The notes under the pieces were generated by a model that saw nothing but the letters and a program-made list of their open reading frames with translations, was not told the origin of the DNA and searched no databases. This document shows positions 1 through 64,000 of a DNA stretch of 64,000 nt, piece by piece. Position 1 is the stretch's first letter, and each line of letters begins with the position of its first letter. The stretch covers positions 124,001-188,000 of the forward strand of contig NZ_FOIS01000005.1 in assembly GCF_900110455.1 (NCBI RefSeq). Direction: 5' to 3'. The position numbers and the translations under genes were made by a program. Source of the DNA: Natrinema salifodinae. Its GTDB lineage: Archaea; Halobacteriota; Halobacteria; Halobacteriales; Natrialbaceae.

Positions 1-409
1 CACGGTAGCGGTTTGACTCGCCTTCTCCAGGATACTTCACCCATTTATGATATGATTCTGAGATCGTGATGATACGGCCGTGATCCTCGATCACGAAGTC
101 GACCTCCTCATCGGTTGCGTCCGTCAATTCCCTAACGGCCTTGTCCGCGATCTGGTATCCCGGCTTTCGACTCCGAGCGTGTTCACCTAAACTGAGGAAT
201 TTCGGACCGATGTAGTAGTAATCGTCTTCTTTCACCAAATACCCATGTTCGTAGAGGGTCATCGCGTGCTTGTACACCGTACTTTTGGCGAGCGACAGAT
301 CGTCGGCGAGCTGTGGAAGTTTTGCGCCACCGCATTTCCGTATCTGATCTACCAGCGCCAGCGACCGGGCAGTCGTTTTCAGCATCGGATCCCTCGTTCG
401 GTCTTTCAT
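1..409 (-). CDS. IclR-family transcription regulator, N-terminal half (cut by left edge)
   Basis: The 136 visible residues are the N-terminal half of an IclR-type regulator whose gene continues past the left edge. A winged helix-turn-helix fills about residues 12-70, with the recognition-helix text LSLAKSTVYKHAMTLYEHGY, followed by the start of the effector-binding domain (FLSLGEHAR). The ATG at 409 places the usual short tail before the conserved helix. IclR proteins bind small organic acids and control nearby catabolic genes. Nothing it could control lies within 800 bp on the right, so its target is probably to the left, or is itself. The family call is firm and the ligand unknown. Confidence 0.9.
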   Translation of the reverse strand, partial: MKDRTRDPMLKTTARSLALVDQIRKCGGAKLPQLADDLSLAKSTVYKHAMTLYEHGYLVKEDDYYYIGPKFLSLGEHARSRKPGYQIADKAVRELTDATDEEVDFVIEDHGRIITISESYHKWVKYPGEGESNRYR

Positions 410-1209
410 GTGATGCGAATCCACACCATGGTAGTTAAGCATTTCTCAAATCGAAATACTGTCTCGTCTCCATTTTCGGGAAACGCTGTCGGTGAGCCGG
501 TTACAGCTCCCATCGTTCCATCACGAATTCGCACGTTCATGGATAGTTACCGTTCACGTATTCGAAATCGCGCTCGTATCCTTCTGGCGCGGAGTGGGGC
601 CGGTCGTTCGATCGCTATACGAGAGAACTCGCTCGAAGACGGGAGGGATACCGTTTGAACATAATGGGCGTGATCTGTACGAAGAGCATCGCAGAACCGT
701 TGCCCGCCAACGGCTCGATCAGCAGCCAGCGACCGGAGCTTTCGACAGTACGCCGAGCGAATTGCGGCCTATCTTCGCTTCGTATTTCTTCGACGGTATC
801 GGACAGCCGTAATCGGTTTGCCTTCGAGATGAATTACACTCCTATGCCTGTAATCTTCCATGGGAAATGAGAATCAGAGACGCACTTCGACGACGGTGAG
901 CGTCCACCGACTGATACGAGGCGTGAGGCGTTGAACGCGGGTGCGATCGCCAGGTGAGTGCCAAATCAAGGTGGTCGTCGTGACGCGAAGGAGCCCGTCC
1001 GATTCGATACCGGTGAGGATGGCGTCCATTTCGTTTACACCCCTCGACGAACCGTGTCGGATCGTCGCTACCGAATGACCGCCCTCAGCTTTCGCATATC
1101 GAAACGGACGGGGACAGAAGACGGCAGTAGTCGTGATCCGGAGCTTCCGGTGCTATCGAGTGTTTTAAACCCAAACTCGCTATACGAAACGGGCGGCTGC
1201 CGGACCGTA
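410..1209. other. Intergenic stretch without a recognisable gene
   Basis: Short open frames occur on both strands, but none has haloarchaeal codon bias, a start signal or a recognisable motif. The left part must carry the promoter of the IclR gene ending the window on the left. The stretch separates it from the convergent-side end of the parA operon. Confidence 0.6.
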
Positions 1210-1764
1210 TTAGTCCGTCGATTCGAAGCCCCAGGCTTGTAGCCGTTCAACGACCTCGTCGACGTTGTGCATTGCCGCCTCGTAGGCGGCCTCCCGGACG
1301 TCGGTCTTCGACACGTCGGTTCCGAGTTCGTCGCTGACGGCGTCGACGAACTCGTCCTCGGCCTCGACCACGTAATCCCGGAGGTAGAACTGGACCATCT
1401 CGCGGTCCTGTTTCACGTTATCGCGGACGTAGACCCAGGGCACGCCGTCGTCGTCGGCGCCGACCTGCGGCGGCGCTCCGATGACCGCCTCGTTCGAGTC
1501 GGTGTCGCCGTTGTCAGCCGCCTGGCCCGCTTCGTCTCCCTCGTTCTTGTCGTTCCCCTCGTCTCCGCCATCTCCGTCGGCGGCGGACTCCGCAGGAGTC
1601 GATTCGTCCGCACCGTCGGTCTCGTCCGACTCGACGGCGGTCTCGTCGTCGGCGTCCGGCGCTGATTCGTCCGGTTCTTCCGATTCGGCCGACCCGTCCG
1701 GTTCTGATTCGGCGGCGTCGTCTTGGACGTCCGCGAACGGATCGCTTCCGGAACCCTTCTTCAT
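1210..1764 (-). CDS. Acidic ParA-partner protein, putative centromere-binding (ParB-like) protein
   Basis: This 184-residue protein starts inside the last codons of parA (ATGA overlap, positions 1761-1764), so the two are translationally coupled. Residues 1 to about 95 are low-complexity Asp/Glu/Ser/Gly, a typical haloarchaeal acidic tail. Residues 100-184 form a predicted alpha-helical domain beginning near VPWVYVRDNVKQ. No ParB N-terminal motif is visible. In plasmid partition operons the gene after parA usually encodes the DNA-binding adaptor, so this protein is the natural candidate to bind the 13-bp iterons upstream of parA. That role is inferred from position only. Confidence 0.6.
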   Translation of the reverse strand: MKKGSGSDPFADVQDDAAESEPDGSAESEEPDESAPDADDETAVESDETDGADESTPAESAADGDGGDEGNDKNEGDEAGQAADNGDTDSNEAVIGAPPQVGADDDGVPWVYVRDNVKQDREMVQFYLRDYVVEAEDEFVDAVSDELGTDVSKTDVREAAYEAAMHNVDEVVERLQAWGFESTD

Positions 1765-2603
1765 CGTTCGCTCACCTCTTCGATTTCGGTCGCCAGGCGA
1801 TCGATCTTCTCGAGTGACTCCATCTCGTGGTCGCGCTGTCGGTCGCGGTGTTCCTCGACATAGTGGCGGGGCGTGCACTGCTGGTCCCAGCAGCCTTCGA
1901 ACAGCGACGACCGCTCGCGGATCGCGACCGGTGCGGGGTAGCCGCGCTCGCGAATCTCCGAGAGGTACCGTTCCTGGTCGGACGTCCGACCGACGCCGTT
2001 GGGCACGGCCGAGAGGACCCCGATTTCGGCCTCGAGTCGGTCCTCCAGTCCCTCCACGAGTTCCTCTAAGCCGAGGACGCTCTGCATTCCCTTCCCCGTC
2101 GGCTCGACGGGGATCACCAGGCTCCGCGTCGCCGACACGGCGTTGTAGAGGTGGGGTCCCGCGGTTGCCGGCGGGTCGACGACGATCACGTCGTACTGCT
2201 GGGGGATGCCCGACTCTAGGAGCACTTGGCGGAGCCGATCGTACGGATCGAAGTCGTCTCCCTCGCCCAAATCGGCGGCCATCTGTTGGGCGCGGTTGAG
2301 GAGGTCCTCGAGGTTCTCGAGCATGTTGTGACTCGGGAGCAGATCGAATCCGTACTCGGTCTCGTGGATTAGGTCCTCGACGTCGCCTTTTGGCCGATCG
2401 ATCAGATGTCGAACGATGTTGTCCGCCTGGCTGTCGTCCCGAGGTGCGTCGACGTCGAGGAGGTAGGTGAGCGATCCGTTCTGCTGGTCCATGTCGATCG
2501 CAAGCACGTCGAGGCCGTGGTTCGCGTGGGCCTCGAGCAGCGCCGCGCCGACGGTCGTCTTCCCGACCCCGCCGGCCTCCGAGTACGTCGTATACGTGAG
2601 CAT
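1761..2603 (-). CDS. parA: ParA/Soj-type partition ATPase
   Basis: The 280-residue protein has a P-loop EAGGVGKTT at about residues 9-17, the switch text DMDQQNGS and the Walker B-like VIVVDPPAT. This is the ParA/MinD ATPase class that moves DNA cargo during segregation. The signature lysine of the deviant Walker A (KGGxGKT) is replaced here by alanine. The start at 2603 is supported by a TATA element about 26 bp upstream, giving a leaderless message. An iteron-like GTTAGTC lies between TATA box and start, which suggests autoregulation. It forms an operon with the acidic protein that follows. It suggests a plasmid or chromid, but chromosomal Soj proteins exist as well. Confidence 0.88.
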   Translation of the reverse strand: MLTYTTYSEAGGVGKTTVGAALLEAHANHGLDVLAIDMDQQNGSLTYLLDVDAPRDDSQADNIVRHLIDRPKGDVEDLIHETEYGFDLLPSHNMLENLEDLLNRAQQMAADLGEGDDFDPYDRLRQVLLESGIPQQYDVIVVDPPATAGPHLYNAVSATRSLVIPVEPTGKGMQSVLGLEELVEGLEDRLEAEIGVLSAVPNGVGRTSDQERYLSEIRERGYPAPVAIRERSSLFEGCWDQQCTPRHYVEEHRDRQRDHEMESLEKIDRLATEIEEVSER

Positions 2604-2624
2604 GGTGTTTAGTTAGTCTTCCCG

Positions 2625-2633
2625 AATATAATT
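2625..2633 (-). promoter_or_regulatory. TATA box of the parA operon
   Basis: Read on the minus strand this is AATTATATT, centred about 26 bp before the parA ATG at 2603, the spacing expected for a leaderless archaeal transcript. A half iteron (GTTAGTC, 2612-2618) lies between it and the start codon. Confidence 0.6.
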
Positions 2634-2663
2634 CTTCCCCATACAAACCAACGCGACTATTCG

Positions 2664-2699
2664 GATAGACTAACTGAATAGCCTAACCGATAGTAATGG
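2664..2699. repeat. 13-bp iteron array A1 (2.8 units)
   Basis: Units in register are GATAGACTAACTG, AATAGCCTAACCG and the partial ATAGTAATGG. The CTAAC cores are exactly 13 bp apart (2670 and 2683). Consensus over all arrays is GTTAGnCTAACYR. The array is about 60 bp upstream of the parA start. Confidence 0.75.
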
Positions 2700-2763
2700 T
2701 CTTTCTGGGCGTCTAATTGCTGTTTTCCGCTTCACAGACAGTGAGTTTGGTTTCGAATAACTA

Positions 2764-2796
2764 GTTAGGCTGACCTATTATACTAATTGGTTATGG
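2764..2796. repeat. 13-bp iteron array A2 (2.5 units)
   Basis: Units in register are GTTAGGCTGACCT, ATTATACTAATTG and GTTATGG. The array begins exactly 100 bp after array A1. Together with A1 it makes the stretch between parA and the KDG kinase gene a likely centromere-like (parS) site. Confidence 0.7.
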
Positions 2797-2982
2797 TTTC
2801 TAGAACATCGTTCAGAGGAGTACAATCTTCACTGTCCGCTCCGAGGCGGCTAATAACTCCAACGTGGACCTCGGAAATTCCACCCTAAGTCATTTGACAA
2901 ATATTCTGGCCAAGCCGTAGTCCTGCGGCTGGCACCTCTCGATCCGATCGATCGAACACCGGACGAAGTGGAGTCGGCGGAT

Positions 2983-3966
2983 CTACCGCGAGATACCGCC
3001 GCTATCGCGGTCGATGAGGGCGTCGACCTCCGAGCGAGTAACGACGGCGTGGTCGCCCGTCATCGTCCGCTTCAGCGCGGCGGTAGCCGCACCGTATCGG
3101 AGCGATTCCGCGGTCGATCCGTCCTCGCTCCGCTTCGCGAGGAAGCCGCCAACGAACGCGTCCCCGGTACCGATCGGGTCGACCGTCTCGGCGTCGAACG
3201 TCGCCTGTTCGACGGTCCCCGACGCATCGACGGCGAGGGCGCCGCGCTCGCCCCGGGTGACGACGACGGTCGAACACCCGTACGTCTCCCGCAGGTGAGT
3301 CGCGATCGCCGCCGCGTCACCGTCGATCTCGAGGACGTCGATCGCGTCGCGCTCGGGGACGAAGAGGAGATCAACCGACTCGAACAGCGACTCGTAAGCC
3401 TCCCGGGCGGCCGAGGGAGACCAGAGTTTCGACCGGTAGTTACAGTCAAACGCCGTCGTCACGCCGGCGTCCCGCGCCGTCTGCAACAGAGACTGCGTCG
3501 TCTCCGCGAGCGTCGACGAGAGCGCCGGCGTGATTCCGCTCGTGAAGAACACGTCGGCGTTTCGGACCGCGTCGATGTCGAGGTCGTCGACCGTCGCGGT
3601 CGTCACCGCCGCGTCGGTGCGATCGTAGATGACGTCGATTCCCCGCGGCTCGGGGCCGTGCTCGAGGTAGTACGCCCCCTGTCGCCCGTCGTCGCTCCAC
3701 GCAACGTTCGGCTCGACCCCGTTCTGCCGGACGTCCCGAACGACCTTCCGTCCTAACGGGGAGTCGGGGAGCTTCGAGAGCCAGGCCGTCGACGTTCCGA
3801 GGTTCGCGGCCGCGATCGCGACGTTGCTCTCGGCCCCGGCGGAGCGGAACTCGAGTTCCGTCGCGGTTTCGATCCGCGTTCCCTCGGACGGGGAGAATCG
3901 AATCATCGTTTCTCCGAACGTGACGAGCGACGGAGACCGCGTCCCGGATTCACCGCTCTCAGTCAT
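2983..3966 (-). CDS. kdgK: PfkB-family 2-keto-3-deoxygluconate/galactonate kinase
   Basis: The 327-residue protein has the PfkB features: an N-terminal LVTFGETMIRFSP strand, a substrate-binding GAESNVAIAAANLG, and near the C-terminus the ATP/anion-hole motif DPIGTGDAFVGG with the catalytic Asp. KdgK phosphorylates KDG at O6 in the semi-phosphorylative Entner-Doudoroff route. The next gene on the same strand is a D-galactonate dehydratase whose product, 2-keto-3-deoxygalactonate, is a likely substrate. A 260-bp gap separates them, so this gene may have its own promoter. No KDPG aldolase is in the window. Exact sugar-acid specificity cannot be read from the sequence. Confidence 0.82.
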   Translation of the reverse strand: MTESGESGTRSPSLVTFGETMIRFSPSEGTRIETATELEFRSAGAESNVAIAAANLGTSTAWLSKLPDSPLGRKVVRDVRQNGVEPNVAWSDDGRQGAYYLEHGPEPRGIDVIYDRTDAAVTTATVDDLDIDAVRNADVFFTSGITPALSSTLAETTQSLLQTARDAGVTTAFDCNYRSKLWSPSAAREAYESLFESVDLLFVPERDAIDVLEIDGDAAAIATHLRETYGCSTVVVTRGERGALAVDASGTVEQATFDAETVDPIGTGDAFVGGFLAKRSEDGSTAESLRYGAATAALKRTMTGDHAVVTRSEVDALIDRDSGGISR

Positions 3967-4230
3967 AGAATGGCATTTTCACGCACGCTATTTTGACGTT
4001 ACTATCCCGAATTCGAACGAATCCCCATCGAGGACGTGCACCCCAGTAACCCTCGAGGTCGGTGATCGCGACAGTCACCGCGTTCTTTCCCGTTCCGCGC
4101 GTTGTCGGTTCGATCCCGAACGACAGATGACCTACGCGGTTTGCGCCGGCGCGGTCGCGGGGAGTCGCCGCCGGCGAGCGCCGCCGGCAACCCGTCCGTC
4201 GTGTTCGACGCGGCTGTGTCGTCCGGAACC

Positions 4231-5382
4231 TCACCACTCCGCGACGCTCCCGTCGTCGTGGCGCCAGACGGGGTTGTGCCAGTCGACGTCCTCGCCGGCC
4301 CGGTCGCGGACGTACTCTTCGTCGATCTCGATGCCGAGGCCGGGGTCGTCGGGGATGTCGACGTACCCGTCGCGGTACTCGAAGACGGACGGATCTGCGA
4401 GGTAGTCGAGCACGTCGTTGGTCTCGTTGTAGTGGATGTCGAGGCTCTGTTCCTGGATCAGGGCGTTCGGCAGGCAGGCGTCGACCTGCACGCACGACGC
4501 CAGCGCGATCGGGCCGAGCGGGCAGTGGGGCGCCACCGCCACGTCGTAGGCCTCGGCCATCGAGGCGATCTTCTTCACCTCGGTGATCCCGCCCGCGTGC
4601 GACAGGTCGGGCTGGATGAGGTCGACGTGGCCGTCCTCGAACAGCCCCTTGAAGTCCCACCGAGAGTAGAGTCGTTCGCCCGTCGCGATCGGAACCGTCG
4701 TATGCTGGGCAACCTCCCCGAGATCGTCCAGGTGTTCCGGGAGGACCGGTTCCTCGATGAAGAACGGATCGTACGGCTCGAGGGCCGCGACCAGCCGCTT
4801 CGCCATCGGCTTCGAGACGCGCCCGTGGAAGTCCACCCCGATGTCGACTTCGTCGCCGACTTCCTCGCGGACCTCCCGTAGCCGGTCGGCGGCGGCCTCG
4901 ATCGCCGCCGGCGAATCGAGTCGTTCGATCTCCGGCGTCCCGTTCATCTTGAGCGCGGTGAATCCGGCGTCGACTTTCTGTCGCGCCTGGTCGGCGACGT
5001 CGGACGGCTCGTCCCCGCCGATCCACTGGTAGACGCGTAGTCGATCGCGGGCCGCACCCCCGAGCAGTTCGTACACGGGCGCGCCGTAGGTCTTCCCCTT
5101 GATGTCCCAGAGCGCCTGGTCGATGCCGGCGATCGCGGACATCAGGATCGGGCCGCCCCGGTAGAACCCGCCGCGGTACATCGTCTGCCAGTGGTCCTCG
5201 ATGCGGGCAGGGTCCTCGCCGACGAGATAGGTGTCCAGCAGCTCCTCGACCGCCGATTTGACGGTCTTCGATCGGCCCTCGACGACCGGTTCGCCCCAGC
5301 CGACGGTGCCGTCGCTCGTCGTCACCTTGAGGAACAGCCACCGCGGCGGTACCTCAAACAGCTCGTACTCCGTGATGTGCAT
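4231..5382 (-). CDS. dgoD: D-galactonate dehydratase (enolase superfamily)
   Basis: The 383-residue protein matches the DgoD pattern over its whole length: N-terminal TEYELFEVPPRWLFLKV, GGPILMSAIAGIDQALWDIK, VDFHGRVS, FIEEPV, GERLYSRWDFK, QPDLSHAGGITE, APHCPLGPIALA and the C-terminal WRHDDGSVAEW. The metal-binding acidic residues and the catalytic His fall in these motifs. DgoD removes water from D-galactonate to give 2-keto-3-deoxygalactonate. The reading frame is open to 5535, but homology begins at MHITEYEL, so the ATG at 5382 is chosen. That start lies inside a long inverted repeat. Haloarchaeal gluconate dehydratases are close relatives, so gluconate is an alternative substrate. Confidence 0.87.
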   Translation of the reverse strand: MHITEYELFEVPPRWLFLKVTTSDGTVGWGEPVVEGRSKTVKSAVEELLDTYLVGEDPARIEDHWQTMYRGGFYRGGPILMSAIAGIDQALWDIKGKTYGAPVYELLGGAARDRLRVYQWIGGDEPSDVADQARQKVDAGFTALKMNGTPEIERLDSPAAIEAAADRLREVREEVGDEVDIGVDFHGRVSKPMAKRLVAALEPYDPFFIEEPVLPEHLDDLGEVAQHTTVPIATGERLYSRWDFKGLFEDGHVDLIQPDLSHAGGITEVKKIASMAEAYDVAVAPHCPLGPIALASCVQVDACLPNALIQEQSLDIHYNETNDVLDYLADPSVFEYRDGYVDIPDDPGLGIEIDEEYVRDRAGEDVDWHNPVWRHDDGSVAEW

Positions 5383-5410
5383 AGGTCCCACGTCTCGGAC
5401 GTGACCTATG
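5380..5410. promoter_or_regulatory. Inverted repeat overlapping the dgoD start codon (putative operator)
   Basis: CATAGGT (5380-5386) pairs with ACCTATG (5404-5410), and CACGTC (5389-5394) pairs with GACGTG (5398-5403), leaving a 3-base loop and a CC bulge. The repeat begins at the dgoD ATG and extends upstream over the expected transcription start. It could be an operator, or an RNA hairpin that hides the start. Confidence 0.55.
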
Positions 5411-5887
5411 TCGGTTATGGTATCGGGTCGGTCATCGGCGAAATCGGTGGCGAGCGCGGCTTGACGGCGGCGAGCAGCGTCGTCAGACCGGTCGGCAGCG
5501 CGGCAGCGACGGACGCGATCCGGAAGAGACAACACCGATTTGCGCCTCCGCTGTAGAGAGTTGCTATTCGGCCCGAGTTTACCGGCTCCCGTCGCCGATA
5601 GCTGACGAACGATGCGTCGTCATCTGGGTGCGGAGGAGAGCGGTGTCTCGTTCGAAGTCTTGTGATTACCGAATCGATTGATCTCAGTAAGGCCCCTTCT
5701 TTGTCAAACTCCGTTACTCTCCGTCAACAGCGAACACCAACTTGATGAAATCGGCCGTCATCGATTCGACGTGGAAATCGGCCGCCGACGAGGAGAGTCG
5801 CCTGGCCATCGCTCTTCGATACTTGCTGTCGAGCGGACAATTGCTCGTCCGAATGGTCCTCGCTAGAAATACTAAATATTCTGTCTA
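5411..5887. other. Intergenic stretch upstream of dgoD, no gene seen
   Basis: The dgoD promoter must lie at its left end. The few short frames have no recognisable content. The right end grades into AT-rich sequence leading to iteron array B. Confidence 0.55.
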
Positions 5888-5921
5888 GTTATACTAACTA
5901 GTTACCCTAACCGATAGTACG
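5888..5921. repeat. 13-bp iteron array B (2.8 units) next to an IS6 element
   Basis: Units are GTTATACTAACTA, GTTACCCTAACCG and the partial ATAGTACG. It closely resembles array A1, sharing CCTAACCGATAGTA. The IS6-type element begins directly to its right. Confidence 0.75.
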
Positions 5922-5944
5922 GGATAAGAGGCACTGTCTAGTTC

Positions 5945-6669
5945 TGCACCTCCGCAACTGGTACTTCCGTCGAGGCTTAATGCGGTCTTTGATAGTTGTG
6001 GTAGTGTACGAACTGCGCAAGCCACTCTCGGACGCTCGCCCGACTGCCCACTCATGAATTATGGAAGCGATCGATTCGCATTTGAGGGTGTGAAACTACT
6101 TTTCGATACGGTTTTGATTGGTATAGTTGATCCGACCGCTCTGTCCAACTCGGGAGAGGGCAGTCCGATAGCCACATTGATCGACGAGAAACTCGGCATC
6201 GAAGAGATCGTGTTTCTCGTGGAGTTTCCGCAGAAACGAAGCCGCCGGATCAGTGCCATGCCGACGAAACAACGCAACGTCGAGAATTACCTTTGTTTCA
6301 AGTTCTATTGCAACATATAGACAAGACCATTCGCCGTTGATCTTGACAGCGGTTTCGTCGACAGCGACCCGCGACGGCGTCGCCGTCCTCAGAACGCGAA
6401 GCGTTCTGATGGGTCGCACGAGAGCTTCGCTCTCGTGGACGTCGGCGGGTCACGTCTGCTATCAGCCAGCCGAGGTTCCCAGTTCCAAACAGCTCTGTGA
6501 GACCTTCAATACCTAATTCAGCGAGAATTGCTGTTGTCTCGCGAAGCGAATACCCAGTCTGATGGAGGCGGACGGCGAACGCCCTGACGAGCGTCGCCGT
6601 CCGCTCGTTTTCCCACGACTCTTCTAAATTCGCCGCATAGCTCTCGCTAAGCAGGTCTGCGAGTGTCAA
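5945..6669 (-). pseudogene. IS6-family DDE transposase, frameshifted
   Basis: The N-terminus (MTLADLLSESYAANLEES, then ESWENERTATLVRAF and HQTGYSLRETTAIL) starts 56 bp inside the right repeat. The catalytic part follows in another frame: SRVAVDETAVKINGEW with the first Asp, then LVDQCGYRTALS and RIEKWFHTLK. The C-terminal REWLAQFVHYHNYQRPH needs a further frame change. The frame breaks in the decayed segment after the helix-turn-helix and at the 65-bp three-hairpin module (6373-6437). No functional transposase can be made from this copy without recoding. Confidence 0.85.
6373..6437. repeat. 65-bp three-hairpin module inside the IS6 transposase (copy 1)
   Basis: Three perfect stem-loops follow each other: GACGGCG-T-CGCCGTC (6373-6387), CAGAACGC-GAA-GCGTTCTG (6390-6408) and CACGAGAGC-TTC-GCTCTCGTG (6417-6437). 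The same 65-bp module occurs at the same place in the other two IS6 copies in the window (42053-42117 and 46674-46738). Confidence 0.8.
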
Positions 6670-6892
6670 TCCAACTCAACTTTACGGCCTACTCACTTCT
6701 CCAACTGACTCAACTAGACAGTGCCGGATAAGAGATGGTTTCAGCGGCTGTCCTCGTCAACTAGTGAAAACTGAAACGACGTATTCATCTCGGAAAACCG
6801 GCCGAGTACGTCGACGGAAAAAACACGAGACTGTGTCTCGAGTGGCCGTTCGGACCGATTCGTCTCCGCCCTCGCCGATCGTCGAACGACGA

Positions 6893-8197
6893 TTATCCGA
6901 CGACCATCGCGCGGTCCACGACGTCGTCGCCGTACAGTTCCTCGAGTTCCTCGTGCTGATCCGGACGGTTCTCGTAGACGTCCTGAAACAGGGTGATGGG
7001 CGTCTGGGCCGCCTGGTAGGTCGCCTCGTCCCACATCCGATCGTTGCTGATTTCGACCTCGACGCCGTCGATGACCAGAGTCGCCGATCGTTCCATGGCA
7101 ATGGCGCCCTTCCCGGCCTCCTTGGCCGCTTCGAACTCCTCCATCGAGTCGACGATGTCGTTCAGGCTCGGGATGTAGGACGTCAGGTCCAGCAGTTCCT
7201 CGGCCAGTTCGTCGCCGTCGAGGTCGCGCTCGTCGCCGCCGGCGCGGAGCCTGTACTGATCGTCGCCCGTCTCTTCGAGCGTCACGTCGCCGCCGTCGTA
7301 GACGTACCGGCCGTCCTCCTCGCTGAGGTCGACCTCGCGGCCGTTCACCTCGAGGAGCCAGCTGCCGGTCTCGGGCGGCAGCGGCGACCTGTTCGCTTCC
7401 GCCACCTGGCCGGGCGTCAGCGACCAGATGCCGAGCATCCCCTTCGCCTGGTTGTCGGTCATGCGCTCGTGGTAGCCCTCGACGTCGCGGATGTCGTCGT
7501 AGGGGCCGTCGATCGCGATGAGACCGGCGGCGCTGGCACCGCGGGAGGTGTTGTGGCGCAGTTCGTCCCACGGCGGCAGCCCGCCGGTGGGGGTGATCGC
7601 GCGCATGTCCTTGGTGTAGTCGACCTCGCCGTCGACGAGGAGGAACAGCCGTTCGAGGTTGTTCGACGGCTTGCCCATCTCTTCGCGGAGGTCGGCGAGC
7701 GCCAGCTCGGCTTCCCCGCTCTCGACGATGACAGACATGGCCAGGCTCCCTTCCTCGAGGCCGTACTCGTTCTCGACGATGGTGATGAACTCGTCGGCCT
7801 TCTTCCAGTCGTCGATGTCACCGACTTCCGGAATGACGAAGCCGTCGATGCGTTCGATCGCGCCCCTCTCGGGATCGGCGATCTCCAGCAGGTGTTCGAA
7901 ACACCGGTAGCGGGTCGCGGGACTGTCCCGGTGCCAGACGATGCGGGGGTGAATCTCGCCGGGGAAATCGGCGCCGTGTTCGGCGATCACGTCGACGATG
8001 TTCTCGGCCCCTTCGTCGCGCATCGAGGGTGCCGTCGCGTCCTCGTTGTCCGGCACCCAGACGTCCGGCGCCTGCATGCCCCGGAGCTGGGCCGCCCGTC
8101 GCAGCATCTTGGCGGAATCGTCCTCTCCTTTCACCGCAGTCGGGGAGGTAAAGAAAGTTCGCACGAACTCTCTGTCGTGCCGTCGTTCGATACTCAT
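6893..8197 (-). CDS. aceB: Malate synthase, haloarchaeal type
   Basis: The 434-residue protein resembles the compact haloarchaeal malate synthase known from Haloferax volcanii, which is far shorter than bacterial isoforms A and G. Recognisable stretches are HDREFVRTFFTSPTAV, MQAPDVWVPDNEDATAP, DGFVIPEVGDIDDWKKADEF, MSVIVESGEAELA and RAITPTGGLPPWDELRHN. It condenses glyoxylate with acetyl-CoA to malate. The ATG at 8197 is chosen over a TTG at 8212 because a TATA element lies about 29 bp upstream. Isocitrate lyase, the usual neighbour, is absent. Here it faces lactate-oxidation genes, and the window holds glycolate-type dehydrogenases, so it may serve glyoxylate disposal. Confidence 0.93.
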   Translation of the reverse strand: MSIERRHDREFVRTFFTSPTAVKGEDDSAKMLRRAAQLRGMQAPDVWVPDNEDATAPSMRDEGAENIVDVIAEHGADFPGEIHPRIVWHRDSPATRYRCFEHLLEIADPERGAIERIDGFVIPEVGDIDDWKKADEFITIVENEYGLEEGSLAMSVIVESGEAELALADLREEMGKPSNNLERLFLLVDGEVDYTKDMRAITPTGGLPPWDELRHNTSRGASAAGLIAIDGPYDDIRDVEGYHERMTDNQAKGMLGIWSLTPGQVAEANRSPLPPETGSWLLEVNGREVDLSEEDGRYVYDGGDVTLEETGDDQYRLRAGGDERDLDGDELAEELLDLTSYIPSLNDIVDSMEEFEAAKEAGKGAIAMERSATLVIDGVEVEISNDRMWDEATYQAAQTPITLFQDVYENRPDQHEELEELYGDDVVDRAMVVG

Positions 8198-8221
8198 GAG
8201 TGCAGTTCCCAATATTATGTT

Positions 8222-8232
8222 CTAATATTAAA
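8222..8232 (-). promoter_or_regulatory. TATA box of aceB
   Basis: The minus-strand text TTTAATATTAG is centred about 29 bp from the ATG at 8197, as expected for a leaderless haloarchaeal transcript. Confidence 0.5.
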
Positions 8233-8374
8233 ATTGTTTGGTGAACGTGTCATCGACGGGAACGTCGAGTGCCGTCCTCCGAGCGGAACGGTGAGCGAGC
8301 GGACGCCCCCGAATCGACCGATCGGAACGGACCGGACGAAAGAACAATGGTTGTGGTTCCCAATCACACTGACG

Positions 8375-8920
8375 ATGGCAACTCGTCTCGAGTCCTTCGA
8401 AACTGCCGTCCGGGAAACGACGGCGTCGACGATCCGGGCGACGCCCGAAACCGTCGAGGAGGCGCTGAGCGACGCGATCGCCGAACCGGCCGTCGGTGCA
8501 CCGCTCCCGTTCGACGACGTCGCGATCGACGACGCGTCGGTACCGATAACGGTCGACCCGACGCGCGAGGAACTGCTCGCGGCCGAGACCGGCGTGACCG
8601 GCGCGGTGCTCGGCATCGCGTCGTACGGCTCCGTCGTGCTCCGCTCGACGACCGATGTCGACGAGTTGGCGGCGCTCTTCCCGGATCGCCACGTCGTGCT
8701 CGTGCGCGAGCGGGACGTCGTCGACGACATGGCGACGGCGTTCGACGAACTGGCGCCGATTTTCGAAGAGGAGGCCGCCGACGCGATAATCGCGACCGGA
8801 CCGAGCGCGACCGCGGACATGGGCGCGCTCGTCTACGGGGCGCACGGGCCGCGCGAGGTCCACGTGATCGTCATCGACGAATCGGAATCGTCGGCGTCGA
8901 CGTCGGGAGGTGGTCGCTGA
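8375..8920 (+). CDS. lutC: LUD-domain protein LutC (lactate utilization)
   Basis: The 181-residue protein is a single LUD domain. It shows the family pattern GVTGAVLGIASYGSVVL, the middle strand RHVVLVRERDVV and the C-terminal IIATGPSATADMGALVYGAHGP. LutC is one of three proteins of the LutABC L-lactate oxidation complex. The reading frame is open far upstream, but the homology and an ATG at 8375 mark the real start. Its stop overlaps the start of the next gene (TGATG), so the two are co-translated. It diverges from aceB across about 180 bp. Confidence 0.85.
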   Translation: MATRLESFETAVRETTASTIRATPETVEEALSDAIAEPAVGAPLPFDDVAIDDASVPITVDPTREELLAAETGVTGAVLGIASYGSVVLRSTTDVDELAALFPDRHVVLVRERDVVDDMATAFDELAPIFEEEAADAIIATGPSATADMGALVYGAHGPREVHVIVIDESESSASTSGGGR

Positions 8921-11214
8921 TGGCGGCGGATCGCCGCCGCAAAGCGGCCCACATCCGCCGGCTCCTCGAAACCGAGGGCGACAGCGTCGAGCAGAACACG
9001 CTCGCGTTCAACGAGGGGCGGTACGAGGCCGTCGACGACCTCGAAGAATACGAGGCGCTCAAAGACCGGGCCACGGCGATCAAAGACGACGCGATCGATC
9101 GGTTACCGGAACTGATCGATCGGGTGACTGAGACCGTCGAAGCAAACGGCGGGACGGTCTACCTCGCCGAGGACGCCGCCGACGCGAACGCGTACGTCCA
9201 GCGAGTCGTCCGCGAGCGGGAGGCCGAGACGGTCGTCAAGTCGAAGTCGATGACGACCGAGGAGATCGACCTCAACGAACACCTCGAGGCCGCCGGCGCG
9301 GACGTCTGGGAGACCGACCTCGGCGAGTTCGTGCTCCAGCTCGCCGAGGAAGCGCCCTCACACATCGTCGCGCCGGCGATCCACAAGTCCCGCGAGGAGA
9401 TCGCACAACTGTTCAACGAGCGCTTCGACCCCGACGAGCCCCTCGAGACGGCCGACGAGCTGACCGCGTTCGCTCGCGACGTCTTAGGCGAGCACATCGA
9501 GGAGGCAGATATCGGGATCACCGGCGCGAACTTCATCGCGGCGGACACCGGGACGATGGCCCTGGTCACCAGCGAGGGCAACGCCCGGAAGTCGGTCGCC
9601 GTCCCGGACACGCACGTGGCCGTCGCGGGCGTCGAGAAGCTCGTTCCAACCGTCCGGGATATTCAGCCGTTCATCGAACTCATCGGCCGATCCGGGACGG
9701 GACAGGACATCACCTCCTACATCTCGTTGCTGACGCCGCCGGTCGACACGCCGCCGCTCCCGGACGCGGACGACGCGCCGATCGGTGACGGTGGCAGCAT
9801 CGGTGGTGACGATGGCGGCGATCGCAACGGCAACCCCGATTCCGACCGGGAGTTCCACCTCGTCTTGCTCGACAACGGGCGCCTGGCGATGCGCGACGAC
9901 GAGCAGCTCCGCGAGACGCTGCGCTGCATCCGGTGTTCGGCCTGCCTGAACTCGTGTCCGAACTTCCAGCAGGTTGGCGGCCACGCCTTCGGCGGCGAGA
10001 CCTACACGGGCGGCATCGCGACGGGGTGGGAGACCGGCGTCCACGGCCAAGAGTCGGCGGCCGAGTTCAACGATCTCTGTACCGGCTGTACGCGGTGTGT
10101 CAACCAGTGTCCGGTCCGGATCGACATCCCGTGGATCAACACGGTCGTCCGCAATCGAGTCAACAACGGCGCCGATCGATCGTCGTTCGACCACCTCGTT
10201 GAGGGGCTCGTCCCGGACGAGGAGGCGCCGGGCTATCCGCTGCAGAAGCGCTTCTTCGGCAACTACGAGACGGTCGCCAAGCTGGGAAGCGCGACCGCGC
10301 CGGTGTCGAACTGGGCGACGGCGTTGCCAGGCGTTCGATCCGCCATGGAGCGAGTCATCGGCGTCGACGACCGGCGCGAACTGCCCGAATTCGAACGGGA
10401 GTCGCTCGTCGACTGGTTCCGCGACCGCGAGCGGACCGCACCCACGGATCCCGACCGGCGGGCCGTCCTCTACCCCGACGTCTACACGAACTACGTCCGG
10501 GTCGAGCGCGGGAAAGCCGCGGTCCGCGCCCTCGAAGCCCTCGGCGTCGCCGTCGAGATTCCCGACGCCCCTGGTAGCGGTCGAGCGCCGCTGTCTCAGG
10601 GCATGATCGCGACGGCGGAGCGAACGGCCGAGTCGGTTGCCGCAACGCTCGAGCCGTACGTCTCGGACGGGTACGACGTCGTCGTCATCGAACCGAGCGA
10701 CCTGGCCATGTTCCGAGACGACTACGAGAAGCTGCTCGCTCCCGACGAATACGACCCGCTGTCGACGAACAGCTACGACCTCTTCGAGTACGTCTACGGG
10801 TTGCTCGAGAACGGGGCCTCGATCGACCGGTTGCGGACGGCCGGCGGCGAGGGGGTTGGCGACGAAGACACAGACGGGGACGACGAGCGTCGCCTGGCCT
10901 ACCACAGCCACTGCCAGCAGCGCACGCTCGGCCTCGAGACGTACACGGAAGCGGTGCTCGATCGCGCCGGCTACGACGTCGCGACCTCCGACGTCGAGTG
11001 CTGCGGCATGGCCGGGAGCTTCGGGTACAAAAGCGAGTACTACGAACTGAGCATGGCAGTCGGCGAGCGATTACGGGACCAGTTCACCGAGCCGGACGTC
11101 CGGGATCGAGCCGTCGTCGCGTCGGGAACGTCGTGTCAGGACCAACTCTCGTCGCTGCTCGCCGATCGGCCGCGCCACCCGATTCGAGTGCTCGACCCCG
11201 GCGAGTCGCGCTGA
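8920..11214 (+). CDS. Fused LutB-LutA iron-sulfur lactate oxidation protein
   Basis: The 764-residue protein joins three modules. Residues 1 to about 300 are a LutB-type LUD domain (VVKSKSMTTEEIDLNEHLE). Residues about 330-400 carry a two-cluster ferredoxin domain with CIRCSACLNSCP (from about 336) and CTGCTRCVNQCP (from about 387). The C-terminal 300 residues are a LutA/GlpC-like CCG domain with HSHCQQRTLGLE (about 662) and ECCGMAGSFGY (about 695). In bacteria these are the separate proteins LutB and LutA. A Gly/Asp-rich linker near residues 285-315 precedes the ferredoxin part. With LutC directly upstream it would oxidise L-lactate to pyruvate. It has the same Fe-S and CCG layout as the two FAD fusions at 28 and 35 kb. 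Confidence 0.88.
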   Translation: MAADRRRKAAHIRRLLETEGDSVEQNTLAFNEGRYEAVDDLEEYEALKDRATAIKDDAIDRLPELIDRVTETVEANGGTVYLAEDAADANAYVQRVVREREAETVVKSKSMTTEEIDLNEHLEAAGADVWETDLGEFVLQLAEEAPSHIVAPAIHKSREEIAQLFNERFDPDEPLETADELTAFARDVLGEHIEEADIGITGANFIAADTGTMALVTSEGNARKSVAVPDTHVAVAGVEKLVPTVRDIQPFIELIGRSGTGQDITSYISLLTPPVDTPPLPDADDAPIGDGGSIGGDDGGDRNGNPDSDREFHLVLLDNGRLAMRDDEQLRETLRCIRCSACLNSCPNFQQVGGHAFGGETYTGGIATGWETGVHGQESAAEFNDLCTGCTRCVNQCPVRIDIPWINTVVRNRVNNGADRSSFDHLVEGLVPDEEAPGYPLQKRFFGNYETVAKLGSATAPVSNWATALPGVRSAMERVIGVDDRRELPEFERESLVDWFRDRERTAPTDPDRRAVLYPDVYTNYVRVERGKAAVRALEALGVAVEIPDAPGSGRAPLSQGMIATAERTAESVAATLEPYVSDGYDVVVIEPSDLAMFRDDYEKLLAPDEYDPLSTNSYDLFEYVYGLLENGASIDRLRTAGGEGVGDEDTDGDDERRLAYHSHCQQRTLGLETYTEAVLDRAGYDVATSDVECCGMAGSFGYKSEYYELSMAVGERLRDQFTEPDVRDRAVVASGTSCQDQLSSLLADRPRHPIRVLDPGESR

Positions 11215-11292
11215 GTCGCGCGGTCCGTCGTGTCCGGATTCAGAACGCGACACTGCGATAGCGAGCCGCCGCCGGTCACCGCGGCGATGCCA

Positions 11293-12060
11293 TCAGACCT
11301 TGTACTTGTTGAGTTCGATCACGTTCGCCGCTCGACAGAGCCGATCGACGAACTCGTTCGATTCCCAGGTATCGTCGATTCGAGCGGTCGGTCCCGACAC
11401 GCTGATCGCGCCGATGACGTCCGAATCGAATCGAATCGGCGCGGCGATACAGCGCAGCCCCTCGAGGCGCTCCTCGTCGTCGACCGCGAAGCCGCGATCC
11501 CGCGTCCGTTCTAACTCCTCGACGAGTTCGTCGCGGGACGTGATCGTCTTGGGCGTCACTTCCGGAAGCCCGTGTTGATCGATGATCTCGTCGACCCGGT
11601 CCCGCGGAAGGTGCGCGAGAATCGCCTTCCCGAACGCGGTGCTGTGCATGTGGTGCCGGCAGCCGACGTACGTGTCCAGGTCGACCGCCCGCTCGCCTTT
11701 CGCCCGGGACAGATAGACCCCCATCCCGTCCTCCTCGACGACGAGATGGACCAACTCGCCGGACGCCGCCGCCAGTTCTTCGACCTTTGGTTCGGCGACC
11801 TTGTAGACGTCTATCTCGCTTCGGATCTGGCCGCCGATATCGAGGAATTTGAGGCTGAGCCGGTAGGTTTTAGCGTCGTCGTCTTTGACGACGTATCCGT
11901 GTTCCTCGAGGGTGCTGAGGTGGTTGTGGACGGTGCTCTTTCCCATCTCGAGTTCGTCCGCCAGCGTCGTCACGCGCGCCTCTCCGAGCCGATTAAGCGC
12001 CGCAACGACGTCCAGCGATTTCTCGGTCGTCCGAACCGGGTGTTTGGCCCTGTTTCCCAT
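11293..12060 (-). CDS. IclR-family transcription regulator
   Basis: The 255-residue protein is a full-length IclR regulator. A winged helix-turn-helix covers residues 10-70 ([37 protein letters not shown]). The effector domain shows [19 protein letters not shown] and GLRCIAAPI. The frame opens at 12087, but the ATG at 12060 has a good Shine-Dalgarno (GGAGGGG) about 8 bp before it and gives the normal N-terminal length. A GTTCT-type dyad lies 35 bp upstream. Convergent with the lut genes and followed upstream by an MFS carrier, it probably controls one of these. Confidence 0.88.
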
Positions 12061-12094
12061 ATGCCACCCCTCCATATCCGACTCCATAAGCCTT

Positions 12095-12111
12095 GTTCTA
12101 TCATGGAAAAC
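12095..12111. promoter_or_regulatory. Putative IclR operator, imperfect dyad
   Basis: GTTCTATCATGGAAAAC lies 35 bp upstream of the ATG of the IclR gene. It differs from the site at 31329-31345 by one base in the right arm and occupies the same position relative to an IclR reading frame. Confidence 0.5.
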
Positions 12112-12350
12112 GAACTCCTCGCGTCTCGGCGCGGGCGTTGCAGGCCGTTGCAGTTTGAGACGGACCCGACGTCGCGGTCGACCCGATCGCCACTCGCAGT
12201 CGACGTCCGTGCGGAAGGACGCGTGATTCTGAGATAGAAAACGGGTGGCGGCACTCCGCTTTGTTCCCTCCCCCAGCCATCGAATAAATATCCGATCTTT
12301 ACATTCATATGGCAGTCATCATTATCTTTGATCCGAGACGGGTGCCACTA

Positions 12351-12367
12351 GTTCTATTATAGAGAAC
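12351..12367. promoter_or_regulatory. Putative operator, GTTCT-N7-AGAAC dyad
   Basis: GTTCTATTATAGAGAAC has perfect 5-bp arms separated by 7 bp. The same arm sequence and spacing recur at 31329-31345. It lies between the MFS gene and the IclR gene. Confidence 0.5.
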
Positions 12368-12560
12368 GGACGAACAGGTGATCGTAATCCGACGAGTAGC
12401 GGTCCGAATTCCGTCGCTGCGTTGGTGAATCGAGTTCTCCCGACGACGGTCGGCCAGGCGAGCCGCGATCGGATGCGGCAGTGCGTTCTGCGGCGGTGCG
12501 GTCGGAACGCGGTGCGTACGCTTGCGAGTACGCGAGTACGGACGATCGAAAAACGTCGAC

Positions 12561-13805
12561 TCACCCGTCCGGCGACGGCAAGAAGAGACTCGCCGCGATC
12601 CCGATTCCGGCGATCACCGCGAGGCCGAAAAAGGCCTCGTTGAAGTACCCTTGGTCGGCGGCGGTCCCGACCACGAACGGGCCGGTCGCGCCGAGCCCGA
12701 TGTAGACGGTCCGAAGCAGCCCGAGTCCGGTCCCCTTCGCGTCCGCGGGCAACTGGTTGACGAGATACGTTTGCGTCAGCGGCGTCGACCCGAGCAGCGT
12801 GCTCGCGACGGTCGTTACGAGCGCCAACGCGACGGGGCCGTCGACGAGCGGAAGCGCGAACAGGGACCCGGCCGAGACGCCAGCGACGACGAACAGCATG
12901 GGACGGACGCCGAACCGGTCGCCGCCCGCGCCGGCGAGCGGCTGGACGGCGATTCCGACGACGAAAAACCAGCCAAACAGCATCGCAGCGACGCTCGGTG
13001 ATAGGTCCTTCACTTCGACGAGATACGTCGGATAGAACCCGGTGAACCCCTGGTACACGAAAAACAGCAGGAAGTGAATGCTGCTGATGAGGAGGATGAG
13101 TCGGTCGGCGATGCTGCCGACCGCATACCGGAGCGTCGAAAGCGAGAGCGAGTAGCTGTCCGTCCGACTCGACACCTGACCGGGGAGGACCCGGGAGATG
13201 AGGACGGCCACCAGAAGGAACATCGGGACGGTTATTCCGAATCCGGCCCGCCACGACAGTCCGGCGGCGAGCACGCCAGCACCGGCCGGAAGGACGGCGT
13301 TTCCGGCCTCGCCGGCGGAGAGCGTCAGTCCGACGGCCGTCCCGTCGCGGTCGTCGTAGATCGCGGAGAGAATCGTAAACCGCGCGGGACCGAACAGGGC
13401 GGTCGAAAATCCGAACACCGCCGTCGCGGCGAAAAGCAGTGCGGGCGTCCACGACGCGGCGACGACCGCGATCGCGAGGCCCGAGCAGACGGTGCTGGCG
13501 AGAAGCGCGTTCCCCTCGCCGACCCAGTCGCCGACGATTCCGCCGGGAAACTGCCCGAGCGCGTACGCGGTCCACAGGACGGTGACGAGCAGTCCGGCGC
13601 CCGTCAGATTGAGCGAGAACGACGCGCGGATGTACGGGAGGAGGGCGGGGAACACTAACCGAACGCCGAGCGAAAGGAACCACCCGCTGGCGACGCCGAC
13701 GAGGATCCATCCGCGCCCGTCGCTCCAGAGCTCGTGCGCGGCGGTTCGAAATCTGGAGATGCGTTCCGTTTTCACGTGTCGTGCTACCAGATCGGACACA
13801 TTCAC
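12561..13805 (-). CDS. Major facilitator superfamily transporter
   Basis: The 414-residue protein has about twelve hydrophobic segments and a cytoplasmic N-terminus of some 30 residues. It shows MFS motif A-like text GGIVGDWVGEGNALLA after helix 2 and a second-half copy GAGGDRFGVRPMLFVVAG. Substrates of such carriers in this setting are usually organic acids. It is on the same strand as the IclR gene downstream and 180 bp from the IclR gene upstream, suggesting local control. The substrate cannot be assigned. Confidence 0.82.
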   Translation of the reverse strand: MNVSDLVARHVKTERISRFRTAAHELWSDGRGWILVGVASGWFLSLGVRLVFPALLPYIRASFSLNLTGAGLLVTVLWTAYALGQFPGGIVGDWVGEGNALLASTVCSGLAIAVVAASWTPALLFAATAVFGFSTALFGPARFTILSAIYDDRDGTAVGLTLSAGEAGNAVLPAGAGVLAAGLSWRAGFGITVPMFLLVAVLISRVLPGQVSSRTDSYSLSLSTLRYAVGSIADRLILLISSIHFLLFFVYQGFTGFYPTYLVEVKDLSPSVAAMLFGWFFVVGIAVQPLAGAGGDRFGVRPMLFVVAGVSAGSLFALPLVDGPVALALVTTVASTLLGSTPLTQTYLVNQLPADAKGTGLGLLRTVYIGLGATGPFVVGTAADQGYFNEAFFGLAVIAGIGIAASLFLPSPDG

Positions 13806-13984
13806 TTATTGGTTTTGTCAAACGCTGATGAACGACTGCCGCCTGGCGATCGCGGCGGGGCGACGCCGTCGCGATCCAGGCGGGATCGTCTCGAGACGGG
13901 GCGGAACCGACGGGTACGCTCGTCCCGAGTGCGGAGAGCAACTGCCGGTGAACGAATCGCCTCCCCTCGGACGACGACCGTAGA

Positions 13985-14758
13985 CTACGTCTGGACCGAG
14001 TGTTCGATGTAGAGTTCGAGTTCGTTGACGGCACTGAGTATTCGCTCCGGCAGTTCCTCCGTCAATTGGGTCCCTTTCACGCGGTGGGCGGGGCCGGAAA
14101 CGCTCAGCGCACCGAGCACGTCGCCTTCCGAGTCCGTGACGGCCGCGCCGACGGCGTGGACGCCTTCGGTCGTTTCCTGCCGATTGAAAGCGTACCCCCG
14201 CTCTCGGATGCGCTCGCACTCCTCCGTTAACTCCTCGCGGGTCGTGATGGTGTTTTCGCTCACCTTTCCGAGCCCGCGGGTCGCGACGATCTCGTCGAAG
14301 CGCTCTGGAGACATATTCGCGAGGATCGCTTTCCCCGCGGCGCTCGTGTGGAGCGCGCCGCGCTTGCCGACGTGTGCGCCGGTCTGAACCGCGCTCTGTC
14401 CGACCTCCGTGTACAGGTAGACGCGCTCACCGTGTTCCTCCACGATGAACTGGGCGCGCTCGCCCGTTTCGGCGGCCAGCGAATCCACTTTCTCCTTGAT
14501 CATGGGAAAGGCGGTCGTCATTCGCTGTGCGTATCCGCCGACCGTCAGAAACTGAAACCCTATCCGGTAGGTCCCGTTTTCCTGCGTTACGTAATTTCGT
14601 TCTCGAAGGGTAACGAGGTGGCGGTGGATCGTACTCGGCGCGAGTCCGAGATATTCGGATAGCTCGTCCATGGTGGCGCCGTCCAGATCGCGAATCGCGT
14701 CGACAATCTCCAGTGACGTTTCAGTCGTGCGCGCACCGGATTTGGTTTTGTTTGTCAT
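13985..14758 (-). CDS. IclR-family transcription regulator
   Basis: The 257-residue protein has a winged helix-turn-helix (RTTETSLEIVDAIRDLDGA, then LAPSTIHRHLVTLRERNYV) and an effector domain with GKRGALHTSAAGKAILANM and GVHAVGAAV. Three in-frame ATGs lie at 14779, 14767 and 14758. The last gives the normal tail length and is chosen, with moderate certainty. An AT-rich patch GATAATAAATC about 25 bp upstream may be the TATA box. The gene lies upstream of one MFS carrier and divergent from another, so either may be its target. Confidence 0.87.
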   Translation of the reverse strand: MTNKTKSGARTTETSLEIVDAIRDLDGATMDELSEYLGLAPSTIHRHLVTLRERNYVTQENGTYRIGFQFLTVGGYAQRMTTAFPMIKEKVDSLAAETGERAQFIVEEHGERVYLYTEVGQSAVQTGAHVGKRGALHTSAAGKAILANMSPERFDEIVATRGLGKVSENTITTREELTEECERIRERGYAFNRQETTEGVHAVGAAVTDSEGDVLGALSVSGPAHRVKGTQLTEELPERILSAVNELELYIEHSVQT

Positions 14759-15363
14759 GGGTGTCATTCCATCACGCACGATAATAAATCATATGGCATT
14801 CGGAGGTGTGCCGGGCCACAGACCGCGTCCGCGACCGAATTCGAATAGTCAGAATTCGATCCGGGACGACGAACCGTAGCGATCGAGCACCGGTAGTCTC
14901 CGGTAGTACTGTGGGGATGGGTGGCACATAATTCCCGCTCTGAGCGTTCGAGTCAGTGATAATACAGCCGACACCGGTGAGAGAGGTTTACGAAGATACG
15001 ACTGTAAGGGGGAGGCGCCTATCGGGGACGGCGCGCGAATCGATCTGCGAAGACAGCGGTCGATCTGCGCCAGAAGAGTCGAAATACGGTTCCGATTTTT
15101 CGAATACCGGACATCAACCGCTCTCCGTTGAAGTATCGTCATCGAGGGATCAGAGACAATATGGAAACGGGAGCGTTTCCCGTATATTCAGTCGTAATAA
15201 ATCCGTTGTGGCCGCCTGTACTCGATATCCGCATATGCGGGATAGAACGGGACAATACTCCTCGTACCGGTGATGAGCCGGGGAAATCGATTAAGTGGCT
15301 CGCCCGCTTTCAGAGTCCCAATGATAGTTGCGCGTCGTCGCTCGGCGCCCGAGGTGGAGGGGA
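14759..15363. other. Divergent intergenic region between IclR and MFS genes
   Basis: This 600-bp stretch must hold both promoters. AT-rich candidates are GATAATAAATC near 14780 and GATAATACA near 14958. No coding character was seen in the short frames. Confidence 0.5.
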
Positions 15364-16581
15364 ATGAATGAGAACGATCGATCGATTACCGGGTTTACGA
15401 TGCTCGCCCACGGGATCTTCCACACGTACGAGCTGAGTATTCCCATTTTCATCGTGATCTGGTTGGACGCGTTCGACGTCTCCGCCTTCGTGCTCGGACT
15501 CGTCGTCAGTATCGGGTACGGACTGATCGGCGTCGGGGCGATCCCGAGCGGCGTGCTTTCGGACGCGTACGGTTCGCGCCGGTTGATCGTCGCGTCCGTG
15601 ATCGGCATGGCCGGCGGATTCTTTCTGCTCGCGCTCGCGCCGAACGTGGTCGTCCTCACCGCGGCGGTTATCGTCTGGGGCGCCGCGGCGAGCGTCTATC
15701 ATCCCGCCGGTCTCTCGCTTATCAGTCGCGGGGCGAAACAGCGCGGCACGGTGTTTGCGTATCACGGCGTCGGCGGAAACGTCGGAACGGCGTTCGGCCC
15801 GCTGCTCACGGCGCTCCTGTTGCTCTTTCTCGACTGGCGAGCGGTCGTAGCGCTGCTCACCGTCCCCGCGATCGGCGTCGTCGCGCTCGGGTCGCTGATC
15901 GACTTCGACGAAGACGCGGCCGCGTCGACGACGGACGGCGGCACCGCGCCGACGAGCCTCGAATCGGTGGTCTCGGACTCTAAACTGCTGTTCAGCGCCG
16001 GCTTTCTCCTCACGTTTATCGCCATCATGATCTACGGAGTGTACTACCGGGGCCTGCTGACCTTCCTCCCGGACATGATCGGCGACCTCCCGCAGTTCGG
16101 CACGTACGCCGTCCTCGGGCAGGAAGCCGAACCAGCGCAGTACGTCTACACGGGGATACTGACGATCGGCATCTTCGGCCAGTACGCGGGCGGCCGGGTC
16201 ACCGACCACGTTCGAACGGAGTACGCGTTCTTTTCGACACTCCTCGCGCTCGGCGTCCTGGCGTTCGTGTTCATCCCGTCCGTCGGACGGGGACTCGCGC
16301 CGTTCCTGCTCGTGTGCGTCGCGCTCGGATTCTTCCTGTACGCGACCGCACCGATCTACCAGGTCGTGATCGCGGAGTACGCGGCGGCCGACGTCCACGG
16401 ACTGTCGTACGGCTACGCATACCTCGGGATGTTCGGATTCGGAGCGGGCGGGGCCGCGCTGGCCGGTTCGCTGCTTACGTACGCGAGCGAGACGGCGCTG
16501 CTCGCGACGCTGGGAGCGCTGGCGCTCGTCGGCGCGGGTATCGTCCTGTCGCTTCTGACAATCTCCACTGTCGGTAGGTAA
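15364..16581 (+). CDS. Major facilitator superfamily transporter
   Basis: The 405-residue protein has about twelve membrane segments, with the MFS motif A-like GVLSDAYGSRRLIVAS between helices 2 and 3 and a repeat of it, GGRVTDHVRTEYAFF, in the second half. The ATG at 15364 follows a strong GGAGGGG ribosome-binding site, whereas the open frame upstream lacks one. It is followed after 42 bp by a CoA-transferase gene on the same strand, so it could import the acid that the enzyme activates. The substrate is unknown. Confidence 0.82.
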   Translation: MNENDRSITGFTMLAHGIFHTYELSIPIFIVIWLDAFDVSAFVLGLVVSIGYGLIGVGAIPSGVLSDAYGSRRLIVASVIGMAGGFFLLALAPNVVVLTAAVIVWGAAASVYHPAGLSLISRGAKQRGTVFAYHGVGGNVGTAFGPLLTALLLLFLDWRAVVALLTVPAIGVVALGSLIDFDEDAAASTTDGGTAPTSLESVVSDSKLLFSAGFLLTFIAIMIYGVYYRGLLTFLPDMIGDLPQFGTYAVLGQEAEPAQYVYTGILTIGIFGQYAGGRVTDHVRTEYAFFSTLLALGVLAFVFIPSVGRGLAPFLLVCVALGFFLYATAPIYQVVIAEYAAADVHGLSYGYAYLGMFGFGAGGAALAGSLLTYASETALLATLGALALVGAGIVLSLLTISTVGR

Positions 16582-16623
16582 CCAACACCAAGCTTTAGTA
16601 TCGGTTACTCATATGGTTCTCGT

Positions 16624-17874
16624 ATGGCAGCCCGTGATAGCAGCGCGATCCTCGAAGACGTTACTGTAGTCGACCTGACGACGTTCGTCACCGGCGGATT
16701 CGCGACGTTGATGCTGGCGAACCAGGGCGCGGACGTGATCAAAATCGAACGCCCCGAGGTGGGCGACGATAGCCGCCACTCCGGACCGCCGTTCGTCGGG
16801 GTCTCCGACTACGACGGCCCGGGCAAGCCGGCGTCTCAACACGGGGAATCCCCGTACTTCTGGACGGTAAACTACGATAAGCGGAGCGTCGAACTCGACC
16901 TGAAGACGGACGAGGGACTGGAAATCTGCCGAGAGCTAATCGCCGAGGCCGACGTCGTGGTCGAGAACTTCCGGCCGGGGACGGCCGAGCGACTCGGCCT
17001 CGGATACGACGACCTCCAAGACGACCACCCCGAACTCGTCTACTGCTCCATTTCCGCGTTCGGTGAGTCCGGACCGTGGAGCGACCGACCCGGATACGAC
17101 CTGCTGATCCAGGGGATGAGCGGCATCATGAGCGTAACCGGGCCCGACGACGGGGAGCCGGTGAAAGTCGGGTTACCGCAGACGGACCTGATCACAGCGA
17201 TGTGGGCAGCGTTCGGCATCGTCAACGCCCTCTACCGCCGCGAACGAACCGGCGAGGGCGAACGCGTCGAACTGGGGATGTTGGACGCGACGCTACCGTG
17301 GCTCACGAAACAGGCCGCGAAGGCGTTCGTCGGCGACGAGCCGGATCGGATGGGGACGAAAGACCCCGTGCTCGCGCCCTACCAGAGCTATCCGACCGCG
17401 GACGGCTACCTGAACGTCGCCTGCGCGAACCAGAAGCTCTGGAAACAGCTCTGCGAGGAAATCGAGCGGCCGGAACTCGCCACGGACCCGCGATTCGAAA
17501 CGAACGCCGATCGCGTCGAGAACATGGACGCCCTCGAGGCGGAACTGTCCGAGACGTTCGCCGAGCGCCCCACCGATGAATGGGTCGAGCGCCTGGCCGA
17601 CGAGGCCGGACTCCCGGTCGGTCCCGTCTACGACGTCACCGAGGCGTTGGAAAACGAACAGGTGGACGCCCGGAACGCCGTCGACTCGGTCACCCACCCC
17701 GCGGCCGGCGAGATTCCGATCCTCGAGCACCCGCTAAACTTCGCCGCGGCCGAGAGCGGATTCGACGACGCCCCGCCGCTGCTCGGCGAGGATACCGAAG
17801 ACGTCATCGCAGAGTTAGGCTACACCCAGTCCGAGATCGGCGACCTCCGCGAGAAGGGGGTCTTTTCCGGGTAA
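16624..17874 (+). CDS. Class III (CaiB/BaiF) CoA-transferase
   Basis: The 416-residue protein has the family pattern: VVDLTTFVTGGFATLMLANQ near the N-terminus, GADVIKIERP, VVENFRPGTAERLGLGYDDL and VKVGLPQTDLITAMWA, where the Asp is the expected acyl-anhydride-forming residue. It moves CoA between carboxylic acids through such an intermediate. The start at 16624 opens the conserved domain at once. It lies between an MFS carrier and a TPP enzyme and has a counterpart at 19830-21020. The substrate pair cannot be read from the sequence. Confidence 0.88.
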   Translation: MAARDSSAILEDVTVVDLTTFVTGGFATLMLANQGADVIKIERPEVGDDSRHSGPPFVGVSDYDGPGKPASQHGESPYFWTVNYDKRSVELDLKTDEGLEICRELIAEADVVVENFRPGTAERLGLGYDDLQDDHPELVYCSISAFGESGPWSDRPGYDLLIQGMSGIMSVTGPDDGEPVKVGLPQTDLITAMWAAFGIVNALYRRERTGEGERVELGMLDATLPWLTKQAAKAFVGDEPDRMGTKDPVLAPYQSYPTADGYLNVACANQKLWKQLCEEIERPELATDPRFETNADRVENMDALEAELSETFAERPTDEWVERLADEAGLPVGPVYDVTEALENEQVDARNAVDSVTHPAAGEIPILEHPLNFAAAESGFDDAPPLLGEDTEDVIAELGYTQSEIGDLREKGVFSG

Positions 17875-18077
17875 GACGGTTCCGACCCGCGTGAGCGGCC
17901 GGCGGTAGCGACTGCACTCTCGGTACGACGGACTCGGACGCGCGACGGATCCGGGCGTGCAACCGCGCAAAACGCGTTTTTCCGCCGCCGCGTCAGTCGG
18001 AAACAGTGACGACCACCGTCATCTTTATCACTCTGGTCACAGGAAAGAGTAGGTAATTCGGACCCGGAGAGAAGATC

Positions 18078-19697
18078 ATGGACGTCACTCACGCAATCGC
18101 GAACATTCTGAAAGAGGAAGGAGTAGAGTACCTGTTCGGTTTCCCGAGTAACCCGCTCTTGGACACCGGCGCGGCCGAGGAGGTCGGCATCCGAACCGTC
18201 GTCACCAGGCAGGAACGGACCGCGGTCCACATGGCGGACGCGATCGGCCGGCTGTCGTCCGGCGAGGAGATCGTCGCCTTCGCGTGCCAGCACGGGCCGG
18301 GAACGGAGAATTCGTTCGGGGCCGTAGCACAGGCGTACGGCGAGTCGGCGCCGCTCGTCGCGATCCCGGCCGGCTACGACGAGGCGAAGACGGACGTCGA
18401 TCCCAAGTTCAACTCCCTCGTCAACTACCAGCACGTCAGCAAGTCCTGCGAGCAACTGACTAGCCCGGACGCCGTCGGCGAGACAATGCGGCGCGCGTTC
18501 AGCGCGGTGCGAAACGGTCGGCCGCGGCCGGCCGTCGTCGAGGTCCCCAAGGACGTCTTCTACGAGGAGGTCCCCGGCGAACTCGACTACCACCCGACGT
18601 CGTCGAACCGGAGCGGCCCCGATCCGGACGGCGTCGAGGAGATCGTCGAGGTGCTCCTCGAGGCGGAGCGGCCGGTCATCTACGCCGGCCAGGGCGTCCA
18701 CTACGCGAAAGGGTGGGATGCGCTTCGAGAGTTGGCTGAGACGCTCGAGGCGCCGGTCGCAACCAGCCTCAACGGGAAGAGCGCGTTTCCGGAGACCCAC
18801 CCGCTGTCCCTCGGCGCTGGGAGCAAGAGCGAACCGGGCCAACTCGCGCACTTCCTCCGGGAGGCGGACGTCATCTTCGGGATCGGGTGTAGCTTCACGG
18901 ACACCGCGTACGGGATCACCGTCCCGGACGGGAAGACGATCGTCCACTCGACGCTCGACCCGACGGACATCGACAAGGACGTCGAGTCGGCGTACTCGCT
19001 CGTCGGCGACGCGAAACTCACCCTCGAAGCGCTGGTCGAGTCGATCGAGCGGCGCCTCGACGGGGAGTCCCGCGGCCGGTTCGACGACGTCGCCGCGGAG
19101 ATCGAGTCGGTCAGAGAGGAGTGGCTCGACGAGTGGCGGCCGAAATTGACCTCGGACGAGGTGCCGATCAACCCCTATCGGGTCATCGACGAACTGACCA
19201 CCGTCGTCGACGCCGAGGACGCGATCATCACCCACGACGCGGGGAACCCGCGGGACTTCCTCGCCCCGTTCTGGGAGTCGACCGAGCCGCTGTCGTACAT
19301 CGGCTGGGGGAAGACCACCCAACTCGGCTACGGGCTCGGCCTGGCGATCGGCGCGAAGATCCACAATCCGGAGAAGCTCTGCATCAACATCATGGGGGAC
19401 GGCGCGATCGGGATGACCGGCCTGGACTTCGAAACGGCCGTTCGGGAGGACGTCCCGATCCTGACGATCCACCTGAACAACTACGAGATGGCGTCGTACG
19501 ATACGCCCTTCTCGGGCGACTTCGCGGACGTCGGAACCGCTCTCGGCGGCTACGGCGAGCGGGTCGAGGACCCGGACGAGGTGGCGCCGGCCCTCGAGCG
19601 GGCGATCGAGCAAACCGAAGCCGGGACGCCGGCGCTCCTCGAGATTATCACGGCCAAGGAGACCGAACTCTCGCGGCCGGACCTCGAGGGGGAGTGA
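18078..19697 (+). CDS. Thiamine-diphosphate enzyme of the acetolactate synthase/decarboxylase family
   Basis: The 539-residue protein has the three-domain TPP fold. The N-terminal Pyr domain has the activating Glu in VTRQERTAVHMADAIGRL, the middle domain the text RPVIYAGQGVHYAKG, and the C-terminal PP domain the cofactor motif from GDGAIGMTGLDFE to IHLNN. Members split or join C-C bonds next to a carbonyl. Lying between two class III CoA-transferases, it recalls oxalyl-CoA decarboxylase or 2-hydroxyacyl-CoA lyase clusters, but clear Oxc-specific residues were not recognised. A TATA-like TCTTTATCAC near 18020 and a GGAG before the ATG support the start. Confidence 0.82.
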   Translation: MDVTHAIANILKEEGVEYLFGFPSNPLLDTGAAEEVGIRTVVTRQERTAVHMADAIGRLSSGEEIVAFACQHGPGTENSFGAVAQAYGESAPLVAIPAGYDEAKTDVDPKFNSLVNYQHVSKSCEQLTSPDAVGETMRRAFSAVRNGRPRPAVVEVPKDVFYEEVPGELDYHPTSSNRSGPDPDGVEEIVEVLLEAERPVIYAGQGVHYAKGWDALRELAETLEAPVATSLNGKSAFPETHPLSLGAGSKSEPGQLAHFLREADVIFGIGCSFTDTAYGITVPDGKTIVHSTLDPTDIDKDVESAYSLVGDAKLTLEALVESIERRLDGESRGRFDDVAAEIESVREEWLDEWRPKLTSDEVPINPYRVIDELTTVVDAEDAIITHDAGNPRDFLAPFWESTEPLSYIGWGKTTQLGYGLGLAIGAKIHNPEKLCINIMGDGAIGMTGLDFETAVREDVPILTIHLNNYEMASYDTPFSGDFADVGTALGGYGERVEDPDEVAPALERAIEQTEAGTPALLEIITAKETELSRPDLEGE

Positions 19698-19829
19698 AGT
19701 AGCGAACCGGCGGAGTACTACCGGTTCACCGGTCGATTTCGCAGACGAACCGTTCGACAATTCTCGACGCTCGAAATCGAATCGCCACTCGCGGAGCGAC
19801 GGGATCGGAGACGGGAAAGCGCGGCCGAT

Positions 19830-21020
19830 TCAGTTCTCGCCGAACGCGCCGTCCTTGGTCCACGCTTCCAGCGTCGTCTGATCGTCCGCGATGTCCGCGA
19901 ACACCTCCTCGGTGTGTTCGCCGAGGCGGGGCGCCGGTGCGCGAACGACGTCGTCGTGGTCGGGGAAGTTGATCGGGTGACCGGGAAGCAGGCACTCGCC
20001 CCAGTCGGGATCCTCGTGGGATACGACGAGGTCGCGGGCCGCCGTCTGGTCGTGCTCGACCACGTCCGCCACGTCGTTGATCGGTCCGCAGGGGAAGCCG
20101 GCGTTCGTCAGCCGCTCGAGCCAGAACTCGGTCGTCTCCAACTCGAGTTCGGCCTGGATGATGTCGATCACGGTCCCGGCGTTCTCACGGCGCAGTTCGT
20201 TCGTCGGATACTCGCGGAGTTCTTTGCGTCCGAGCAGATCGACGAAGTCGTCCCACCGGTCGTCGCTGGGAACGCCGGTGACGATCGCGCCGTCGGCGGT
20301 CTCGAACCGCTGGTACGGGACGAGCGTCTGGTGGGTCACGCCCTGGGGTCCCGGGACCGTTCCGTCCATTGAGTACTCGGTGAGGTACTCGTTCAGCAGC
20401 GTCACGATGGAATCGAACAGCCCCACGTCGAACTTTCCGGTGAAGTCATCGGCGCGGTCGCGCTCGTACAGTCGAGCGAGGACGCCGAGCGCCGCGAACA
20501 TCCCCGTCGTGAGATCGCCGATCGCCTGGCCGACCTTGACGGGAGCGCCGCCTTCGGAACCGGTCACGCTCATGATCCCGCCTTCCGCTTGGAGGATGAG
20601 ATCGAGCCCCGGCTTCTCCTTCATCGGCCCGGTCTCGCCGTAGCCCTTGATGCTCGCGTAGACGATGTCGGGGTTTCGCTCGCGGACGTCGTCGTAGCCG
20701 ATGCCGAGCTTGTCGGTGACGCCGTACCCGAAGTTTTCGACGAACACGTCCGCGTCGGCGAGCAGTTCGAGCGCCGCCTCTCGCCCGGCGCTCGATTTGA
20801 GGTCGAGCGTCACCGAGCGCTTGTTGCGGTTGTTCGCCATGAAGTAGCCGGACTTGCCCCCAGGGCCGATCCCCTGGGACCGCGCCGGATCGCCGACGCC
20901 GGGGCGCTCGATTTTCACGACGTCCGCACCCATGTCGGCGAGCAGCGCCCCGCAGAAGGGGCCCGCGCGGTGGCCGGTCATCTCTACGACCGAAACGTCG
21001 GCCAGTGGTCCGTCGCTCAT
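19830..21020 (-). CDS. Class III (CaiB/BaiF) CoA-transferase
   Basis: The 396-residue protein carries GADVVKIERPGVGDPAR, MANNRNKRSVTLDLKS, VFVENFGYGVTDKLGIGYDD and VKVGQAIGDLTTGMFA with the catalytic Asp. The long upstream open frame is shadow; the ATG at 21020 starts the domain. It begins 2 bp after the stop of the crotonase gene on the same strand, so the two form an operon. That pairing fits activation of an acid to its CoA ester followed by hydration, isomerisation or hydrolysis. It is convergent with the TPP gene. Confidence 0.87.
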   Translation of the reverse strand: MSDGPLADVSVVEMTGHRAGPFCGALLADMGADVVKIERPGVGDPARSQGIGPGGKSGYFMANNRNKRSVTLDLKSSAGREAALELLADADVFVENFGYGVTDKLGIGYDDVRERNPDIVYASIKGYGETGPMKEKPGLDLILQAEGGIMSVTGSEGGAPVKVGQAIGDLTTGMFAALGVLARLYERDRADDFTGKFDVGLFDSIVTLLNEYLTEYSMDGTVPGPQGVTHQTLVPYQRFETADGAIVTGVPSDDRWDDFVDLLGRKELREYPTNELRRENAGTVIDIIQAELELETTEFWLERLTNAGFPCGPINDVADVVEHDQTAARDLVVSHEDPDWGECLLPGHPINFPDHDDVVRAPAPRLGEHTEEVFADIADDQTTLEAWTKDGAFGEN

Positions 21021-21022
21021 CG

Positions 21023-21808
21023 CTACCCCTCCTCGTTGAATTCGTCGACCAATTCGCGACGCTCGTCGGTAGCGAACTGCTCCCACCAGAGTTCCGCCTC
21101 GCGCTCCCGCGCCTCCTCGAGGCTGCCGGCTTGAGCCGAGTAATTGAGCGCCCGCTTCGAGTTCTTCACCGCCTTTCGGCCGGTGTTCTGGATGCCGGCG
21201 ACGATCTCGGCGACGGTTTCGTCGAGTTCGGCTCTGGGGACGGCGTGGTTGATCAGCCCGATCCGTTCCGCTTCGGCCGCGTCGATCATCCCCGCCGTGT
21301 ACACGAGTTCTTTCGCCTTCGCCTCGCCGACGAGTTCGATGGCCCGCCACGTCGACCCGCCGGTCGGGATCTGTCCGATGTTGGCAGTCGGGACGCCGAA
21401 CTGTGCGTCCTCGACCGCGACGCGGACGTCGCAGTACATCGCGAAGATCAGGCCGCCGCCGACGCAGTACCCGTTGATCTTCGCGATGACCGGTGCGTGG
21501 CACTCGTAGGGCTTTCGGTACATCTCGTAGAACAGTTCCTGACGGTCTCGCTGTAACGGATCGTGCTCCGACGCCGGACCGGCGTACTGCGAGATGTCCG
21601 CGCCGGCAGAAAACGCGTCGTCTCCTTCTCCCGTGATCACGACGGCGTCGACGTCGCGGTTTAACTGAATCTCGTCGAACGCGCGGTTGAGGTCGAACAT
21701 GACCTCGTTGTTGAGGGCGTTGTAGACCTCGGGCCGATGAAACTCGATCGTCGCGATGCCGTCTTCGATATCGAGAGTGATGCTCTCGTAGGCGCTATAG
21801 CTAACCAT
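21023..21808 (-). CDS. Enoyl-CoA hydratase/isomerase (crotonase) family protein
   Basis: The 261-residue protein has the two oxyanion-hole segments AFSAGADISQYAG and INGYCVGGGLIFAMYCDVRV. At the place where hydratases have the first catalytic Glu (PEV/PEI before LGLIPG) this protein reads GVPTANIGQIPTGGST, so one of the two classical glutamates is missing. It may thus be an isomerase, decarboxylase or hydrolase rather than a plain hydratase. It is the first gene of an operon with the downstream CoA-transferase and probably acts on the CoA ester that enzyme makes. Confidence 0.85.
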   Translation of the reverse strand: MVSYSAYESITLDIEDGIATIEFHRPEVYNALNNEVMFDLNRAFDEIQLNRDVDAVVITGEGDDAFSAGADISQYAGPASEHDPLQRDRQELFYEMYRKPYECHAPVIAKINGYCVGGGLIFAMYCDVRVAVEDAQFGVPTANIGQIPTGGSTWRAIELVGEAKAKELVYTAGMIDAAEAERIGLINHAVPRAELDETVAEIVAGIQNTGRKAVKNSKRALNYSAQAGSLEEAREREAELWWEQFATDERRELVDEFNEEG

Positions 21809-21985
21809 ACCTCACCTCGTATACCGCGAAATGTAGCAAAAAAGCTTGTGTTACAATACCAATCACTCGGAAAAACGCGCCGCTCCGACCTCGTTCGCAC
21901 GAACGTGTGAGATCCGATGGCGAGCAACTGCGTTACCGATTCGGTGGGTGCGGCGGCCGGCGCTGGAGACTCGAGTCGTCGACCG

Positions 21986-22414
21986 TCACTCGACGCGGAC
22001 CGAAACGACGGGAACGGGCGAATTGAGCAGAACCGACTGCGCGACGCTCCCGAACAGCGCTTTTCCGACCGGCGAGCGTTTCCGCCCCGCGACGACGACG
22101 TAGCTCGCCTGGTCGTCGTCCGCGTAGTTGACGATCTCGTTCGCGGGATCGCCCATGAGGCCGACCGGCGTCGCGTCGATGTCCGCCCGTTCGATGGCCT
22201 CCGCCGCGATATCCGCAGCGATTTGCACCACGTCCCCGGTCGGGATAGTCTCACCCGTTTCGTTTACGTTCGTCCGCTCGAGAGAGACGAACTCGTTGCG
22301 GGTGAGAACGTGTACGACTTCGACCGGTTCGTCGATCGCCTCACCCAATTCGGCCGCGTGAGCGACGATTCCGGGCGCTCTCTCGGATCGATCGACTGCG
22401 GCAATGACAGTCAT
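21986..22414 (-). CDS. Universal stress protein (UspA family)
   Basis: The 142-residue protein begins with MTVIAAVDRSERA and ends with the nucleotide-binding pattern VVAGRKRSPVGKALFGSVAQ and VLLNSPVPVVSVRV, the Gly-x2-Gly-x9-Gly-Ser/Thr signature of ATP-binding Usp proteins. An in-frame ATG at 22435 exists, but the second start at 22414 begins the conserved strand directly. Such small Usps are often placed next to transporter genes in haloarchaea. Here it is divergent from the TctCBA importer and may respond to or tune it. That link is inference. Confidence 0.85.
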   Translation of the reverse strand: MTVIAAVDRSERAPGIVAHAAELGEAIDEPVEVVHVLTRNEFVSLERTNVNETGETIPTGDVVQIAADIAAEAIERADIDATPVGLMGDPANEIVNYADDDQASYVVVAGRKRSPVGKALFGSVAQSVLLNSPVPVVSVRVE

Positions 22415-22668
22415 AGCTACTCTCTCATCCTCCATCCGTAAAGGATTTACTCGGGTTTCGTGGCTCGTCCCCGTGATCAGGACGTCGCTGCGCTACGAGC
22501 CCGAACTCCCGCCGTCCGTTGACCGCCTCCGAACGCATCGCGATATCGAGAGCGTCGGGATTCCACGCTTCTTCCGCCGACGCCGTTCGGGGTACGAAAC
22601 GCTGATCGACGGCCAAAACGACCACTTCGAATAATAACGGCGGTATATGGCCGAAAATAAGAGGAAGC

Positions 22669-22704
22669 TTTATGTTTATACTCTTTGATCATGGTATTGT
22701 GATC
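22669..22704 (+). promoter_or_regulatory. Promoter and operator-like dyad of the tctCBA operon
   Basis: A TATA-like TTTATGTTTATA (22669-22680) is followed by the dyad GATCA-N8-TGATC (22687-22704), which would lie over the transcription start. This is a likely site for a repressor, such as an IclR protein, in front of the uptake operon. Confidence 0.5.
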
Positions 22705-22754
22705 CTGGCACACGGAGCTACCTAACACGTACCAGGGTCCGTGGCTCGATAAGC

Positions 22755-23828
22755 ATGTCCGAGAGAACGCAACGACGGAAGCTGGCAGCAGGGAGCATAT
22801 CGACCAGGCGGCGGTTTCTGCGAATAGCCGGCGCCGGGACGGCTGTATCGCTAGCAGGGTGCCTGACGGAAGAGGGGCCGGGGGTCGACGCCGGCGAGGA
22901 TTGGGAACCGTCCGAGTCGATTCGATACATCGTCCCGTACGACGAAGGCGGCGGAACTGACGTGTACGCCCGCGGTATCGTCGAACCGCTCACCGACGCC
23001 ATGGGACAGGACATTCAGATCGACAACGTCCCCGGTGGCGGCGGCCTCAACGGATTCGGTGACCTCTACGGCTCCCAGCCGGACGGACACACCATCTCGG
23101 GGAGCGCCGTCCCGCTCGAAGTAACGCCGCAACTGCTCGAGGATCCCGGGTTCGACCAACGCGATCTGGAAGGCCTCGGCATCATCGGTCGATCGACGTG
23201 GTGTCTCGTCGTTAACGAGGAGTATCAAGGGGAAGTCGAGACGTTCGACGACGTCAGGGAGAAACACAACTCCGGCGAATGGGACTCGATCGGCATTCAG
23301 GAGCCGGGAAGCCCGCAGGACATTATGACGCTGCTGGCGAAACACGAACCGGAGTACGCCGACGAGTACGACTGGCAGTGGGAGAATCGCGTGCAGTACA
23401 CCGGGACCGGACCGATCGCGGAGGCGGTGACGTCCGGCGAGGTGCCGTGCGGAATCGGAACCGACGCTGGGACACGGCCCAACGTCGATTCCGGCGGGGT
23501 GTACCCGGTCTGTACGTTCTTCAGCGAGGGGACCGACGTGTATCCCGATATTCCGTCGGTCACCGACGAGGGGTACCCGGACATGGACTTCGTCGCGGGC
23601 GTGAACCGGGGCCTGTACGCGCCGCCGGACACGCCGGAGAGCGTTATCGACGAACTCTCGGGCCGAATCGAAGAAGCCACCCAGGACCAGCAGTACGAAG
23701 AGTGGTCCGAGGAAACCGGGAACCCGATCTTCTTCGAGGGCCCGGACGCCGCGAACGCGGCCATCGACGACGCCTTCGAGGAGTTCGAAGACCTGGAAAT
23801 CGTCAGCCTCATCGAAGAACACTCCTAG
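22755..23828 (+). CDS. TctC-type solute-binding lipoprotein of a tripartite tricarboxylate transporter
   Basis: The 357-residue protein has a Tat signal with the twin arginine TRRRFLRIAGAGTA and a lipobox SLAGC, so it is exported folded and lipid-anchored outside the cell. The mature part shows the TctC fold: IRYIVPYDEGGGTDVYAR, a DNVPGGGGLNG anion loop, and SIGIQEPGSPQDIM. TctC proteins bind citrate-like acids, terephthalate or other carboxylates. It is the first gene of tctC-tctB-tctA. The lack of nearby citrate genes and the presence of CoA-transferases point to another carboxylate. Confidence 0.88.
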   Translation: MSERTQRRKLAAGSISTRRRFLRIAGAGTAVSLAGCLTEEGPGVDAGEDWEPSESIRYIVPYDEGGGTDVYARGIVEPLTDAMGQDIQIDNVPGGGGLNGFGDLYGSQPDGHTISGSAVPLEVTPQLLEDPGFDQRDLEGLGIIGRSTWCLVVNEEYQGEVETFDDVREKHNSGEWDSIGIQEPGSPQDIMTLLAKHEPEYADEYDWQWENRVQYTGTGPIAEAVTSGEVPCGIGTDAGTRPNVDSGGVYPVCTFFSEGTDVYPDIPSVTDEGYPDMDFVAGVNRGLYAPPDTPESVIDELSGRIEEATQDQQYEEWSEETGNPIFFEGPDAANAAIDDAFEEFEDLEIVSLIEEHS

Positions 23829-23862
23829 TTCGGAGTGGTACTTCAATCCCTATATTGTAGTT

Positions 23863-24495
23863 ATGATATCAGATACAATTGAAAACAAAGTAACGGCAGA
23901 GCAGATAATGCTCGTTATTCTGGTCGGGGTGAGCGCGCTGTTCCTCGTCGAGCCGGTTCTGGAAAATTACCCCGACGATGCCAGAGTATTCCCCCAGCTA
24001 ACCGCGTCGATCGTCTTCATCGGGTCGCTGTTACTCCTCTTTCGGAACTATCTCCCGGGACCGCTTCGGACGTTCGTCGCCGAGAGTATTTCGATCACGA
24101 GCACCGACGAGTCGGACATCCCCGGGGCGGAAGAGGACCGAGAGGAGTCGGAGGAGACCGAAGCGGAATACAAAAAGGAGACGATCGGGACCGAGTACGG
24201 CTACGAGGTGAACGAGACGGTGTTTATGGTCGTCACGACGATTCTGTACTTCGCGGGCGGGTGGGCCGCCGGCTTCCTCTTTGCGACGCCGATTTACATC
24301 CTCGGCTACACGCTCTGGTTCCGCACCAGTCCCGTCATCAGTGTCGTACTCGCTACGCTGGGGACGATCGTCATCTACCTCTTCATGACGTACCTCGTTC
24401 TCCCGTTCGATCAAGGTCACATCTTCGACTTCAGCCCGTTCCTGCCGCTGTTGCTCGACGGGCTGTCCGCGTCGCTTCCCGGAGGTGGGACGTAG
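23863..24495 (+). CDS. TctB small membrane subunit of a tripartite tricarboxylate transporter
   Basis: The 210-residue protein has four to five membrane helices with a charged Glu-rich loop (about residues 80-110) in the middle, as in the TctB/DUF1468 family. It starts 34 bp after tctC and ends directly before the tctA start, so the three are one operon. TctB joins the large channel subunit TctA in the membrane. The sequence is poorly conserved in this family, so the call rests on topology and position. Confidence 0.8.
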   Translation: MISDTIENKVTAEQIMLVILVGVSALFLVEPVLENYPDDARVFPQLTASIVFIGSLLLLFRNYLPGPLRTFVAESISITSTDESDIPGAEEDREESEETEAEYKKETIGTEYGYEVNETVFMVVTTILYFAGGWAAGFLFATPIYILGYTLWFRTSPVISVVLATLGTIVIYLFMTYLVLPFDQGHIFDFSPFLPLLLDGLSASLPGGGT

Positions 24496-25998
24496 ATGGC
24501 GGCGGTTGACGCCTTCTTCGAGGGACTGTCGATTGCGCTGAGCTGGCCGACGATCGGATGGCTCGCGGTCGGGATGATGCTCGGGATCATCCTGGGGGCG
24601 TTACCCGGTATCGGGTCCCCGGTCGGAATGGCAATCGTGTTACCGCTGACGCTCCCGCTCGAGACGACGGCCGCGATCATCCTCCTGGTCGCGATCTACA
24701 GCGGCGCGATGTTCGGCGGGTCGATCGCCGCGATCCTCCTCAATGCGCCGGGAACGGAGTCGGCCGCGGCGACGACGCTCGACGGGTATCCGATGGCTCA
24801 AAACGGCCTGGCGAAGAACGCGCTGGCGATCGCGACGACCGCATCGGCGCTGAACGGCTTCCTCGCGGCGATAGCGCTGATCCTCCTCTCGCCGCTTCTC
24901 ATCGAGATCGTCCTCGCGTTCGGGTCGCCGGAGTACTTCCTCCTCGCCATCCTCGGCATCTCCCTCATCACGATCGTCACGCAGGGATCGATCGTCAAGG
25001 GGCTCGTCGCCGGCGCGCTCGGATTCATGATCTCGACGATCGGCACCGCGATCCTCAGTCCGCGGCCGCGCTACACGTTCGGCCAGTTCGGCCTCTACGA
25101 CGGAATCGACTTCGTCGCGGCGCTGATCGGCATGTTCGCGTTCGCCGAGATGATGAAACTCGCTGCACAAAAGCAGATTACCCAGGAGGACCTCGAGATC
25201 GCGGGGAGCGTCCGCGAGGGGATGATGACGATATTCAAGTATCCGGTGACGACGCTCAAGTCCGGGCTGATCGGGATGGGAATCGGCATGATCCCGGGAT
25301 CGGGTGCGACGACGTCGACGTTCGTCGCCTACGCGGAAGAGGCCCGCTCGTCGGCCGAAGACGGGGCGTTCGGCGACGGAGACCCGCGCGGCGTCATCGC
25401 GCCCGAGGGGGCGAACAATCCGACCGTCAGCGGATCGCTCATCCCGACCCTGTCGTTCGGTATTCCGGGAAGCGGCTCGACGGCCGTCCTGCTCGGCGGC
25501 ATCCTGATGCACGGGCTCCAGCCGGGGCCCGTCCTCTTCGGCGAACAGCTCCACATCACGTACGCGCTGTTTATCTCGCTGTTCCTCAGCAACGTCCTCA
25601 TCGTTCTCGTGGGACTGACGGTGATCCCGTACGCGAGCAAGATCACCGAAATCGACACGAACCTCATCATTCCGATGGTCATCGTCCTCTCGTTCGCGGG
25701 GGCGTACACGCTCCACCAAAACTGGTGGGACGTCGGCGCCGTCATCGTGCTCGGCGTCCTCGGATTCTACATGGTCCGGTACAACTACTCGGTCATCGCG
25801 TTCGTCCTCGGCATCGTCCTCGGGCCCATCGCCGAGGAGAACTTCTTCCGGTCGCTGCAGATCTCCGGTGGCGAGTACACGATCTTCGTTGACCCGGTGA
25901 ACCAACCGCTCTCATTCCTGCTTTCCCTGGCGATTCTGCTCGTGCTGTTCGGGCCGTTCGTCAAGGGACGAGTCGAACGGGCCGTCAGCCGGACCTGA
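24496..25998 (+). CDS. TctA large membrane subunit of a tripartite tricarboxylate transporter
   Basis: The 500-residue protein has about eleven to twelve membrane helices and the TctA motifs GALPGIGSPVG near residue 35, GSIAAILLNAPGTESAAAT, and in the second half MIPGSGATTSTFVAYAEEA and SFGIPGSGSTAVLLGG. These glycine-proline loops probably form the substrate pathway. Transport is driven by an ion gradient. The ATG directly follows the tctB stop. It completes the TctCBA importer. Confidence 0.92.
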   Translation: MAAVDAFFEGLSIALSWPTIGWLAVGMMLGIILGALPGIGSPVGMAIVLPLTLPLETTAAIILLVAIYSGAMFGGSIAAILLNAPGTESAAATTLDGYPMAQNGLAKNALAIATTASALNGFLAAIALILLSPLLIEIVLAFGSPEYFLLAILGISLITIVTQGSIVKGLVAGALGFMISTIGTAILSPRPRYTFGQFGLYDGIDFVAALIGMFAFAEMMKLAAQKQITQEDLEIAGSVREGMMTIFKYPVTTLKSGLIGMGIGMIPGSGATTSTFVAYAEEARSSAEDGAFGDGDPRGVIAPEGANNPTVSGSLIPTLSFGIPGSGSTAVLLGGILMHGLQPGPVLFGEQLHITYALFISLFLSNVLIVLVGLTVIPYASKITEIDTNLIIPMVIVLSFAGAYTLHQNWWDVGAVIVLGVLGFYMVRYNYSVIAFVLGIVLGPIAEENFFRSLQISGGEYTIFVDPVNQPLSFLLSLAILLVLFGPFVKGRVERAVSRT

Positions 25999-26140
25999 AC
26001 TATTTTCTGCCGCTCCTCCGTCGCCTGGTCGCCCGTCGCCCGTCCAGTCGTCCGTCGGCCTGCGAGCGTTCGCGGCGCACGAGCCGTTTCCGGACCGGAT
26101 CGAGCGCAACGTCTAACTGAGTGGAGACTATCGTTGTGAT

Positions 26141-26563
26141 ATGGAAGACGGGTGGAAACACGTCTCACTGGACGACCTCGAGGCGAATCCGGAGAAACCG
26201 GGGCGTCGCTGGGAGGCGTCACCGGCTTTCGGCATCGACGCGTTCAATTTCAACGTCGCCGTCCTCGAGTCGGACGAGCGTCTCTCGCAGAACCACTTTC
26301 ACTATCACGAGAATCAAAAGGAGCTGTTTTACGTCGTTTCCGGCGCGTGTCGCGTCGAAACGCGGGACGAAGGGTTCACCGCGGGCGAAGACGAGATCAT
26401 CGCCTTCCGGGAGGGGCCGGCCGGCGCACACCTCGTTCACAATCCGTTCGAGGAGCCGTGCAAGCTCGTCGCGATCGGCTGGCCGCAGGACGGTCGGTAT
26501 CCGGTCCGCCAACTCGAAACGGCGGCGGACGTGATCGACGCGACCGGAGCGGAGCGCGACTGA
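26141..26563 (+). CDS. Small cupin-domain protein
   Basis: The 140-residue protein is a single cupin barrel. Motif 1 gives metal ligands in NHFHYHENQKELFYVVSG and motif 2 lies around GPAGAHLVHNPFEEP. Single cupins of this kind are isomerases, dioxygenases or sensors. The C-terminus reads IGWPQDGRYPVRQLE. It lies 142 bp after tctA on the same strand and could be read from the same transcript. No specific function can be assigned. Confidence 0.75.
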   Translation: MEDGWKHVSLDDLEANPEKPGRRWEASPAFGIDAFNFNVAVLESDERLSQNHFHYHENQKELFYVVSGACRVETRDEGFTAGEDEIIAFREGPAGAHLVHNPFEEPCKLVAIGWPQDGRYPVRQLETAADVIDATGAERD

Positions 26564-26643
26564 ACCGGACGACGGGCCGACGCGAGCGCAACGGTGACCG
26601 TCCGATCGGTATTTTTACCGTTCGAGTCGCCGTGGGTTCAGCC

Positions 26644-26808
26644 ATGCGAACGATCCAGGAGTGGCTCGTGCTCGTCGGAATCTGTCTCAACCTCTCGGCG
26701 TTGGGATACGCTATCTACATCGGATCGGTGCTGTACGCGACGATCTTTCTCATCGTGGCCACCTACCTCTTCGTCGTGTATCGGACGGGCGTCGGCCGGT
26801 CAGGGTGA
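26644..26808 (+). CDS. Small membrane protein of unknown function
   Basis: This 54-residue frame starts with ATG and is almost wholly hydrophobic, with two predicted helices (LVLVGICLNLSALGYAIYIG and ATIFLIVATYLFVVY). Its last nine bases overlap the end of the convergent carrier gene. No homologue is recognised. The clean membrane pattern and the ATG make it plausible, but the size leaves doubt. Confidence 0.5.
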   Translation: MRTIQEWLVLVGICLNLSALGYAIYIGSVLYATIFLIVATYLFVVYRTGVGRSG

Positions 26809-27744
26809 TCGCGGCTGCGGCTCCGGTTCCGGTTCCCCGGGACGGCTCCCGGCGAGATCCGCGATCACGGCCCCCGTCAACTGCTCCACGACGTAGTAGG
26901 TGATGATCGCGAGGACGGCGAGCCCCGACGCGTAGCCGGCGGCGATGAGCAAGGCGATGCCGAGGTTCTTGAAACTGCCCGCGAAGAAGATCGGGAGGAT
27001 TCGTCGCCGGCCGAGGTCGTAGTAGCGCCCCGCGGCGTACGCCATCCCCAATCCGAGCCCGAGAATCGCGACCGACACGGCGACCAGGCCGACGACGGTT
27101 CGAGCGGAGACGGTCGCGGGATCGGCGCCGGCGACGCCCGTGTAGATGATGCACGCGATCGCGACGCCGGACCCGTACTCCGTCGTTCGTTCCGAGAGGG
27201 CGGCGTCCGGGACCGCCCTCGAGAGCACCACGGCGACGCCGACGATGAGCAGGACGTCGGCGAGAATCGATCGGACCGGGACGCCGCCGCGATGCCCGAC
27301 GAGGAACAGGAGTAAGAGCGGCGTCGCAATCGGCGCGAGGAGGATCGAGACGATCGAGACGATCGCGGCGAGTTGCGCGTCGCCGCGGGAGAACCGCGTC
27401 CAGACGATCGCGCTCCCAGCCGTCGTGGGGACCGCGAGCGTGATCGCGACCCCCGTGAGCGCCGGGTCCGGGAGGACGAGGCCCGCGACCGGCAGTCCGA
27501 CCAGCGGGAGCAGGACGTATCCGAGACCCAGCGAGAGGGCGACCGGCAGACCGATCGAGCCCAGATCCACCTTGGCGAGAGAGAGCCCGCGAATGGAACC
27601 GTACACGAGGAATATCACTAACGGCGTCAAGAGGATGCTCGTATAGCGCTCGGGACCGGGAACCAGCAGTCCGGCGGCCGCCGAGAGGAGGACGACCAGG
27701 ACGTTTCTCTGGTCGGCCAGGCGGTCGAAAGCGGAGGGTACCAT
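26800..27744 (-). CDS. Bile acid:sodium symporter (BASS)-like transporter
   Basis: The 314-residue protein has nine to ten hydrophobic helices in the BASS arrangement, with the crossover-type texts LAVPTTAGSAIVWTRFSRGD and FFAGSFKNLGIALLIAAGYA. BASS proteins take up organic anions such as pyruvate or pantoate with sodium. The open frame reaches 27873, but the ATG at 27744 starts just before the first helix. It ends in a Pro/Glu-rich tail and overlaps the small membrane-protein gene at the 3' end. The substrate is unknown. Confidence 0.72.
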   Translation of the reverse strand: MVPSAFDRLADQRNVLVVLLSAAAGLLVPGPERYTSILLTPLVIFLVYGSIRGLSLAKVDLGSIGLPVALSLGLGYVLLPLVGLPVAGLVLPDPALTGVAITLAVPTTAGSAIVWTRFSRGDAQLAAIVSIVSILLAPIATPLLLLFLVGHRGGVPVRSILADVLLIVGVAVVLSRAVPDAALSERTTEYGSGVAIACIIYTGVAGADPATVSARTVVGLVAVSVAILGLGLGMAYAAGRYYDLGRRRILPIFFAGSFKNLGIALLIAAGYASGLAVLAIITYYVVEQLTGAVIADLAGSRPGEPEPEPQPRSP

Positions 27745-28159
27745 CGGTATGGTCAGTCTCTCAGCGCCGTGGCGCGTGCAACAGCGCGTGGTTCGATGAC
27801 ACGTCATCGGTCTATTTATTCGTTGGGACGACACCGGCGAAAGTCCCGGATCGCGACCCGCAACGCGGCACAACAGTTATGTGTACTCCCTGTACTACCG
27901 TGTACCACGCACAGGATATGCAAGCGATTAGCAAACAGCCGGTAGCTGCGGCGGCCCCCGCGGACGGCCGCGGGATCGCGTTCGATTCCGCATTCGGATC
28001 GCGTTCCGGTGGGGGAGCGATCGACGGCTACCGGACGCGAGCTGACGGCGCGGGAGTCGCGTCTCGCGTCCGACCCGATGCGTGAGACGAACGCCGTTCT
28101 CACTTGCACTGACGGAGACGCGGGCAGCCGAGACGACACCAGCACAGACGGAACACATA
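27745..28159. other. Divergent intergenic region
   Basis: This stretch holds the promoters of the BASS carrier and of the first FAD/Fe-S dehydrogenase. TGTAC is repeated around 27881-27905. No coding frame was recognised. Confidence 0.45.
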
Positions 28160-31126
28160 ATGGCTACGAACGACCGACAGACCGACGGAGACCCAGCGAT
28201 CGACAGTCGCGCCGAGTACGACTACCGAACCGAGACGATGGACCGCCCGGACCTCGTGGCGGCCCTCGAGGCGCGCGTCGACGGCGACGTTCGCTTCGAC
28301 GAGTACTCGCGGGAGATGTACGCGACCGACGCCAGCGCGTACGAGGTCCTGCCGATCGGCGTCGTCTATCCGACGGGGACCGACGACGTGGCGGCGGTGA
28401 TGCGCTACTGCGCCGAGCGCGGGATTCCGGTCCTCCCGCGGGGCGGCGGAACGAGCCTGGCCGGCCAGACCGTCAACGAGGCGGTCGTCCTCGATTTCAC
28501 CCGCTACATGAACGAGGTAACGCGGGTGGACCCCGATTCGGGGCGGGCCTGCGCCCAGGCGGGGGTCACGATCGGGGAGCTCAACCGGACGCTCGAGCCC
28601 CACGGGCTGAAGTTCGCGCCCGATCCGTCGACCGCCGACCGCAGCGCGCTCGGCGGGGCGATCGGGAACAACACGACGGGCGCACACTCCCTGAAGTACG
28701 GTAAGACGGACGCCTACGTCGAGGAGGCGGAAGTCGTCCTCTCCGACGGGACGGTGACGACCGTCGGCGAGATCGACGTCGACGACCTCCGCGCTCGCGC
28801 GGACCCGAACGGCGAGTTGCTCGAGCGGATCTCCGACGCAGTCGTCCGGATAATCGACGAGGAGAGCGAGACGATCGAAGACGCCTACCCGACGCTGAAG
28901 CGCAACGTCTCCGGCTACAACCTCGACGTCCTGATCGACGAGGCGGAGACTGGGTCCGTCAACCTCGCGAAGCTGCTGGTCGGGAGCGAGGGGACCCTCG
29001 GCATCGTCACCGAGGCCGAGGTGTCGCTTGAGCCGATTCCGAACACGAAGTCCGTTGCGGTGCTCTGTTACCGCAATCTGCTCGACGCGATGGACGACGT
29101 GGACGCGATCCTCGACCACGATCCGGCGGCGGTCGAGGTGATGGACGACGTGTTGCTCGACCTGGCGCGCAACACCGAGGAGTTCGCCGACGTCGTCGGT
29201 ATCCTTCCGGAGGGGACGAACTCGTTCCTGCTCGTCGAGTTCTACGCCGAGGACGACGCCGACCGCAGGGAGAAGGTCGAGCGGCTGATCGACGACCGAG
29301 CGGGGGAGCTCGCGTTCGATTCGCTGACGGCCTACGACGAGCAGCGACAGCAGCGCCTCTGGAAGATGCGGAAGGCGTCGACGCCGATTCTGCTCTCCCG
29401 GACCGGCGACGAGAAACACATCGCGTTCATCGAGGACGTCGCGATTCCGCCCGAGCATCTCTCCGAGTACATCGCCGACTTCCAGGCGGTCATGGCGGAC
29501 CACGACACGTTCGGCAGCTTCTACGCCCACGCCGGCCCGGGCTGTATTCATATCCGCCCCCTGGTCAACACGAAGACCGCAGACGGGGTCGAGACGATGG
29601 AATCGATCTCGGACGACGCGACCGACCTCGCGGTGAAGTACGGCGGGAGCGTCTCCGGCGAACACGGCGACGGCCGCGCGCGAACCCAGTGGAATCGGAA
29701 ACTGTACGGCGAGCACGTCTGGCAGCTCTTTCGCGACCTGAAGACCGCCTTCGACCCCGACTGGCTGCTCAATCCGGGCTCCGTCTGCGGCGATCACGAC
29801 ATGACCGAGCACCTCCGGTTCGGCCCGGACAGCCGGTTCGAGGCCGGGTTCGATCCGGTGCTCAACTGGGACACCGAAAACGGCTTTCAGGGCATGGTCG
29901 AACTCTGTCACGGCTGCGGCGGCTGTCGGGGCAGTCAGGCGGGCACCGGCGGCGTGATGTGTCCGACCTACCGGGCCACCCAGGAGGAGATCACGAGCAC
30001 CCGGGGTCGGGCGAACATGCTTCGCCAGGCGATGACCGGCGACCTCCCGCCAGACGAGGCGTTCAGCGACGAGTTCGTCACGGAAGTGATGGACCTCTGT
30101 ATCGGCTGTAAGGGCTGTTCGAAGGACTGTCCGAGCGAGGTCGATATGGCGAAGCTGAAAGCCGAGGTCGAACACGAGTACCACGAGCGCCACCGCGCGT
30201 CGGTACGGGATACGCTGTTCGCGAACATCGGCACCCTCTCGAAACTCGGCAGCGCCGCCGCGCCACTGTCGAACTACGCGAGGAAGGTGCCCGGCGCGCG
30301 GACGGTGTTGGAGAAAACGATCGGGATCGCCCGCGAGCGGTCGCTGCCGACGTTCCATCGCGAGACGTTCGTCGACTGGTTCGAGGCCCGCGAGCCACGC
30401 GTCGATCACGACGCCGCCGAGCGCAAGGTCCTGCTGTTCCCGGACGTGTACACGAACCACAACGATCCCGAGATCGGCAAGGCGGCCGTTCGCGTGCTCG
30501 AGGCCGCCGGCGTCCGCGTCGAACTTCCGGAGGGCGTGACCTCGAGCGGTCGCCCGGCCTTCTCGAAGGGCTTTCTGGACGACGCGCGCGAGCGGGCCGA
30601 GCGGAACGTGAACGCGCTGATTCCGCGAGTGCGGGACGGCTGGGACATCGTCGTCTGCGAGCCGAGCGACGCCGTTATGTTCCAATCGGAGTACCGGGAT
30701 CTCCTCGTCGGGAACGACGTCGACGAACTCGCCGAGCGCACCTACGGCGTCTGCGAGTACGTCGATGTCCACGGGCTCGATGACGGCCTCGAGTTCCGGG
30801 ACGTCGACGAGACGCTCACCTATCACGGTCACTGCCACCAGAAGGCGACGACGAAGGACCACCACGCCGTCGGCGTGCTCCGGCGGGCCGGCTACGCCGT
30901 CGATCCGCTCGACAGCAGCTGCTGTGGGATGGCCGGCTCGTTCGGCTACGAGGCCGAGCACTACTCGATGAGTCGCGCGATCGGACGACTGCTCTTCGAT
31001 CAGATCGAGTCCAGCGACGGCGACGGCGTCGTCGCGCCAGGCGCCTCCTGTCGGACGCAGATCGGAGACGAGTACGACGGCAAGCCCCCGCACCCGATAA
31101 CGAAACTTGCCGACGCGCTCGCCTGA
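28160..31126 (+). CDS. FAD-linked oxidase fused to Fe-S/CCG protein (D-lactate or glycolate dehydrogenase type)
   Basis: The 988-residue protein fuses a GlcD-like flavoprotein with a GlcF-like Fe-S protein. Residues 45-240 are the FAD-binding PCMH domain (GIPVLPRGGGTSLAGQTVNE, GGAIGNNTTGAHSLKYGKT). The oxidase C domain follows to about 560, including SGEHGDGRARTQWN. Fe-S motifs are CHGCGGCRG near 584 and CIGCKGCSKDCP near 648. CCG motifs are HGHCHQKATTKDHH near 890 and SCCGMAGSFGYEAEH near 921. It would oxidise a D-2-hydroxyacid to a 2-oxoacid and pass electrons to quinone. Start at ATG 28160. A close paralogue is at 35122. Confidence 0.9.
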   Translation: MATNDRQTDGDPAIDSRAEYDYRTETMDRPDLVAALEARVDGDVRFDEYSREMYATDASAYEVLPIGVVYPTGTDDVAAVMRYCAERGIPVLPRGGGTSLAGQTVNEAVVLDFTRYMNEVTRVDPDSGRACAQAGVTIGELNRTLEPHGLKFAPDPSTADRSALGGAIGNNTTGAHSLKYGKTDAYVEEAEVVLSDGTVTTVGEIDVDDLRARADPNGELLERISDAVVRIIDEESETIEDAYPTLKRNVSGYNLDVLIDEAETGSVNLAKLLVGSEGTLGIVTEAEVSLEPIPNTKSVAVLCYRNLLDAMDDVDAILDHDPAAVEVMDDVLLDLARNTEEFADVVGILPEGTNSFLLVEFYAEDDADRREKVERLIDDRAGELAFDSLTAYDEQRQQRLWKMRKASTPILLSRTGDEKHIAFIEDVAIPPEHLSEYIADFQAVMADHDTFGSFYAHAGPGCIHIRPLVNTKTADGVETMESISDDATDLAVKYGGSVSGEHGDGRARTQWNRKLYGEHVWQLFRDLKTAFDPDWLLNPGSVCGDHDMTEHLRFGPDSRFEAGFDPVLNWDTENGFQGMVELCHGCGGCRGSQAGTGGVMCPTYRATQEEITSTRGRANMLRQAMTGDLPPDEAFSDEFVTEVMDLCIGCKGCSKDCPSEVDMAKLKAEVEHEYHERHRASVRDTLFANIGTLSKLGSAAAPLSNYARKVPGARTVLEKTIGIARERSLPTFHRETFVDWFEAREPRVDHDAAERKVLLFPDVYTNHNDPEIGKAAVRVLEAAGVRVELPEGVTSSGRPAFSKGFLDDARERAERNVNALIPRVRDGWDIVVCEPSDAVMFQSEYRDLLVGNDVDELAERTYGVCEYVDVHGLDDGLEFRDVDETLTYHGHCHQKATTKDHHAVGVLRRAGYAVDPLDSSCCGMAGSFGYEAEHYSMSRAIGRLLFDQIESSDGDGVVAPGASCRTQIGDEYDGKPPHPITKLADALA

Positions 31127-31149
31127 TCCGGTTCCGGTTCGGGACCGAT

Positions 31150-31290
31150 CGGAAAGTCGAATTGAACGGTGCTCACGCACATCTCGAGTTCGCCCGCGAG
31201 CGCCGTCAGTCGTTCCCTCCTCGCCGATTGAGCGTCGAGAGTAGCGCTGCCGATTTCTCGATCGTTCGAACCGGAGTGATGGCCCGTCCG
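31150..31290 (-). pseudogene. IclR-family regulator, decayed N-terminal fragment
   Basis: On the minus strand one frame reads AITPVRTIEKSAALLSTLNR and a second, after a one-base shift, reads LTALAGELEMCVSTVQFDF. Joined, they align with the helix-turn-helix of the IclR protein at 11293-12060 ([17 protein letters not shown] and [16 protein letters not shown]). No effector domain follows; the sequence runs instead into the end of the dehydrogenase gene. The operator-like dyad upstream is kept. Confidence 0.75.
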
Positions 31291-31325
31291 CCCTGACGGT
31301 ATCGGATTTCCCCGCTCCAATACTC

Positions 31326-31348
31326 CGCGTTCTATCATGGAGAACGCG
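31326..31348. promoter_or_regulatory. Perfect dyad CGCGTTCT-N7-AGAACGCG (putative IclR operator)
   Basis: The 8-bp arms are exact complements with a 7-bp spacer. The core GTTCTATCATGGAGAAC is nearly identical to the site before the IclR gene at 12060. It precedes the decayed IclR fragment in the same layout. Confidence 0.6.
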
Positions 31349-31682
31349 TTGTGCGAAGACAGCGGTTTACGAACCGTCGGAGACAGTTCAACTCGATTAC
31401 GCGCGAGAACATCCGAGTATCCGGGATTACGCCGATCCGCGACGCGCCGTCGAACGATCCGGTTCGACCGATCACGTTCGGATGCACCCGTCGGTTGCCG
31501 CAGGCTACGATTGAATACGCTCGAATATCCCTCGTTCGAACCGTATGGGACGGCGGATCTCCCGCCGGTCGAACGGGATATCGCCGCTCGGAAATTTGGC
31601 AAAGAACGGTCGGGATCCACCTGGGCCGGTTTTGCTACTTTCCGACCGAGAGCGGTCATCCATCGGCACGATCGGCGGTTGT

Positions 31683-31702
31683 TTACAACGGTATGTTTGT
31701 AA
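31683..31702. promoter_or_regulatory. Dyad TTACAA-N8-TTGTAA
   Basis: Perfect 6-bp arms with an 8-bp spacer (CGGTATGT). The same architecture with a TATG-containing spacer occurs at 44390-44409 and, with one mismatch, at 49835-49854. No gene directly follows here. Confidence 0.5.
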
Positions 31703-31759
31703 TGGGTTTGCCGGATGCGTCCGTGAGACGGTGGGATCGTACGGTCCGGTTTGTGTGAT

Positions 31760-31776
31760 ATTCTGATATAGAGAAT
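31760..31776. promoter_or_regulatory. Dyad ATTCT-N7-AGAAT
   Basis: Same arm core (TTCT/AGAA) and 7-bp spacing as the sites at 12351 and 31329. It lies in an AT-rich patch that could itself be a promoter. Confidence 0.4.
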
Positions 31777-32176
31777 CTGTTTACGAGACGAGGTCCCGTT
31801 CCGCGAGCCGTCCGGTCCGCGTCCCCCGTTTCGGTCGTCTTCGCTCGAGTATCGATCCCACGTATCGAAATTGGACACCTCAAGCGCCGGCGAGACGGCG
31901 TACTCGAGCGGTTCGACGAGTTCGTCCGTCCGATCGTCTCGAACGACCGACGCCCTCAGAAGTCGAACCGTTCGTCGAACGCGAACGTCTCGTCAGCATC
32001 GATCACGCTGCCGGTGCTGGGCCGAACTCCGTGCGCGGTCGTCCGGACGACCGATACCACTAGCATGTCCCAATCCTCTCGTCGGCCGCCGACGGGCCGT
32101 CCCCGAATCGGCGGTCCCGTCCGACGTGGTACGAGAGCCCATAGACTTTTTATTTGCCGGATAATATCACGGGACC

Positions 32177-33232
32177 ATGGCACACGAAGTGGCGAGTATC
32201 CCGGGCGACGGTATCGGCCCGGAAGTCATCGATGCGGCGCAGCCGGTCTTCGACGACGTTTCTGACCGGTTCGGGTTCGAGCTCGAATTGACGCGATACG
32301 ATTGGGGGTCCGAACGGTACCTCGAGAGCGGGTCGATGATGCCCGACGACGGACTTGCCGAGCTCGCGGGCTACGACGCGATCCTGCTGGGCGCGGTCGG
32401 CCACCCCGACGTCCCGGATCACGTGACGCTGAACAACCTCCTCCTCCCGATCCGCAAGGGCTTCGACCAGGCCGTCTGCAAGCGACCGGCGATCCTCTTC
32501 GACGGCGTCGAGAGCCCACTCGAGGGATACGACGGCGGCGACATCGACTTCGTCGTGTACCGCGAGAACACCGAAGGGGAGTACGCCGACGTGGGCGGAC
32601 AGGAACATCCGGGCCACGACCACGAGGTCGCGGTCCAGAGCGCGGTCTTCACGCGGACCGGCACCGAGCGGATCGTTCGAGCCGCGTTCGAGGCGGCGAC
32701 TGAGCGCGAAGGGCGAGTGACCAGCATCACGAAATCGAACGCGCAGGCACACAGCATGGTATTCTGGGACCGGATCGTCGAGGACGTCTCGGCCGAGTAC
32801 CCGGATGTGACGGTCGAGCGCCTGCTCGTCGACGCCGCGAGCATGGACTTCATCCGGCGACCGGAGGAGTTCGACGTCGTCGTCGCGTCGAACCTCTTCG
32901 GCGACATCCTGACCGACATCGGGGCGATCATCACCGGGAGCATGGGGCTCGCCCCGTCGGCCAACGTCAACGTCACGGGGGAGTACCCCTCGATGTTCGA
33001 GCCGGTCCACGGCAGCGCGCCCGATATCGTCGGCGACGGCGTCGCGAATCCGCTCGCGACGATCCTCTCCGCCGCGATGCTGTTCGACCACCTCGGTGAA
33101 TCCGAGGCCGGCGACGCGGTCTGGACCGCCGTCACCGATCAGCTCGCGGATCCGGACGCCCCCCGGACGCCCGATCTGGGCGGGACCGCCACGACGGCGC
33201 GGGTGGTCGAGGACCTCCGCACCCGCATCTAA
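32177..33232 (+). CDS. Tartrate/D-malate dehydrogenase (decarboxylating), isocitrate/isopropylmalate dehydrogenase family
   Basis: The 351-residue protein has SIPGDGIGPEVIDAAQPV at the N-terminus, the substrate loop TLNNLLLPIRKGFDQAVCKR, VVYRENTEGEYADVGG, the catalytic-Lys region SITKSNAQAHSMVFWDRI and the metal site DAASMDFIRRPEEFDVVVAS. The LLPIRKGFDQ loop, in place of the isopropylmalate or isocitrate pattern, fits the TtuC/DmlA group, which oxidises D-malate or tartrate with NAD. The AT-rich patch just upstream suggests a leaderless or short-leader message. Its place among hydroxyacid dehydrogenases supports an acid-catabolic role. Confidence 0.85.
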   Translation: MAHEVASIPGDGIGPEVIDAAQPVFDDVSDRFGFELELTRYDWGSERYLESGSMMPDDGLAELAGYDAILLGAVGHPDVPDHVTLNNLLLPIRKGFDQAVCKRPAILFDGVESPLEGYDGGDIDFVVYRENTEGEYADVGGQEHPGHDHEVAVQSAVFTRTGTERIVRAAFEAATEREGRVTSITKSNAQAHSMVFWDRIVEDVSAEYPDVTVERLLVDAASMDFIRRPEEFDVVVASNLFGDILTDIGAIITGSMGLAPSANVNVTGEYPSMFEPVHGSAPDIVGDGVANPLATILSAAMLFDHLGESEAGDAVWTAVTDQLADPDAPRTPDLGGTATTARVVEDLRTRI

Positions 33233-33341
33233 CAGCGGTCCGGAACCGGTGACGGGGGACGAGGCCGGTTGCCGACGGTCGCCGCTGGCCGAGCGCGCCG
33301 TCGAACCGGCGCGGTGACGCGTCCGCCAGGCGTTTCGATCG

Positions 33342-33767
33342 CTACTCGTTGAGCCAGAGATCCAACCCCGTCGGCTCGTGAGGGGTCCGGACGAGGGGCT
33401 CGTCGAAGGCCCGAAGGTGGACTTCGCCGGCGAACACGGTCGCGGCGTCGAGGTGGCCGGCGAGCGTTTCCCCGTCCGGCCGCGAGAGGACGGCGTGGGT
33501 GTGAGCGAACACGTCGCCCTCGAGTCGAGAGACGTTTCCGACGCATGCGGCGACCTCGAGCGGCTCGTCGAAGGTCACCGAGTCGTACGCCTGGTCGTCC
33601 TGCTCGTAGAACCAGATCTCGGCGTCCCGAACGGCGCCCATCGCGTTGAACCAGCCCGCTTCGACCTCGGCCTCGCTCGCGAGTGCCTCGATTTCGCTTC
33701 GCCAGTCGCGTCCGGTCTCGAGCCTGGCGACGTACTCACGCGAAGAATCGACTTCTCGGTACTCCAT
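33342..33767 (-). CDS. PPC/DUF296-domain protein
   Basis: The 141-residue protein is a single PPC (plant and prokaryote conserved, DUF296) domain: GWFNAMGAVRDAEIWFYE, GNVSRLEGDVFAHTHAVLSR, GHLDAATVFAGEVHLRAF. These trimeric proteins are found as AT-hook partners in plants and as lone proteins of unclear role in prokaryotes, where the His-x-His site can hold a metal. The ATG at 33767 is used, because upstream codons are unrelated. It is convergent with the tartrate/malate dehydrogenase gene. Confidence 0.8.
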   Translation of the reverse strand: MEYREVDSSREYVARLETGRDWRSEIEALASEAEVEAGWFNAMGAVRDAEIWFYEQDDQAYDSVTFDEPLEVAACVGNVSRLEGDVFAHTHAVLSRPDGETLAGHLDAATVFAGEVHLRAFDEPLVRTPHEPTGLDLWLNE

Positions 33768-33976
33768 ATCACAATAGGCGGAATGATAACCGAAAAAGAT
33801 TGTGGTGGTTCGACCCCTTCTGAGAGGGACGACGCGGGCCGGTGTCACCTCTCGGATTCGACCCGTTCGGCCGCACAAACGGTCGGTTTAAGGTGAGTTC
33901 GGGAAGGGTTTAATTCGGACCAGATTGAGGTTGAACGATACGTAACATTCAATTCGATTCCTAGAGAGGAACAGGT

Positions 33977-34915
33977 ATGGCCGAGCGAACGGAACTCGAA
34001 CAGCTGTACGTCCACGAATCGGTCGAAAACGTGATTCCGACGGACGCGTTCGTCGACGCGTTCGACGAGGTATCGATCCCCGCCGAACTCGTCGGCGACG
34101 GCCGCGAGTACGGCGCGTCCGACGCGGTGGCGACGTACGTGCCGCGACCGGAGTTTCTGGATGCCGGGTGGGTCCACTGCATCCGCGCCGGATACGACGA
34201 GTTCGATATCGAAGCGTACGAAGCGGCCGGCGTGCCGCTCACGAACAGCTCCGGCATTCACGGTTCGACGGTCGGCGAACTCGCACTCACCATCATGCTC
34301 TCGCTGGCCCGCCTGGGGCACCGCTACCGCGATCACCAGACCGAGCGAAACTGGTGGGAGCCGCCGTACGATCGCCCGTTCACGATCGAGAACGAGCGCG
34401 TCTGCGTCGTCGGCCTCGGCACCATCGGGAAAGCGATCGCGACGCGCTGCGACGCCCTCGGGATGGACGTCGTCGGGGTTCGACGCTCCGACGAACCGGT
34501 ACCAGGCGTCTCCGAACTGTTCGACCCCGATCGCCTCCACGACGCGATCGAGAACGCCCGGTTCGTCGTCCTCACCGTCCCGCACACGCCGGAGACCGAG
34601 GGGCTGTTGAGCGCCGAGGAGTTCGTGCGGATGCGAGACGACGCGTACGTTATCAACGTCGCTCGCGGCCCAGTCGTCGACGAGAAGACGCTCATCGCGG
34701 CGATCGAAAAGGACCAGATCGCGGGCGCGGGGCTCGACGTGTTCGAGACGGAACCGCTCCCCGAGGACTCCCCCCTCTGGGATCTCGACGAAGTCATCAT
34801 CTCGCCGCACAAGGGCTCCGCGACGAACCGGTACCACCTCGACATCGCTGACCTCGTCGCGGAGAACGTACAGCGCTACCGGTCGGGCGACATCCTGAAG
34901 AACCGCGTGGCCTGA
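33977..34915 (+). CDS. D-isomer-specific 2-hydroxyacid dehydrogenase
   Basis: The 312-residue protein carries the NAD-binding VCVVGLGTIGKAIATRCDAL in the middle, the catalytic Arg region VINVARGPVVDEKTL, the Glu region AGLDVFETEPLPEDSPLW and the catalytic His in IISPHKGS. These enzymes reduce 2-oxoacids such as glyoxylate, pyruvate or 2-ketoisocaproate to the D-hydroxyacid. Resemblance to the Haloferax mediterranei enzyme is clear in general shape. A GAGAGG ribosome site precedes the ATG. It may work with or against the two flavin dehydrogenases. Confidence 0.88.
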   Translation: MAERTELEQLYVHESVENVIPTDAFVDAFDEVSIPAELVGDGREYGASDAVATYVPRPEFLDAGWVHCIRAGYDEFDIEAYEAAGVPLTNSSGIHGSTVGELALTIMLSLARLGHRYRDHQTERNWWEPPYDRPFTIENERVCVVGLGTIGKAIATRCDALGMDVVGVRRSDEPVPGVSELFDPDRLHDAIENARFVVLTVPHTPETEGLLSAEEFVRMRDDAYVINVARGPVVDEKTLIAAIEKDQIAGAGLDVFETEPLPEDSPLWDLDEVIISPHKGSATNRYHLDIADLVAENVQRYRSGDILKNRVA

Positions 34916-35090
34916 CGTCGACGAAGCCGCCGGAAACGCAGATTCGCGGTTCGTCCGCTGCTCGCTGCGCGCCGGCGACCACGCCGCGGCGAGGGTGACG
35001 ACCGTCTCGCGGCCGGTCGTCTCCCGTTCCATCGCAGTGACGCCGTCTCTCTCCGGCACGTGACTGTGAGAGAGTACGACAAACACAGAG

Positions 35091-35100
35091 TTTATCATTA
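35091..35100 (+). promoter_or_regulatory. TATA box of the second FAD/Fe-S dehydrogenase
   Basis: TTTATCATTA is centred about 27 bp before the ATG at 35122, which favours that start (leaderless) over the TTG at 35101 or the ATG at 35104. Confidence 0.5.
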
Positions 35101-35121
35101 TTGATGTCGCAGTTAGGCACA

Positions 35122-38118
35122 ATGGCTGTTGAGAAGCCCCCAGGTGGCCTGCACAACTACGAGGAGTTCCGTGACGAACTCGATCACGACGACGGCGACG
35201 TCCGCGAGTACGCGGACCTCGCGGGCGACCTCCGATCGGTCGTCGAAGGGGAGGTGCGCTTCGACGAGTACGCCCAGGTGTTGTACGCGACCGACGGCAG
35301 CATCTACCAGGCGCGTCCGGCGGGCGCCGTTCTCCCTCGCGACGTCGAAGACGTTCGCAACGCCGTGCGCGTCGCGGCCGACCACGACGTTCCAGTCATC
35401 GCGCGGGGGGCCGGGTCGTCGCTCGGCGGGCAGACGGTGGGGTCAGGGTGCGTCGTGCTCGACATGACGGTCTACATGGACGACATCCTCGAGGTCGACG
35501 TCGAGCGCCAGCGGGCGCGCGTCCAACCGGGGGTCGTTCAGGATCACCTCGACGAGCACCTCGAACGGGACGGACTCAAATTCGCGCCCGACCCCGCCTC
35601 GTCGAACCGGGCGACGATCGGCGGCGGCATCGGGAACAACTCGACCGGCGCGCACTCGGTCCGGTACGGCATCACCGACGCCTACACCGAGGAGCTGACG
35701 GTCGTCCTCGCCGACGGCTCGCTGATTCACACCCGCGAGGTCGTCCTCGACTCCGATGAGTGGGACGAGATCGTGTCGAAGGACGACCGCGAGGCGGAGA
35801 TCTACCGGACCGTTCGCGCCCTCGTCGAGGAGAACGCCGACGAGATCGAACAGCGGTATCCGGAACTCAAGCGCAACGTCTCCGGCTACAACCTCAACAA
35901 GGTGATCGACGAGAACGAGGACGGCGAGGCGGTCATCAACCTCTCGAAACTGTTCGTCGGCGCCGAATCGACCCTCGGCGTGGTCGTCGAGGCCGAACTC
36001 AGCCTGGTGACCCTGCCCGAGGAGACGGCGCTCGTCCTCTACTGTTTCGAGGACCTGATCGACGCGCTCAAAGCGGTCCCCGAAGCCCTCGAGTTCGATC
36101 CCAGCGCCGTCGAGCTGATGGACGAGGAGCTGTTCCGGCTCGCTCGCGAGTCCGAACAGTTCTCCCGCTACGAGGAGCCGATCCCCGACGGGGCGGCCGC
36201 GGCGCTGATGCTGGAGTACGACTCCGAGCTCCACGACGACTTCGAGGCGGCGATCGGGCGGACGAACGCCCACTTCGTCGACGAGGGCGACGCCTTCGAG
36301 GCGATGGAAGCGTACACCGAGGAAGACCAGGCGGACCTCTGGAAGCTCCGCAAGGCGGCCATTCCGCTGTTGATGAGCCTCGAAGGCGATCCGAAGCCGT
36401 ACCCGTTCATCGAGGACGCGACGGTGCCACCCGCGGAGCTCGCCGAGTACGTCGAGCAGTTCATGGACGTCCTCGAGGACCACGACACCTCCGCGGCCTA
36501 CTTCGCGCACGCGGGGAGCGGAACGCTGCACATCCGGCCGATCCTCAACCTGAAGGACGAGGAGGGGATCGAGACGATGCAGTCGATCACCGAGGACGTG
36601 ACCGACCTGGTCCTCGAACACGACGGGTCGTTCTCCGGGGAGCACGGCGACGGACTCGCGCGGACGGCGTTCAATCCGAAGATGTACGGCGACGACCTCT
36701 GGGCGGCCTTCCAGGAGGTCAAGTCCGTCTTCGACCCCGACTGGCGGATGAATCCGGGGAAGGTCGTCTACACCGACGAGGCGCCGACGGACATGCGCGA
36801 GACTCTGCGGTACGGGGACGCTTACACCTCGATCGAGCCCCAGACGAAGCTGGACTTCTCGGACGAGGGCGGGTTCTCGAACCTGGTGGAACTGTGCAAC
36901 GGCTGCGGGACTTGCCGGCAGACCGACGACGTGATGTGTCCGACCTACCGCGGGATGAAAGACGAGATCGCGACGACCCGCGGTCGGGCGAACATGCTCC
37001 GGGCGGCCATCTCCGGCGAGCTCCCCGAGGAGGAGCTGTACTCCGAGCGCTTCCAGAAGGAAGTGCTGGACCTCTGTGTCGGCTGCAAGGGCTGTAAGAG
37101 CGACTGCCCGACCGGGGTCGACCTGGCGAAGCTCAAGGCCGAGACCAAGTACCAGTACTACGACCGCGAGGGCATCGGGCTGCGAGAGCGGCTGTTCGGC
37201 AACATCGACGCGCTCTCGCGGCTCGGAAGCGCGCTCGCGCCGCTCTCGAACGTCGGCCGGAAGCTTCCCGGAAGTCGTCTCCTGATGGAGACGGTCGCCG
37301 GAATCGCGCCCGAACGCGAACTCCCATCGTTCCGGCGGGAGTCGCTGCAGGACTGGTACGCGAAACGCGGACCGCGGGTGAGCCCGCAGGCGGCCGACCG
37401 GAAGGTGGTGCTGTTCCCCGACACCTACACGAACTACAACTACCCCCGTCCCGGGAAGGCCGCCGTGCGCGTGCTCGAGTCGGCCGGCGTCCACGTCGAG
37501 ATCCCCGACGACGTCGCCCCGAGCGGCCGGGCGGCGTACTCGGTCGGCATGCTCGACGCTGCCGAACAGCGCGCCCGGAAAAATATCGACCTGTTCACCG
37601 AGTACATCGATGACGGGTACGAGATCATCGCCGTCGAGCCGTCCGACGCCGTCGCGTTTCAGGACGAGTACCTCGATCTGGTGCCGACGGCGGACGCGGA
37701 GCGGGTCGCTGCACACGCGTACGGAATCAGCGAGTACGTGGACACGTACCGCCTCGTCGAGCAGCTTCCCCTCGACGAGACGGACGAGACCCTCGCGTAC
37801 CACGGCCACTGCCACCAGAAGGCGACCGGGAAGGACCACCACGCCGTCGGCGTGCTCCGGCGGGCCGGCTACGCCGTCGATCCGATCGAGTCCAGCTGCT
37901 GTGGCATGGCCGGCTCGTTCGGCTACGAAGCCGAACACTACGACCTCTCGAAGGCGATCGGCGAGCGCCTCTACGAGAAGTTAGACGAGAGCGACGGATC
38001 GCCGGTCGCGCCTGGCGCGTCCTGTCGGAGCCAGATCGGCGATCGGGAGAGCCGCGACGAGCGGCCGCCCCATCCGATCGAGAAGGTGAACGAGCTGCTT
38101 ACGGCGCGAGGGTCGTAG
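35122..38118 (+). CDS. FAD-linked oxidase fused to Fe-S/CCG protein (D-lactate or glycolate dehydrogenase type), paralogue
   Basis: The 998-residue protein has the same build as the product of 28160-31126. The PCMH FAD domain shows VPVIARGAGSSLGGQTVGSG and GGGIGNNSTGAHSVRYG; the oxidase domain SGEHGDGLARTAFN. Fe-S motifs are CNGCGTCRQ near 592 and CVGCKGCKSDCP near 652. CCG motifs are HGHCHQKATGKDHH near 894 and SCCGMAGSFGYEAEH near 926. It should oxidise a D-2-hydroxyacid at the membrane. A 55-bp stretch at 37830-37884 is identical to 30853-30907. The downstream lactate permease suggests D-lactate as substrate, but glycolate is possible. Confidence 0.9.
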   Translation: MAVEKPPGGLHNYEEFRDELDHDDGDVREYADLAGDLRSVVEGEVRFDEYAQVLYATDGSIYQARPAGAVLPRDVEDVRNAVRVAADHDVPVIARGAGSSLGGQTVGSGCVVLDMTVYMDDILEVDVERQRARVQPGVVQDHLDEHLERDGLKFAPDPASSNRATIGGGIGNNSTGAHSVRYGITDAYTEELTVVLADGSLIHTREVVLDSDEWDEIVSKDDREAEIYRTVRALVEENADEIEQRYPELKRNVSGYNLNKVIDENEDGEAVINLSKLFVGAESTLGVVVEAELSLVTLPEETALVLYCFEDLIDALKAVPEALEFDPSAVELMDEELFRLARESEQFSRYEEPIPDGAAAALMLEYDSELHDDFEAAIGRTNAHFVDEGDAFEAMEAYTEEDQADLWKLRKAAIPLLMSLEGDPKPYPFIEDATVPPAELAEYVEQFMDVLEDHDTSAAYFAHAGSGTLHIRPILNLKDEEGIETMQSITEDVTDLVLEHDGSFSGEHGDGLARTAFNPKMYGDDLWAAFQEVKSVFDPDWRMNPGKVVYTDEAPTDMRETLRYGDAYTSIEPQTKLDFSDEGGFSNLVELCNGCGTCRQTDDVMCPTYRGMKDEIATTRGRANMLRAAISGELPEEELYSERFQKEVLDLCVGCKGCKSDCPTGVDLAKLKAETKYQYYDREGIGLRERLFGNIDALSRLGSALAPLSNVGRKLPGSRLLMETVAGIAPERELPSFRRESLQDWYAKRGPRVSPQAADRKVVLFPDTYTNYNYPRPGKAAVRVLESAGVHVEIPDDVAPSGRAAYSVGMLDAAEQRARKNIDLFTEYIDDGYEIIAVEPSDAVAFQDEYLDLVPTADAERVAAHAYGISEYVDTYRLVEQLPLDETDETLAYHGHCHQKATGKDHHAVGVLRRAGYAVDPIESSCCGMAGSFGYEAEHYDLSKAIGERLYEKLDESDGSPVAPGASCRSQIGDRESRDERPPHPIEKVNELLTARGS

Positions 38119-38354
38119 GTCGTCCGCATCGGTTATTTCGGGCTTTTCTGGGCTCCGAACCGCCTCGATTCCGCTTGAGTCCCGTCGGTTACGGTTCCCG
38201 GCGGACGCGATCGGACCGATAGCGGCTGATTTTACGTTCGGCCTCGAATTCGTTTCGCGCGGTACTCGAGTCGCTCATCGCTTCGGCGACCCGGACGCGA
38301 ACTGAGTGCCGGGCGGACGAAAACGAAAAAACCGACCGCGGGTCGGCCGATCGC

Positions 38355-40076
38355 CTAGAAGACGTCGAAGACCGACGGCAGCACGTCGGGCATGACGTAC
38401 ACGAAGACCATCGCCCAGAAGCCGACGAACACCGCGTAGTAGACCAGCGGGATCAGGTTCAGCCGCATGACCCGCCCCTCCTGGCCGACCAGGCCGACCG
38501 TCGCGAGCGCCGCGACCAGATTGTGAATCGCGACGAGGTTCCCGATCGCGCCGCCGACGGCCTGGGCACCGACGATGATCTGGGTCGGCAGGCCCAGCTC
38601 CGTCGCCGCTTCGAACTGGAACGTCCCGAAGGTGATGTTCGACGCCGTGTTCGACCCCGTCATCGCCGCGGCGAGCGCACCGATCAACGCGGCGATGGCG
38701 GGATAGACCGGTCCGAACGCGTTCGCCGTCGAGACGGCGAGCACCTCGATCATGCTCCCGACCGCCGGCGCGCCGGGCGCCTCGCCGGACAGGAGCATCA
38801 CCTGCACCATCGCGATGACGAACACGAGCGCGATAAAGGGCGAGACGATTTTTTCGGCGGCCTCGCGCCAGGCCTGTCCGACCTGGTCGCCGTTCATGCC
38901 GAACAGCGGGATGGCGATGAGCGCGCTGACGACCAGCCACATCCCGGGTGCGTGTCCCCACGCGATCGCCGCGCTGTGTGGCGTCCCCAGGATACTCGCC
39001 CACTCGATGACGAACAGCGAACTGTTGAAGAACTCCGTGATGGGGTCGATCACGCGGGTGATGACCAGCAACACGACGAGGAAGAGGTACGGCGACCAGG
39101 CCTTGAACAGCGACATCGATCGACCGCCGTCGGCGGCGGCCCCGGGTTGGGCCCCGTTCTCGCCCGGTTCGATCGTCCCGACCCAGGAGTCCGGCCACTC
39201 CTCCCGGGGCGGGAAGTCCCACTTCTCGTCCGGGAGGAAGTACCCCGCCTTGAGCGTCGGCACCACGATCGCGGCGCCGACCATCGACCCGATCAGCGAC
39301 GGGAACTCGGCGGTGAGGAACCAGGCCGAGAGCCAGTAGGGAATCGCGAACGCGACCCCCGCGAACAGGCAGAGGGGCCAGACGTCCAGCGCCGGTTGTA
39401 TCGATCGCTCCTCACCGAAGAAGTACACGACCATTCCGACCGCGAACAACGGCATGACGAACCCGACCAGCGCGTGATACGTCGCCGCCCACGCGGCGAC
39501 CTGGACCGAGTACTCGGCGACGGTCATCCCCTGTGATTCGATCGCCTCCTGCGCGAAGGAGACGCTCGAGAGCGGCTGTTGGATACCGACGATGATCGGC
39601 GTCCCCACCGCGCCGTAGGTCACGGCGATGATGTGTCCGATGATGGCCGCGATCACGGCCGCGAGCGCCGGGAAGCCGAGCGCGAGCAACAGCGGCGCAA
39701 CGACCGCGGCGGGCGTCCCGAACCCGGCGGCGCCCTCGATGAACGTCGCGAGCAGGAAGCCGAGAAGGACGATCTGGACGCGCCGGTCGTCGGATATCGT
39801 CGCGAATCCGCGATTGATCCGCTCGAACGCGCCGGCTTGCATCAGCGTATAGAGCAGGACGAGCGCCCCGAACACGATCCAGAGGATCTCGAGGGCCGTC
39901 ATCACGCCCACCATCGACGCGGCCGCGAGATACTCGGGCGGGTTGTTCCACACGAGGTACCCGACGGCGAGCGCGACGAGCCAGGCGATCGGCATCGCGC
40001 GCGTCGCCGGCCACAGCAGCCCGACGATCAGAACGGCGACGATCAGCAGCGGCAACGCCGCAGCGATGGTCTCCAT
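38355..40076 (-). CDS. lctP: L-lactate permease family transporter (LctP/LldP)
   Basis: The 573-residue protein has 13-14 membrane helices and the family texts FEGAAGFGTPAAVVAPLLLA-like (FIEGAAGFGTPAAVVAPLLL), FNSSLFVIEWASILGTPHSA, LLSGEAPGAPAVGSMIEV and MTGSNTASNITFGTFQ. LctP proteins carry lactate and glycolate with protons. The ATG at 40076 is chosen over two GTG codons before it. It converges on the flavin dehydrogenase gene, so uptake and oxidation are coded together. An inverted repeat lies about 120 bp upstream. Confidence 0.92.
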   Translation of the reverse strand: METIAAALPLLIVAVLIVGLLWPATRAMPIAWLVALAVGYLVWNNPPEYLAAASMVGVMTALEILWIVFGALVLLYTLMQAGAFERINRGFATISDDRRVQIVLLGFLLATFIEGAAGFGTPAAVVAPLLLALGFPALAAVIAAIIGHIIAVTYGAVGTPIIVGIQQPLSSVSFAQEAIESQGMTVAEYSVQVAAWAATYHALVGFVMPLFAVGMVVYFFGEERSIQPALDVWPLCLFAGVAFAIPYWLSAWFLTAEFPSLIGSMVGAAIVVPTLKAGYFLPDEKWDFPPREEWPDSWVGTIEPGENGAQPGAAADGGRSMSLFKAWSPYLFLVVLLVITRVIDPITEFFNSSLFVIEWASILGTPHSAAIAWGHAPGMWLVVSALIAIPLFGMNGDQVGQAWREAAEKIVSPFIALVFVIAMVQVMLLSGEAPGAPAVGSMIEVLAVSTANAFGPVYPAIAALIGALAAAMTGSNTASNITFGTFQFEAATELGLPTQIIVGAQAVGGAIGNLVAIHNLVAALATVGLVGQEGRVMRLNLIPLVYYAVFVGFWAMVFVYVMPDVLPSVFDVF

Positions 40077-40533
40077 CACCACGTCTCACTCACCCCCGCA
40101 AAACCGGCCGACCGAACGATTGCACTCCCTGTACCCGGATTCGAATCGAGTGATATCCCTGGCTTACCGTACATTGCGAACGCCCCACACGCACGTATCA
40201 TAATGGAATTAATAAAGATGATGGTGATACGTCCAACGCATCCGATGGCGAATGAAGGGGAGAACGCTCAAATATGACTCCCGGATACAACTGGGGAAAT
40301 GTGCGGACACCGACCGCACGCTATCGGGAAGCAGTCGTTCGTCATCGCCACGCTCAGAGTCCGCTCGTGGAGCGCGGAGAATCGGATCTCTGACACCTGG
40401 AGGGTCAGATACCGCACGGGTCCCGTACCGTGATGGTGCCCGTCGCTCCGTTGCCGTCCCTGAAGCCGTTACGAGAGCCCGCCAAGACTCCGTCCGGGTA
40501 CCCCCTGTCGACCGACAGCGAGCGCTCGACCGC
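40077..40533. other. Intergenic region upstream of lctP
   Basis: The only structure seen is the ACGTATCA/TGATACGT inverted repeat around an AT-rich core (40193-40232). The remainder shows no coding frame. Confidence 0.5.
40193..40232. promoter_or_regulatory. Inverted repeat around a TATA-like core upstream of lctP
   Basis: ACGTATCA (40193-40200) is exactly complementary to TGATACGT (40225-40232). The 24-bp spacer contains AATTAATAAAG. A transcription factor binding both arms would bracket a promoter reading towards lctP. Confidence 0.55.
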
Positions 40534-41256
40534 TCACTCGTCTCGGCCGACGACCGAATTACGGAGCGTTCCGACGCCCTCGTACGTGATTTCGACGGTG
40601 TCACCGGGTTCGATGAGTCCGGGATTCGCGGGACTCCCGAACGCGACGACGTCGCCTGGTCGGAACGTGAATCGCTTCGAGAGATACGAGATGATTTCGT
40701 ACGGATCGAACAGCATCAGTTCGGTGTTCGCGTCCTGTCGTCGCTCGTCGTTCACGTCGGTCCACATGTCGATGTCGGTCGGATCGACGTCGGTCTCGAT
40801 CCACGGGCCGAGCGGCCCGGAGCCGTCGAAGGCTTTCCGTGCGGTTCGGCCCTGTTGGTCGAGCGCGTCCACGTCGTTCATAATCGTGTAGCCGCGAACG
40901 ACCGCCGGGACCTCGTCTTCGGAGACGTCGTGACAGGGTTCGTCGATGACGGCCGCGAGTTCCCCGGCGTAGGTCAGTTCGTCCGTGAATGCGGGAGAGA
41001 TGATCGGTTCCTCGTGTGCCAGGAGCGATGCGGGCGGTTTGATGAAGAAGTCGGGTTCTTCGGGCCGTTCGTACTCCATCTGGTCCAACGTCGCCGCGTA
41101 GTTGCGCCCGACGCAATACAGCGCCGAGGGATCACAGGGCGGAAGGAAGTCGCCGTCGGCGCTCACCTCGTAGGTGCCATCATCGGTCCGCACGATACCG
41201 TCTTCGTACCGTCCAGTAACCGGTCCGTCGGAAGTCGCGATCCGTGCGAGTCGCAT
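40534..41256 (-). CDS. Fumarylacetoacetate hydrolase (FAH) family protein
   Basis: The 240-residue protein begins with MRLARIA and shows the FAH catalytic core: CVGRNYAATLDQM, DFFIKPPASLLAHEEPI, ELAAVIDEPCHDVSEDE and GYTIMNDVDALDQQGRTARK, followed by GPLGPWIETD. Metal ligands are the Glu and Asp residues of these segments. Members hydrolyse, hydrate or decarboxylate acyl pyruvates, including sugar-acid and aromatic breakdown products. It stands alone between lctP and the iteron region. The substrate is unknown. Confidence 0.85.
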   Translation of the reverse strand: MRLARIATSDGPVTGRYEDGIVRTDDGTYEVSADGDFLPPCDPSALYCVGRNYAATLDQMEYERPEEPDFFIKPPASLLAHEEPIISPAFTDELTYAGELAAVIDEPCHDVSEDEVPAVVRGYTIMNDVDALDQQGRTARKAFDGSGPLGPWIETDVDPTDIDMWTDVNDERRQDANTELMLFDPYEIISYLSKRFTFRPGDVVAFGSPANPGLIEPGDTVEITYEGVGTLRNSVVGRDE

Positions 41257-41503
41257 ATCGGGTGTGACGAGTCCAAGAGGGTAGGTTTACCGGTTCGATT
41301 TCGGAGATGTTCGCCGACGATGACACACGGACACGAATGCGCGAGCGGCGAGCCGTGATCGCGATCCGGAACGCGAGCGATCGCGCGCCGTCAGCGGTAC
41401 GCCGTTCCGAACGTCGGCTAGCCACGAAATCCTATATCGAAAGTGTTCTCGAATATGCAGACCCGTTAGCTATGAGAGTTGGGATCTTTCCCTATACATA
41501 TCC

Positions 41504-41542
41504 ACAAGCCTAACTAGTTAGTATAATCGGTTGAGCTTAGCA
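41504..41542. repeat. 13-bp iteron array C1 (three units)
   Basis: Units are ACAAGCCTAACTA, GTTAGTATAATCG and GTTGAGCTTAGCA, in one register. Confidence 0.7.
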
Positions 41543-41587
41543 TCTAGGCGATGCTTACAGCCCATCTCCGTGACCCTTCGAAGAAGA

Positions 41588-41652
41588 GAGATTCTAACTG
41601 AGAAGTCGTTCAGGTTGGGAAATTCAGTTAGGTTGATTAGTTAGTCTAACCA
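41588..41652. repeat. 13-bp iteron array C2 (five units)
   Basis: Five tandem units: GAGATTCTAACTG, AGAAGTCGTTCAG, GTTGGGAAATTCA, GTTAGGTTGATTA and GTTAGTCTAACCA. The last is a full consensus unit with an 11-bp GTTAGnCTAAC palindrome. Confidence 0.78.
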
Positions 41653-41706
41653 GTGAAGACGGAGGATAACGTGATAGGGAGCCGATCTCTCGAAGTAGTC
41701 TTTCCC

Positions 41707-41732
41707 ATCAGCCTAACTCATCGGACTAACCG
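41707..41732. repeat. 13-bp iteron array C3 (two units)
   Basis: Units are ATCAGCCTAACTC and ATCGGACTAACCG, with CTAAC cores 13 bp apart. The left end of an IS6 remnant lies about 32 bp to the right. Confidence 0.72.
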
Positions 41733-41819
41733 AGTAAAGGGATGATGAGTGGTCGCTCTGATCGGCATCGTCTAGTTAGGCTAGTTTGAGGAACGAGCAG
41801 GTCAGAGAGTGAGTTTGGC

Positions 41820-42235
41820 ATGTTGCTCGCAGACCTGCTCAGCGAATGCTACGCGGCTGAATTTGATAAATCTTGAGAGCGTGAGCGGAGGGCGACGCCC
41901 GTCAGGGTGTTCGCCGTCCGGCTTCACGCAACCGGCTGTTCGCTCCGGGAGATATAAGCAATCCTTCGCTTGTTTGGTGTAAAACGTTCTCATCAAGCAA
42001 TCTGGCACTGGGCTCATCGGCTGGCTGACAGCGTTTCAGACTCGCCGCCGCCCACGAGAGCGAAGCTCTCGTGCGGCCTATCAGAACGCGACGCGTTCTG
42101 AGGACGGCGAAGCCGTCACAGGTCGTTATTGGTGAAAACCTGTCAAGATTAACGCCGACTGGTCTTGGGCGTACGCTGCAATAGGCATGGATTTACCGCT
42201 TATTCTCGATATCGCAGTGTTCGGATAACAAGGTA
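41820..42235 (+). pseudogene. IS6-family transposase fragment with stops
   Basis: Translation from the ATG at 41820 gives MLLADLLSECYAAEFDKS, a stop, then RATPVRVFAVRLHATGCSLR, another stop, and RLFGVKRSHQAIWHWAHRLA. After the three-hairpin module the frame changes and a 2-base loss occurs in the region of the first catalytic Asp. The homology ends near 42235. It cannot encode an active enzyme. Confidence 0.8.
42053..42117. repeat. 65-bp three-hairpin module (copy 2)
   Basis: CACGAGAGC-GAA-GCTCTCGTG (42053-42073), CAGAACGC-GAC-GCGTTCTG (42082-42100) and GACGGC-GAA-GCCGTC (42103-42117). Same order, length and place in the transposase as the other two copies. Confidence 0.8.
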
Positions 42236-42667
42236 CTGATCTAGTAATTAGGGAGGCGGCGTCCTGTTCGATGATTCGAGGTAACGCTATGGCTGCTTCA
42301 GAGGGATTGGCCTCTGTATCGACCGAAACGTAATCGAATTCTTGATCGGCATCTTGTCGCATTTTCTTCTTCAGTCGTAATTTCGAGTCCGATGTTGTGA
42401 GTTTGCCCACGGGATCATCGGCCCTGAAAGCGGACGGCCTATACCGATAATTGCCGTGTTCTCATTCCCCAGAGCTAACTAAACACCCGGCAAAAGGCGT
42501 TCCTGCTCTACCGCTGTAATAATTTTTCCGCCGGTTCATGTGCACAGGTATCACGTAACACGGGGAGTTATGAAGGTTTAGATGTATTATAACCCGCCAT
42601 ATAGCGGAGAATATTGCCACGGGGTGGGGAAATATATTCTACGACAGTTGTTATCACACCGGGTATA
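42236..42667. other. Gene-poor stretch upstream of the acyl-CoA ligase
   Basis: A minus-strand frame (about 42410 to 42230, beginning MGKLTTSDSKLRLKKKMRQD) runs into the IS remnant and may be the stub of a gene broken by it; it is not recognised. A palindrome CCGC-CATATA-GCGG (42594-42607) and a TATA box precede the ligase gene. Confidence 0.5.
42627..42640 (+). promoter_or_regulatory. TATA box of the acyl-CoA ligase gene
   Basis: GGGGAAATATATTC lies about 33 bp before the ATG at 42668. The CCGC/GCGG palindrome 20 bp further upstream could be the site of the neighbouring IclR regulator. Confidence 0.5.
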
Positions 42668-44191
42668 ATGCTCTTCCCGCGCTTGTTCAAACAGTCAGTC
42701 GCACGAACTCCAGATCGAGTCGCAGTCGTCAATCTCGGTACTAACGAAACATTCACCTACCGGGAATTAGCAGAGGCGGTTTACTCAGTCGCGAATGGAC
42801 TTGAAGAGCGGGGCATCGAACCGGGTGATAGACTCACGATCTGTATGGGGAACCGTCCAGAGCACGTCATCACATTTCTCGCAACGCAACTGATCGGTGC
42901 TGTCGCGGTTCCGTTTAACTTTCGTGTCTCGGCAGACGGCGTGACGTACCATGTCAACAATTCAAAGTCAAAGCTACTGCTGTACGATACCTTCTCGAAG
43001 GATGCAGTCGAAACAGCAGCGGGTGATCTTGACGTTCCGCTGATCTATGTGGGAGACGATCCAGCGGACAGAGGGACCTCGTTTGAATCGCTGCTCGACG
43101 TGAGTTCCACCGAACCGCCGATTCAGGTCACGGAAGACGATCCGAGCGTGATGCTGTATAGCTCCGGAACGACTGGCGATCCAAAGGGAATTCCGCTCGA
43201 TCATCGAGCAACGACTGCTCGAACGCTTGTGAATGCAATGGGGCAGCGATACTACCTCGGCGAGACCATCCTCGGAGTTATGCCGCTGTATCACACGGTC
43301 GGGCTACATGGTGTTCTCTGTGACGTCCTGGGGATGAGCGGAACATATCTCTGTCAGCCCCAGCTTGATCCCGAACAATGCGTTCGAGCGATTCCCGAAT
43401 GGGATGTCACTGCGCTCCACGAGGCGCCGACTATCTTCCACCAATACCTCAAGACGGACACAATCGAGGAAGTCGACCTGAGTTCCGTCAGCGCGGTTGG
43501 GTTCTCGGGAGCACCGATGAGTAGCAGCGTCTTCGAAGCGGTCATCGACGTGTTCGAGCCGGATCACGTCGCGAATCTCTACGGGACGACGGAGGCGTAC
43601 GGTACGCTCGCGTACGAGGCCCTCGAGAAGGGAGACGATCCGACGACGGCAGGCCCGGCGAACGTGTTCTTCGAAACGCGTATCGTCGACGTCAGTGCGA
43701 TCGATCCGGATGCAACAGTCGATCCGGGTATTGAAGGCGAACTCATTGTGAACACGGAGTCGCCAGTTGCGTTCGACGGCTACTGGAACAAACCGGAGCA
43801 GACGGAAGCAGTCATTCAGGACGGGTGGTTCTTTACCGGTGACGCAGCGTACGAGACCGACGAAAGGAACATCGTTATCACGGGACGGACAGATGATATG
43901 ATTATTAGCGGAGGCGAAAATATTCATCCGGCAAACGTGGAGGATGTGTTAGCCTCCCATCCCAAGATCACTGATGTAGGCATTGTCGGTGTGCCCGATG
44001 AGGAGTGGGGAGAAAAGGTGAAAGCATACATCGTCTCGGACGGGCTCTCGGCCAACAAGTTAGATCAGTGGTGTTTGGAGAACGACGAACTACCGAATTT
44101 CAAACGCCCTCGAGTGTACGAATTCGTCTCGGAACTGCCGCGTAATCCAAGCGGGAAAATCATGCGGTATAAGCTCCAGAATCAAGAGTGA
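42668..44191 (+). CDS. Acyl/aryl-CoA ligase (AMP-binding ANL superfamily)
   Basis: The 507-residue protein has the ANL motifs in order: P-loop VMLYSSGTTGDPKG (about 162-174), LYGTTEAYG (A5), FTGDAAYETDERN (A7), TGRTDDMIISGGENIHPANV (A8) and the C-terminal Lys motif PRNPSGKIMRYKL. It activates a carboxylic acid to acyl-AMP and then the CoA ester. The frame is open to 42614, but the ATG at 42668 has a TATA box at leaderless distance. Codon use is less GC-rich than in the rest of the window. It opens the island with an IclR regulator and a diiron protein; an aromatic or cyclic acid substrate is possible but unproven. Confidence 0.88.
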   Translation: MLFPRLFKQSVARTPDRVAVVNLGTNETFTYRELAEAVYSVANGLEERGIEPGDRLTICMGNRPEHVITFLATQLIGAVAVPFNFRVSADGVTYHVNNSKSKLLLYDTFSKDAVETAAGDLDVPLIYVGDDPADRGTSFESLLDVSSTEPPIQVTEDDPSVMLYSSGTTGDPKGIPLDHRATTARTLVNAMGQRYYLGETILGVMPLYHTVGLHGVLCDVLGMSGTYLCQPQLDPEQCVRAIPEWDVTALHEAPTIFHQYLKTDTIEEVDLSSVSAVGFSGAPMSSSVFEAVIDVFEPDHVANLYGTTEAYGTLAYEALEKGDDPTTAGPANVFFETRIVDVSAIDPDATVDPGIEGELIVNTESPVAFDGYWNKPEQTEAVIQDGWFFTGDAAYETDERNIVITGRTDDMIISGGENIHPANVEDVLASHPKITDVGIVGVPDEEWGEKVKAYIVSDGLSANKLDQWCLENDELPNFKRPRVYEFVSELPRNPSGKIMRYKLQNQE

Positions 44192-44559
44192 TCTCATCCT
44201 AAGTTTCGATCGAGAACACGTCGAATGGTAGGCGCGTATCATTCAAGATAGCACCGTCAGTCATGGCAAAGCATCAGCCATCGAAGAGACAGCTCTATCG
44301 CGCCGCAATGCTTGTTTGAACATGTCGGACTCCTAGCTCGGCTCTCGTCGCTGTAGTAGCGTCTGAATGTCATCGGAAGCCCATATCAATTACAATCGTA
44401 TGGTTGTAATAATAAGGGTGGAAAGCTGTCCGATTTGGTCGAACAGAAACAAGAGGGAGAAGATTTCAGGGGATGCAAACAACTAGCAGAGATAGATGGC
44501 GAGTAGAACTGTCCGAAATAGCCGAACAGTTTATTGTGATTGCTATTGATCTGCACACC
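44192..44559. other. Intergenic region between ligase and IclR genes
   Basis: It holds the dyad at 44389-44410 and AT-rich sequence that should carry the IclR promoter. No gene is seen. Confidence 0.5.
44389..44410. promoter_or_regulatory. Perfect dyad ATTACAA-N8-TTGTAAT
   Basis: The 7-bp arms are exact complements with spacer TCGTATGG. It lies 150 bp upstream of the IclR gene of the island and has relatives at 31683-31702 and 49835-49854. It is a likely operator of the IclR protein or of a paralogue. Confidence 0.58.
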
Positions 44560-45318
44560 ATGAGTCAAGGTAGACCACCGCTGCGAACCATTCAACGAAC
44601 GTTCGCCGTGCTAGATGTCCTCTGGACCGTCGACGGTGCCGGACCGACGGAAGTAGCCGAGCAGATGGATCTCCCGAAGAGTACCGTGTATGAATACCTT
44701 CGAGCCTTAGCATCCACAGGATACGTCGTCCAAGCAGACGGTAAGTACAGAATTAGCTATAAATTCCTCTCAATGGGTGGACGAATGCGACAACGGAATC
44801 GCCTCTTTCAGATCGCCAAGCCGGAACTGCGAAAAGTAGCTATGGAAACAGGTGAACTCGTGAATCTCAATATCGAAGAACGATCGAAATCGATAATCGT
44901 CCATCAGGAAGAAGGAGATCAGTCCTTGAATCTCGGAACGTATCCAGGGATGGAGACGCCGCTGCATTCCCATGCAGCGGGGAAAGTCCTCCTGGCACAC
45001 CTCCCCGAAGACGTTCTCGAACGAATACTTGATGGGCACCTCGAACAGGTCACGGACGAGACGATCACTGATCCGGCGACGCTACGGACTGAATTGGATC
45101 AGATACGCGATCAGGGATACGCCGTCGATTGGGATCAACAGGTCCCCGGAATGGGCGTCGTCTCAGTACCTATTTTGATCGACGGACGATTATTCGGATC
45201 TATCGGCGTCGTTTGCCCGACGGGACGACTCGAAGATACGTCGTATCAGAACGACCTGGTGCGGAAGATACGAGAAACAGCGAACACCATCACTGTGAAC
45301 TATAAGTATGGTAACTGA
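44560..45318 (+). CDS. IclR-family transcription regulator of the island
   Basis: The 252-residue protein has a winged helix-turn-helix (TIQRTFAVLDVLWTVDGA, then LPKSTVYEYLRALASTGYV) and an effector domain with PLHSHAAGKVLLAHLPEDV and GMGVVSVPILIDG. The frame is open from 44473; ATG 44560 gives the normal length (MSQGRPPLRTIQ). It lies between the acyl-CoA ligase and the diiron protein on the same strand and very probably controls both in response to an aromatic or other acid. Confidence 0.9.
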   Translation: MSQGRPPLRTIQRTFAVLDVLWTVDGAGPTEVAEQMDLPKSTVYEYLRALASTGYVVQADGKYRISYKFLSMGGRMRQRNRLFQIAKPELRKVAMETGELVNLNIEERSKSIIVHQEEGDQSLNLGTYPGMETPLHSHAAGKVLLAHLPEDVLERILDGHLEQVTDETITDPATLRTELDQIRDQGYAVDWDQQVPGMGVVSVPILIDGRLFGSIGVVCPTGRLEDTSYQNDLVRKIRETANTITVNYKYGN

Positions 45319-45326
45319 TATGTGAC

Positions 45327-45339
45327 GATAATTATTTTA
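45327..45339 (+). promoter_or_regulatory. TATA box of the diiron protein gene
   Basis: GATAATTATTTTA is centred about 32 bp before the ATG at 45365, so the diiron gene can be transcribed on its own. Confidence 0.5.
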
Positions 45340-45364
45340 CGGTGGGGACGAATAGTTATTCTGT

Positions 45365-46060
45365 ATGCCCAAGCTTACGAGCGATCAGTTTACCAAGCGG
45401 CTCAGCCGCCAAACCGAAAAGGAAGCCGACCGGCTCGCTGAAACTGTCTATACCCCGGATATGAGAATGGAAGGTCAGAGTCTGATTCGGATGTTGCAGT
45501 CATTCATGTGGAACGAATTCTACTTCGGGATGTATCCGCCGGCGAAGCAGATGAACCGACTCTATGAACTGAACGATGGCGATGTAACTGCAGATATTGA
45601 TATTGTCGTCGAGCTCGCGAATATGGCTCGGGACGAACTCAAACATGCCAAGTTGTTCTCGAACCGAATCGAAGAGCTCGGTGGTGAACCCGATCTACGC
45701 AAGTACGAACCGACGGATGAACAGGTCGAAATGTTTCACACAGTGTACGACCACGAGAACCCGGTCTTGCTCGCCGCGTGTCAGCAGGTCGGTATCGAAC
45801 GGTTCGTCCCGAAGCTGTTCCAAGCTCTCGTCGACAACGATGTCGTCGACGATCGGACGAAAGAAGTATTACACTCAGCGGACCTCGACGAACCGAACCA
45901 CCTCAACGTCGGTCGGAAAATTCTTCTCCGATACGCGACCAACGAGGAGATTCAACAGCGAGTAATGGAAGTCAATCGTGCCGCCTGTAAGAGTATGTAC
46001 GACCTCTATGGTGTCGAATACGAACGCAACGCGGATGAGTTGAAGGAGTCAATCGCATAA
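45365..46060 (+). CDS. Ferritin-like diiron four-helix protein, possible oxygenase
   Basis: The 231-residue protein is all-helical and shows two E-x-x-H motifs, DELKH (Glu91, His94) and DEPNH (Glu176, His179). Single Glu residues lie in the preceding helices, Glu51 in FMWNEFYFG and Glu145 in VGIERFVPK. This is the ligand set of carboxylate-bridged diiron proteins (ferritin-like superfamily, including PaaA/BoxB-type oxygenases, MiaE and rubrerythrin). The family within that fold is not recognised. Next to an acyl-CoA ligase and an IclR regulator, a role in oxidising a CoA-bound substrate is plausible. Codon use is less GC-rich than the window average. Confidence 0.72.
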   Translation: MPKLTSDQFTKRLSRQTEKEADRLAETVYTPDMRMEGQSLIRMLQSFMWNEFYFGMYPPAKQMNRLYELNDGDVTADIDIVVELANMARDELKHAKLFSNRIEELGGEPDLRKYEPTDEQVEMFHTVYDHENPVLLAACQQVGIERFVPKLFQALVDNDVVDDRTKEVLHSADLDEPNHLNVGRKILLRYATNEEIQQRVMEVNRAACKSMYDLYGVEYERNADELKESIA

Positions 46061-46061
46061 T

Positions 46062-46370
46062 ATGACCACACAAGACACGCCGAGCAACGAAACTGAAGAA
46101 CGGCAGCCGACGATTGATCCCAAGTCTCCGCCAGAAGTCAATCTGGAGGGCCTCGAGGACTGTTCCTCCGCTGGCCTCACCAAACTTGAGGATCTAGACG
46201 TAATCAAGCTCGAAACCGAACAGCGAAACGGTGAAGACATCGTGACGCAGATACAGATCAATGTACAATATCTGGAAACGATGGGTACGGAGTTCCACGT
46301 CGTTGAACGCCGGTATGGAGACAGATGGGAACTAGGCAGTTGGGATCCGGATATTCGTGTACTCCGATAA
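46062..46370 (+). CDS. Small protein of unknown function, partner of the diiron protein
   Basis: The 102-residue protein begins 1 bp after the diiron stop codon, so the two are co-transcribed and probably co-translated. Residues 1-45 are acidic and look disordered. Residues 46-102 could form a beta-rich domain (IVTQIQINVQYLETMGTEFH, VVERRYGDRWELGSWDPDI). No motif is recognised. Small subunits often accompany diiron oxygenases, which is the only functional hint. Confidence 0.65.
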   Translation: MTTQDTPSNETEERQPTIDPKSPPEVNLEGLEDCSSAGLTKLEDLDVIKLETEQRNGEDIVTQIQINVQYLETMGTEFHVVERRYGDRWELGSWDPDIRVLR

Positions 46371-46470
46371 ATAGTCTTGATCAAAACGGATTGCGTAGAG
46401 AATGACATATGGTCAGACTCAGCGAGTATCAGGACTCCACAGCGACTAAAACACATGTGAAAGTTTGACC

Positions 46471-47175
46471 ATGCCGCCCGCAGACCTGTTCAGTGGGTGC
46501 TACGCGGCGGAATTTGATGAATCTTGGAGCGTGAGCGGACGGCGATGCCCGTTAGGGTGTTCGCTCCGGGAGTCACAAGCAATTCTGCGCTTGATTAGTG
46601 TAAAACGTTCTCATCAAGCAATCTGGCACTGGGTTCATCGGCTGGCTGACAGCGTCTCAGACCCGCCGACGTCTACGAGAGCGAAGTTCTCGTGCGGCCT
46701 ATCAGAACGCGACGCGTTCTGAGGACGGCGAAGCCGCCACAGACCGCTATTGGTAAAATAGCTGTCAAGGTTAACGGCGACTGATCTTGGGCGTACGCTG
46801 CAATAGACATGGACTCACGGCGTATTCTCGATGTCGCAGTGTTCGGATAACGAGGTACCAATCCAGCTGCTACGTTCCTGCACAAATTGGCCGAAAAACA
46901 CGACCTCTCCGACACAGTGATTCTTGTCGATGGCGACGGCTATCTGACTGCCCTCTCTTGAGTAGGGTTGAGCGGTCAGCTCGACTATATCGACCGATAC
47001 CGCATCGAAAAATGGTTTCTCACCCTCAAAGTGCGGATTGATCGCTTCCATACTTTGTGGGTCAGTAGTTGGGTGAGCGTCAGAGGGTGACTTGAACAGT
47101 TAGTACATTATTATAGCACAGTGACCGCACCAATCACTGACGGACAGACGCCAGCGAAGGCGCTAAACCAGACAG
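46471..47175 (+). pseudogene. IS6-family transposase, several stops and frameshifts
   Basis: The readable pieces in order are MPPADLFSGCYAAEFDESW, CSLRESQAILRLISVKRSHQ, AIWHWVHRLADSVSDPPT, then after the hairpin module AVKVNGD-stop-SWAYAAIDMDSRRILDVAV, TNPAATFLHKLAEKHDLSDT, VILVDGDGYLTALS, RYRIEKWFLTLKVRIDRFH. Part of the first domain is missing (about 10 residues before CSLRE). It preserves nearly the whole IS6 transposase but is inactive. Confidence 0.82.
46674..46738. repeat. 65-bp three-hairpin module (copy 3)
   Basis: ACGAGAGC-GAA-GTTCTCGT (46675-46693, one G-T pair), CAGAACGC-GAC-GCGTTCTG (46703-46721) and GACGGC-GAA-GCCGCC (46724-46738, one mismatch). Same length and position as copies 1 and 2. 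Confidence 0.78.
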
Positions 47176-47197
47176 TGACCTCTAATCAGAATTCACA

Positions 47198-47262
47198 GAT
47201 AGGACAACTATTTAGCCTAACCGTCTGACCTAGTTCTCTAGGGCAACTCGTTCGGCGTAATG
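47198..47262. repeat. 13-bp iteron array D1 (five units)
   Basis: Five tandem units: GATAGGACAACTA, TTTAGCCTAACCG, TCTGACCTAGTTC, TCTAGGGCAACTC and GTTCGGCGTAATG. The array begins 18 bp after the right end of the IS6 remnant. Confidence 0.72.
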
Positions 47263-47314
47263 GATGGGTCAGTACCTCTGAAGCCCGAACCTCGCTTCTG
47301 ACCAAGATGGGGAA

Positions 47315-47366
47315 ATAAGACATATTGGTTAGGCCAACTAGTTTGCATAACCAGTTAGGGTACCAA
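47315..47366. repeat. 13-bp iteron array D2 (four units)
   Basis: Units are ATAAGACATATTG, GTTAGGCCAACTA, GTTTGCATAACCA and GTTAGGGTACCAA in one register, with GTT repeated every 13 bp. Confidence 0.78.
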
Positions 47367-48037
47367 AACAGCCCCATTCGACCGGACCGGTCCCTGAAGA
47401 AAGCTGACCACAATCTGCTACTTTTGACCAACAATCCGTGTCTGAGTGGTTACGTATATGTGTTTTCGAATGGGTGAACGAAATCAGTCGGTCAATGATA
47501 GAAACGATAAAGCGGTCGGTTGTTGACGCAGCTGAGTGTATACGGAGATCCGGCGCCCAAATAGCGTGTAACGGAGAGGTATTGGCGATCGATTTCCCGT
47601 TTTGTTTAGATTATCGATCAATTAGGAAACATATCATTGATGGTTCTTCTGATACCCACAGTTGATTTACATTACACGACCCAAGTCTATCACATGACCA
47701 ATAGAATTCGTTCTGAATCCCGCCGCAATTGACGATTCAATCGGCTTCTGGCAGAGCGAATTCCTCAATTCGGTCTTTGTACTGACTTCGTACCAAAACT
47801 TTTATTTGCGTATTCATCACTATTTTTCCTGTCCGTGAATCGGTCGAACGTGCCACGCGCAATTCGATCGGAGTGACAACCTCCACCAACCATGAGCCAA
47901 CGCTATGCCGCCAGAACAGCGATCGGATCGGCCGATCGCAACGACCGCCAGGAGACGCGACAGCTGAACTCAATCTCGATACCAGACGAGACCGGCTTCA
48001 CGAAGGCGACGCTCGACCGCCGAGGTGTGACCCACCG
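47367..48037. other. AT-rich stretch without a recognised gene
   Basis: A plus-strand frame of 75 codons (47438-47665) has no recognisable content. A TATA-like TTTTATTTGCG near 47800 may belong to the sugar porter gene, with a long leader. This is the right flank of the island and the return to GC-rich sequence. Confidence 0.45.
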
Positions 48038-49498
48038 ATGAGCGTCGTCGAACGACTCTTCCCGGGTGCGGATGAGGATACGGGTCGATTCGTCGTCGTC
48101 ACGGCAGCGCTCGCCGCGCTCAACGGATTGCTCTTCGGCTTCGATACCGGCGTCATCTCCGGTGCGATGCTCTACATCCGGGATACGTTCGACTTGACCG
48201 CGCTGTTCGGCTACCCCCTCGCCAGCTCGACCGTCGAAGGGTTGATCGTCAGCGGTGCGATGGCCGGTGCGATCGTCGGCGCGGCGCTGGGCGGTCGCCT
48301 GGCCGACCGACTCGGACGGCGTCGCCTCATTCTGGTCGGGGCCGTCATCTTCTTCGCGGGATCGCTCCTCATGACGATCGCGCCGACCGTCGAGATCCTG
48401 ATCGTCGGGCGCGTCCTCGACGGACTCGGAATCGGCTTCGCGTCGGTCGTCGGACCGCTGTACATCTCCGAGATCGCGCCGCCGAAGATCCGGGGGTCGC
48501 TCGTGACGTTCAATCAGATCATGATCACGGGCGGCATCTTCGTCTCGTATCTCACCAACTACGCCCTGGCGAGCCTGATCGTCGACGCCGAACTCTCGTG
48601 GCGTCTCATGCTCGGGGTCGGGATGGTTCCCGCGCTCGTCTTGCTCGTCGGGATCCACTTCCTGCCGGAGAGCCCCCGCTGGCTCGTCGAGCGGGATCGA
48701 GAGCAACGGGCGCGCTCCGTGCTCGGTCGGATCAGGAACGGTACTGACATCGACGCGGAGGTTCGAGAGATCAAGCGCGTGGCGGCGATCGAAGAGGACG
48801 GCTTCAGGGAGCTACTCAAGCCCTGGATCCGTCCCGTAATGATCGTCGGCCTCGGGCTCGCGATCTTCCAGCAAGCGACGGGTATCAACGCGGTCGTCTA
48901 CTACGCGCCGACGATTCTGGAAGCGTCCGGGTACAGCGACACCGCCGCGATCTTCGGCACGATCGGCGTCGGCGCCATCAACGTGGGCCTGTCGATCGTC
49001 GCGGCCCTCCTGCTCGACCGCGTCGGCCGCCGCCCGCTGTTGCTCGTCGGCCTGGTCGGAATGTTCGTGACGCTGGCCGTCCTCGGCGGCGCTTACTACC
49101 TCCCCGGGATGTCGGGACTGATCGGCCCGATCGCGGTCGCGAGCCTGATGCTGTTCGTCGCCGGCCACGCTCTCAGCCTCGGGCCGGTGTTCTGGCTGCT
49201 CATCTCCGAGATCTACCCGCTCAACGTCCGCGGTGCGGCGATGGGCGTCGTCACGCTCGTCCTTTGGCTCTCGAACTTCCTCGTCGCGCAGCTCTTTCCC
49301 TCGCTGTTCGAAATCGGTCCCACGGTCGCCTTCTGGTCGTTCGCCGGGGTGACGGCCGCGGCGTTCGCGTTCGCGTACGTCTTCGTACCGGAAACGAAGG
49401 GACGGAGCTTAGAGGAGATCGAGGCCGATCTGCGCGAGACGGCGGTGACCGGCGACGAGCTGTCGATCGCCGACCGCGCCGATCGAGCGGACGACTAA
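48038..49498 (+). CDS. MFS sugar porter
   Basis: The 486-residue protein has twelve membrane helices and the sugar-porter signatures: FGFDTGVISGAMLYI after helix 1, GGRLADRLGRRRLILVGA, PESPRWLVERDREQRARSVL at the end of the first half, and PETKGRSLEEIEADL after helix 12. QQATGINAVVYYAPTI in helix 7 is the hexose-contact region. A GTG frame opens at 47873, but homology begins at the ATG 48038. It would bring in a hexose or polyol for the enzymes coded downstream. Confidence 0.92.
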   Translation: MSVVERLFPGADEDTGRFVVVTAALAALNGLLFGFDTGVISGAMLYIRDTFDLTALFGYPLASSTVEGLIVSGAMAGAIVGAALGGRLADRLGRRRLILVGAVIFFAGSLLMTIAPTVEILIVGRVLDGLGIGFASVVGPLYISEIAPPKIRGSLVTFNQIMITGGIFVSYLTNYALASLIVDAELSWRLMLGVGMVPALVLLVGIHFLPESPRWLVERDREQRARSVLGRIRNGTDIDAEVREIKRVAAIEEDGFRELLKPWIRPVMIVGLGLAIFQQATGINAVVYYAPTILEASGYSDTAAIFGTIGVGAINVGLSIVAALLLDRVGRRPLLLVGLVGMFVTLAVLGGAYYLPGMSGLIGPIAVASLMLFVAGHALSLGPVFWLLISEIYPLNVRGAAMGVVTLVLWLSNFLVAQLFPSLFEIGPTVAFWSFAGVTAAAFAFAYVFVPETKGRSLEEIEADLRETAVTGDELSIADRADRADD

Positions 49499-50106
49499 CC
49501 GCTCCTCGCGAACACAGCCGGGCCACACCGGCTCCCGAACTCGAACGAGGAGAACGACGGCTTCGCGGTCTCTCGACTGCTGTCTTAGAACGATTGTCGC
49601 CCGTCCCCGTCGATCGAGTATTCCGGTCCCCATTGCAGTGAGTAGCCACACACTGGTCGTCCGAAGCGCCGCAACGGACGACGGTTTCGCGTCGGCAGCC
49701 AGTCTCGCGCCCGCGGTTCAAAATCGCCGCCGCTCGCCGCGAACGACGAGGCGTTTGCGACCGTCAAACGTCGTCGCTCCGACTCCGATTCGCGCTCGGA
49801 CGACCAGGCGGCGATCGAAAACGGCGCACCCAAATTACAACCATATGAATGTAAATCATCTTGTGAGGATTGAATACGATCACAATCCTGCAAAATATTG
49901 CGATGGAAACTCCTTTGAGGAGGACGTCAGCGGACGGCTGCGATTCGCCGGCAATCGGGCTGATCGAGCGATCGAATCAACGCGGACGGTCTCGCCGATT
50001 TCGCCGCCTCGTCCGTGGAACCGACTCTACTCGTCTCGAGCGGTCGCATTCCTATTGTCGGACCGGCGCCGCCGAACGCCGTTTGAAGCTCGCAAACGGA
50101 CTGAGA
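49499..50106. other. Convergent intergenic region with a stray dyad
   Basis: Between the sugar porter and the convergent IclR gene there is no recognised frame. A promoter-like dyad (49835-49854) followed by AT-rich sequence suggests that a gene once started here. Confidence 0.5.
49835..49854. promoter_or_regulatory. Dyad TTACAA-N8-ATGTAA
   Basis: Like the sites at 31683 and 44390 but with one mismatch in the right arm. The spacer is CCATATGA. No intact gene follows on either strand. Confidence 0.42.
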
Positions 50107-50874
50107 TCAGGAGAACTTCGCATTGATCTCGATGACGTTCGCGGAACGGGTGACCATGTCCGGAAGCTCCTCGCGGTACCGATCACCGGTCATCCGGCGC
50201 GAGGGGCCGGAGATGCTCACCGCGCCGAGGACCTCGTCCTCGCCGGCCATCACCGGCGCAGCGACACACCGCAGCCCCTCGATCTTCTCCTCGTCGTCGA
50301 ACGCGTAGCCGCGCTCGCGGATCGTCTCGAGGTCGTCGAAGAGGTCGTCTCGGGTGGTGATTGTCTGCGCCGTATAGGCCGGTAACCCGTGCCGATCGAC
50401 GATCTCCTCGATGCGATCGCGCGGGTAGTGGGCCAGGATCGCCTTTCCGAGCGAGATACAGTGGAGGTACTCCCGCTTCCCGACCGTCGAGGCCGTCTGG
50501 ACGGCTCGATCGCCGCCCTGTTTGTAGAGGTACACCGCTCGGCCGTGTTCCTCCGTTGCGAACTGCACGAGCTCGTCACACGTCGCGGCCAGGTCGTCTA
50601 GTTCGTCGGTCACGACGTCGTAGATTCCCAGCCGATCTTTTACCCTCTCGCCGAGTTCGAGGTACCGGAGACCGAGCCGGTACTCCTCGTCGTCCTTAAT
50701 GACGTGTTCGTCCTCGAGCAGCGTCGCCAGGTGGCAGTGGACCGTCCCCTTCGACCGGCCGAGTTCGTTCGCGATCTCGGTAACGCGAGCGCGCTCGTGT
50801 TCGTGCAGGTAATCGATGATCTCGAGCGTAATGCCCACCGCCTGAATCGTCCGCGGCTTCGTCGTTTCCGCCAT
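50107..50874 (-). CDS. IclR-family transcription regulator
   Basis: The 255-residue protein has the winged helix-turn-helix (QAVGITLEIIDYLHEHERA, then RSKGTVHCHLATLLEDEHV) and the effector domain with REYLHCISLGKAILAHYPRD and GLRCVAAPV. Of the in-frame ATGs, that at 50874 is chosen for normal length; the AT-rich stretch just upstream may hold the promoter. It precedes the sugar-dehydrogenase gene on the same strand and lies at the head of the sugar module, which it probably controls. Confidence 0.88.
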   Translation of the reverse strand: MAETTKPRTIQAVGITLEIIDYLHEHERARVTEIANELGRSKGTVHCHLATLLEDEHVIKDDEEYRLGLRYLELGERVKDRLGIYDVVTDELDDLAATCDELVQFATEEHGRAVYLYKQGGDRAVQTASTVGKREYLHCISLGKAILAHYPRDRIEEIVDRHGLPAYTAQTITTRDDLFDDLETIRERGYAFDDEEKIEGLRCVAAPVMAGEDEVLGAVSISGPSRRMTGDRYREELPDMVTRSANVIEINAKFS

Positions 50875-51042
50875 GAGTGAGATGAGCATATGCAAGCACT
50901 AAATTGTTCGTGTGTTTCAAACGGTTTTTGTCCGGATGCAAGAACTATTCGAGGGCCACGGGTACCGGACGAGTTCGATAACACTGCCGTCACTGACGCC
51001 CGTTCTCGGGCGCCTGCCCGGCGGTTGTCGTCGCGAGATCGC

Positions 51043-52113
51043 CTATAGATCGAACGAGACGACCGACTTCAACGTCTCGGGCGAGTTGGCGAACGCCGCT
51101 TCGATCTCGTCGAGCCCGTAGATCCCGGTTACGAGGTCGTCCAATACTGATTTCGGCACGTCGCCGAGCCATTCGGCTGCCGCCTCGAAGTGGGATCGGC
51201 GAGAGTTGACGACGCCGAGCAACGCCTTGTTGGTGACGACGAGTTCGGAGTGGAACGCGCCGCAATCGACGGCGAACGAGTCGGACTCCTCGGGGATGCC
51301 CTGCACGGTCGCGACGCCGTTCGGGGCCAGCGCACGAACTGCGTCGACGGCGTGTTTCGGGTACCCGGTCGTCTCGAAGACGTAATCGGCCGGCGCATGC
51401 GTATCGGCGAAGTCGGCGACCGGCGTCTCGCGCGAGTCGACGTACGTGGCGCCGACCGCTTCGATGAAATCGATCGTCGGATCGGGGCGATCACGCCTCC
51501 CGAGGCAGTACGTCCGGGCGAACTCGTCGCCCGTCGCTAAGCGAGCGAGCGCGAGCAGTCCGAGGTTCCCGTTTCCCAGTACGAACGCGCGCTCGGGTCG
51601 CCAGGCGAACGCCGAGCGCGCCGCGAACGCCTGCTCGAGCGATTTTTCGAGCAGGCTCGCCGGTTCGACGAAGAACCCGTATTCGGCGCGAGAGTCGGGA
51701 ACGGAGGCGAGGTGCTCCGGGTTAGCCGTGAAGTACTCCGCCATGTAGCCGTGGGCCCCCGTGATCCCGCACTCGTGGAACGTCCCCGGTGGCGCCACGT
51801 CGAGTTCGCCGTTCTCGGCGAACCGCGACCCCGCATCGACCGGCCGGCGAACCAACGGAGCGACGACCTCACCTTCCGCCAGGCCGGTTCCGTTCGCGTC
51901 CGCGACCACGCCGACCGCCTCGTGTCCCAGAACGAGATGGTCCGCACCGGCCGGAACGTCGCCGCCGATCTCGCCGGCCACGATCCGTCTGTCCGAACCG
52001 TCGATGCCTACCGCTAGCGTCCGAATCAGCGCTTCACCGTCGTCGGGAGACGGTCTCTCCGTCTCGATGACGCGCAGTTCCGGTCCGTCCGGAACGAGTG
52101 CTACGGCTTGCAT
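51043..52113 (-). CDS. Glucose/sugar dehydrogenase, haloarchaeal medium-chain type
   Basis: The 356-residue protein follows the Haloferax mediterranei glucose dehydrogenase pattern. Zinc ligands are Asp38 (VGIDGSDRRIV) and His64-Glu65 (LVLGHEAVGVV). Other shared stretches are GAHGYMAEYFTANPEHLASV, ARSAFAWRPERAFVLGNGNL, CLGRRDRPDPTIDFIEAVGA and ETTGYPKHAVDAVRALAPNG. Such enzymes oxidise aldoses to lactones at the entry to the semi-phosphorylative pathway. A TATA element near 52140-52147 is 30 bp upstream. Glucose, galactose or a pentose could be the substrate. Confidence 0.88.
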   Translation of the reverse strand: MQAVALVPDGPELRVIETERPSPDDGEALIRTLAVGIDGSDRRIVAGEIGGDVPAGADHLVLGHEAVGVVADANGTGLAEGEVVAPLVRRPVDAGSRFAENGELDVAPPGTFHECGITGAHGYMAEYFTANPEHLASVPDSRAEYGFFVEPASLLEKSLEQAFAARSAFAWRPERAFVLGNGNLGLLALARLATGDEFARTYCLGRRDRPDPTIDFIEAVGATYVDSRETPVADFADTHAPADYVFETTGYPKHAVDAVRALAPNGVATVQGIPEESDSFAVDCGAFHSELVVTNKALLGVVNSRRSHFEAAAEWLGDVPKSVLDDLVTGIYGLDEIEAAFANSPETLKSVVSFDL

Positions 52114-52364
52114 GTACACTCGACGGTGTCTGACGACTACTATAAATCTGCTCCCGCTCCCGACCGACGACGCTGGTCGAACAGTTCGGTCGCCGCCCAT
52201 CCAAGGGCCGGAGTCGGTCACGGGCTCTTCGGTACCATCGCGTCGGGAGTAGTGGGCGACGGTGACGTTTGCACGTTTCAAACAGGGCCTTCGAACCCGC
52301 ACCGGCGACCGCCAACTGCAAGGAGCATAACGTATTTGTGCACGTACCACAACCACTAATCCGT

Positions 52365-53861
52365 ATGTCCGAGCAGCAAGAGCAAGCCGTTTCACCAGCC
52401 GTTCGTAGCCGCGTCGACAACTACGTCGGCGGTCAGTGGACGACACCGGCCGCCGAGACGACCCAGTCCGTCGTCGACCCCGCGACCGGAGACGACCTGG
52501 CGACGGTCGAATTTTCGTCAGCCGAGACCGTCGACCAGGCCGTCCGGACCGCGAACGACGCGTTCGAAGACTGGCGCCAGACGCCCGTCGTCGAGCGGGT
52601 CCAGTACCTGTTCGACCTGAAGACCGAGCTCGAGGACCGGATCGACGAGATCGCGACCGCGCTCTCCCGCGAGCACGGGAAGACCGTCGCGGAGGCCCGC
52701 GGAGAGATCCGTCGCGGCATCGAGAACGTCGAGGTCGCCTGCGGGATGCCCAACATGATGCGCGAGGGCAGCGGCAACGTCGAGGACGTCGCCTCGGGAA
52801 TGGACGAGTACGCCGTCCGGCAGCCGCTGGGCGTCTTCACCGCCATCACGCCGTTCAACTTCCCCGCGATGATCCCGCTGTGGTTCCTCCCGTACGCGGT
52901 CGCGACCGGAAACACGTTCATCCTCAAGCCCAGCGAGAAGGTGCCGCTGAGCTCGCAACTGATCTTCGAGGCCGTCGACGCAGTCGACTTCCCGGACGGC
53001 GTCGTCAACCTGGTCAACGGCGGCGCTGAAACCGTCAACGCGCTACTCGAACACGACGATATCGAGGGCGTCTCGTTCGTCGGAAGCTCTCCCGTCGCCA
53101 AGCACGTCTACGAGACCGCGGCCCAACACGGCAAGCGCGTCCAGGCCCAGGGCGGCGCGAAGAACTACGCCGTCGTCACCGACCAGGCCTCCCTCGAGGA
53201 CGCGATTCCGAACATCATCGGCTCCGTCTACGGCAACGCCGGCCAGCGGTGTCTCGCCAACGACGTCGTCGTCGGCGTCGGCGACGTCTACGACGACCTC
53301 CGCGAGCAGTTGATCGACGCCGCCGAGGACCTGACCGTCGGCGTGGGGGTCGAGGAAGAGACCGACGTCGGGCCGCTGATCACCGACGAGTCGCGCGAGC
53401 GCGTCCTCGACCTGATCGAGAACGCCCTCGACGAGGGTGCCGAACTCGTCCTCGACGGCCGGGACTTCGAACATCCCGAGGGCCTGGCCGGCAGTTTCCT
53501 CGGGCCGACGCTGCTCGAGGGCGTGACCGCCGATATGGAAATCGCCCAGGAGGAAATCTTCGGGCCGGTGCTCTGTCTCGCCGAGGTCGATGCTCTCGAC
53601 GAAGCGATCGAGATGGTCAACGCGACCAAGTACGGCAACGCCTCCTCGATCTACACCGAATCGGGCAGCGAGGCCCGCCGGTACAAGTACGCGGTCGACG
53701 CCGGGAACATCGGGATCAACGTCGGCGTCTGCGCGCCGATGGGCTTTTTCCACTTCGGCGGCCGGAAGGCCTCGTTCTTCGGCGACCTCCACGCCCAGGG
53801 CGAGGACGCGGTCAACTTCTACACCGAGAAAACGATCCAGATCGAACGCTGGTACAGCTAA
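52365..53861 (+). CDS. mmsA: Methylmalonate-semialdehyde dehydrogenase (CoA-acylating)
   Basis: The 498-residue aldehyde dehydrogenase has PFNFPAMIPLWFLPYAVATG, a coenzyme-binding SFVGSSPVAKHVYETAAQHG, the catalytic Cys296 in GNAGQRCLANDVVV, and ends in FFGDLHAQGEDAVNFYTEKT. At the place of the general-base Glu of ordinary aldehyde dehydrogenases it reads QAQGGAKNYAVV, as in the MmsA/IolA group, which makes acyl-CoA from malonate or methylmalonate semialdehyde. A TATA box (CGTATTTGTG, 52331-52340) lies 29 bp before the ATG. In an inositol pathway it would be the last step; valine breakdown is the alternative. Confidence 0.9.
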   Translation: MSEQQEQAVSPAVRSRVDNYVGGQWTTPAAETTQSVVDPATGDDLATVEFSSAETVDQAVRTANDAFEDWRQTPVVERVQYLFDLKTELEDRIDEIATALSREHGKTVAEARGEIRRGIENVEVACGMPNMMREGSGNVEDVASGMDEYAVRQPLGVFTAITPFNFPAMIPLWFLPYAVATGNTFILKPSEKVPLSSQLIFEAVDAVDFPDGVVNLVNGGAETVNALLEHDDIEGVSFVGSSPVAKHVYETAAQHGKRVQAQGGAKNYAVVTDQASLEDAIPNIIGSVYGNAGQRCLANDVVVGVGDVYDDLREQLIDAAEDLTVGVGVEEETDVGPLITDESRERVLDLIENALDEGAELVLDGRDFEHPEGLAGSFLGPTLLEGVTADMEIAQEEIFGPVLCLAEVDALDEAIEMVNATKYGNASSIYTESGSEARRYKYAVDAGNIGINVGVCAPMGFFHFGGRKASFFGDLHAQGEDAVNFYTEKTIQIERWYS

Positions 53862-53990
53862 CGCGGCGGACGGCTCCCGGATCGGACGACCGCCGGAGAC
53901 AAACGGGGAATCGCGTCGGTCGATCGCGCTGCTCTCGATTTTTAGAAGTCGAGTCGGTACCGCCGGTACCGGTAGCGTCGTCGGAGCCGC

Positions 53991-54797
53991 TTACTCGTCA
54001 TTCGTCGCTGGCATCGATCCGGCGTGTCGCGCAACCGCGTCTTCGTACCGTTCCTTCGCGGCGCGACTCGAGTCCGCCAGGTAGGCGGTGTCCTTCCCGA
54101 CGATGAGGAAGTCGAACCCGGCTTCGACGCGGTCCTCGATCAGGTCCTGGGACGCCGTGAACGTTCCGACGGGAGTTCCGTGTCGGTCCCCGGCTCGAAC
54201 GACGCGATCGATCGCGTCCTGCAGTTCCGGCGCGTCCCACTGGCCGAAGACGCCGAGCACGCCCGAGAGGTCCGCCGGCCCGACGAACAGCGCGTCGATG
54301 CCGTCGACCGCGGCGATCTCGTCGACGCTCTCGAGGCCGGCGCGGCTCTCGATCTGGGCGATCGTCACGATCGACCCGTTCGCGTCGGCGACGTACTCGA
54401 CGAAGTCCATTCCGTACTCCGCGGCGCGGCCGCTCGCGATGCCGCGGATTCCCTCGGGCGGATAGCGAACGGCATCGACGAGTTGCTCGGCCTCGTCGGC
54501 CGACTCGATCATCGGGACCATCACGCCGGCGACGCCGATGTCGAGGACGCGTTTGATCCGACTCGGATCGTTTCGCGGCACTCTGATTATCGCCTCGGTC
54601 GGTGCCTCCTTCGCGTCGATCGCACGGGAGATGTGCTCGACGGTTTCGAGGCTCATCGTCGTGTGTTCGGTGTCGACGAGCACGAAATCGAACTCGAGGG
54701 CGGAACTCACCTCGGCGACGGCCGGATGGCCGATCGAGAGCCAGTTCCCGACCGGATACTCCCCCGCCTCGAGCGTCCGTTTGAAGTGACGGCTCAT
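53991..54797 (-). CDS. HpcH/HpaI-family 2-oxo-acid aldolase
   Basis: The 268-residue protein has the class II pyruvate aldolase pattern: GNWLSIGHPAVAEVSSALEF, FVLVDTEHTTMSLETVEH, GVAGVMVPMIESADEAEQLV, PPEGIRGIASGRAAEYG, the metal ligands in IAQIESRAGLESVDEI and LFVGPADLSG. It splits 2-keto-3-deoxy sugar acids into pyruvate and an aldehyde. It faces the dehydratase gene across a divergent region, so the pair can form a dehydratase-aldolase route from a sugar acid. The exact acid is not known. Confidence 0.88.
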   Translation of the reverse strand: MSRHFKRTLEAGEYPVGNWLSIGHPAVAEVSSALEFDFVLVDTEHTTMSLETVEHISRAIDAKEAPTEAIIRVPRNDPSRIKRVLDIGVAGVMVPMIESADEAEQLVDAVRYPPEGIRGIASGRAAEYGMDFVEYVADANGSIVTIAQIESRAGLESVDEIAAVDGIDALFVGPADLSGVLGVFGQWDAPELQDAIDRVVRAGDRHGTPVGTFTASQDLIEDRVEAGFDFLIVGKDTAYLADSSRAAKERYEDAVARHAGSMPATNDE

Positions 54798-55172
54798 CGG
54801 TCTTCGGTGCGGTGGTCGCGGTAGCGGTTCGGTTCGAGACGTCCCGCGTCGGGACGTCCGCTCCGGCTGCGTGTCGATCGAGGACCGATCGCGGAAGCGA
54901 TCGGCCTATCGGGTCCAGTTGCTACGGTCGCTGACATGGACGTATCCCGTCATCCCGCTCCGAGAGCTATAAAAATTCGGGTTAGTCGAACTCCGTCCGT
55001 CGCGAGAACGTTCCCGGGCCGAATCGTCACCACCGGAAACTATAACACCTATCTTCACAATCGATTTGATGATGCAAGCCGTGATCACCTGTCGCGGAGC
55101 GTGGGAACAACGCTCGTACCGCGAACGCGACGGCGCAGTACCGACTCGCAGCCACACAGCCTGACTCAAACC
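54798..55172. other. Divergent region between aldolase and dehydratase genes
   Basis: It must hold both promoters. An AACTATAACA element near 55038 would start a message about 100 bp before the dehydratase ATG. No extra gene is seen. Confidence 0.45.
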
Positions 55173-56408
55173 ATGTACGACGACTTCGCATCCACGCTCG
55201 CGGCGACGATGTGGGCGGACTTCGACGAACAACCGGACCGGGACGGCCCGACGGCCGAGATAACCGACGTCAACTCGATCGTCATCGACGGCAACTTCCC
55301 GTGGACGATCGTCACCCTCGAGACCGATCAGGGAGTGACCGGGATCGGCGAGGCCTACCCCTCGCCTGGCGTCCACGAAATTATCACCGACTACCTCCGA
55401 CCCGTCCTCGTCGGCGAGAACCCGCTGGACGTCGAACGACTGTACTACCTCATGCGCGAGAGCCTCTCGGGACGGGGCTCGCAGTGGGGGGTCGGCACCA
55501 TCGCGATCAGCGGCATCGAGATCGCGCTCTGGGACGCCGCCGGGAAGATCCTCGACCAGCCCGTCTACCAGCTGCTGGGCGGAAAGCTGCGCGATCAGGT
55601 TCGCGTCTACGCCGACTGCCACGCCGGGGAAGCGATGGTCTCCTCGGCCGCGGAGGGCCAGGAAACGGCGACCTACGAACCCGAGGCGTACGCGAAGGCC
55701 GCGCGCATGGCCGTCGATGACGGGTTCGACGTGATCAAGTTCGACCTCGACGTCCCCTCCGGGCGGGAGATCGACACCCTCTCGCGGCACTTCGACCCGC
55801 CGGAGATCGAACACAAGCGCTCGGTCGTCGAGGCGGTCACCGACGAGATCGGCGACGAGGCCGAGGTCGCGGTCGACCTTCACTGGAACTTCAGCCCCGA
55901 GACGGCCGAACGGCTCTGTCAGGCGATCGAACCGTACGATCTCGCCTGGATCGAGGATCCCCTCCCGCCCGAGAACACCGACGCGATGCGCGAACTCAAG
56001 CGTCGCGTCGACGTGACGCTGCTGACCGGCGAGAACCGCTACGGCCGCCACGGCTTCCGTGACCTCGTCGAGACCCAGGCGGTCGACTTCCTCGCGCCCG
56101 ACGTCCCCAAGACCGGCGGGATCGCCGAGACGAAGAAGATCGCCGACCTGGCCGAGGGCTACTACCAGGCGCTCGTTCCACACAACATCGGGAGCCCGGT
56201 CGCGACGGTCGCGACCGCCCACGTCGGCGCGACCGTTCCGAACTTCGTCGCCCTCGAGTACCACGCTCGCGAAGTCCCGTGGTGGGACGATCTGGTGGCT
56301 CGGGACGAGCCGCTCATCCGGAACGGACGGCTCGAAGTGCCCGACGCGCCAGGCCTCGGCATCGAACTCGACTGGGACGCCGTCGAGGAACACCGGAAAC
56401 GGTCTTGA
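55173..56408 (+). CDS. Enolase-superfamily sugar-acid dehydratase (xylonate dehydratase-like)
   Basis: The 411-residue protein resembles the haloarchaeal D-xylonate dehydratase: ITDVNSIVIDGNFPWTIV, ISGIEIALWDAAGKILDQPV, RVYADCHAGE, DVIKFDLDVPSGREIDT, AVDLHWNFSPETA, WIEDPLPPEN, LTGENRYGRHGFRD, APDVPKTGGIAETKKI and VPHNIGSPVATVATAHVG. The Asp, Glu, Glu metal ligands and the catalytic His lie in these segments. The open frame reaches 54936, but homologous proteins begin about 30-40 residues before ITDV, matching ATG 55173. D-xylonate, L-arabinonate or another aldonate may be the substrate. Confidence 0.85.
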   Translation: MYDDFASTLAATMWADFDEQPDRDGPTAEITDVNSIVIDGNFPWTIVTLETDQGVTGIGEAYPSPGVHEIITDYLRPVLVGENPLDVERLYYLMRESLSGRGSQWGVGTIAISGIEIALWDAAGKILDQPVYQLLGGKLRDQVRVYADCHAGEAMVSSAAEGQETATYEPEAYAKAARMAVDDGFDVIKFDLDVPSGREIDTLSRHFDPPEIEHKRSVVEAVTDEIGDEAEVAVDLHWNFSPETAERLCQAIEPYDLAWIEDPLPPENTDAMRELKRRVDVTLLTGENRYGRHGFRDLVETQAVDFLAPDVPKTGGIAETKKIADLAEGYYQALVPHNIGSPVATVATAHVGATVPNFVALEYHAREVPWWDDLVARDEPLIRNGRLEVPDAPGLGIELDWDAVEEHRKRS

Positions 56409-56540
56409 CGCGGCCCTCCTGCGGTCTCCGTCCCCGCTGACTCTCGTCTCCGCCTCGGTCGATTCACCCTCGAACGGTGATCTCGAGTCGGAACCGAGCA
56501 CAAAACCTAATGTGCTTTCTTTCGTACTGTTGAGCGGACG

Positions 56541-57560
56541 ATGGTTGCAATCGATTACATGGCCCATCAGGAGCAGTACGACCCCTCGCAGCTGTTGGAG
56601 TACGGCGACGTCGCCACCGACGCCGGCTACGAGACCGTCTGGACGTCGGATCACTTCCACCCGTGGTTCCACACGGGCGCCGACTCGGGGTTCGCCTGGT
56701 CGTGGCTCGGTGCGGCTACCGAACGGCTCGACGGGCCGATCGGAACGTGCGTCACGCCCGCGACCGGCCACTACCACCCCGGCGAGATCGCTCAGGCGTT
56801 TGCCACGCTCCAGCACCTGCACGACGACCGCGTGATCCTCGGGCTCTCGACGGGCGAGGCGATGAACGAGACGCCGCTTGGGTTCGACTGGCCGGAGTAT
56901 CCGGAGCGCCGCGACCGGCTCGAGGAAACGCTCCGGATCGTCCGCGCCCTGTGGGAGGACGAGGAGTGGCTCGACGCGGACGTCGTCGACCGCATCGACG
57001 AGGACGGCTTCGTCACCTACGACGGCGAACGGTTCGAACTCGACGGGGCGAAACTGTACACCGAGCCCGAGAAGTCCCCCGAGATCCACATCGCGGCGAA
57101 CGGGCCGAGCACCGCCAGGCTCGCGGCCCGGTACGCCGACGGGTTCGTCACCGTCAAGAAGGGCGAGGAGTTCACCGATCGGCTCTACCCGGCGATCCAC
57201 CGCTACGCCGAGGAGGAGGGCAACGACCCCGACGCCATCGAAACGACGCTGCTAGTGATCGCGTCCTACCACCCCGACTACGAGGTGGCCGTCGAGGCGA
57301 CCAGGCCCTGGTGGGCGACGACCCAGAACGTCTTCGACCGCGCGCTGGCGGATCCGCGGGAGATCGAACAGGAGGGAGAGAAGGCGACGCGCGAACAGAT
57401 CGAGGAGAAGTTCCTGATCGCGGACGATCCGTCGACGATCGCCGCGCAACTCGAGAAGTACGCCGAAATGGGGTTCGATCGGATCGCCGTCGGGAACACC
57501 AGTCCGGAGCCCGAGCGCCTGTTCGAGGTCATGGGCGACGAGGTAATTCCGTCGCTGTGA
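56541..57560 (+). CDS. F420-dependent sugar dehydrogenase-like protein (luciferase-like fold)
   Basis: The 339-residue protein is a luciferase-like TIM barrel of the F420-dependent glucose-6-phosphate dehydrogenase type: DYMAHQEQYDPSQLLEYGDV, VWTSDHFHPWFHTG, GPIGTCVTPATGHYHPGEIA, VILGLSTGEAMNE and IHIAANGPSTARLAARYADG. Haloarchaea make coenzyme F420, so the cofactor is available. Its location among sugar dehydratases and dehydrogenases suggests oxidation of a sugar or its lactone. It starts with ATG 56541, 132 bp after the dehydratase gene on the same strand. Confidence 0.85.
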   Translation: MVAIDYMAHQEQYDPSQLLEYGDVATDAGYETVWTSDHFHPWFHTGADSGFAWSWLGAATERLDGPIGTCVTPATGHYHPGEIAQAFATLQHLHDDRVILGLSTGEAMNETPLGFDWPEYPERRDRLEETLRIVRALWEDEEWLDADVVDRIDEDGFVTYDGERFELDGAKLYTEPEKSPEIHIAANGPSTARLAARYADGFVTVKKGEEFTDRLYPAIHRYAEEEGNDPDAIETTLLVIASYHPDYEVAVEATRPWWATTQNVFDRALADPREIEQEGEKATREQIEEKFLIADDPSTIAAQLEKYAEMGFDRIAVGNTSPEPERLFEVMGDEVIPSL

Positions 57561-57750
57561 GCGGCGTCGAGTGGGGATGGAGGACGGCCACGGAAACCTG
57601 ATTGCGGCGACGCCGCCCCACGGGCGCGGTCGGTCGATGGCGATTTGGCACCGTCCGGCCGGAACTGGACGGAACCGGCCGGCACCGCGTTCGGTTCCGA
57701 TCGTCGTCTCTCGGCTCTCGTGTCCCCCTGCTGAACCGACGCGCGAGGGC

Positions 57751-57760
57751 GAATATTTAT
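57751..57760 (+). promoter_or_regulatory. TATA box of the TPP enzyme gene
   Basis: GAATATTTAT is centred 30 bp before the ATG at 57786, which favours that start over the upstream ATG at 57759, which overlaps the TATA element. Confidence 0.55.
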
Positions 57761-57785
57761 GTCACACCGTGGCAATCACTCGAAC

Positions 57786-59528
57786 ATGCCCACGCTTACC
57801 GGTGGCGAGATCATCGCCGAGTATCTGGAGAAAGAGGACGTCGAGTACCTGGTCGGCATCCCCGGACACGGGAGCACCAACCTCCTCGACGCGTTCAACG
57901 AGTCCGACGTCGGGGTCATCCAGCCCCGCCACGAACAGGGTGCGGTCCACCTGGCGGACGGCTACGCGCGCGCCAGCGGCGAGCCGCTCGCGGTCTTCAC
58001 CTCGATCGGACCCGGCGCGACGAACACGGTCACCGGGGCGGCGACGGCCTACGTCGACTCGATCCCGATGGTCATCTTCACGGGCGCGCCCCAGACCCAC
58101 GAGTACGGGCAAGGGATTCTGCAGGAACTCGACCGACAGAAGCCAGGCGACTTCCCGAGCGTGATGGAGCCCGTGACGAAGCGGAGCTTCGTCGTGCGCG
58201 ACGTCGAACGGCTCCCGCGAGTCCTGCGGCGCGCGTTCCAGACCGCGGTCACGGGTCGACCGGGGCCGGTCCACGTCGACGTCCCGATGGACGTCCAGGG
58301 GGCCGCCGCGGACGTCGAGATTCCCGACCCCGAGGAGACGCGCACGCACAGTCGGCCAGGCGGCGATCCCGAATCGGTCGCCGAGGCCGCGGACCTGCTC
58401 GCCGAGGCCGACCGCCCCGTGATCGTCCCCGGCGGCGGCTGTCTACTCGGCGAGGCCTGGGACGAAGTCCAGGCGCTGGCCGACCACCTGAAGGCGCCGG
58501 TCATCCCGACCTTCCAGGCCAAGGGGATCATCCCCGAGGACCACGAGCTCTTCGTCGGGTACGCGGGCTGGATCGGCTCGACGGCCGGCAACGAACTCGC
58601 GAGCAACGCGGACGTCGTGCTCGGGATCGGCTGTCGGTTCTCCGACCTCCACACCTCCTCGTTCGAGCAGGGCGTGAGCTTCGAGATCCCGCCGAGCAAG
58701 CTGATCCACGTCGACATCGACAACACGGAGATCGGCAAGAACTACCCCGTCGAGGTCGGCATCCTCGGCGACGCCAAGGTCGTCACCGATCAGCTCTACG
58801 AGGCCGTTTCCGACCGCGTCAGCGAAGTCCCGACCGAGGACAACGAGTACTACGACGAGATCCAGCGCCTGTGGGCCGAGTGGCAGGAGAAAGTCGAAGC
58901 GCGCCACACGAACGACGTCCCGATGAGCATCTCGCGCGCGCTGGCGAGCCTCCGCGAGGCGCTGCCCCGCGAGGGAATGGTCGTCTCGAGCGCCGGCCAG
59001 CCCCAGGAGACGACCAATCCCGAGTTCCCCGTCTACGAACCCCGAACGAACATCTCCTGTGGCGGCTTCTCGACGATGGGCTTCGGCGTGTCCGCGGCGA
59101 TCGGCGCGAAACTCGCCGAACCCGATCGGCCGGTCGTCGACGTCGAGGGCGACGGGAGCTTCCTGATGTGCAACCAGGAAGTCGCCTGCGCCGTCGAGCA
59201 CGATATCGACGTCACCTGGCTCGTGGTCAACAACAACGGCTGGAAGTCGATCCGCAACCTGCAGGTCGACAAGTACGGCTGGGACCGCGTCCTCAACACG
59301 GAGTTCGACCAGGAGAGCGACGTCGACTTCGTGAAGATGGCCGAGGCGTTCAGCATCGACTTCGCCGAACGCGTCGTCAAGCCCGAGAACCTCACCGCGA
59401 CGCTCGAGGAGGCGATCGAGTACGACGGGCCCGCGTTCGTCGAGGCCGTCGTCGAACCGGACAACCCCGACTCGGGTGCGATCATCACCGGCGAGTGGGA
59501 TCTGGCCGACCTCGAGACCGACGATTGA
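57786..59528 (+). CDS. Thiamine-diphosphate enzyme, acetolactate synthase/IolD-like
   Basis: The 580-residue protein has a Pyr domain with the activating Glu in QPRHEQGAVHLADGYAR, the text TSIGPGATNTVTGAATAYVD, a middle domain with RPVIVPGGGCLLGEAWDEV, and a PP domain with EGDGSFLMCNQEVACAV and the Asn ligand in LVVNNNGW. The family includes acetolactate synthase, sulfoacetaldehyde acetyltransferase and IolD, which opens the inositol-derived ring. The gene lies next to IolM-, IolE- and IolG-like genes, so ring or C-C cleavage of a polyol product is a reasonable guess. It is not closely related to the TPP protein at 18078. Confidence 0.82.
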   Translation: MPTLTGGEIIAEYLEKEDVEYLVGIPGHGSTNLLDAFNESDVGVIQPRHEQGAVHLADGYARASGEPLAVFTSIGPGATNTVTGAATAYVDSIPMVIFTGAPQTHEYGQGILQELDRQKPGDFPSVMEPVTKRSFVVRDVERLPRVLRRAFQTAVTGRPGPVHVDVPMDVQGAAADVEIPDPEETRTHSRPGGDPESVAEAADLLAEADRPVIVPGGGCLLGEAWDEVQALADHLKAPVIPTFQAKGIIPEDHELFVGYAGWIGSTAGNELASNADVVLGIGCRFSDLHTSSFEQGVSFEIPPSKLIHVDIDNTEIGKNYPVEVGILGDAKVVTDQLYEAVSDRVSEVPTEDNEYYDEIQRLWAEWQEKVEARHTNDVPMSISRALASLREALPREGMVVSSAGQPQETTNPEFPVYEPRTNISCGGFSTMGFGVSAAIGAKLAEPDRPVVDVEGDGSFLMCNQEVACAVEHDIDVTWLVVNNNGWKSIRNLQVDKYGWDRVLNTEFDQESDVDFVKMAEAFSIDFAERVVKPENLTATLEEAIEYDGPAFVEAVVEPDNPDSGAIITGEWDLADLETDD

Positions 59529-59706
59529 TCGACGGACGGTAGTCGCCGATCGCCGAGCCAGAACTCGTCCGAACCCGTCCGAACCCTTCCCTTCCTGATC
59601 GTCGAACGTTCCCGCACTAACATCGTAATCTCGAGCGGCCTGACCGTCGCTGCGTCGACCGCCGCGCCAGGCGGCGCTTGTCGCGACCTGGACGCGAGAT
59701 TCCTCC

Positions 59707-59716
59707 GATATTATTA
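59707..59716 (+). promoter_or_regulatory. TATA box of the Zn-dependent dehydrogenase gene
   Basis: GATATTATTA lies about 31 bp before the ATG at 59743 and supports that start over the ATG at 59716. Confidence 0.5.
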
Positions 59717-59742
59717 TGTCGGATGGTGGTCCATCTCGTGGT

Positions 59743-60897
59743 ATGCAATCCCTCGTAGTCGATGCGGAGTGGGATCCCCGGTCCGAGTACGACGTTTCGG
59801 ACGCCGAACGGGCGTCGAAGAAAGCCATGAACTCCTCGCAGGTGTGGCGCGATCCCGACCTCCGGGTCACCGAGCGCGAGCGGCCGACGCCGGCCGACGA
59901 CGAAGTGCTCGTTCGCGTCCGCTACGCCGGCGTTTGCGGGAGCGACGTCTCGATGCTCGAGACGGACGAAGACGGCTACGTCCACTACTCGGCGTACCTG
60001 GGGCTGCCGAACGTGATCGGTCACGAGTTCGCGGGCGAGATCGTCGAGACGGGCGACGACGCGCAGCTGTTCGAGGCGGGGGATCTCGTCACCGCCGAGG
60101 TCACCGACTACTGCGGGCGCTGTGACATGTGCCGCCAGGGGTTCATGGGCCACTGCGAGAACTTCGAGCAGCTCGGGTTCACGATCCCCGGCGCGTTCGC
60201 GGAGTACGTCGCCGTTCCCGAGAAGCTGTGCTGGGACGTCTCGTCGCTGCGGGAAGCCTACGGGACGGACGACGAGGTGCTCCGGGCCGCCGCGACCATC
60301 GAGCCGAGCACCATCACCTACCACGGCTTGTTCGCGCGGGCCGACGGGATCCTGCCCGGCGACTACCACGTCTATCACGGCGCGGGCCCGATCGGACTGA
60401 CCGGCATGAACGTCTCGCGAGCCGCCGGCGCCGGGAAGGTGATCGCGTTCGAACCGTCCGACGCTCGCCGCGAGGTCGCCCGCGACCTCGGCTTCGACCA
60501 CGTCTACGACCCGATCGAACGCGATCCGGCCGAGACCATCGCGTCGATCACGGACGGCCAGGGCGCCGACGTCCACGTCGAGACCGCGGGCGCAGTCGGA
60601 CAGACGTATCCGGCCATCGAGGACTCGCTGGCGGAGGGGGCGAACGTGGTCCACATCAGCAACGCCGGCTCCGATCCCGGCCTCGCGCTGCGGAAGTACC
60701 AGGGCAGCGGCGCGCAACTCTACGGCTCGGAGGGCCACACCGGCCACCAGGTCTACCCGCGCGTGATTCGCCTGATGGCCGCCGGCAAACTGGACAACCG
60801 CCCGATCGTCACGTCGACGTTCGACCTCGAGAACGCGGCCGACGCGGTCCGCCAGGCGGCCGAGCGCGTCGACGGGAAGGTCCTCGTCGAGATATAG
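59743..60897 (+). CDS. Zinc-dependent polyol dehydrogenase, scyllo-inosose 3-dehydrogenase-like
   Basis: The 384-residue medium-chain dehydrogenase has catalytic zinc ligands Cys65 (GVCGSDVSML) and His94-Glu95 (VIGHEFAGEI), and structural-zinc cysteines at 124, 127, 130 and 138. The unusual N-terminus VVDAEWDPRSEYDVSD and the stretches TDEDGYVHYSAYLGLPN and GSEGHTGHQVYPRVIRLMA resemble what I recall of the Thermotoga maritima enzyme TM0412 (IolM), which oxidises scyllo-inosose. I could not align it. The gene has its own leaderless TATA promoter and precedes an IolE-like gene. Another cyclic polyol or sugar could be the substrate. Confidence 0.8.
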   Translation: MQSLVVDAEWDPRSEYDVSDAERASKKAMNSSQVWRDPDLRVTERERPTPADDEVLVRVRYAGVCGSDVSMLETDEDGYVHYSAYLGLPNVIGHEFAGEIVETGDDAQLFEAGDLVTAEVTDYCGRCDMCRQGFMGHCENFEQLGFTIPGAFAEYVAVPEKLCWDVSSLREAYGTDDEVLRAAATIEPSTITYHGLFARADGILPGDYHVYHGAGPIGLTGMNVSRAAGAGKVIAFEPSDARREVARDLGFDHVYDPIERDPAETIASITDGQGADVHVETAGAVGQTYPAIEDSLAEGANVVHISNAGSDPGLALRKYQGSGAQLYGSEGHTGHQVYPRVIRLMAAGKLDNRPIVTSTFDLENAADAVRQAAERVDGKVLVEI

Positions 60898-61074
60898 GCC
60901 GCAGCCCCGCGGCACGTCCTCGGCGGTCCGAGAGCCGGGCGCCGGAACGGCGGCAGCGGTCCGGCGACCGCGGCTCGCTGTCCGCGAAGCCGGTCGGGGC
61001 GTCGCGGCCGACCTGCAACTGCCGTTCGACAACCATCCCCATTATTTATTATTCTCGCTCGCACAACGTCCCGT

Positions 61075-61878
61075 ATGGGCGTAGGATACACGACCATTAT
61101 GTACGATCCAGCGGAGGTACTGTCCGAGGGACTCGGCGATTTCTCGGCGTGTCGGTACGGCGGCGTCGAGATCGGCCTCGGAAAGGTCGAGTACATCGGC
61201 GTCGACTCGCTGCAGGAATCCCTCGAGGAGCACGGGCTCGATATCTACTGTGTCATGGCCGGCTGGCTCAACGACGAGGACGACGTGGACGCGGCGGTCG
61301 ACGGCGCCGGCATCGCCGCCGAACTCGGCGCTCGCTTCCTGGGCATCCTGCCGCCGCCGCGGGGACAGGTCAGCGACGAGACGTTCGACGAGTGGCTCGA
61401 CCGGATCTGCGAGGCCGCCGCCGAGGCCGGCGTTACTCCCGTCCTGCATCACCACGGGGCGGCACACGTCGAGGGTCCCGACGAGATCGAGGAGTGGCTC
61501 GAGCGCGCTCCGGACAACCTCGAGTTGTTGTTCGACACCGCGCACTACTACCCGTACGGCGACGTCGTCGACGGGATTCACCGGTTCGCCGACGACATCG
61601 CGTACGTCCACCTCAAGGACATCGATCCGACGGTGGACTTCCAGGACCACGTCGACACCCTGACGGCCGGCAAGGTCCAGTACGACAGTCTCTTCGTGTT
61701 CCTTACGTCGTTCGTCGACCTCGGGGAGGGCGTCATCGACTTCGAGGCGGTCGACCAGGCGCTCGACGAAATCGGCTACGACGGGGCCATTACGATCGAG
61801 ATCGAGAACGAACGCGACGACCGGCTCGTCCACGCGAAGCGAAACGTCGATCACTGGATCGACGCGACGAACGCGTGA
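61075..61878 (+). CDS. IolE/xylose isomerase-like TIM-barrel protein
   Basis: The 267-residue protein is a sugar isomerase/epimerase-type barrel. It shows FLGILPPPRGQ, the metal-site texts VLHHHGAAHVEG, LELLFDTAHYYPYGD and YVHLKDIDPTVDF, and ends with DFEAVDQALDEIGYDGAITI and the final Glu ligand in IEIEN. Inosose dehydratase IolE and several 3-keto-sugar epimerases share this layout. A TATA box ATTATTTATT at 61041-61050 is 29 bp before the ATG. Among inositol-type genes it could dehydrate or epimerise the keto-inositol product. Confidence 0.8.
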   Translation: MGVGYTTIMYDPAEVLSEGLGDFSACRYGGVEIGLGKVEYIGVDSLQESLEEHGLDIYCVMAGWLNDEDDVDAAVDGAGIAAELGARFLGILPPPRGQVSDETFDEWLDRICEAAAEAGVTPVLHHHGAAHVEGPDEIEEWLERAPDNLELLFDTAHYYPYGDVVDGIHRFADDIAYVHLKDIDPTVDFQDHVDTLTAGKVQYDSLFVFLTSFVDLGEGVIDFEAVDQALDEIGYDGAITIEIENERDDRLVHAKRNVDHWIDATNA

Positions 61879-62014
61879 CGGGGTGACGGCAACTCGAAAC
61901 GCGGGCCGCCGATTCGGGTAGTCACGTCCGCGTATCCCGTCCGCACGTACCCTTTCCCTTCCGTCTTCCCGTCCGCAGCGATTCCGATTTCGACGCTCGA
62001 GCGGCGCTACTCGC

Positions 62015-63124
62015 TCAGCGGGTCGATTCGACGGCGACGTGCGTCCGCTGCTCGTCGCTTCGAGTGACGGCGTCGACGACGCGCTGGACGGCCAGGCCGT
62101 CCGCGAACGTCGGAACGTCGGCGCGCTCGCCGTCGATTGTGCGGAGGAACTCGTAGTTTTCGTGGACGACGGTGTGCTCCCAGCCGATGGCGTGGCCGGC
62201 CGGCCACCATCGGTCGCCGTACGGATCGTCCTCGTCGGTGACGAGAACGCGTTCGTACCCGCGCCGGTCGGCGTCGTAGACCTCGAGTTCGTTGAGTCGC
62301 TCGAGGTCGAACCGGATCGCCCCCTCGGAGCCGATGATCTCCACGGCGTTGGTCGCCTTGTGGCCCGACGCTACGCTCGACCCCTCGAAGACGCCGATCG
62401 CGCCCGAGTCGAACGACGCGGTCGCGAGATAGGCGTCGTCGGTCGTCACCGGTCGCCGCCCGTCGCCGTTCGGATCGGGTCGCTCCTCGACGAACGTGGC
62501 GAGCCGACCGCTGATGTCGACGATGTCGTCGACCAGCCAGCGCGCCAGGTCGATCGTGTGCGAGCCGACGTCGCCGACCTGCCCGTACCCCGCGCGGTCG
62601 GCGTCGTTGCGCCAGGTCCAGGGATGCTCGGGATCGGCCTGCCAGTCCACGAGGTACCGCCCGCGGAAGTGGCGGATCTCGCCGAGTTCGCCCGACTCGA
62701 TCAGTTCCTTCGCCAGGCGGAGCGCCGGAACGTACCGGTAGTTGAACGCGCAGGCGGCGACGGCGTCGCTGTCGCGGGCGGCTTCGACCATCTTCTCCGC
62801 TTCCGCGAGGGAGCCCGCGAGCGGTTTCTCGCAGAGGACGTGGACGTCGTTCTCGAGGGCGGCGATTGTCGGCTCGGCGTGGAGGTCGTTCGGCCCGAGA
62901 TTGTAGAGGACGTCCACTTTGTCGACAAGCGCCTCCCAATCGTTTGTCGTGTGCGTGAACCCGAACCGGTCGGCCGCCGCGGCGACGCGCTCCTCGTCGC
63001 GCCCGCAGAGGACGTGTCGCTCGGTGTCGGGCGCCTCCGAGAAGAACATCGGCAGCCGGGCCAGCGCGTTCGCGTGCGCCTGGCCCATGAACCCGTAGCC
63101 GATGAAGCCGACGCGCAGCGTCAT
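62015..63124 (-). CDS. Gfo/Idh/MocA-family oxidoreductase (inositol dehydrogenase-like)
   Basis: The 369-residue protein has the NAD-binding VGFIGYGFMGQAHANALAR at the N-terminus, the Glu-Lys-Pro motif in VHVLCEKPLAGSLAEAEKMV with the catalytic Lys, and the C-terminal domain with GYGQVGDVGSHTIDLARWLV holding the conserved Asp and His. The family oxidises myo-inositol, glucose and other sugars at one carbon. It converges on the IolE-like gene and is divergent from a second family member. Substrate is not fixed by sequence. Confidence 0.87.
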   Translation of the reverse strand: MTLRVGFIGYGFMGQAHANALARLPMFFSEAPDTERHVLCGRDEERVAAAADRFGFTHTTNDWEALVDKVDVLYNLGPNDLHAEPTIAALENDVHVLCEKPLAGSLAEAEKMVEAARDSDAVAACAFNYRYVPALRLAKELIESGELGEIRHFRGRYLVDWQADPEHPWTWRNDADRAGYGQVGDVGSHTIDLARWLVDDIVDISGRLATFVEERPDPNGDGRRPVTTDDAYLATASFDSGAIGVFEGSSVASGHKATNAVEIIGSEGAIRFDLERLNELEVYDADRRGYERVLVTDEDDPYGDRWWPAGHAIGWEHTVVHENYEFLRTIDGERADVPTFADGLAVQRVVDAVTRSDEQRTHVAVESTR

Positions 63125-63457
63125 CGGCGGTCACCTCCGGTGGCCGATGCGGTAACGGAAGCGGAGACCGGGGTCGTTGTAACGGCGCTCGGTTTCGGAT
63201 CGGGACGGTCGCGGTCGGTCCGCCGGTCGTCTGACTGCGCGCTGGTATCGGTGCCGGTGCCGGTCCCGAGGCTGGGCCTGGCGGGTGGAACGAGACGCAT
63301 ACCTGACGGGTCGGCGGCCTCGTGCAAATAGCTACCGGGAGTCGATCGGGGTACGCCGAACGGCGTCGCGGCGGTCGGAAGCGGGGCGCCGCGCTCGGAT
63401 GCGAGATGTGAAACCGTATCAATTTATTTGTGGGATGCCGCACAACGTACTGCCGAG
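63125..63457. other. Divergent intergenic region between two Gfo/Idh/MocA genes
   Basis: It contains the TATA element AATTTATTTG (63421-63430), about 32 bp before the ATG at 63458. No clear promoter for the minus-strand gene and no further gene is seen. Confidence 0.5.
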
Positions 63458-64000
63458 ATGAAGCTCGGAGTCATCGGTGTTGGCGCCATCGCACAGATCA
63501 TGCACGTGCCGTACCTCGCGGAACTACCCGAGGCAGACATTCACGCGATCGCGGACCCGGGCGAGAACGTAGTCGAAACGTTCGGGGACCGGTACGACGT
63601 TCCTCACCGGTACACGGAGAGCGCAGCCCTGATCGAGGAGCGGGCCGACGAACTCGACGGCGTCGTCGTCACGACGCCGATGCACACCCACGCGGAGGTC
63701 GCGGTCGCCGCCCTCGACGCGGACCTGCACACGTTCGTCGAGAAGCCGGTCGCGGTGACGCCCGAGGACGCCCAGGCCGTCGTCGACGCGGCCGAGGAGA
63801 CCGACGCGGTCTGTATGGTCGGGTACATGAAGCGCTTCGATCCCGGCTTCCGTCGGTTCCAGTCCGAAGTGGCCGATCTCTCCGAGATCGACCTCGTCAC
63901 GAGCGTCGTCATCCCGCCGAACGTCGGCGCCGTGATCGACGAGAACTACGATATCGTCTACGCGGACCTCGACGAGGGATTCATCGCGGAGAGCAACGCG
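63458..64000 (+). CDS. Gfo/Idh/MocA-family oxidoreductase, N-terminal half (cut by right edge)
   Basis: The 181 visible residues start with the dinucleotide-binding MKLGVIGVGAIAQIMHVPYL, continue with VVVTTPMHTHAEVAVAALDA and the catalytic Lys in HTFVEKPVAVTPEDAQAVVD, and then MVGYMKRFDPGFRRFQSEV. The gene runs off the right edge. It is a different subgroup from its divergent neighbour, so the two may act on different positions or substrates of the same pathway. Confidence 0.87.
   Translation, partial: MKLGVIGVGAIAQIMHVPYLAELPEADIHAIADPGENVVETFGDRYDVPHRYTESAALIEERADELDGVVVTTPMHTHAEVAVAALDADLHTFVEKPVAVTPEDAQAVVDAAEETDAVCMVGYMKRFDPGFRRFQSEVADLSEIDLVTSVVIPPNVGAVIDENYDIVYADLDEGFIAESNA

Follow-up and report, generated by a model that had tools for sequence, protein, structure and literature searches.

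A haloarchaeal gene island with two CoA-transferases, an NF004807 TPP enzyme and a crotonase lacking its catalytic glutamate pair: a possible route of carboxylate catabolism

We have analyzed a window of 64,000 nt from contig NZ_FOIS01000005.1 of Natrinema salifodinae, and positions below are coordinates within it. Four genes lie at 16624 to 21808. On the forward strand are those encoding CaiB1 (16624..17874), a class III CoA-transferase with its catalytic Asp present (PF02515, 410 bits), and a TPP enzyme (18078..19697), in which Pfam places three TPP_enzyme domains and which is a candidate carboligase or decarboxylase forming tartronate semialdehyde. On the reverse strand are those for a second class III CoA-transferase, CaiB2 (19830..21020; PF02515, 384 bits), and a crotonase-fold protein (21023..21808; PF00378 (ECH_1), 201 bits), CaiB2 following the crotonase gene after 2 bp. 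A preliminary description had placed two CoA-transferases, a TPP enzyme and a crotonase here; the gene positions were exact, and Pfam supports the families.

The surrounding genes are those of transport and hydroxyacid metabolism. Upstream lie a haloarchaeal-type malate synthase, AceB, which consumes glyoxylate (approximately 6893..8212, reverse strand; NF041315, 816.3 bits over 6893-8134, cut-off 780), an IclR-type regulator (13985..14779, reverse) whose top NCBIfam match is BhcR at 158 bits, under the cut-off of 350, and, adjoining the regulator and 5′ of CaiB1, an MFS transporter (15364..16581, forward; PF07690) that is kept as a neighbor in other genomes. AceB is the only NF041315 match above cut-off in the whole genome (855.9 bits, contig positions 130896-132182). 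On the other side, next to the crotonase, is a universal stress protein (USP; 21986..22435, reverse; PF00582), a conserved neighbor found in 21 of 24 crotonase-bearing genomes. There follows, on the forward strand, a tripartite tricarboxylate importer read from its sequence as the substrate-binding protein TctC (22755..23828), TctB (23863..24495) and the permease TctA (24496..25998), all three annotated likewise in Natronococcus occultus.

Further along the forward strand is a GlcD/YdiJ-type FAD/Fe-S 2-hydroxyacid dehydrogenase fusion (28082..31126; top match NF049975, 563 bits, under the cut-off of 1350), with a counterpart in 20 of the 24 crotonase-bearing genomes. A second such fusion lies at 35104..38118 (forward; NF049975, 551.7 bits, also under cut-off). 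Between them are an enzyme of the tartrate/D-malate dehydrogenase type (32177..33232, forward; TIGR02089, 461.4 bits, slightly under the cut-off of 470.4), a PPC/PCC-domain protein (33342..33767, reverse; PF03479) that in other islands also adjoins the TPP gene or Ddh, and the D-2-hydroxyacid dehydrogenase Ddh (33977..34915, forward; NF041369, 497.9 bits, cut-off 400). Ddh, frequently divergent from the TPP gene in other genomes, is a candidate reductase of glyoxylate, hydroxypyruvate or tartronate semialdehyde. An LctP-type lactate/glycolate permease (38355..40076, reverse; TIGR00795, 313.5 bits, cut-off 341), which has a Natronococcus occultus counterpart, marks the edge of the island.

A survey of 292 haloarchaeal genomes, with a threshold of at least 358 bits, gave crotonase orthologs in 24. 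The TPP gene is present in 22 of these (Fisher p = 2e-23, uncorrected for kinship), and in 17 of the 22 the two genes are at most 12 kb apart. Since the same genes stand together in many genomes, their association is above chance, and the four genes are part of an accessory haloarchaeal island. It resides on plasmids in several genera and also on haloarchaeal chromosomes. Recurrent additions are TctCBA, FAD/Fe-S 2-hydroxyacid dehydrogenases, the tartrate/D-malate-type dehydrogenase, the D-2-hydroxyacid dehydrogenase, malic enzyme, glycerate kinase and malate synthase. On plasmid 2 of Natronococcus occultus the island genes form a single run of 32.6 kb: a thiolase-like pair, IclR, MFS, TPP, CaiB2, crotonase, USP, TctCBA and a cupin, then an FAD/Fe-S oxidase, AceB, the tartrate dehydrogenase type, PPC, Ddh and malic enzyme, and finally a DUF4147/MOFRL glycerate kinase, a second oxidase and a lactate permease. 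It is highly improbable that unrelated catabolic genes have simply accumulated at random in a gene-rich part of a megaplasmid. Several islands do lie on plasmids rich in other catabolic genes, and gene order and orientation differ among lineages; nevertheless families f1, f3, f4 and f9 share one set of genes, whose members show strong pairwise co-occurrence.

The TPP gene has a wider distribution, occurring in 32 of the 292 genomes, 10 of which have no crotonase ortholog. This would be expected if the island held two independent modules, one a CoA-free pathway of the tartrate type (tartrate dehydrogenase, the TPP enzyme as oxaloglycolate decarboxylase, Ddh and glycerate kinase), the other a CoA module (CaiB2, crotonase and CaiB1) acting on a different acid. 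Loci of the Halococcus type have malic enzyme, the tartrate dehydrogenase type, Ddh, TPP and glycerate kinase with no crotonase, and on a Thermomicrobiales contig a tartrate-dehydrogenase-type gene is immediately 5′ of TPP. Glycerate kinase is also used in the tartrate route of Agrobacterium vitis, according to PMC2063504. However, the modules are rarely apart, as the presence of TPP in 22 of the 24 crotonase genomes, within 12 kb in 17, indicates, and we regard such a division as possible but not probable.

Both CoA-transferases have the CoA_transf_3 profile and the conserved Asp that is the catalytic residue of class III enzymes. They are 40% identical and fall into separate, clean clades, in a tree where the placement of the reference sequences is unsure. 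The sequences closest to both are dicarboxylate CoA-transferases, and the nearest solved chain to CaiB1 is succinate-hydroxymethylglutarate CoA-transferase. The earlier suggestion of a CoA-dependent route for a carboxylic acid, served by TctCBA, is thus upheld by the conserved cluster, the two Asp residues and these relatives.

The preliminary description had also noted the loss of one catalytic Glu from the crotonase. The loss is real, but it affects two residues rather than one. In an alignment with solved crotonases and controls the first position is occupied by Ile121 (CVGGGLI) and the second by Thr141 (VPTANIG), the catalytic pair being residues 144 and 164 in rat ECH. Glu is present at both positions in E. 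coli CaiD, PaaF and three other crotonases of the same genome, whereas none of the cluster orthologs examined has Glu at either. The protein has the ECH_1 profile and fold of an enoyl-CoA hydratase, and is closest in sequence to the ordinary short-chain enzymes, but it lacks their two Glu. Its AlphaFold model, of moderate confidence (pLDDT 75), superimposes on crotonases with Z up to 30.8 and an rmsd of 2.4 over 251 residues; because it aligns equally with ordinary hydratases, MenB and FCHL, the structure does not tell us the reaction. With both of the usual catalytic acids lost, the protein probably catalyzes a different reaction. Since the two-Glu hydration mechanism is impossible, C-C cleavage is the most likely, a conclusion drawn from the absent residues and the gene context. 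A thiolase-like partner was considered as a retro-aldolase, by comparison with Ltp2, and rejected: it occurs in just 5 of the 24 crotonase-bearing genomes and is absent from the window. This protein has no Cys at the motif where a thiolase would have one.

The relationship of the CaiB proteins to succinyl-CoA-dependent dicarboxylate transferases could point to a route for C4/C5 dicarboxylates, resembling those of itaconate, citramalate or malate. In such a route CaiB would form the acyl-CoA, the crotonase would be an unusual hydratase or lyase, pyruvate or glyoxylate plus acetyl-CoA would result, and the TPP enzyme would act on pyruvate-derived products. A CitE-type lyase in Halegenticoccus, TcuA in the Haladaptatus and Halorussus islands, and malic enzyme in 9 of the 24 crotonase-bearing genomes are consistent with this. 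But the lyase and TcuA are inconstant among islands, both hydratase Glu are missing from the crotonase, and the pattern of reductase and glycerate kinase indicates glyoxylate and glycerate, so that we consider this route rather unlikely.

The TPP protein is a strong member of NF004807 (PRK06154), scoring 855.6 bits against a curated cut-off of 607. Judged on sequence, it belongs to this uncharacterised family and not to that of oxalyl-CoA decarboxylase. It retains Glu46, which activates TPP, and the GDG...NN motif. Among solved structures it also has matches to 2-hydroxyacyl-CoA lyase. In agreement with the earlier remark that it lacks obvious Oxc marks, it shares 23% identity with E. coli Oxc, and its best 25 NCBIfam matches include no oxalyl-CoA decarboxylase model. 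A phylogeny gave a clear NF004807 clade (100/100) with Oxc outside it, although long branches leave the placement of Oxc, Gcl and PoxB unsure. Neither does the protein resemble glyoxylate carboligase closely. It is 27% identical to E. coli Gcl and scores 200 bits against Gcl model NF008431 (cut-off 791); the E. coli enzyme has Val in place of Glu46, and the TPP protein is therefore not of that type.

These data bear on the oxalate-type degradation first suggested for the locus, in which CaiB1 would be a formyl/oxalyl-CoA transferase and the TPP enzyme an oxalyl-CoA decarboxylase, working through oxalyl-CoA and formyl-CoA. CaiB1 does also resemble transferases of the YfdE/Frc type, and a SAR324 contig carries a CaiB gene ahead of TPP. 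Yet besides the family of the TPP protein, the recurrent neighbors are enzymes of glyoxylate, glycerate and hydroxyacid metabolism, and no formate or formyl-CoA gene is annotated in the islands read. Family membership and neighbors rule oxalate out as the main reading, and we consider it very unlikely.

The TPP family is common in bacteria, with at least 529 confirmed stretches, from which the best 80 were kept. Across 58 bacterial loci there was no consistent partner of the haloarchaeal-island kind. At exceptional single loci a TPP relative stands with a 2-hydroxyacid oxidase (L185; Salipiger); in Salipiger, a bacterium, the neighbor of the TPP gene is an FMN 2-hydroxyacid oxidase, and TctCBA is close by.

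The partner enzymes of the island converge on glyoxylate and glycerate. Of the 13 TPP genomes with AceB, 10 have it no more than 20 kb from the TPP or crotonase gene, but it is not enriched by genome (13/32 TPP genomes vs 91/260 others, p = 0.33), and the association is thus positional only. Genes resembling tartronate semialdehyde reductase (at least 290 bits, in a search limited at E 1e-60) occur in 22/32 TPP genomes vs 26/260 others (p = 1e-12, uncorrected); in 60 of the 61 genomes with a match the score falls short of the curated cut-off. They are 3-11 kb from TPP or crotonase in five genomes; the window's own genome has no match. Canonical glyoxylate carboligase is found above cut-off in none of the 292 haloarchaeal genomes, leaving a vacancy for such a step.

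Comparison of upstream regions revealed no convincing shared regulatory site. The 12-bp sequence GGTATTGTRAYM, picked after inspecting the sequence, has two exact copies in the window, one preceding the crotonase and the other TctC; as 10 of 100 shuffles give two matches at one mismatch or fewer, it is not counted as evidence. A literature search over titles and abstract openings found no description of the cluster or of a CoA-dependent tartrate-type pathway, and no mention of PRK06154 or NF004807.

Most likely the cluster imports an organic acid, couples it to CoA and degrades it towards glyoxylate and thence central metabolism. In the reading that we favor, a hydroxylated di- or tricarboxylate undergoes CoA-dependent scission of a C-C bond, yielding glyoxylate (or glycolate); both key reactions, like the substrate, are inferred. 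The acid would enter through TctCBA and/or the MFS protein and be loaded with CoA by CaiB2, whose family is clear from sequence and whose substrate is conjectural. The acyl-CoA, held in the usual oxyanion hole of the Glu-less crotonase, would undergo retro-aldol or retro-Claisen type cleavage to glyoxylate and a short acyl-CoA, from which CaiB1 may recover the CoA. A GlcD-type FAD/Fe-S enzyme could oxidize the 2-hydroxyacid so released, as in the conversion of glycolate to glyoxylate. The NF004807 enzyme would then form tartronate semialdehyde, acting either as a carboligase on glyoxylate or as a decarboxylase on oxaloglycolate, the latter perhaps supplied by the tartrate-dehydrogenase-type enzyme. 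Ddh or tartronate semialdehyde reductase, followed by glycerate kinase, would give 2-phosphoglycerate; in lineages such as that of the window glyoxylate may also be used by AceB, together with malic enzyme where present. That the four genes are central to a mobile carboxylate-catabolism island, with flux converging on glyoxylate and glycerate by these ordered steps, is a proposal whose chances we judge to be evenly balanced. A more specific version is doubtful: that the crotonase is a new acyl-CoA lyase (tartryl-CoA to glyoxylate and glycolyl-CoA, or malyl-CoA to glyoxylate and acetyl-CoA), that the CoA-transferases load and unload CoA, and that the NF004807 enzyme is the missing haloarchaeal tartronate-semialdehyde synthase, in a CoA-dependent tartrate-type pathway.

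This conserved catabolic island holds two families without known activity, NF004807 and the Glu-less crotonase clade. Were its role assigned, a TPP family widespread in bacteria would gain a function, haloarchaea without canonical Gcl would have a candidate enzyme for the step from glyoxylate to glycerate, and a new C-C-cleaving crotonase acting on acyl-CoA might be added.

Parts of the island have parallels in known systems. MenB has the same fold, likewise without the Glu pair, and performs C-C chemistry. EchA20 and BadI, likened here by their published description, share the crotonase fold and are described as ring-opening hydrolases, EchA20 acting via a reverse Dieckmann cyclization (PMC5380842). 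In sequence the window protein is nearer to ordinary short-chain enoyl-CoA hydratases. The E. coli carnitine cluster also has a class III CoA-transferase (CaiB) near a crotonase (CaiD), but CaiD has both Glu and the CaiB identity is just 24-25%. In oxalate degradation (Frc, YfdE, Oxc) a class III CoA-transferase similarly adjoins a TPP enzyme, which is of another family. The tartrate route of Agrobacterium vitis includes a tartrate dehydrogenase step, and the islands likewise have an enzyme of this type. A class II glycerate kinase (TtuD in A. vitis) is also common to both, while CoA-transferases, crotonase and TPP enzyme are absent from the route as set out in the text consulted (PMC2063504). 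The glycerate pathway by which glyoxylate is assimilated (glycolate oxidase, Gcl, tartronate semialdehyde reductase and glycerate kinase) is matched in the island by an FAD/Fe-S 2-hydroxyacid oxidase, a TPP enzyme, a reductase and glycerate kinase; the island differs in having NF004807 in place of Gcl, with Glu where Gcl has Val, and in adding a CoA-transferase/crotonase front end.

The DNA comes from a 4.27-Mb haloarchaeal genome (G000:C5:124001-188000). Gene positions and domain profiles bear out the proposal of the preliminary description that two CaiB-type CoA-transferases are grouped around a thiamine pyrophosphate (TPP) enzyme, together with a crotonase, at 16624-21808. The genes for an MFS protein, CaiB1 (16624-17874) and the TPP enzyme (18078-19697) all lie on the forward strand, facing those for the crotonase (21023-21808) and CaiB2 (19830-21020) on the reverse strand, the latter two being separated by 2 bp. 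TctCBA (22755-25998) follows these four core genes, and the complete set spans from malate synthase (6893-8212) to a permease (38355-40076). This is a real, conserved and uncharacterised catabolic island.

The window has other features. At its left end there is a sugar-acid module (2983-5382), in which a KDG/KDGal kinase adjoins a galactonate-dehydratase-family protein, both scoring over cut-off. A LutC-like gene, read by eye, and then one for a LutB/LdhH-type L-lactate oxidation protein (8375-11214) sit between the malate synthase and IclR genes. A further TPP enzyme (57786-59528) is of the acetolactate-synthase type (TIGR00118, 438 bits against a cut-off of 538). It is flanked on one side by a luciferase-like monooxygenase and on the other by a zinc alcohol dehydrogenase, and an enolase-superfamily protein is encoded at 55173-56408.

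The TPP protein of the core belongs to NF004807 (855.6 bits, cut-off 607), which NCBI names just 'thiamine pyrophosphate-requiring protein'. Glu46 and GDG...NN are both retained, and its sequence identity is 27% to E. coli Gcl and 25% to IlvB. In the tree the NF004807 sequences form a single clade (support 100/100), split into haloarchaeal and mainly bacterial parts, with the reference enzymes outside it on long, unsure branches. The gene set had been likened to oxalate degradation through CoA esters, but a TPP protein that is a member of NF004807 and 23% identical to Oxc makes this reading unlikely. About 11 residues directly after the NN motif, present in bacterial members, are missing in eight of nine aligned haloarchaeal members, the window protein included; the ninth, L094, keeps them and clusters with the bacterial part. 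Judged from the alignment, their absence from most haloarchaeal NF004807 proteins could signify an altered active-site lid.

The family Asp is kept in both CoA-transferases. CaiB1 and CaiB2 are 40% identical and form two clades in the tree, each with its own cluster orthologs. Among solved structures they come closest to succinate-hydroxymethylglutarate CoA-transferase and to YfdE-type enzymes, and no NCBIfam equivalog scored over its cut-off for either protein. In the Natronococcus occultus island a frame change splits CaiB1 in the deposited sequence (L072:6595-7353; L218:9059-10560), and this protein is missing from the PLSDB gene table.

The crotonase was described as lacking one catalytic Glu. 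Alignment to solved crotonases and to E. coli and own-genome references confirms that the first is gone (Ile121), but the second has been lost as well (Thr141). Glu is found at both positions in E. coli CaiD and PaaF and in three other crotonases of the same genome (L196, L197, L199), while the pair is absent from MenB, PaaG, ScpB and the rest of this genome's crotonases. In 29 of 31 aligned cluster members (the window protein and 30 others), the first position is occupied by Ile, Val or Thr and the second by Thr or Val. The exceptions, L094 (E/E) and L096 (H/P), are distant, non-orthologous crotonases that entered through loose clustering. Four orthologs from named plasmids also lack both Glu residues, and the loss is therefore common to the clade. 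The fold predicted by AlphaFold, in a model of moderate quality (pLDDT 75), is that of an ordinary crotonase, and does not discriminate between functions.

NF004807 occurs in 32 of 292 haloarchaeal genomes. A crotonase search (E-value limit 1e-60) likewise matched 32, of which 24 reached at least 358 bits (at least 61% identity) and were taken as holding orthologs; the remaining eight, at 47-55% identity, do not enter the counts. The TPP enzyme is present in 22 of the 24 (Fisher p 2e-23, a statistic that ignores kinship). From match coordinates, 17 of these 22 pairs lie within 12 kb; the two genes are on different contigs in genome G129 and apart in G219, G080, G232 and G289. TPP enzyme, crotonase and the malate synthase AceB are absent from all 15 same-genus genomes listed, and the island is therefore accessory.

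Neighbours were counted for the 24 crotonase genomes in fetched stretches of 10-20 kb, merging the loci of each genome. They comprise CoA-transferase (23), TPP enzyme (22, counting G080, G219, G232 and G289 although apart from the crotonase), universal stress protein (USP, 21), GlcD-type FAD/Fe-S 2-hydroxyacid dehydrogenase (20), TctA (19), MFS (17), TctC (16), D-2-hydroxyacid dehydrogenase (Ddh, 14), tartrate-DH type (13), IclR (11), malic enzyme (9), cupin (9) and thiolase-like protein (5). Because the stretches are short, the figures for outer genes are minimum values; glycerate kinase was found in none of the 24, yet is present in the full N. occultus island.

What do the enzymes have in common? 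Malate synthase is not enriched in TPP genomes (13 of 32, against 91 of the 260 others; p 0.33), and lies within 20 kb of the TPP enzyme or crotonase in 10 of the 13 genomes with both malate synthase and TPP enzyme. The window's AceB (6893-8212) is the only one over cut-off in this genome; no isocitrate lyase gene was recognised beside it within the window. Tartronate-semialdehyde-reductase-like proteins (at least 290 bits) occur in 22 of 32 TPP genomes, compared with 26 of the remaining 260 (uncorrected p 1e-12), with the gene 3-11 kb from the TPP enzyme or crotonase in G156, G182, G208, G219 and G252. For three of these the best family name is 2-hydroxy-3-oxopropionate reductase, with a score below cut-off in each case. 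Ten TPP genomes have no such reductase, among them all seven of family f1; in each of these seven, malate synthase lies within 14 kb of the TPP enzyme or crotonase. No canonical glyoxylate carboligase scored over cut-off in any of the 292 genomes. BhcR, a glyoxylate sensor, is the best family name for the IclR gene adjoining the MFS gene, with a score below cut-off. In Salipiger the TPP gene adjoins an FMN 2-hydroxyacid oxidase, with TctCBA nearby.

The position of malate synthase, the co-occurrence of the reductase, the lack of a canonical glyoxylate carboligase, the BhcR-named regulator and the Salipiger neighbours together indicate that glyoxylate, or a 2-oxoacid near it, is likely the meeting point of the island enzymes. 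Against a glyoxylate-centred reading we count the absence of a Gcl-like activating residue from the TPP protein (Glu46 instead), the lack of a consistent partner of NF004807 relatives in 58 bacterial loci, and the lack of a convincing shared regulatory site in the upstream regions compared. A CoA-dependent, glyoxylate-centred route is nevertheless our best current model, to which we give roughly an even chance. The analysis demonstrates which genes and families are present, that both Glu are lost, and that the set is conserved, co-occurs and is found on plasmids; substrate, direction, order of steps and the reactions of the crotonase and TPP enzyme are what we infer. As for the imported acid, the tartrate-DH type enzyme (461 bits in the window, cut-off 470) and the enolase-superfamily dehydratases of some islands speak for a hydroxylated one, tartrate being an example. 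In the Haladaptatus and Halorussus islands such a dehydratase is an extra, as are MmgE/PrpD proteins and a tricarballylate dehydrogenase, TcuA. The Halorussus island has consecutive genes for glycerate kinase (DUF4147), malate synthase, GlcD type, Ddh and TPP enzyme.

The island is also carried on plasmids. The crotonase is found at more than 70% identity in eight plasmid records. All of them except Halomarina BND7 also figure in the list of the 15 best TPP records. On N. occultus plasmid 2 the island is one 32.6-kb run: a thiolase-like pair, IclR, MFS, TPP enzyme, CaiB2, crotonase, USP and TctCBA, then cupin, FAD/Fe-S oxidase, IclR, malate synthase, VOC, tartrate-DH type and PPC, and lastly Ddh, malic enzyme, DUF4147/MOFRL glycerate kinase, a second oxidase and L-lactate permease. 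The pair at the island edge (L072:2093-3531), a thiolase-like protein and a small Zn-ribbon-like partner, has counterparts in L074, L075, L077, L097, L106-L108, L110 and L111; with IENTSA[TS]G at the site of the expected thiolase Cys, the former may be an aldolase-type member. Leaving aside the thiolase-like pair, VOC, malic enzyme and glycerate kinase, which the window lacks, the window and N. occultus islands comprise the same set of genes in a different order.

Follow-up and report, generated by a model that had tools for sequence, protein, structure and literature searches.

The locus and its extent

The window analysed here is a 64,000-nt stretch of the Natrinema salifodinae genome (NCBI RefSeq GCF_900110455.1, contig NZ_FOIS01000005.1, positions 124,001-188,000 of the forward strand). 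Our analysis confirmed the catabolic module that a first-pass annotation had placed at 51043-64000, and its extent is greater than was stated there. Reading the DNA to the right of the window for more iol-type genes, as that annotation had suggested, revealed that the locus extends ~13 kb past the right edge, with a second IolE-like protein, further Gfo/Idh/MocA (Gfo) proteins and an ABC transporter. The sugar porter and the IclR regulator attributed to the module are both present, but lie to the left of 51043. The former is a sugar porter family MFS transporter (48041..49498, start approximate, + strand; TIGR00879, 425 bits against a cut-off of 237.8) that is not kept at most related loci; the latter (50107..50895, - strand; PF01614, PF09339) has orthologues at many related loci and is a candidate regulator of the module. 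The genes named at first reading were all found, but four within 51043-64000 had been overlooked: an HpcH/HpaI aldolase, an enolase-superfamily dehydratase, an F420-type luciferase-like oxidoreductase and a glucose-dehydrogenase-like MDR protein. The last of these (51043..52113, - strand; PF16912, 252.6 bits) is probably accessory, and its protein cluster occurs in 4 loci only. Two + strand open reading frames (L009:12434-13357 and 13767-14981) were discarded, as they match no family and overlap real genes on the opposite strand.

A shared operator

A common operator, CGTTTG-N7-CAAACG, by its sequence marks the gene set as a regulon. It occurs as an exact inverted repeat at 49752..49770 and again at 50080..50098, in a degenerate form (2/12 mismatches) upstream of the IclR gene at 50905..50923, and with 1/12 mismatches at 52266..52284, between the divergent genes 51043-52113 and 52365-53861. 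The inner motif GTTTG-N7-CAAAC was found 7 times in 121 kb, where 0.05 occurrences are expected, and every occurrence falls within the cluster. The operator also lies upstream of the IclR and (methyl)malonate-semialdehyde dehydrogenase (MMSDH) genes in Haloterrigena turkmenica, and two compact clusters (described below) have it upstream of their IolE-like gene. We infer that the IclR protein binds these sites, through which it would control the gene set.

Enzymes resembling known inositol routes

Two of the original assignments are those of full family members. The IolM homologue (59716..60897, + strand), a Zn-dependent MDR protein, scored 554.2 bits against the curated equivalog cut-off of 450 for NF041097 (IolM, scyllo-inosose 3-dehydrogenase), and its best solved relative is 3ip1 (E 4e-85). 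The CoA-acylating MMSDH of the IolA type (52365..53861, + strand) scored 532.5 against 448.5 for TIGR01722 and carries the substrate-arginine motifs RRGIENVE and GQRC, as in IolA; judged by sequence, it is a true family member.

The other three assignments, to IolG, IolE and IolD, all fall far below the curated cut-offs, which weighs against an inositol reading. Two Gfo/Idh/MocA dehydrogenases are present where two IolG-like proteins had been described, but their match to IolG is weak (105-107 bits, and 95-107 over the Gfo proteins of the locus, against 355 for TIGR04380). The candidate IolG-type protein (63428..64000, + strand, ending past the window at C5:188543; 107 bits) keeps the EKP lysine and the HD histidine, and has a related copy at C5:190530-191612. 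The other, presumably accessory (62015..63124, - strand), matches levoglucosan dehydrogenase best, although at 312.1 of 650 bits it does not reach the cut-off of that model (NF052479).

For the IolE-like TIM barrel (AP_endonuc_2; 61075..61878, + strand) and its paralogue right of the window (C5:197518-198333, - strand), IolE is indeed the best of the listed curated families (75 and 78 bits against <=23 for the others), yet these scores compare with a TIGR04379 cut-off of 290. The active-site H, D, H and E positions of IolE are kept in the barrel (aligned columns HHH, FDT-H, H-KD and E-E), and outside the haloarchaea the closest relatives within the plasmid set carry, for the most part, the annotation iolE. 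With Foldseek, IolE structures rank top; with VIA-align, the isomerase Art22 (Z 29.5) stands above IolE (27.9), with many epimerases close behind. The modelled fold thus supports IolE without singling it out, and it counts against this assignment that the xylose-isomerase-like fold also houses 3-keto-sugar enzymes and epimerases. Considering that many sugar isomerases belong to this fold family and that IolM is present, a plain Thermotoga-type route could be imagined in which the barrel takes the place of IolN and yields 5-keto-gluconate. We find this hardly credible: a search with the IolN model at E 0.001 did not pick up the barrels of the locus, and the TPP enzyme, found in 28/28 cluster genomes, would be left without a role. 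IolN itself (NF041098) gave no match above cut-off in 17 genomes, with a control above cut-off in one genome, and the weak hits in the source genome sit on another contig, none being at the locus.

The TPP enzyme (57786..59528, + strand; three TPP domains) is the proposed 1,2-dione ring hydrolase, in the role of IolD. Its motifs IPGHGS and IRNLQ agree with the IolD-like label in recalling FGHGN and IN-LQ of IolD, with GHG and I-NLQ common to both; its score (281.4 bits against 715 for TIGR04377) and its identity to IolD (26-29%) do not. It was not joined to IolD in a tree, and its closest bacterial relatives (45-46%) have hisD-like and GMC genes as neighbours rather than iol genes, both of which count against an IolD role. 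A Streptomyces IolM cluster was rejected as support, its TPP protein being of another type (18% identity), and the AlphaFold prediction for the TPP enzyme itself, with a mean pLDDT of 51, was set aside.

These observations bear on a pathway for a substrate other than inositol, a 3-keto-sugar or anhydrosugar of the levoglucosan type, in which C3 oxidation would fall to Gfo proteins and elimination or hydration to the TIM barrels, and a dione derived from the 3-keto-sugar would be cleaved by the TPP enzyme. The best match of the Gfo protein at 62015-63124, the pairing of Gfo and PF01261 proteins in levoglucosan clusters (PMC10066097), the GMC, ThuA or Gfo genes beside related TPP genes in bacteria, and the 2-hydroxy-3-keto-glucal hydratase and 3-keto-glucoside epimerase among the structural matches of the barrel model all agree with it. 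Nevertheless, we regard it as unlikely, since it leaves MMSDH and IolM without a role, the barrel scores far higher with IolE than with the other listed families, and the levoglucosan-like Gfo gene is lacking in compact clusters.

Enzymes of a putative lower branch

The overlooked oxidoreductase (56541..57560, + strand) is luciferase-like, related to Adf and FGD1, and predicted from its sequence to be of the F420 type; we propose that it oxidises 5-deoxyglucuronate at C1. Its best solved relatives are 1rhc and 3b4y, and in an alignment with both, its motifs SDHFHPW and GEAMNE agree with the FGD catalytic motif SDHF-PW plus GEA-NE. It falls just under TIGR03557 (206.4 bits, cut-off 210.4), and scored 201 of 420 bits with the FGD equivalog model. 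The enolase-superfamily acid-sugar dehydratase (55173..56408, + strand; PF13378/PF02746), for which 5-deoxyglucarate dehydration is proposed, reached 213 of 311 bits with the galactonate dehydratase model; its nearest solved structure is 2qq6, the function of which is not known. The HpcH/HpaI class II aldolase (53991..54797, - strand) matched PF03328, but stayed below the curated equivalog cut-offs of GarL, its best family (208 of 407 bits), and HpaI (206 of 369). Its proposed reaction is the cleavage of 4-hydroxy-2-oxoadipate to pyruvate and malonate semialdehyde, which MMSDH may then convert to acetyl-CoA and CO2.

A GarL-type aldolase would also suit a route with two oxidations and no dehydration of the ring, in which successive action of Gfo and IolM would give a diketo-inositol. 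Its ring would be opened by the TPP enzyme, and the resulting hexuronate would be oxidised to a hexarate, whose dehydration and aldol cleavage would yield pyruvate and tartronate semialdehyde. IolM, as a full family member whose gene usually adjoins that of the TPP enzyme (at a median of 1.9 kb), would find its place here. However, three genomes without IolM retain every other core gene, and neither the IolE-like protein (28/28 genomes) nor MMSDH would have a role. Moreover, TPP ring hydrolases act on 1,2-diones, but Thermotoga IolM forms a 1,3-dione. We therefore consider this route decidedly unlikely.

Distribution and clustering among haloarchaea

Genomes encoding the TPP enzyme and genomes encoding the luciferase-like enzyme form an identical set, 28/392 of the order, spanning 13 genera, a co-occurrence far beyond chance (Fisher p 2e-43, with genomes taken as independent and kinship not corrected). 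In all 28, the six core genes (TPP, luciferase-like, IolE-like, Gfo of the candidate IolG-type family, dehydratase and aldolase) together span 7.6-21.2 kb of a single contig, with the aldolase gene <=20 kb from the TPP gene; the gene order varies between genera. The IolE-like family was found in 0/32 other genomes. The locus is patchy in distribution and often plasmid-borne, and Haloterrigena turkmenica DSM 5511 is among the named strains that carry it. MMSDH is present in 26/28 cluster genomes and near the TPP gene in 23; in five genomes no copy was located close to the cluster, which counts against the route proposed below.

IolM is encoded in 25/28 cluster genomes. It appears accessory, because it is absent from three species of one genus in which the remaining core genes are all retained, forming a compact block of exactly seven enzymes and a regulator (IolE-like, dehydratase, Gfo, aldolase, MMSDH, TPP, luciferase-like, IclR). 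This content corresponds to one enzyme for each proposed step. The levoglucosan-like Gfo, the extra Gfo copies and the second IolE-like copy are lacking there as well. The several Gfo proteins, two IolE-like copies and IolM of the larger clusters point to multiple substrates, and this, together with their absence from the compact cluster, would fit a related cyclitol (e.g. pinitol, quercitol or inosamine) degraded by the same enzyme logic, with myo-inositol as a poor substrate. Such a substrate seems to us very improbable, as no conserved demethylase or deaminase was found in the locus. One compact cluster is flanked by genes for an ABC transporter and for a phosphodiesterase of the GDPD type, which would fit uptake of an inositol phosphodiester.

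A proposed kinase-free route

The best explanation, which we hold to be somewhat more probable than all others together, is a catabolic regulon for myo-inositol or a closely related cyclitol with a non-phosphorylative lower branch. What the sequences establish is the gene content, its clustering and co-inheritance, the common operator, and that IolM and MMSDH belong to their families; the substrate and every reaction are what we infer. The Gfo dehydrogenase would oxidise inositol to inosose, which the IolE-like barrel would dehydrate to trihydroxycyclohexane-1,2-dione, and the TPP enzyme would hydrolyse the ring to 5-deoxyglucuronate. The F420-type enzyme may then oxidise C1 to give 5-deoxyglucarate or its lactone, the dehydratase would form 4-hydroxy-2-oxoadipate, the HpaI/GarL-type aldolase would release pyruvate and malonate semialdehyde, and the IolA/MMSDH-type dehydrogenase would produce acetyl-CoA and CO2. 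The oxidoreductase, dehydratase and aldolase would thereby stand in for IolB, IolC and IolJ. Of these three, noted as missing at first reading, IolB was found in 0/17 genomes (with a positive control in three bacteria), and the locus itself showed no IolC-type kinase and no IolJ-type aldolase. IolM, a putative inositol/inosose dehydrogenase, could, together with the additional Gfo copies and the IolE-like paralogue, broaden the range of inositol isomers; that it occurs in 25/28 genomes without a necessary step counts against the route. Taken in full, as an archaeal seven-enzyme kinase-free inositol route with F420-dependent oxidation of 5-deoxyglucuronate, dehydration, and a split to pyruvate and malonate semialdehyde, we judge the proposal evenly poised between right and wrong.

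Relation to known systems

One survey, with 1,511 archaeal genomes in its sample, concluded that the known gene clusters confer inositol degradation on bacteria only (PMC9430895). Three other haloarchaeal isolates are reported as non-users of inositol (PMC7490331). The open literature, searched for archaeal inositol catabolism, 5-deoxyglucarate and non-phosphorylative inositol degradation, yielded no account of the pathway proposed here. If our proposal is correct, no inositol catabolic pathway would have been described in archaea before it, and microbes would have a third solution beside those of Bacillus and Thermotoga, one whose TPP ring hydrolase does not belong to the IolD family. Haloarchaea would gain a kinase-free inositol route from a patchy, often plasmid-borne locus, F420-dependent sugar oxidation would enter carbon catabolism, and testable functions could be assigned to six or seven protein families whose annotation is poor.

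The first-pass annotation had envisaged a mixture of Thermotoga and Bacillus pathways. The inositol-type module in a new arrangement stands, but with IolM lacking in three species and IolN absent from the locus, such a mixture is not the best description; the distinguishing trait is the lower branch, which that reading had not seen. Like the IolG-E-D-B-C-J-A systems of Bacillus, Salmonella and rhizobia, the archaeal set brings together a Gfo dehydrogenase, an IolE-like barrel, a TPP enzyme with IolD motifs, MMSDH/IolA, a regulator and a transporter, and would share the first three intermediates and the last step. It differs in the missing iol genes, in the three enzymes proposed to replace them, and in its IolE, IolD and IolG counterparts scoring under the family cut-offs. 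With IolG-M-N-O of Thermotoga maritima it shares a full IolM family member, but there is no evidence for IolO, the TPP enzyme would replace IolN, and IolM is dispensable in three species. Non-phosphorylative acid-sugar routes (haloarchaeal pentose oxidation, Weimberg/Dahms, GarD/GarL hexarate) are likewise kinase-free, and proceed by oxidation to the acid, dehydration to a 2-keto-3-deoxy acid, and an aldolase or further oxidation; unlike them, the archaeal set would begin with the opening of a cyclitol ring, with F420-type oxidation and a malonate semialdehyde product as proposed features. Finally, levoglucosan (LgdA-B-C) and other 3-keto-sugar clusters also combine Gfo and PF01261 proteins with sugar transporters, but the levoglucosan pathway steps as described involve no TPP enzyme, MMSDH, IolM or luciferase-like enzyme.

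Gene content of the locus

The window spans positions 124001-188000 of contig C5 (323 kb) in a haloarchaeal genome of 4.27 Mb. All reading frames that the first-pass annotation had assigned to an inositol-type module, combining Thermotoga and Bacillus parts, were found in it. Searches with curated models identified the zinc dehydrogenase (59716-60897) as a full IolM member (NF041097, 554 bits; cut-off 450) and the IolA/MmsA dehydrogenase (52365-53861) as a full CoA-acylating methylmalonate semialdehyde dehydrogenase (MMSDH)/IolA-type member (TIGR01722, 532.5; cut-off 448.5). By the same kind of model, the IolE-like barrel, the IolD-like TPP enzyme and the IolG-like Gfo proteins are related to their namesakes, but only as distant kin. 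The genes originally listed are real, but three enzymes encoded in between had been overlooked: an HpcH/HpaI aldolase (53991-54797, by family models), an enolase-superfamily dehydratase (55173-56408, by family models and structure relatives), and a luciferase-like oxidoreductase (56541-57560), kin of the F420-dependent Adf and FGD1. As had been noted, IolB is missing: profile searches of 17 genomes did not find it. The locus showed neither an IolC-type kinase nor an IolJ-type aldolase. Reading the DNA right of the window for more iol-type genes, as had been proposed, uncovered a second IolE-like protein (C5:197518-198333), accompanied by an aldo/keto reductase, another Gfo protein, a second HpaI-type aldolase, an ABC sugar transporter and a second IclR protein. 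Left of the module, window positions 24496-46060 hold a different, carboxylate-type neighbourhood, with a TctA transporter, an isocitrate/isopropylmalate-type dehydrogenase, a D-2-hydroxyacid dehydrogenase, an FAD-linked oxidase with an Fe-S domain, an AMP-binding enzyme and another IclR protein.

Conservation and definition of the core

The IolM protein occurs in 28 of the 392 genomes of the order. It was sought additionally in named genomes, and 30 distinct loci with their flanks were compared. The same protein families surround IolM in several haloarchaeal families, with varying gene order and strand, and most of the loci encode a TPP enzyme with 81-93% identity. An MBL-fold UlaG-like hydrolase lies between the luciferase-like and TPP genes at only three loci (L187, on Haloterrigena turkmenica pHTUR01; L055; L056).

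Independent searches of the 392 genomes found the TPP enzyme in 28 (13 genera), the dehydratase in 48 and the luciferase-like enzyme in 28, the TPP and luciferase-like genome sets being identical (Fisher p 2e-43, phylogeny ignored). Presence was then compared between these 28 genomes and 32 that lack the TPP enzyme: members of the IolE-like family were found in 28/28 versus 0/32, the Gfo family in 28/28 versus 2/32, and an aldolase scoring above 309 bits in 28/28 versus 0/32. In all 28 genomes the TPP, luciferase-like, IolE-like, aldolase, Gfo and dehydratase genes share a single contig within a span of 7.6-21.2 kb. MMSDH is present in 26 of the 28; in five of the 28 there is none near the cluster, which counts against the proposed pathway.

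Three species of one genus (G059, G103, G172) have no IolM and carry an unbroken block of IolE-like, dehydratase, Gfo, aldolase, MMSDH, TPP, luciferase-like and IclR genes, adjoined by a GDPD-type phosphodiesterase and an ABC transporter. The core therefore consists of seven enzymes, and IolM is accessory. Nevertheless, IolM is found in 25 of the 28 TPP-enzyme genomes (Fisher p 5e-33, phylogeny ignored), a strong tie for which the core pathway gives no reason. Three further genomes (G013, G086, G381) have IolM but lack the core genes for the TPP, luciferase-like and IolE-like proteins; in G086 the aldolase gene beside IolM aligns over only half its length, so the cluster may be decaying there.

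Twelve haloarchaeal plasmid records show that many strains carry the module on a plasmid (Haloterrigena, Halostagnicola, Haladaptatus, Natrinema, Haloarcula and others). Together with its patchy distribution within genera, this suggests horizontal transfer. A survey including 1,511 archaeal genomes came to the conclusion that inositol degradation via known gene clusters is restricted to bacteria (PMC9430895). In the open-access literature, to which our search was confined, neither this locus nor a route of this kind was found described; iolM is already named by NCBI annotation in several of these genomes, and for the rest of the locus as a pathway no description was found in the same literature.

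Proposed pathway and its alternatives

Taking the steps of the known inositol route to 3-oxopropionate as in PMC8355322, the core cluster encodes candidate enzymes for steps one to three and for the final step. By established family chemistry, the three remaining enzymes would fit a short non-phosphorylative bridge, in which the luciferase-like enzyme would oxidise 5-deoxyglucuronate at C1, the dehydratase would convert 5-deoxyglucarate to 4-hydroxy-2-oxoadipate, and the HpaI/GarL-family aldolase would cleave the latter to pyruvate and malonate semialdehyde, giving one enzyme per step. FGD oxidises C1 of glucose 6-phosphate, and the proposed C1 oxidation resembles this reaction. We infer the pathway as a whole from gene anatomy.

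Alignment shows the FGD motifs SDHF-PW and GEA-NE to be kept in the luciferase-like enzyme. At the lysines and arginine that we take to form the FGD phosphate site, one lysine is conserved, another aligns with a gap and the arginine position holds a lysine; judged from these changes, an acidic, phosphate-free substrate would fit. MMSDH keeps both substrate-arginine motifs, and the EKP lysine and HD histidine of IolG are conserved in the Gfo candidates. The IolE-like proteins retain IolE's H, D, H and E motifs, and in the plasmid collection their closest relatives outside the haloarchaea mostly carry the annotation iolE. IolE structures head the Foldseek list for the IolE-like model (pLDDT 92.8); VIA-align did not set IolE apart from the rest of the fold. 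Proteins of the Gfo and PF01261 families also take part in 3-keto-sugar pathways (PMC10066097), and it is possible that the locus serves 3-keto sugars instead.

For the inositol-type route, the TPP enzyme would act as IolD. Its TPP domains are intact, with the glutamate at its usual place, and it carries the GHG and I-NLQ motifs, as IolD does, which are absent from the compared haloarchaeal acetolactate-synthase-like paralogues. Against this role, it is closer to bacterial proteins encoded beside hisD-like and GMC genes (45-46% identity) than to IolD (26-29%); the tree did not settle its kinship. These bacterial relatives lie in catabolic clusters on plasmids of Priestia, Arthrobacter, Rhizobium and Paracoccus (L182-L185), where hisD-like and GMC oxidoreductase genes adjoin repeatedly, in some cases with an aspartate-ammonia-lyase-like gene. 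On an Azoarcus sp. KH32C plasmid (L195), a 35%-identical TPP enzyme accompanies a shikimate dehydrogenase, a 3-dehydroquinate dehydratase, a PF01261-type protein, a CoA transferase and a citryl-CoA lyase; the set may encode a further alicyclic-ring route.

A shared operator

Palindromes were sought in intergenic regions, with expectations from a second-order Markov model. Across 121 kb of this genome, GTTTG-N7-CAAAC has seven occurrences where 0.05 would be expected, with all seven copies in the cluster's intergenic DNA between 49752 and 74768 (window numbering carried on right of 64000). Divergent genes have sites between them at 52266 and 65775-66267, and the second IolE-like gene is preceded by sites at 74493 and 74768; weaker matches are located at 65652, at 65945 and, upstream of the IclR gene, at 50905. 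Haloterrigena turkmenica carries the motif in the space separating IclR from MMSDH and also in front of its aldo/keto reductase gene, and two compact clusters have an exact copy some 0.6 kb upstream of their IolE-like gene. This motif links genes inside and beyond the window into one regulon; we infer that the IclR protein is the binder. Two of the perfect copies, at 49752 and 50080, are located between two convergent genes (49499-50106), where a promoter is unexpected; they may mark a gene since lost or a transcript missing from the annotation.
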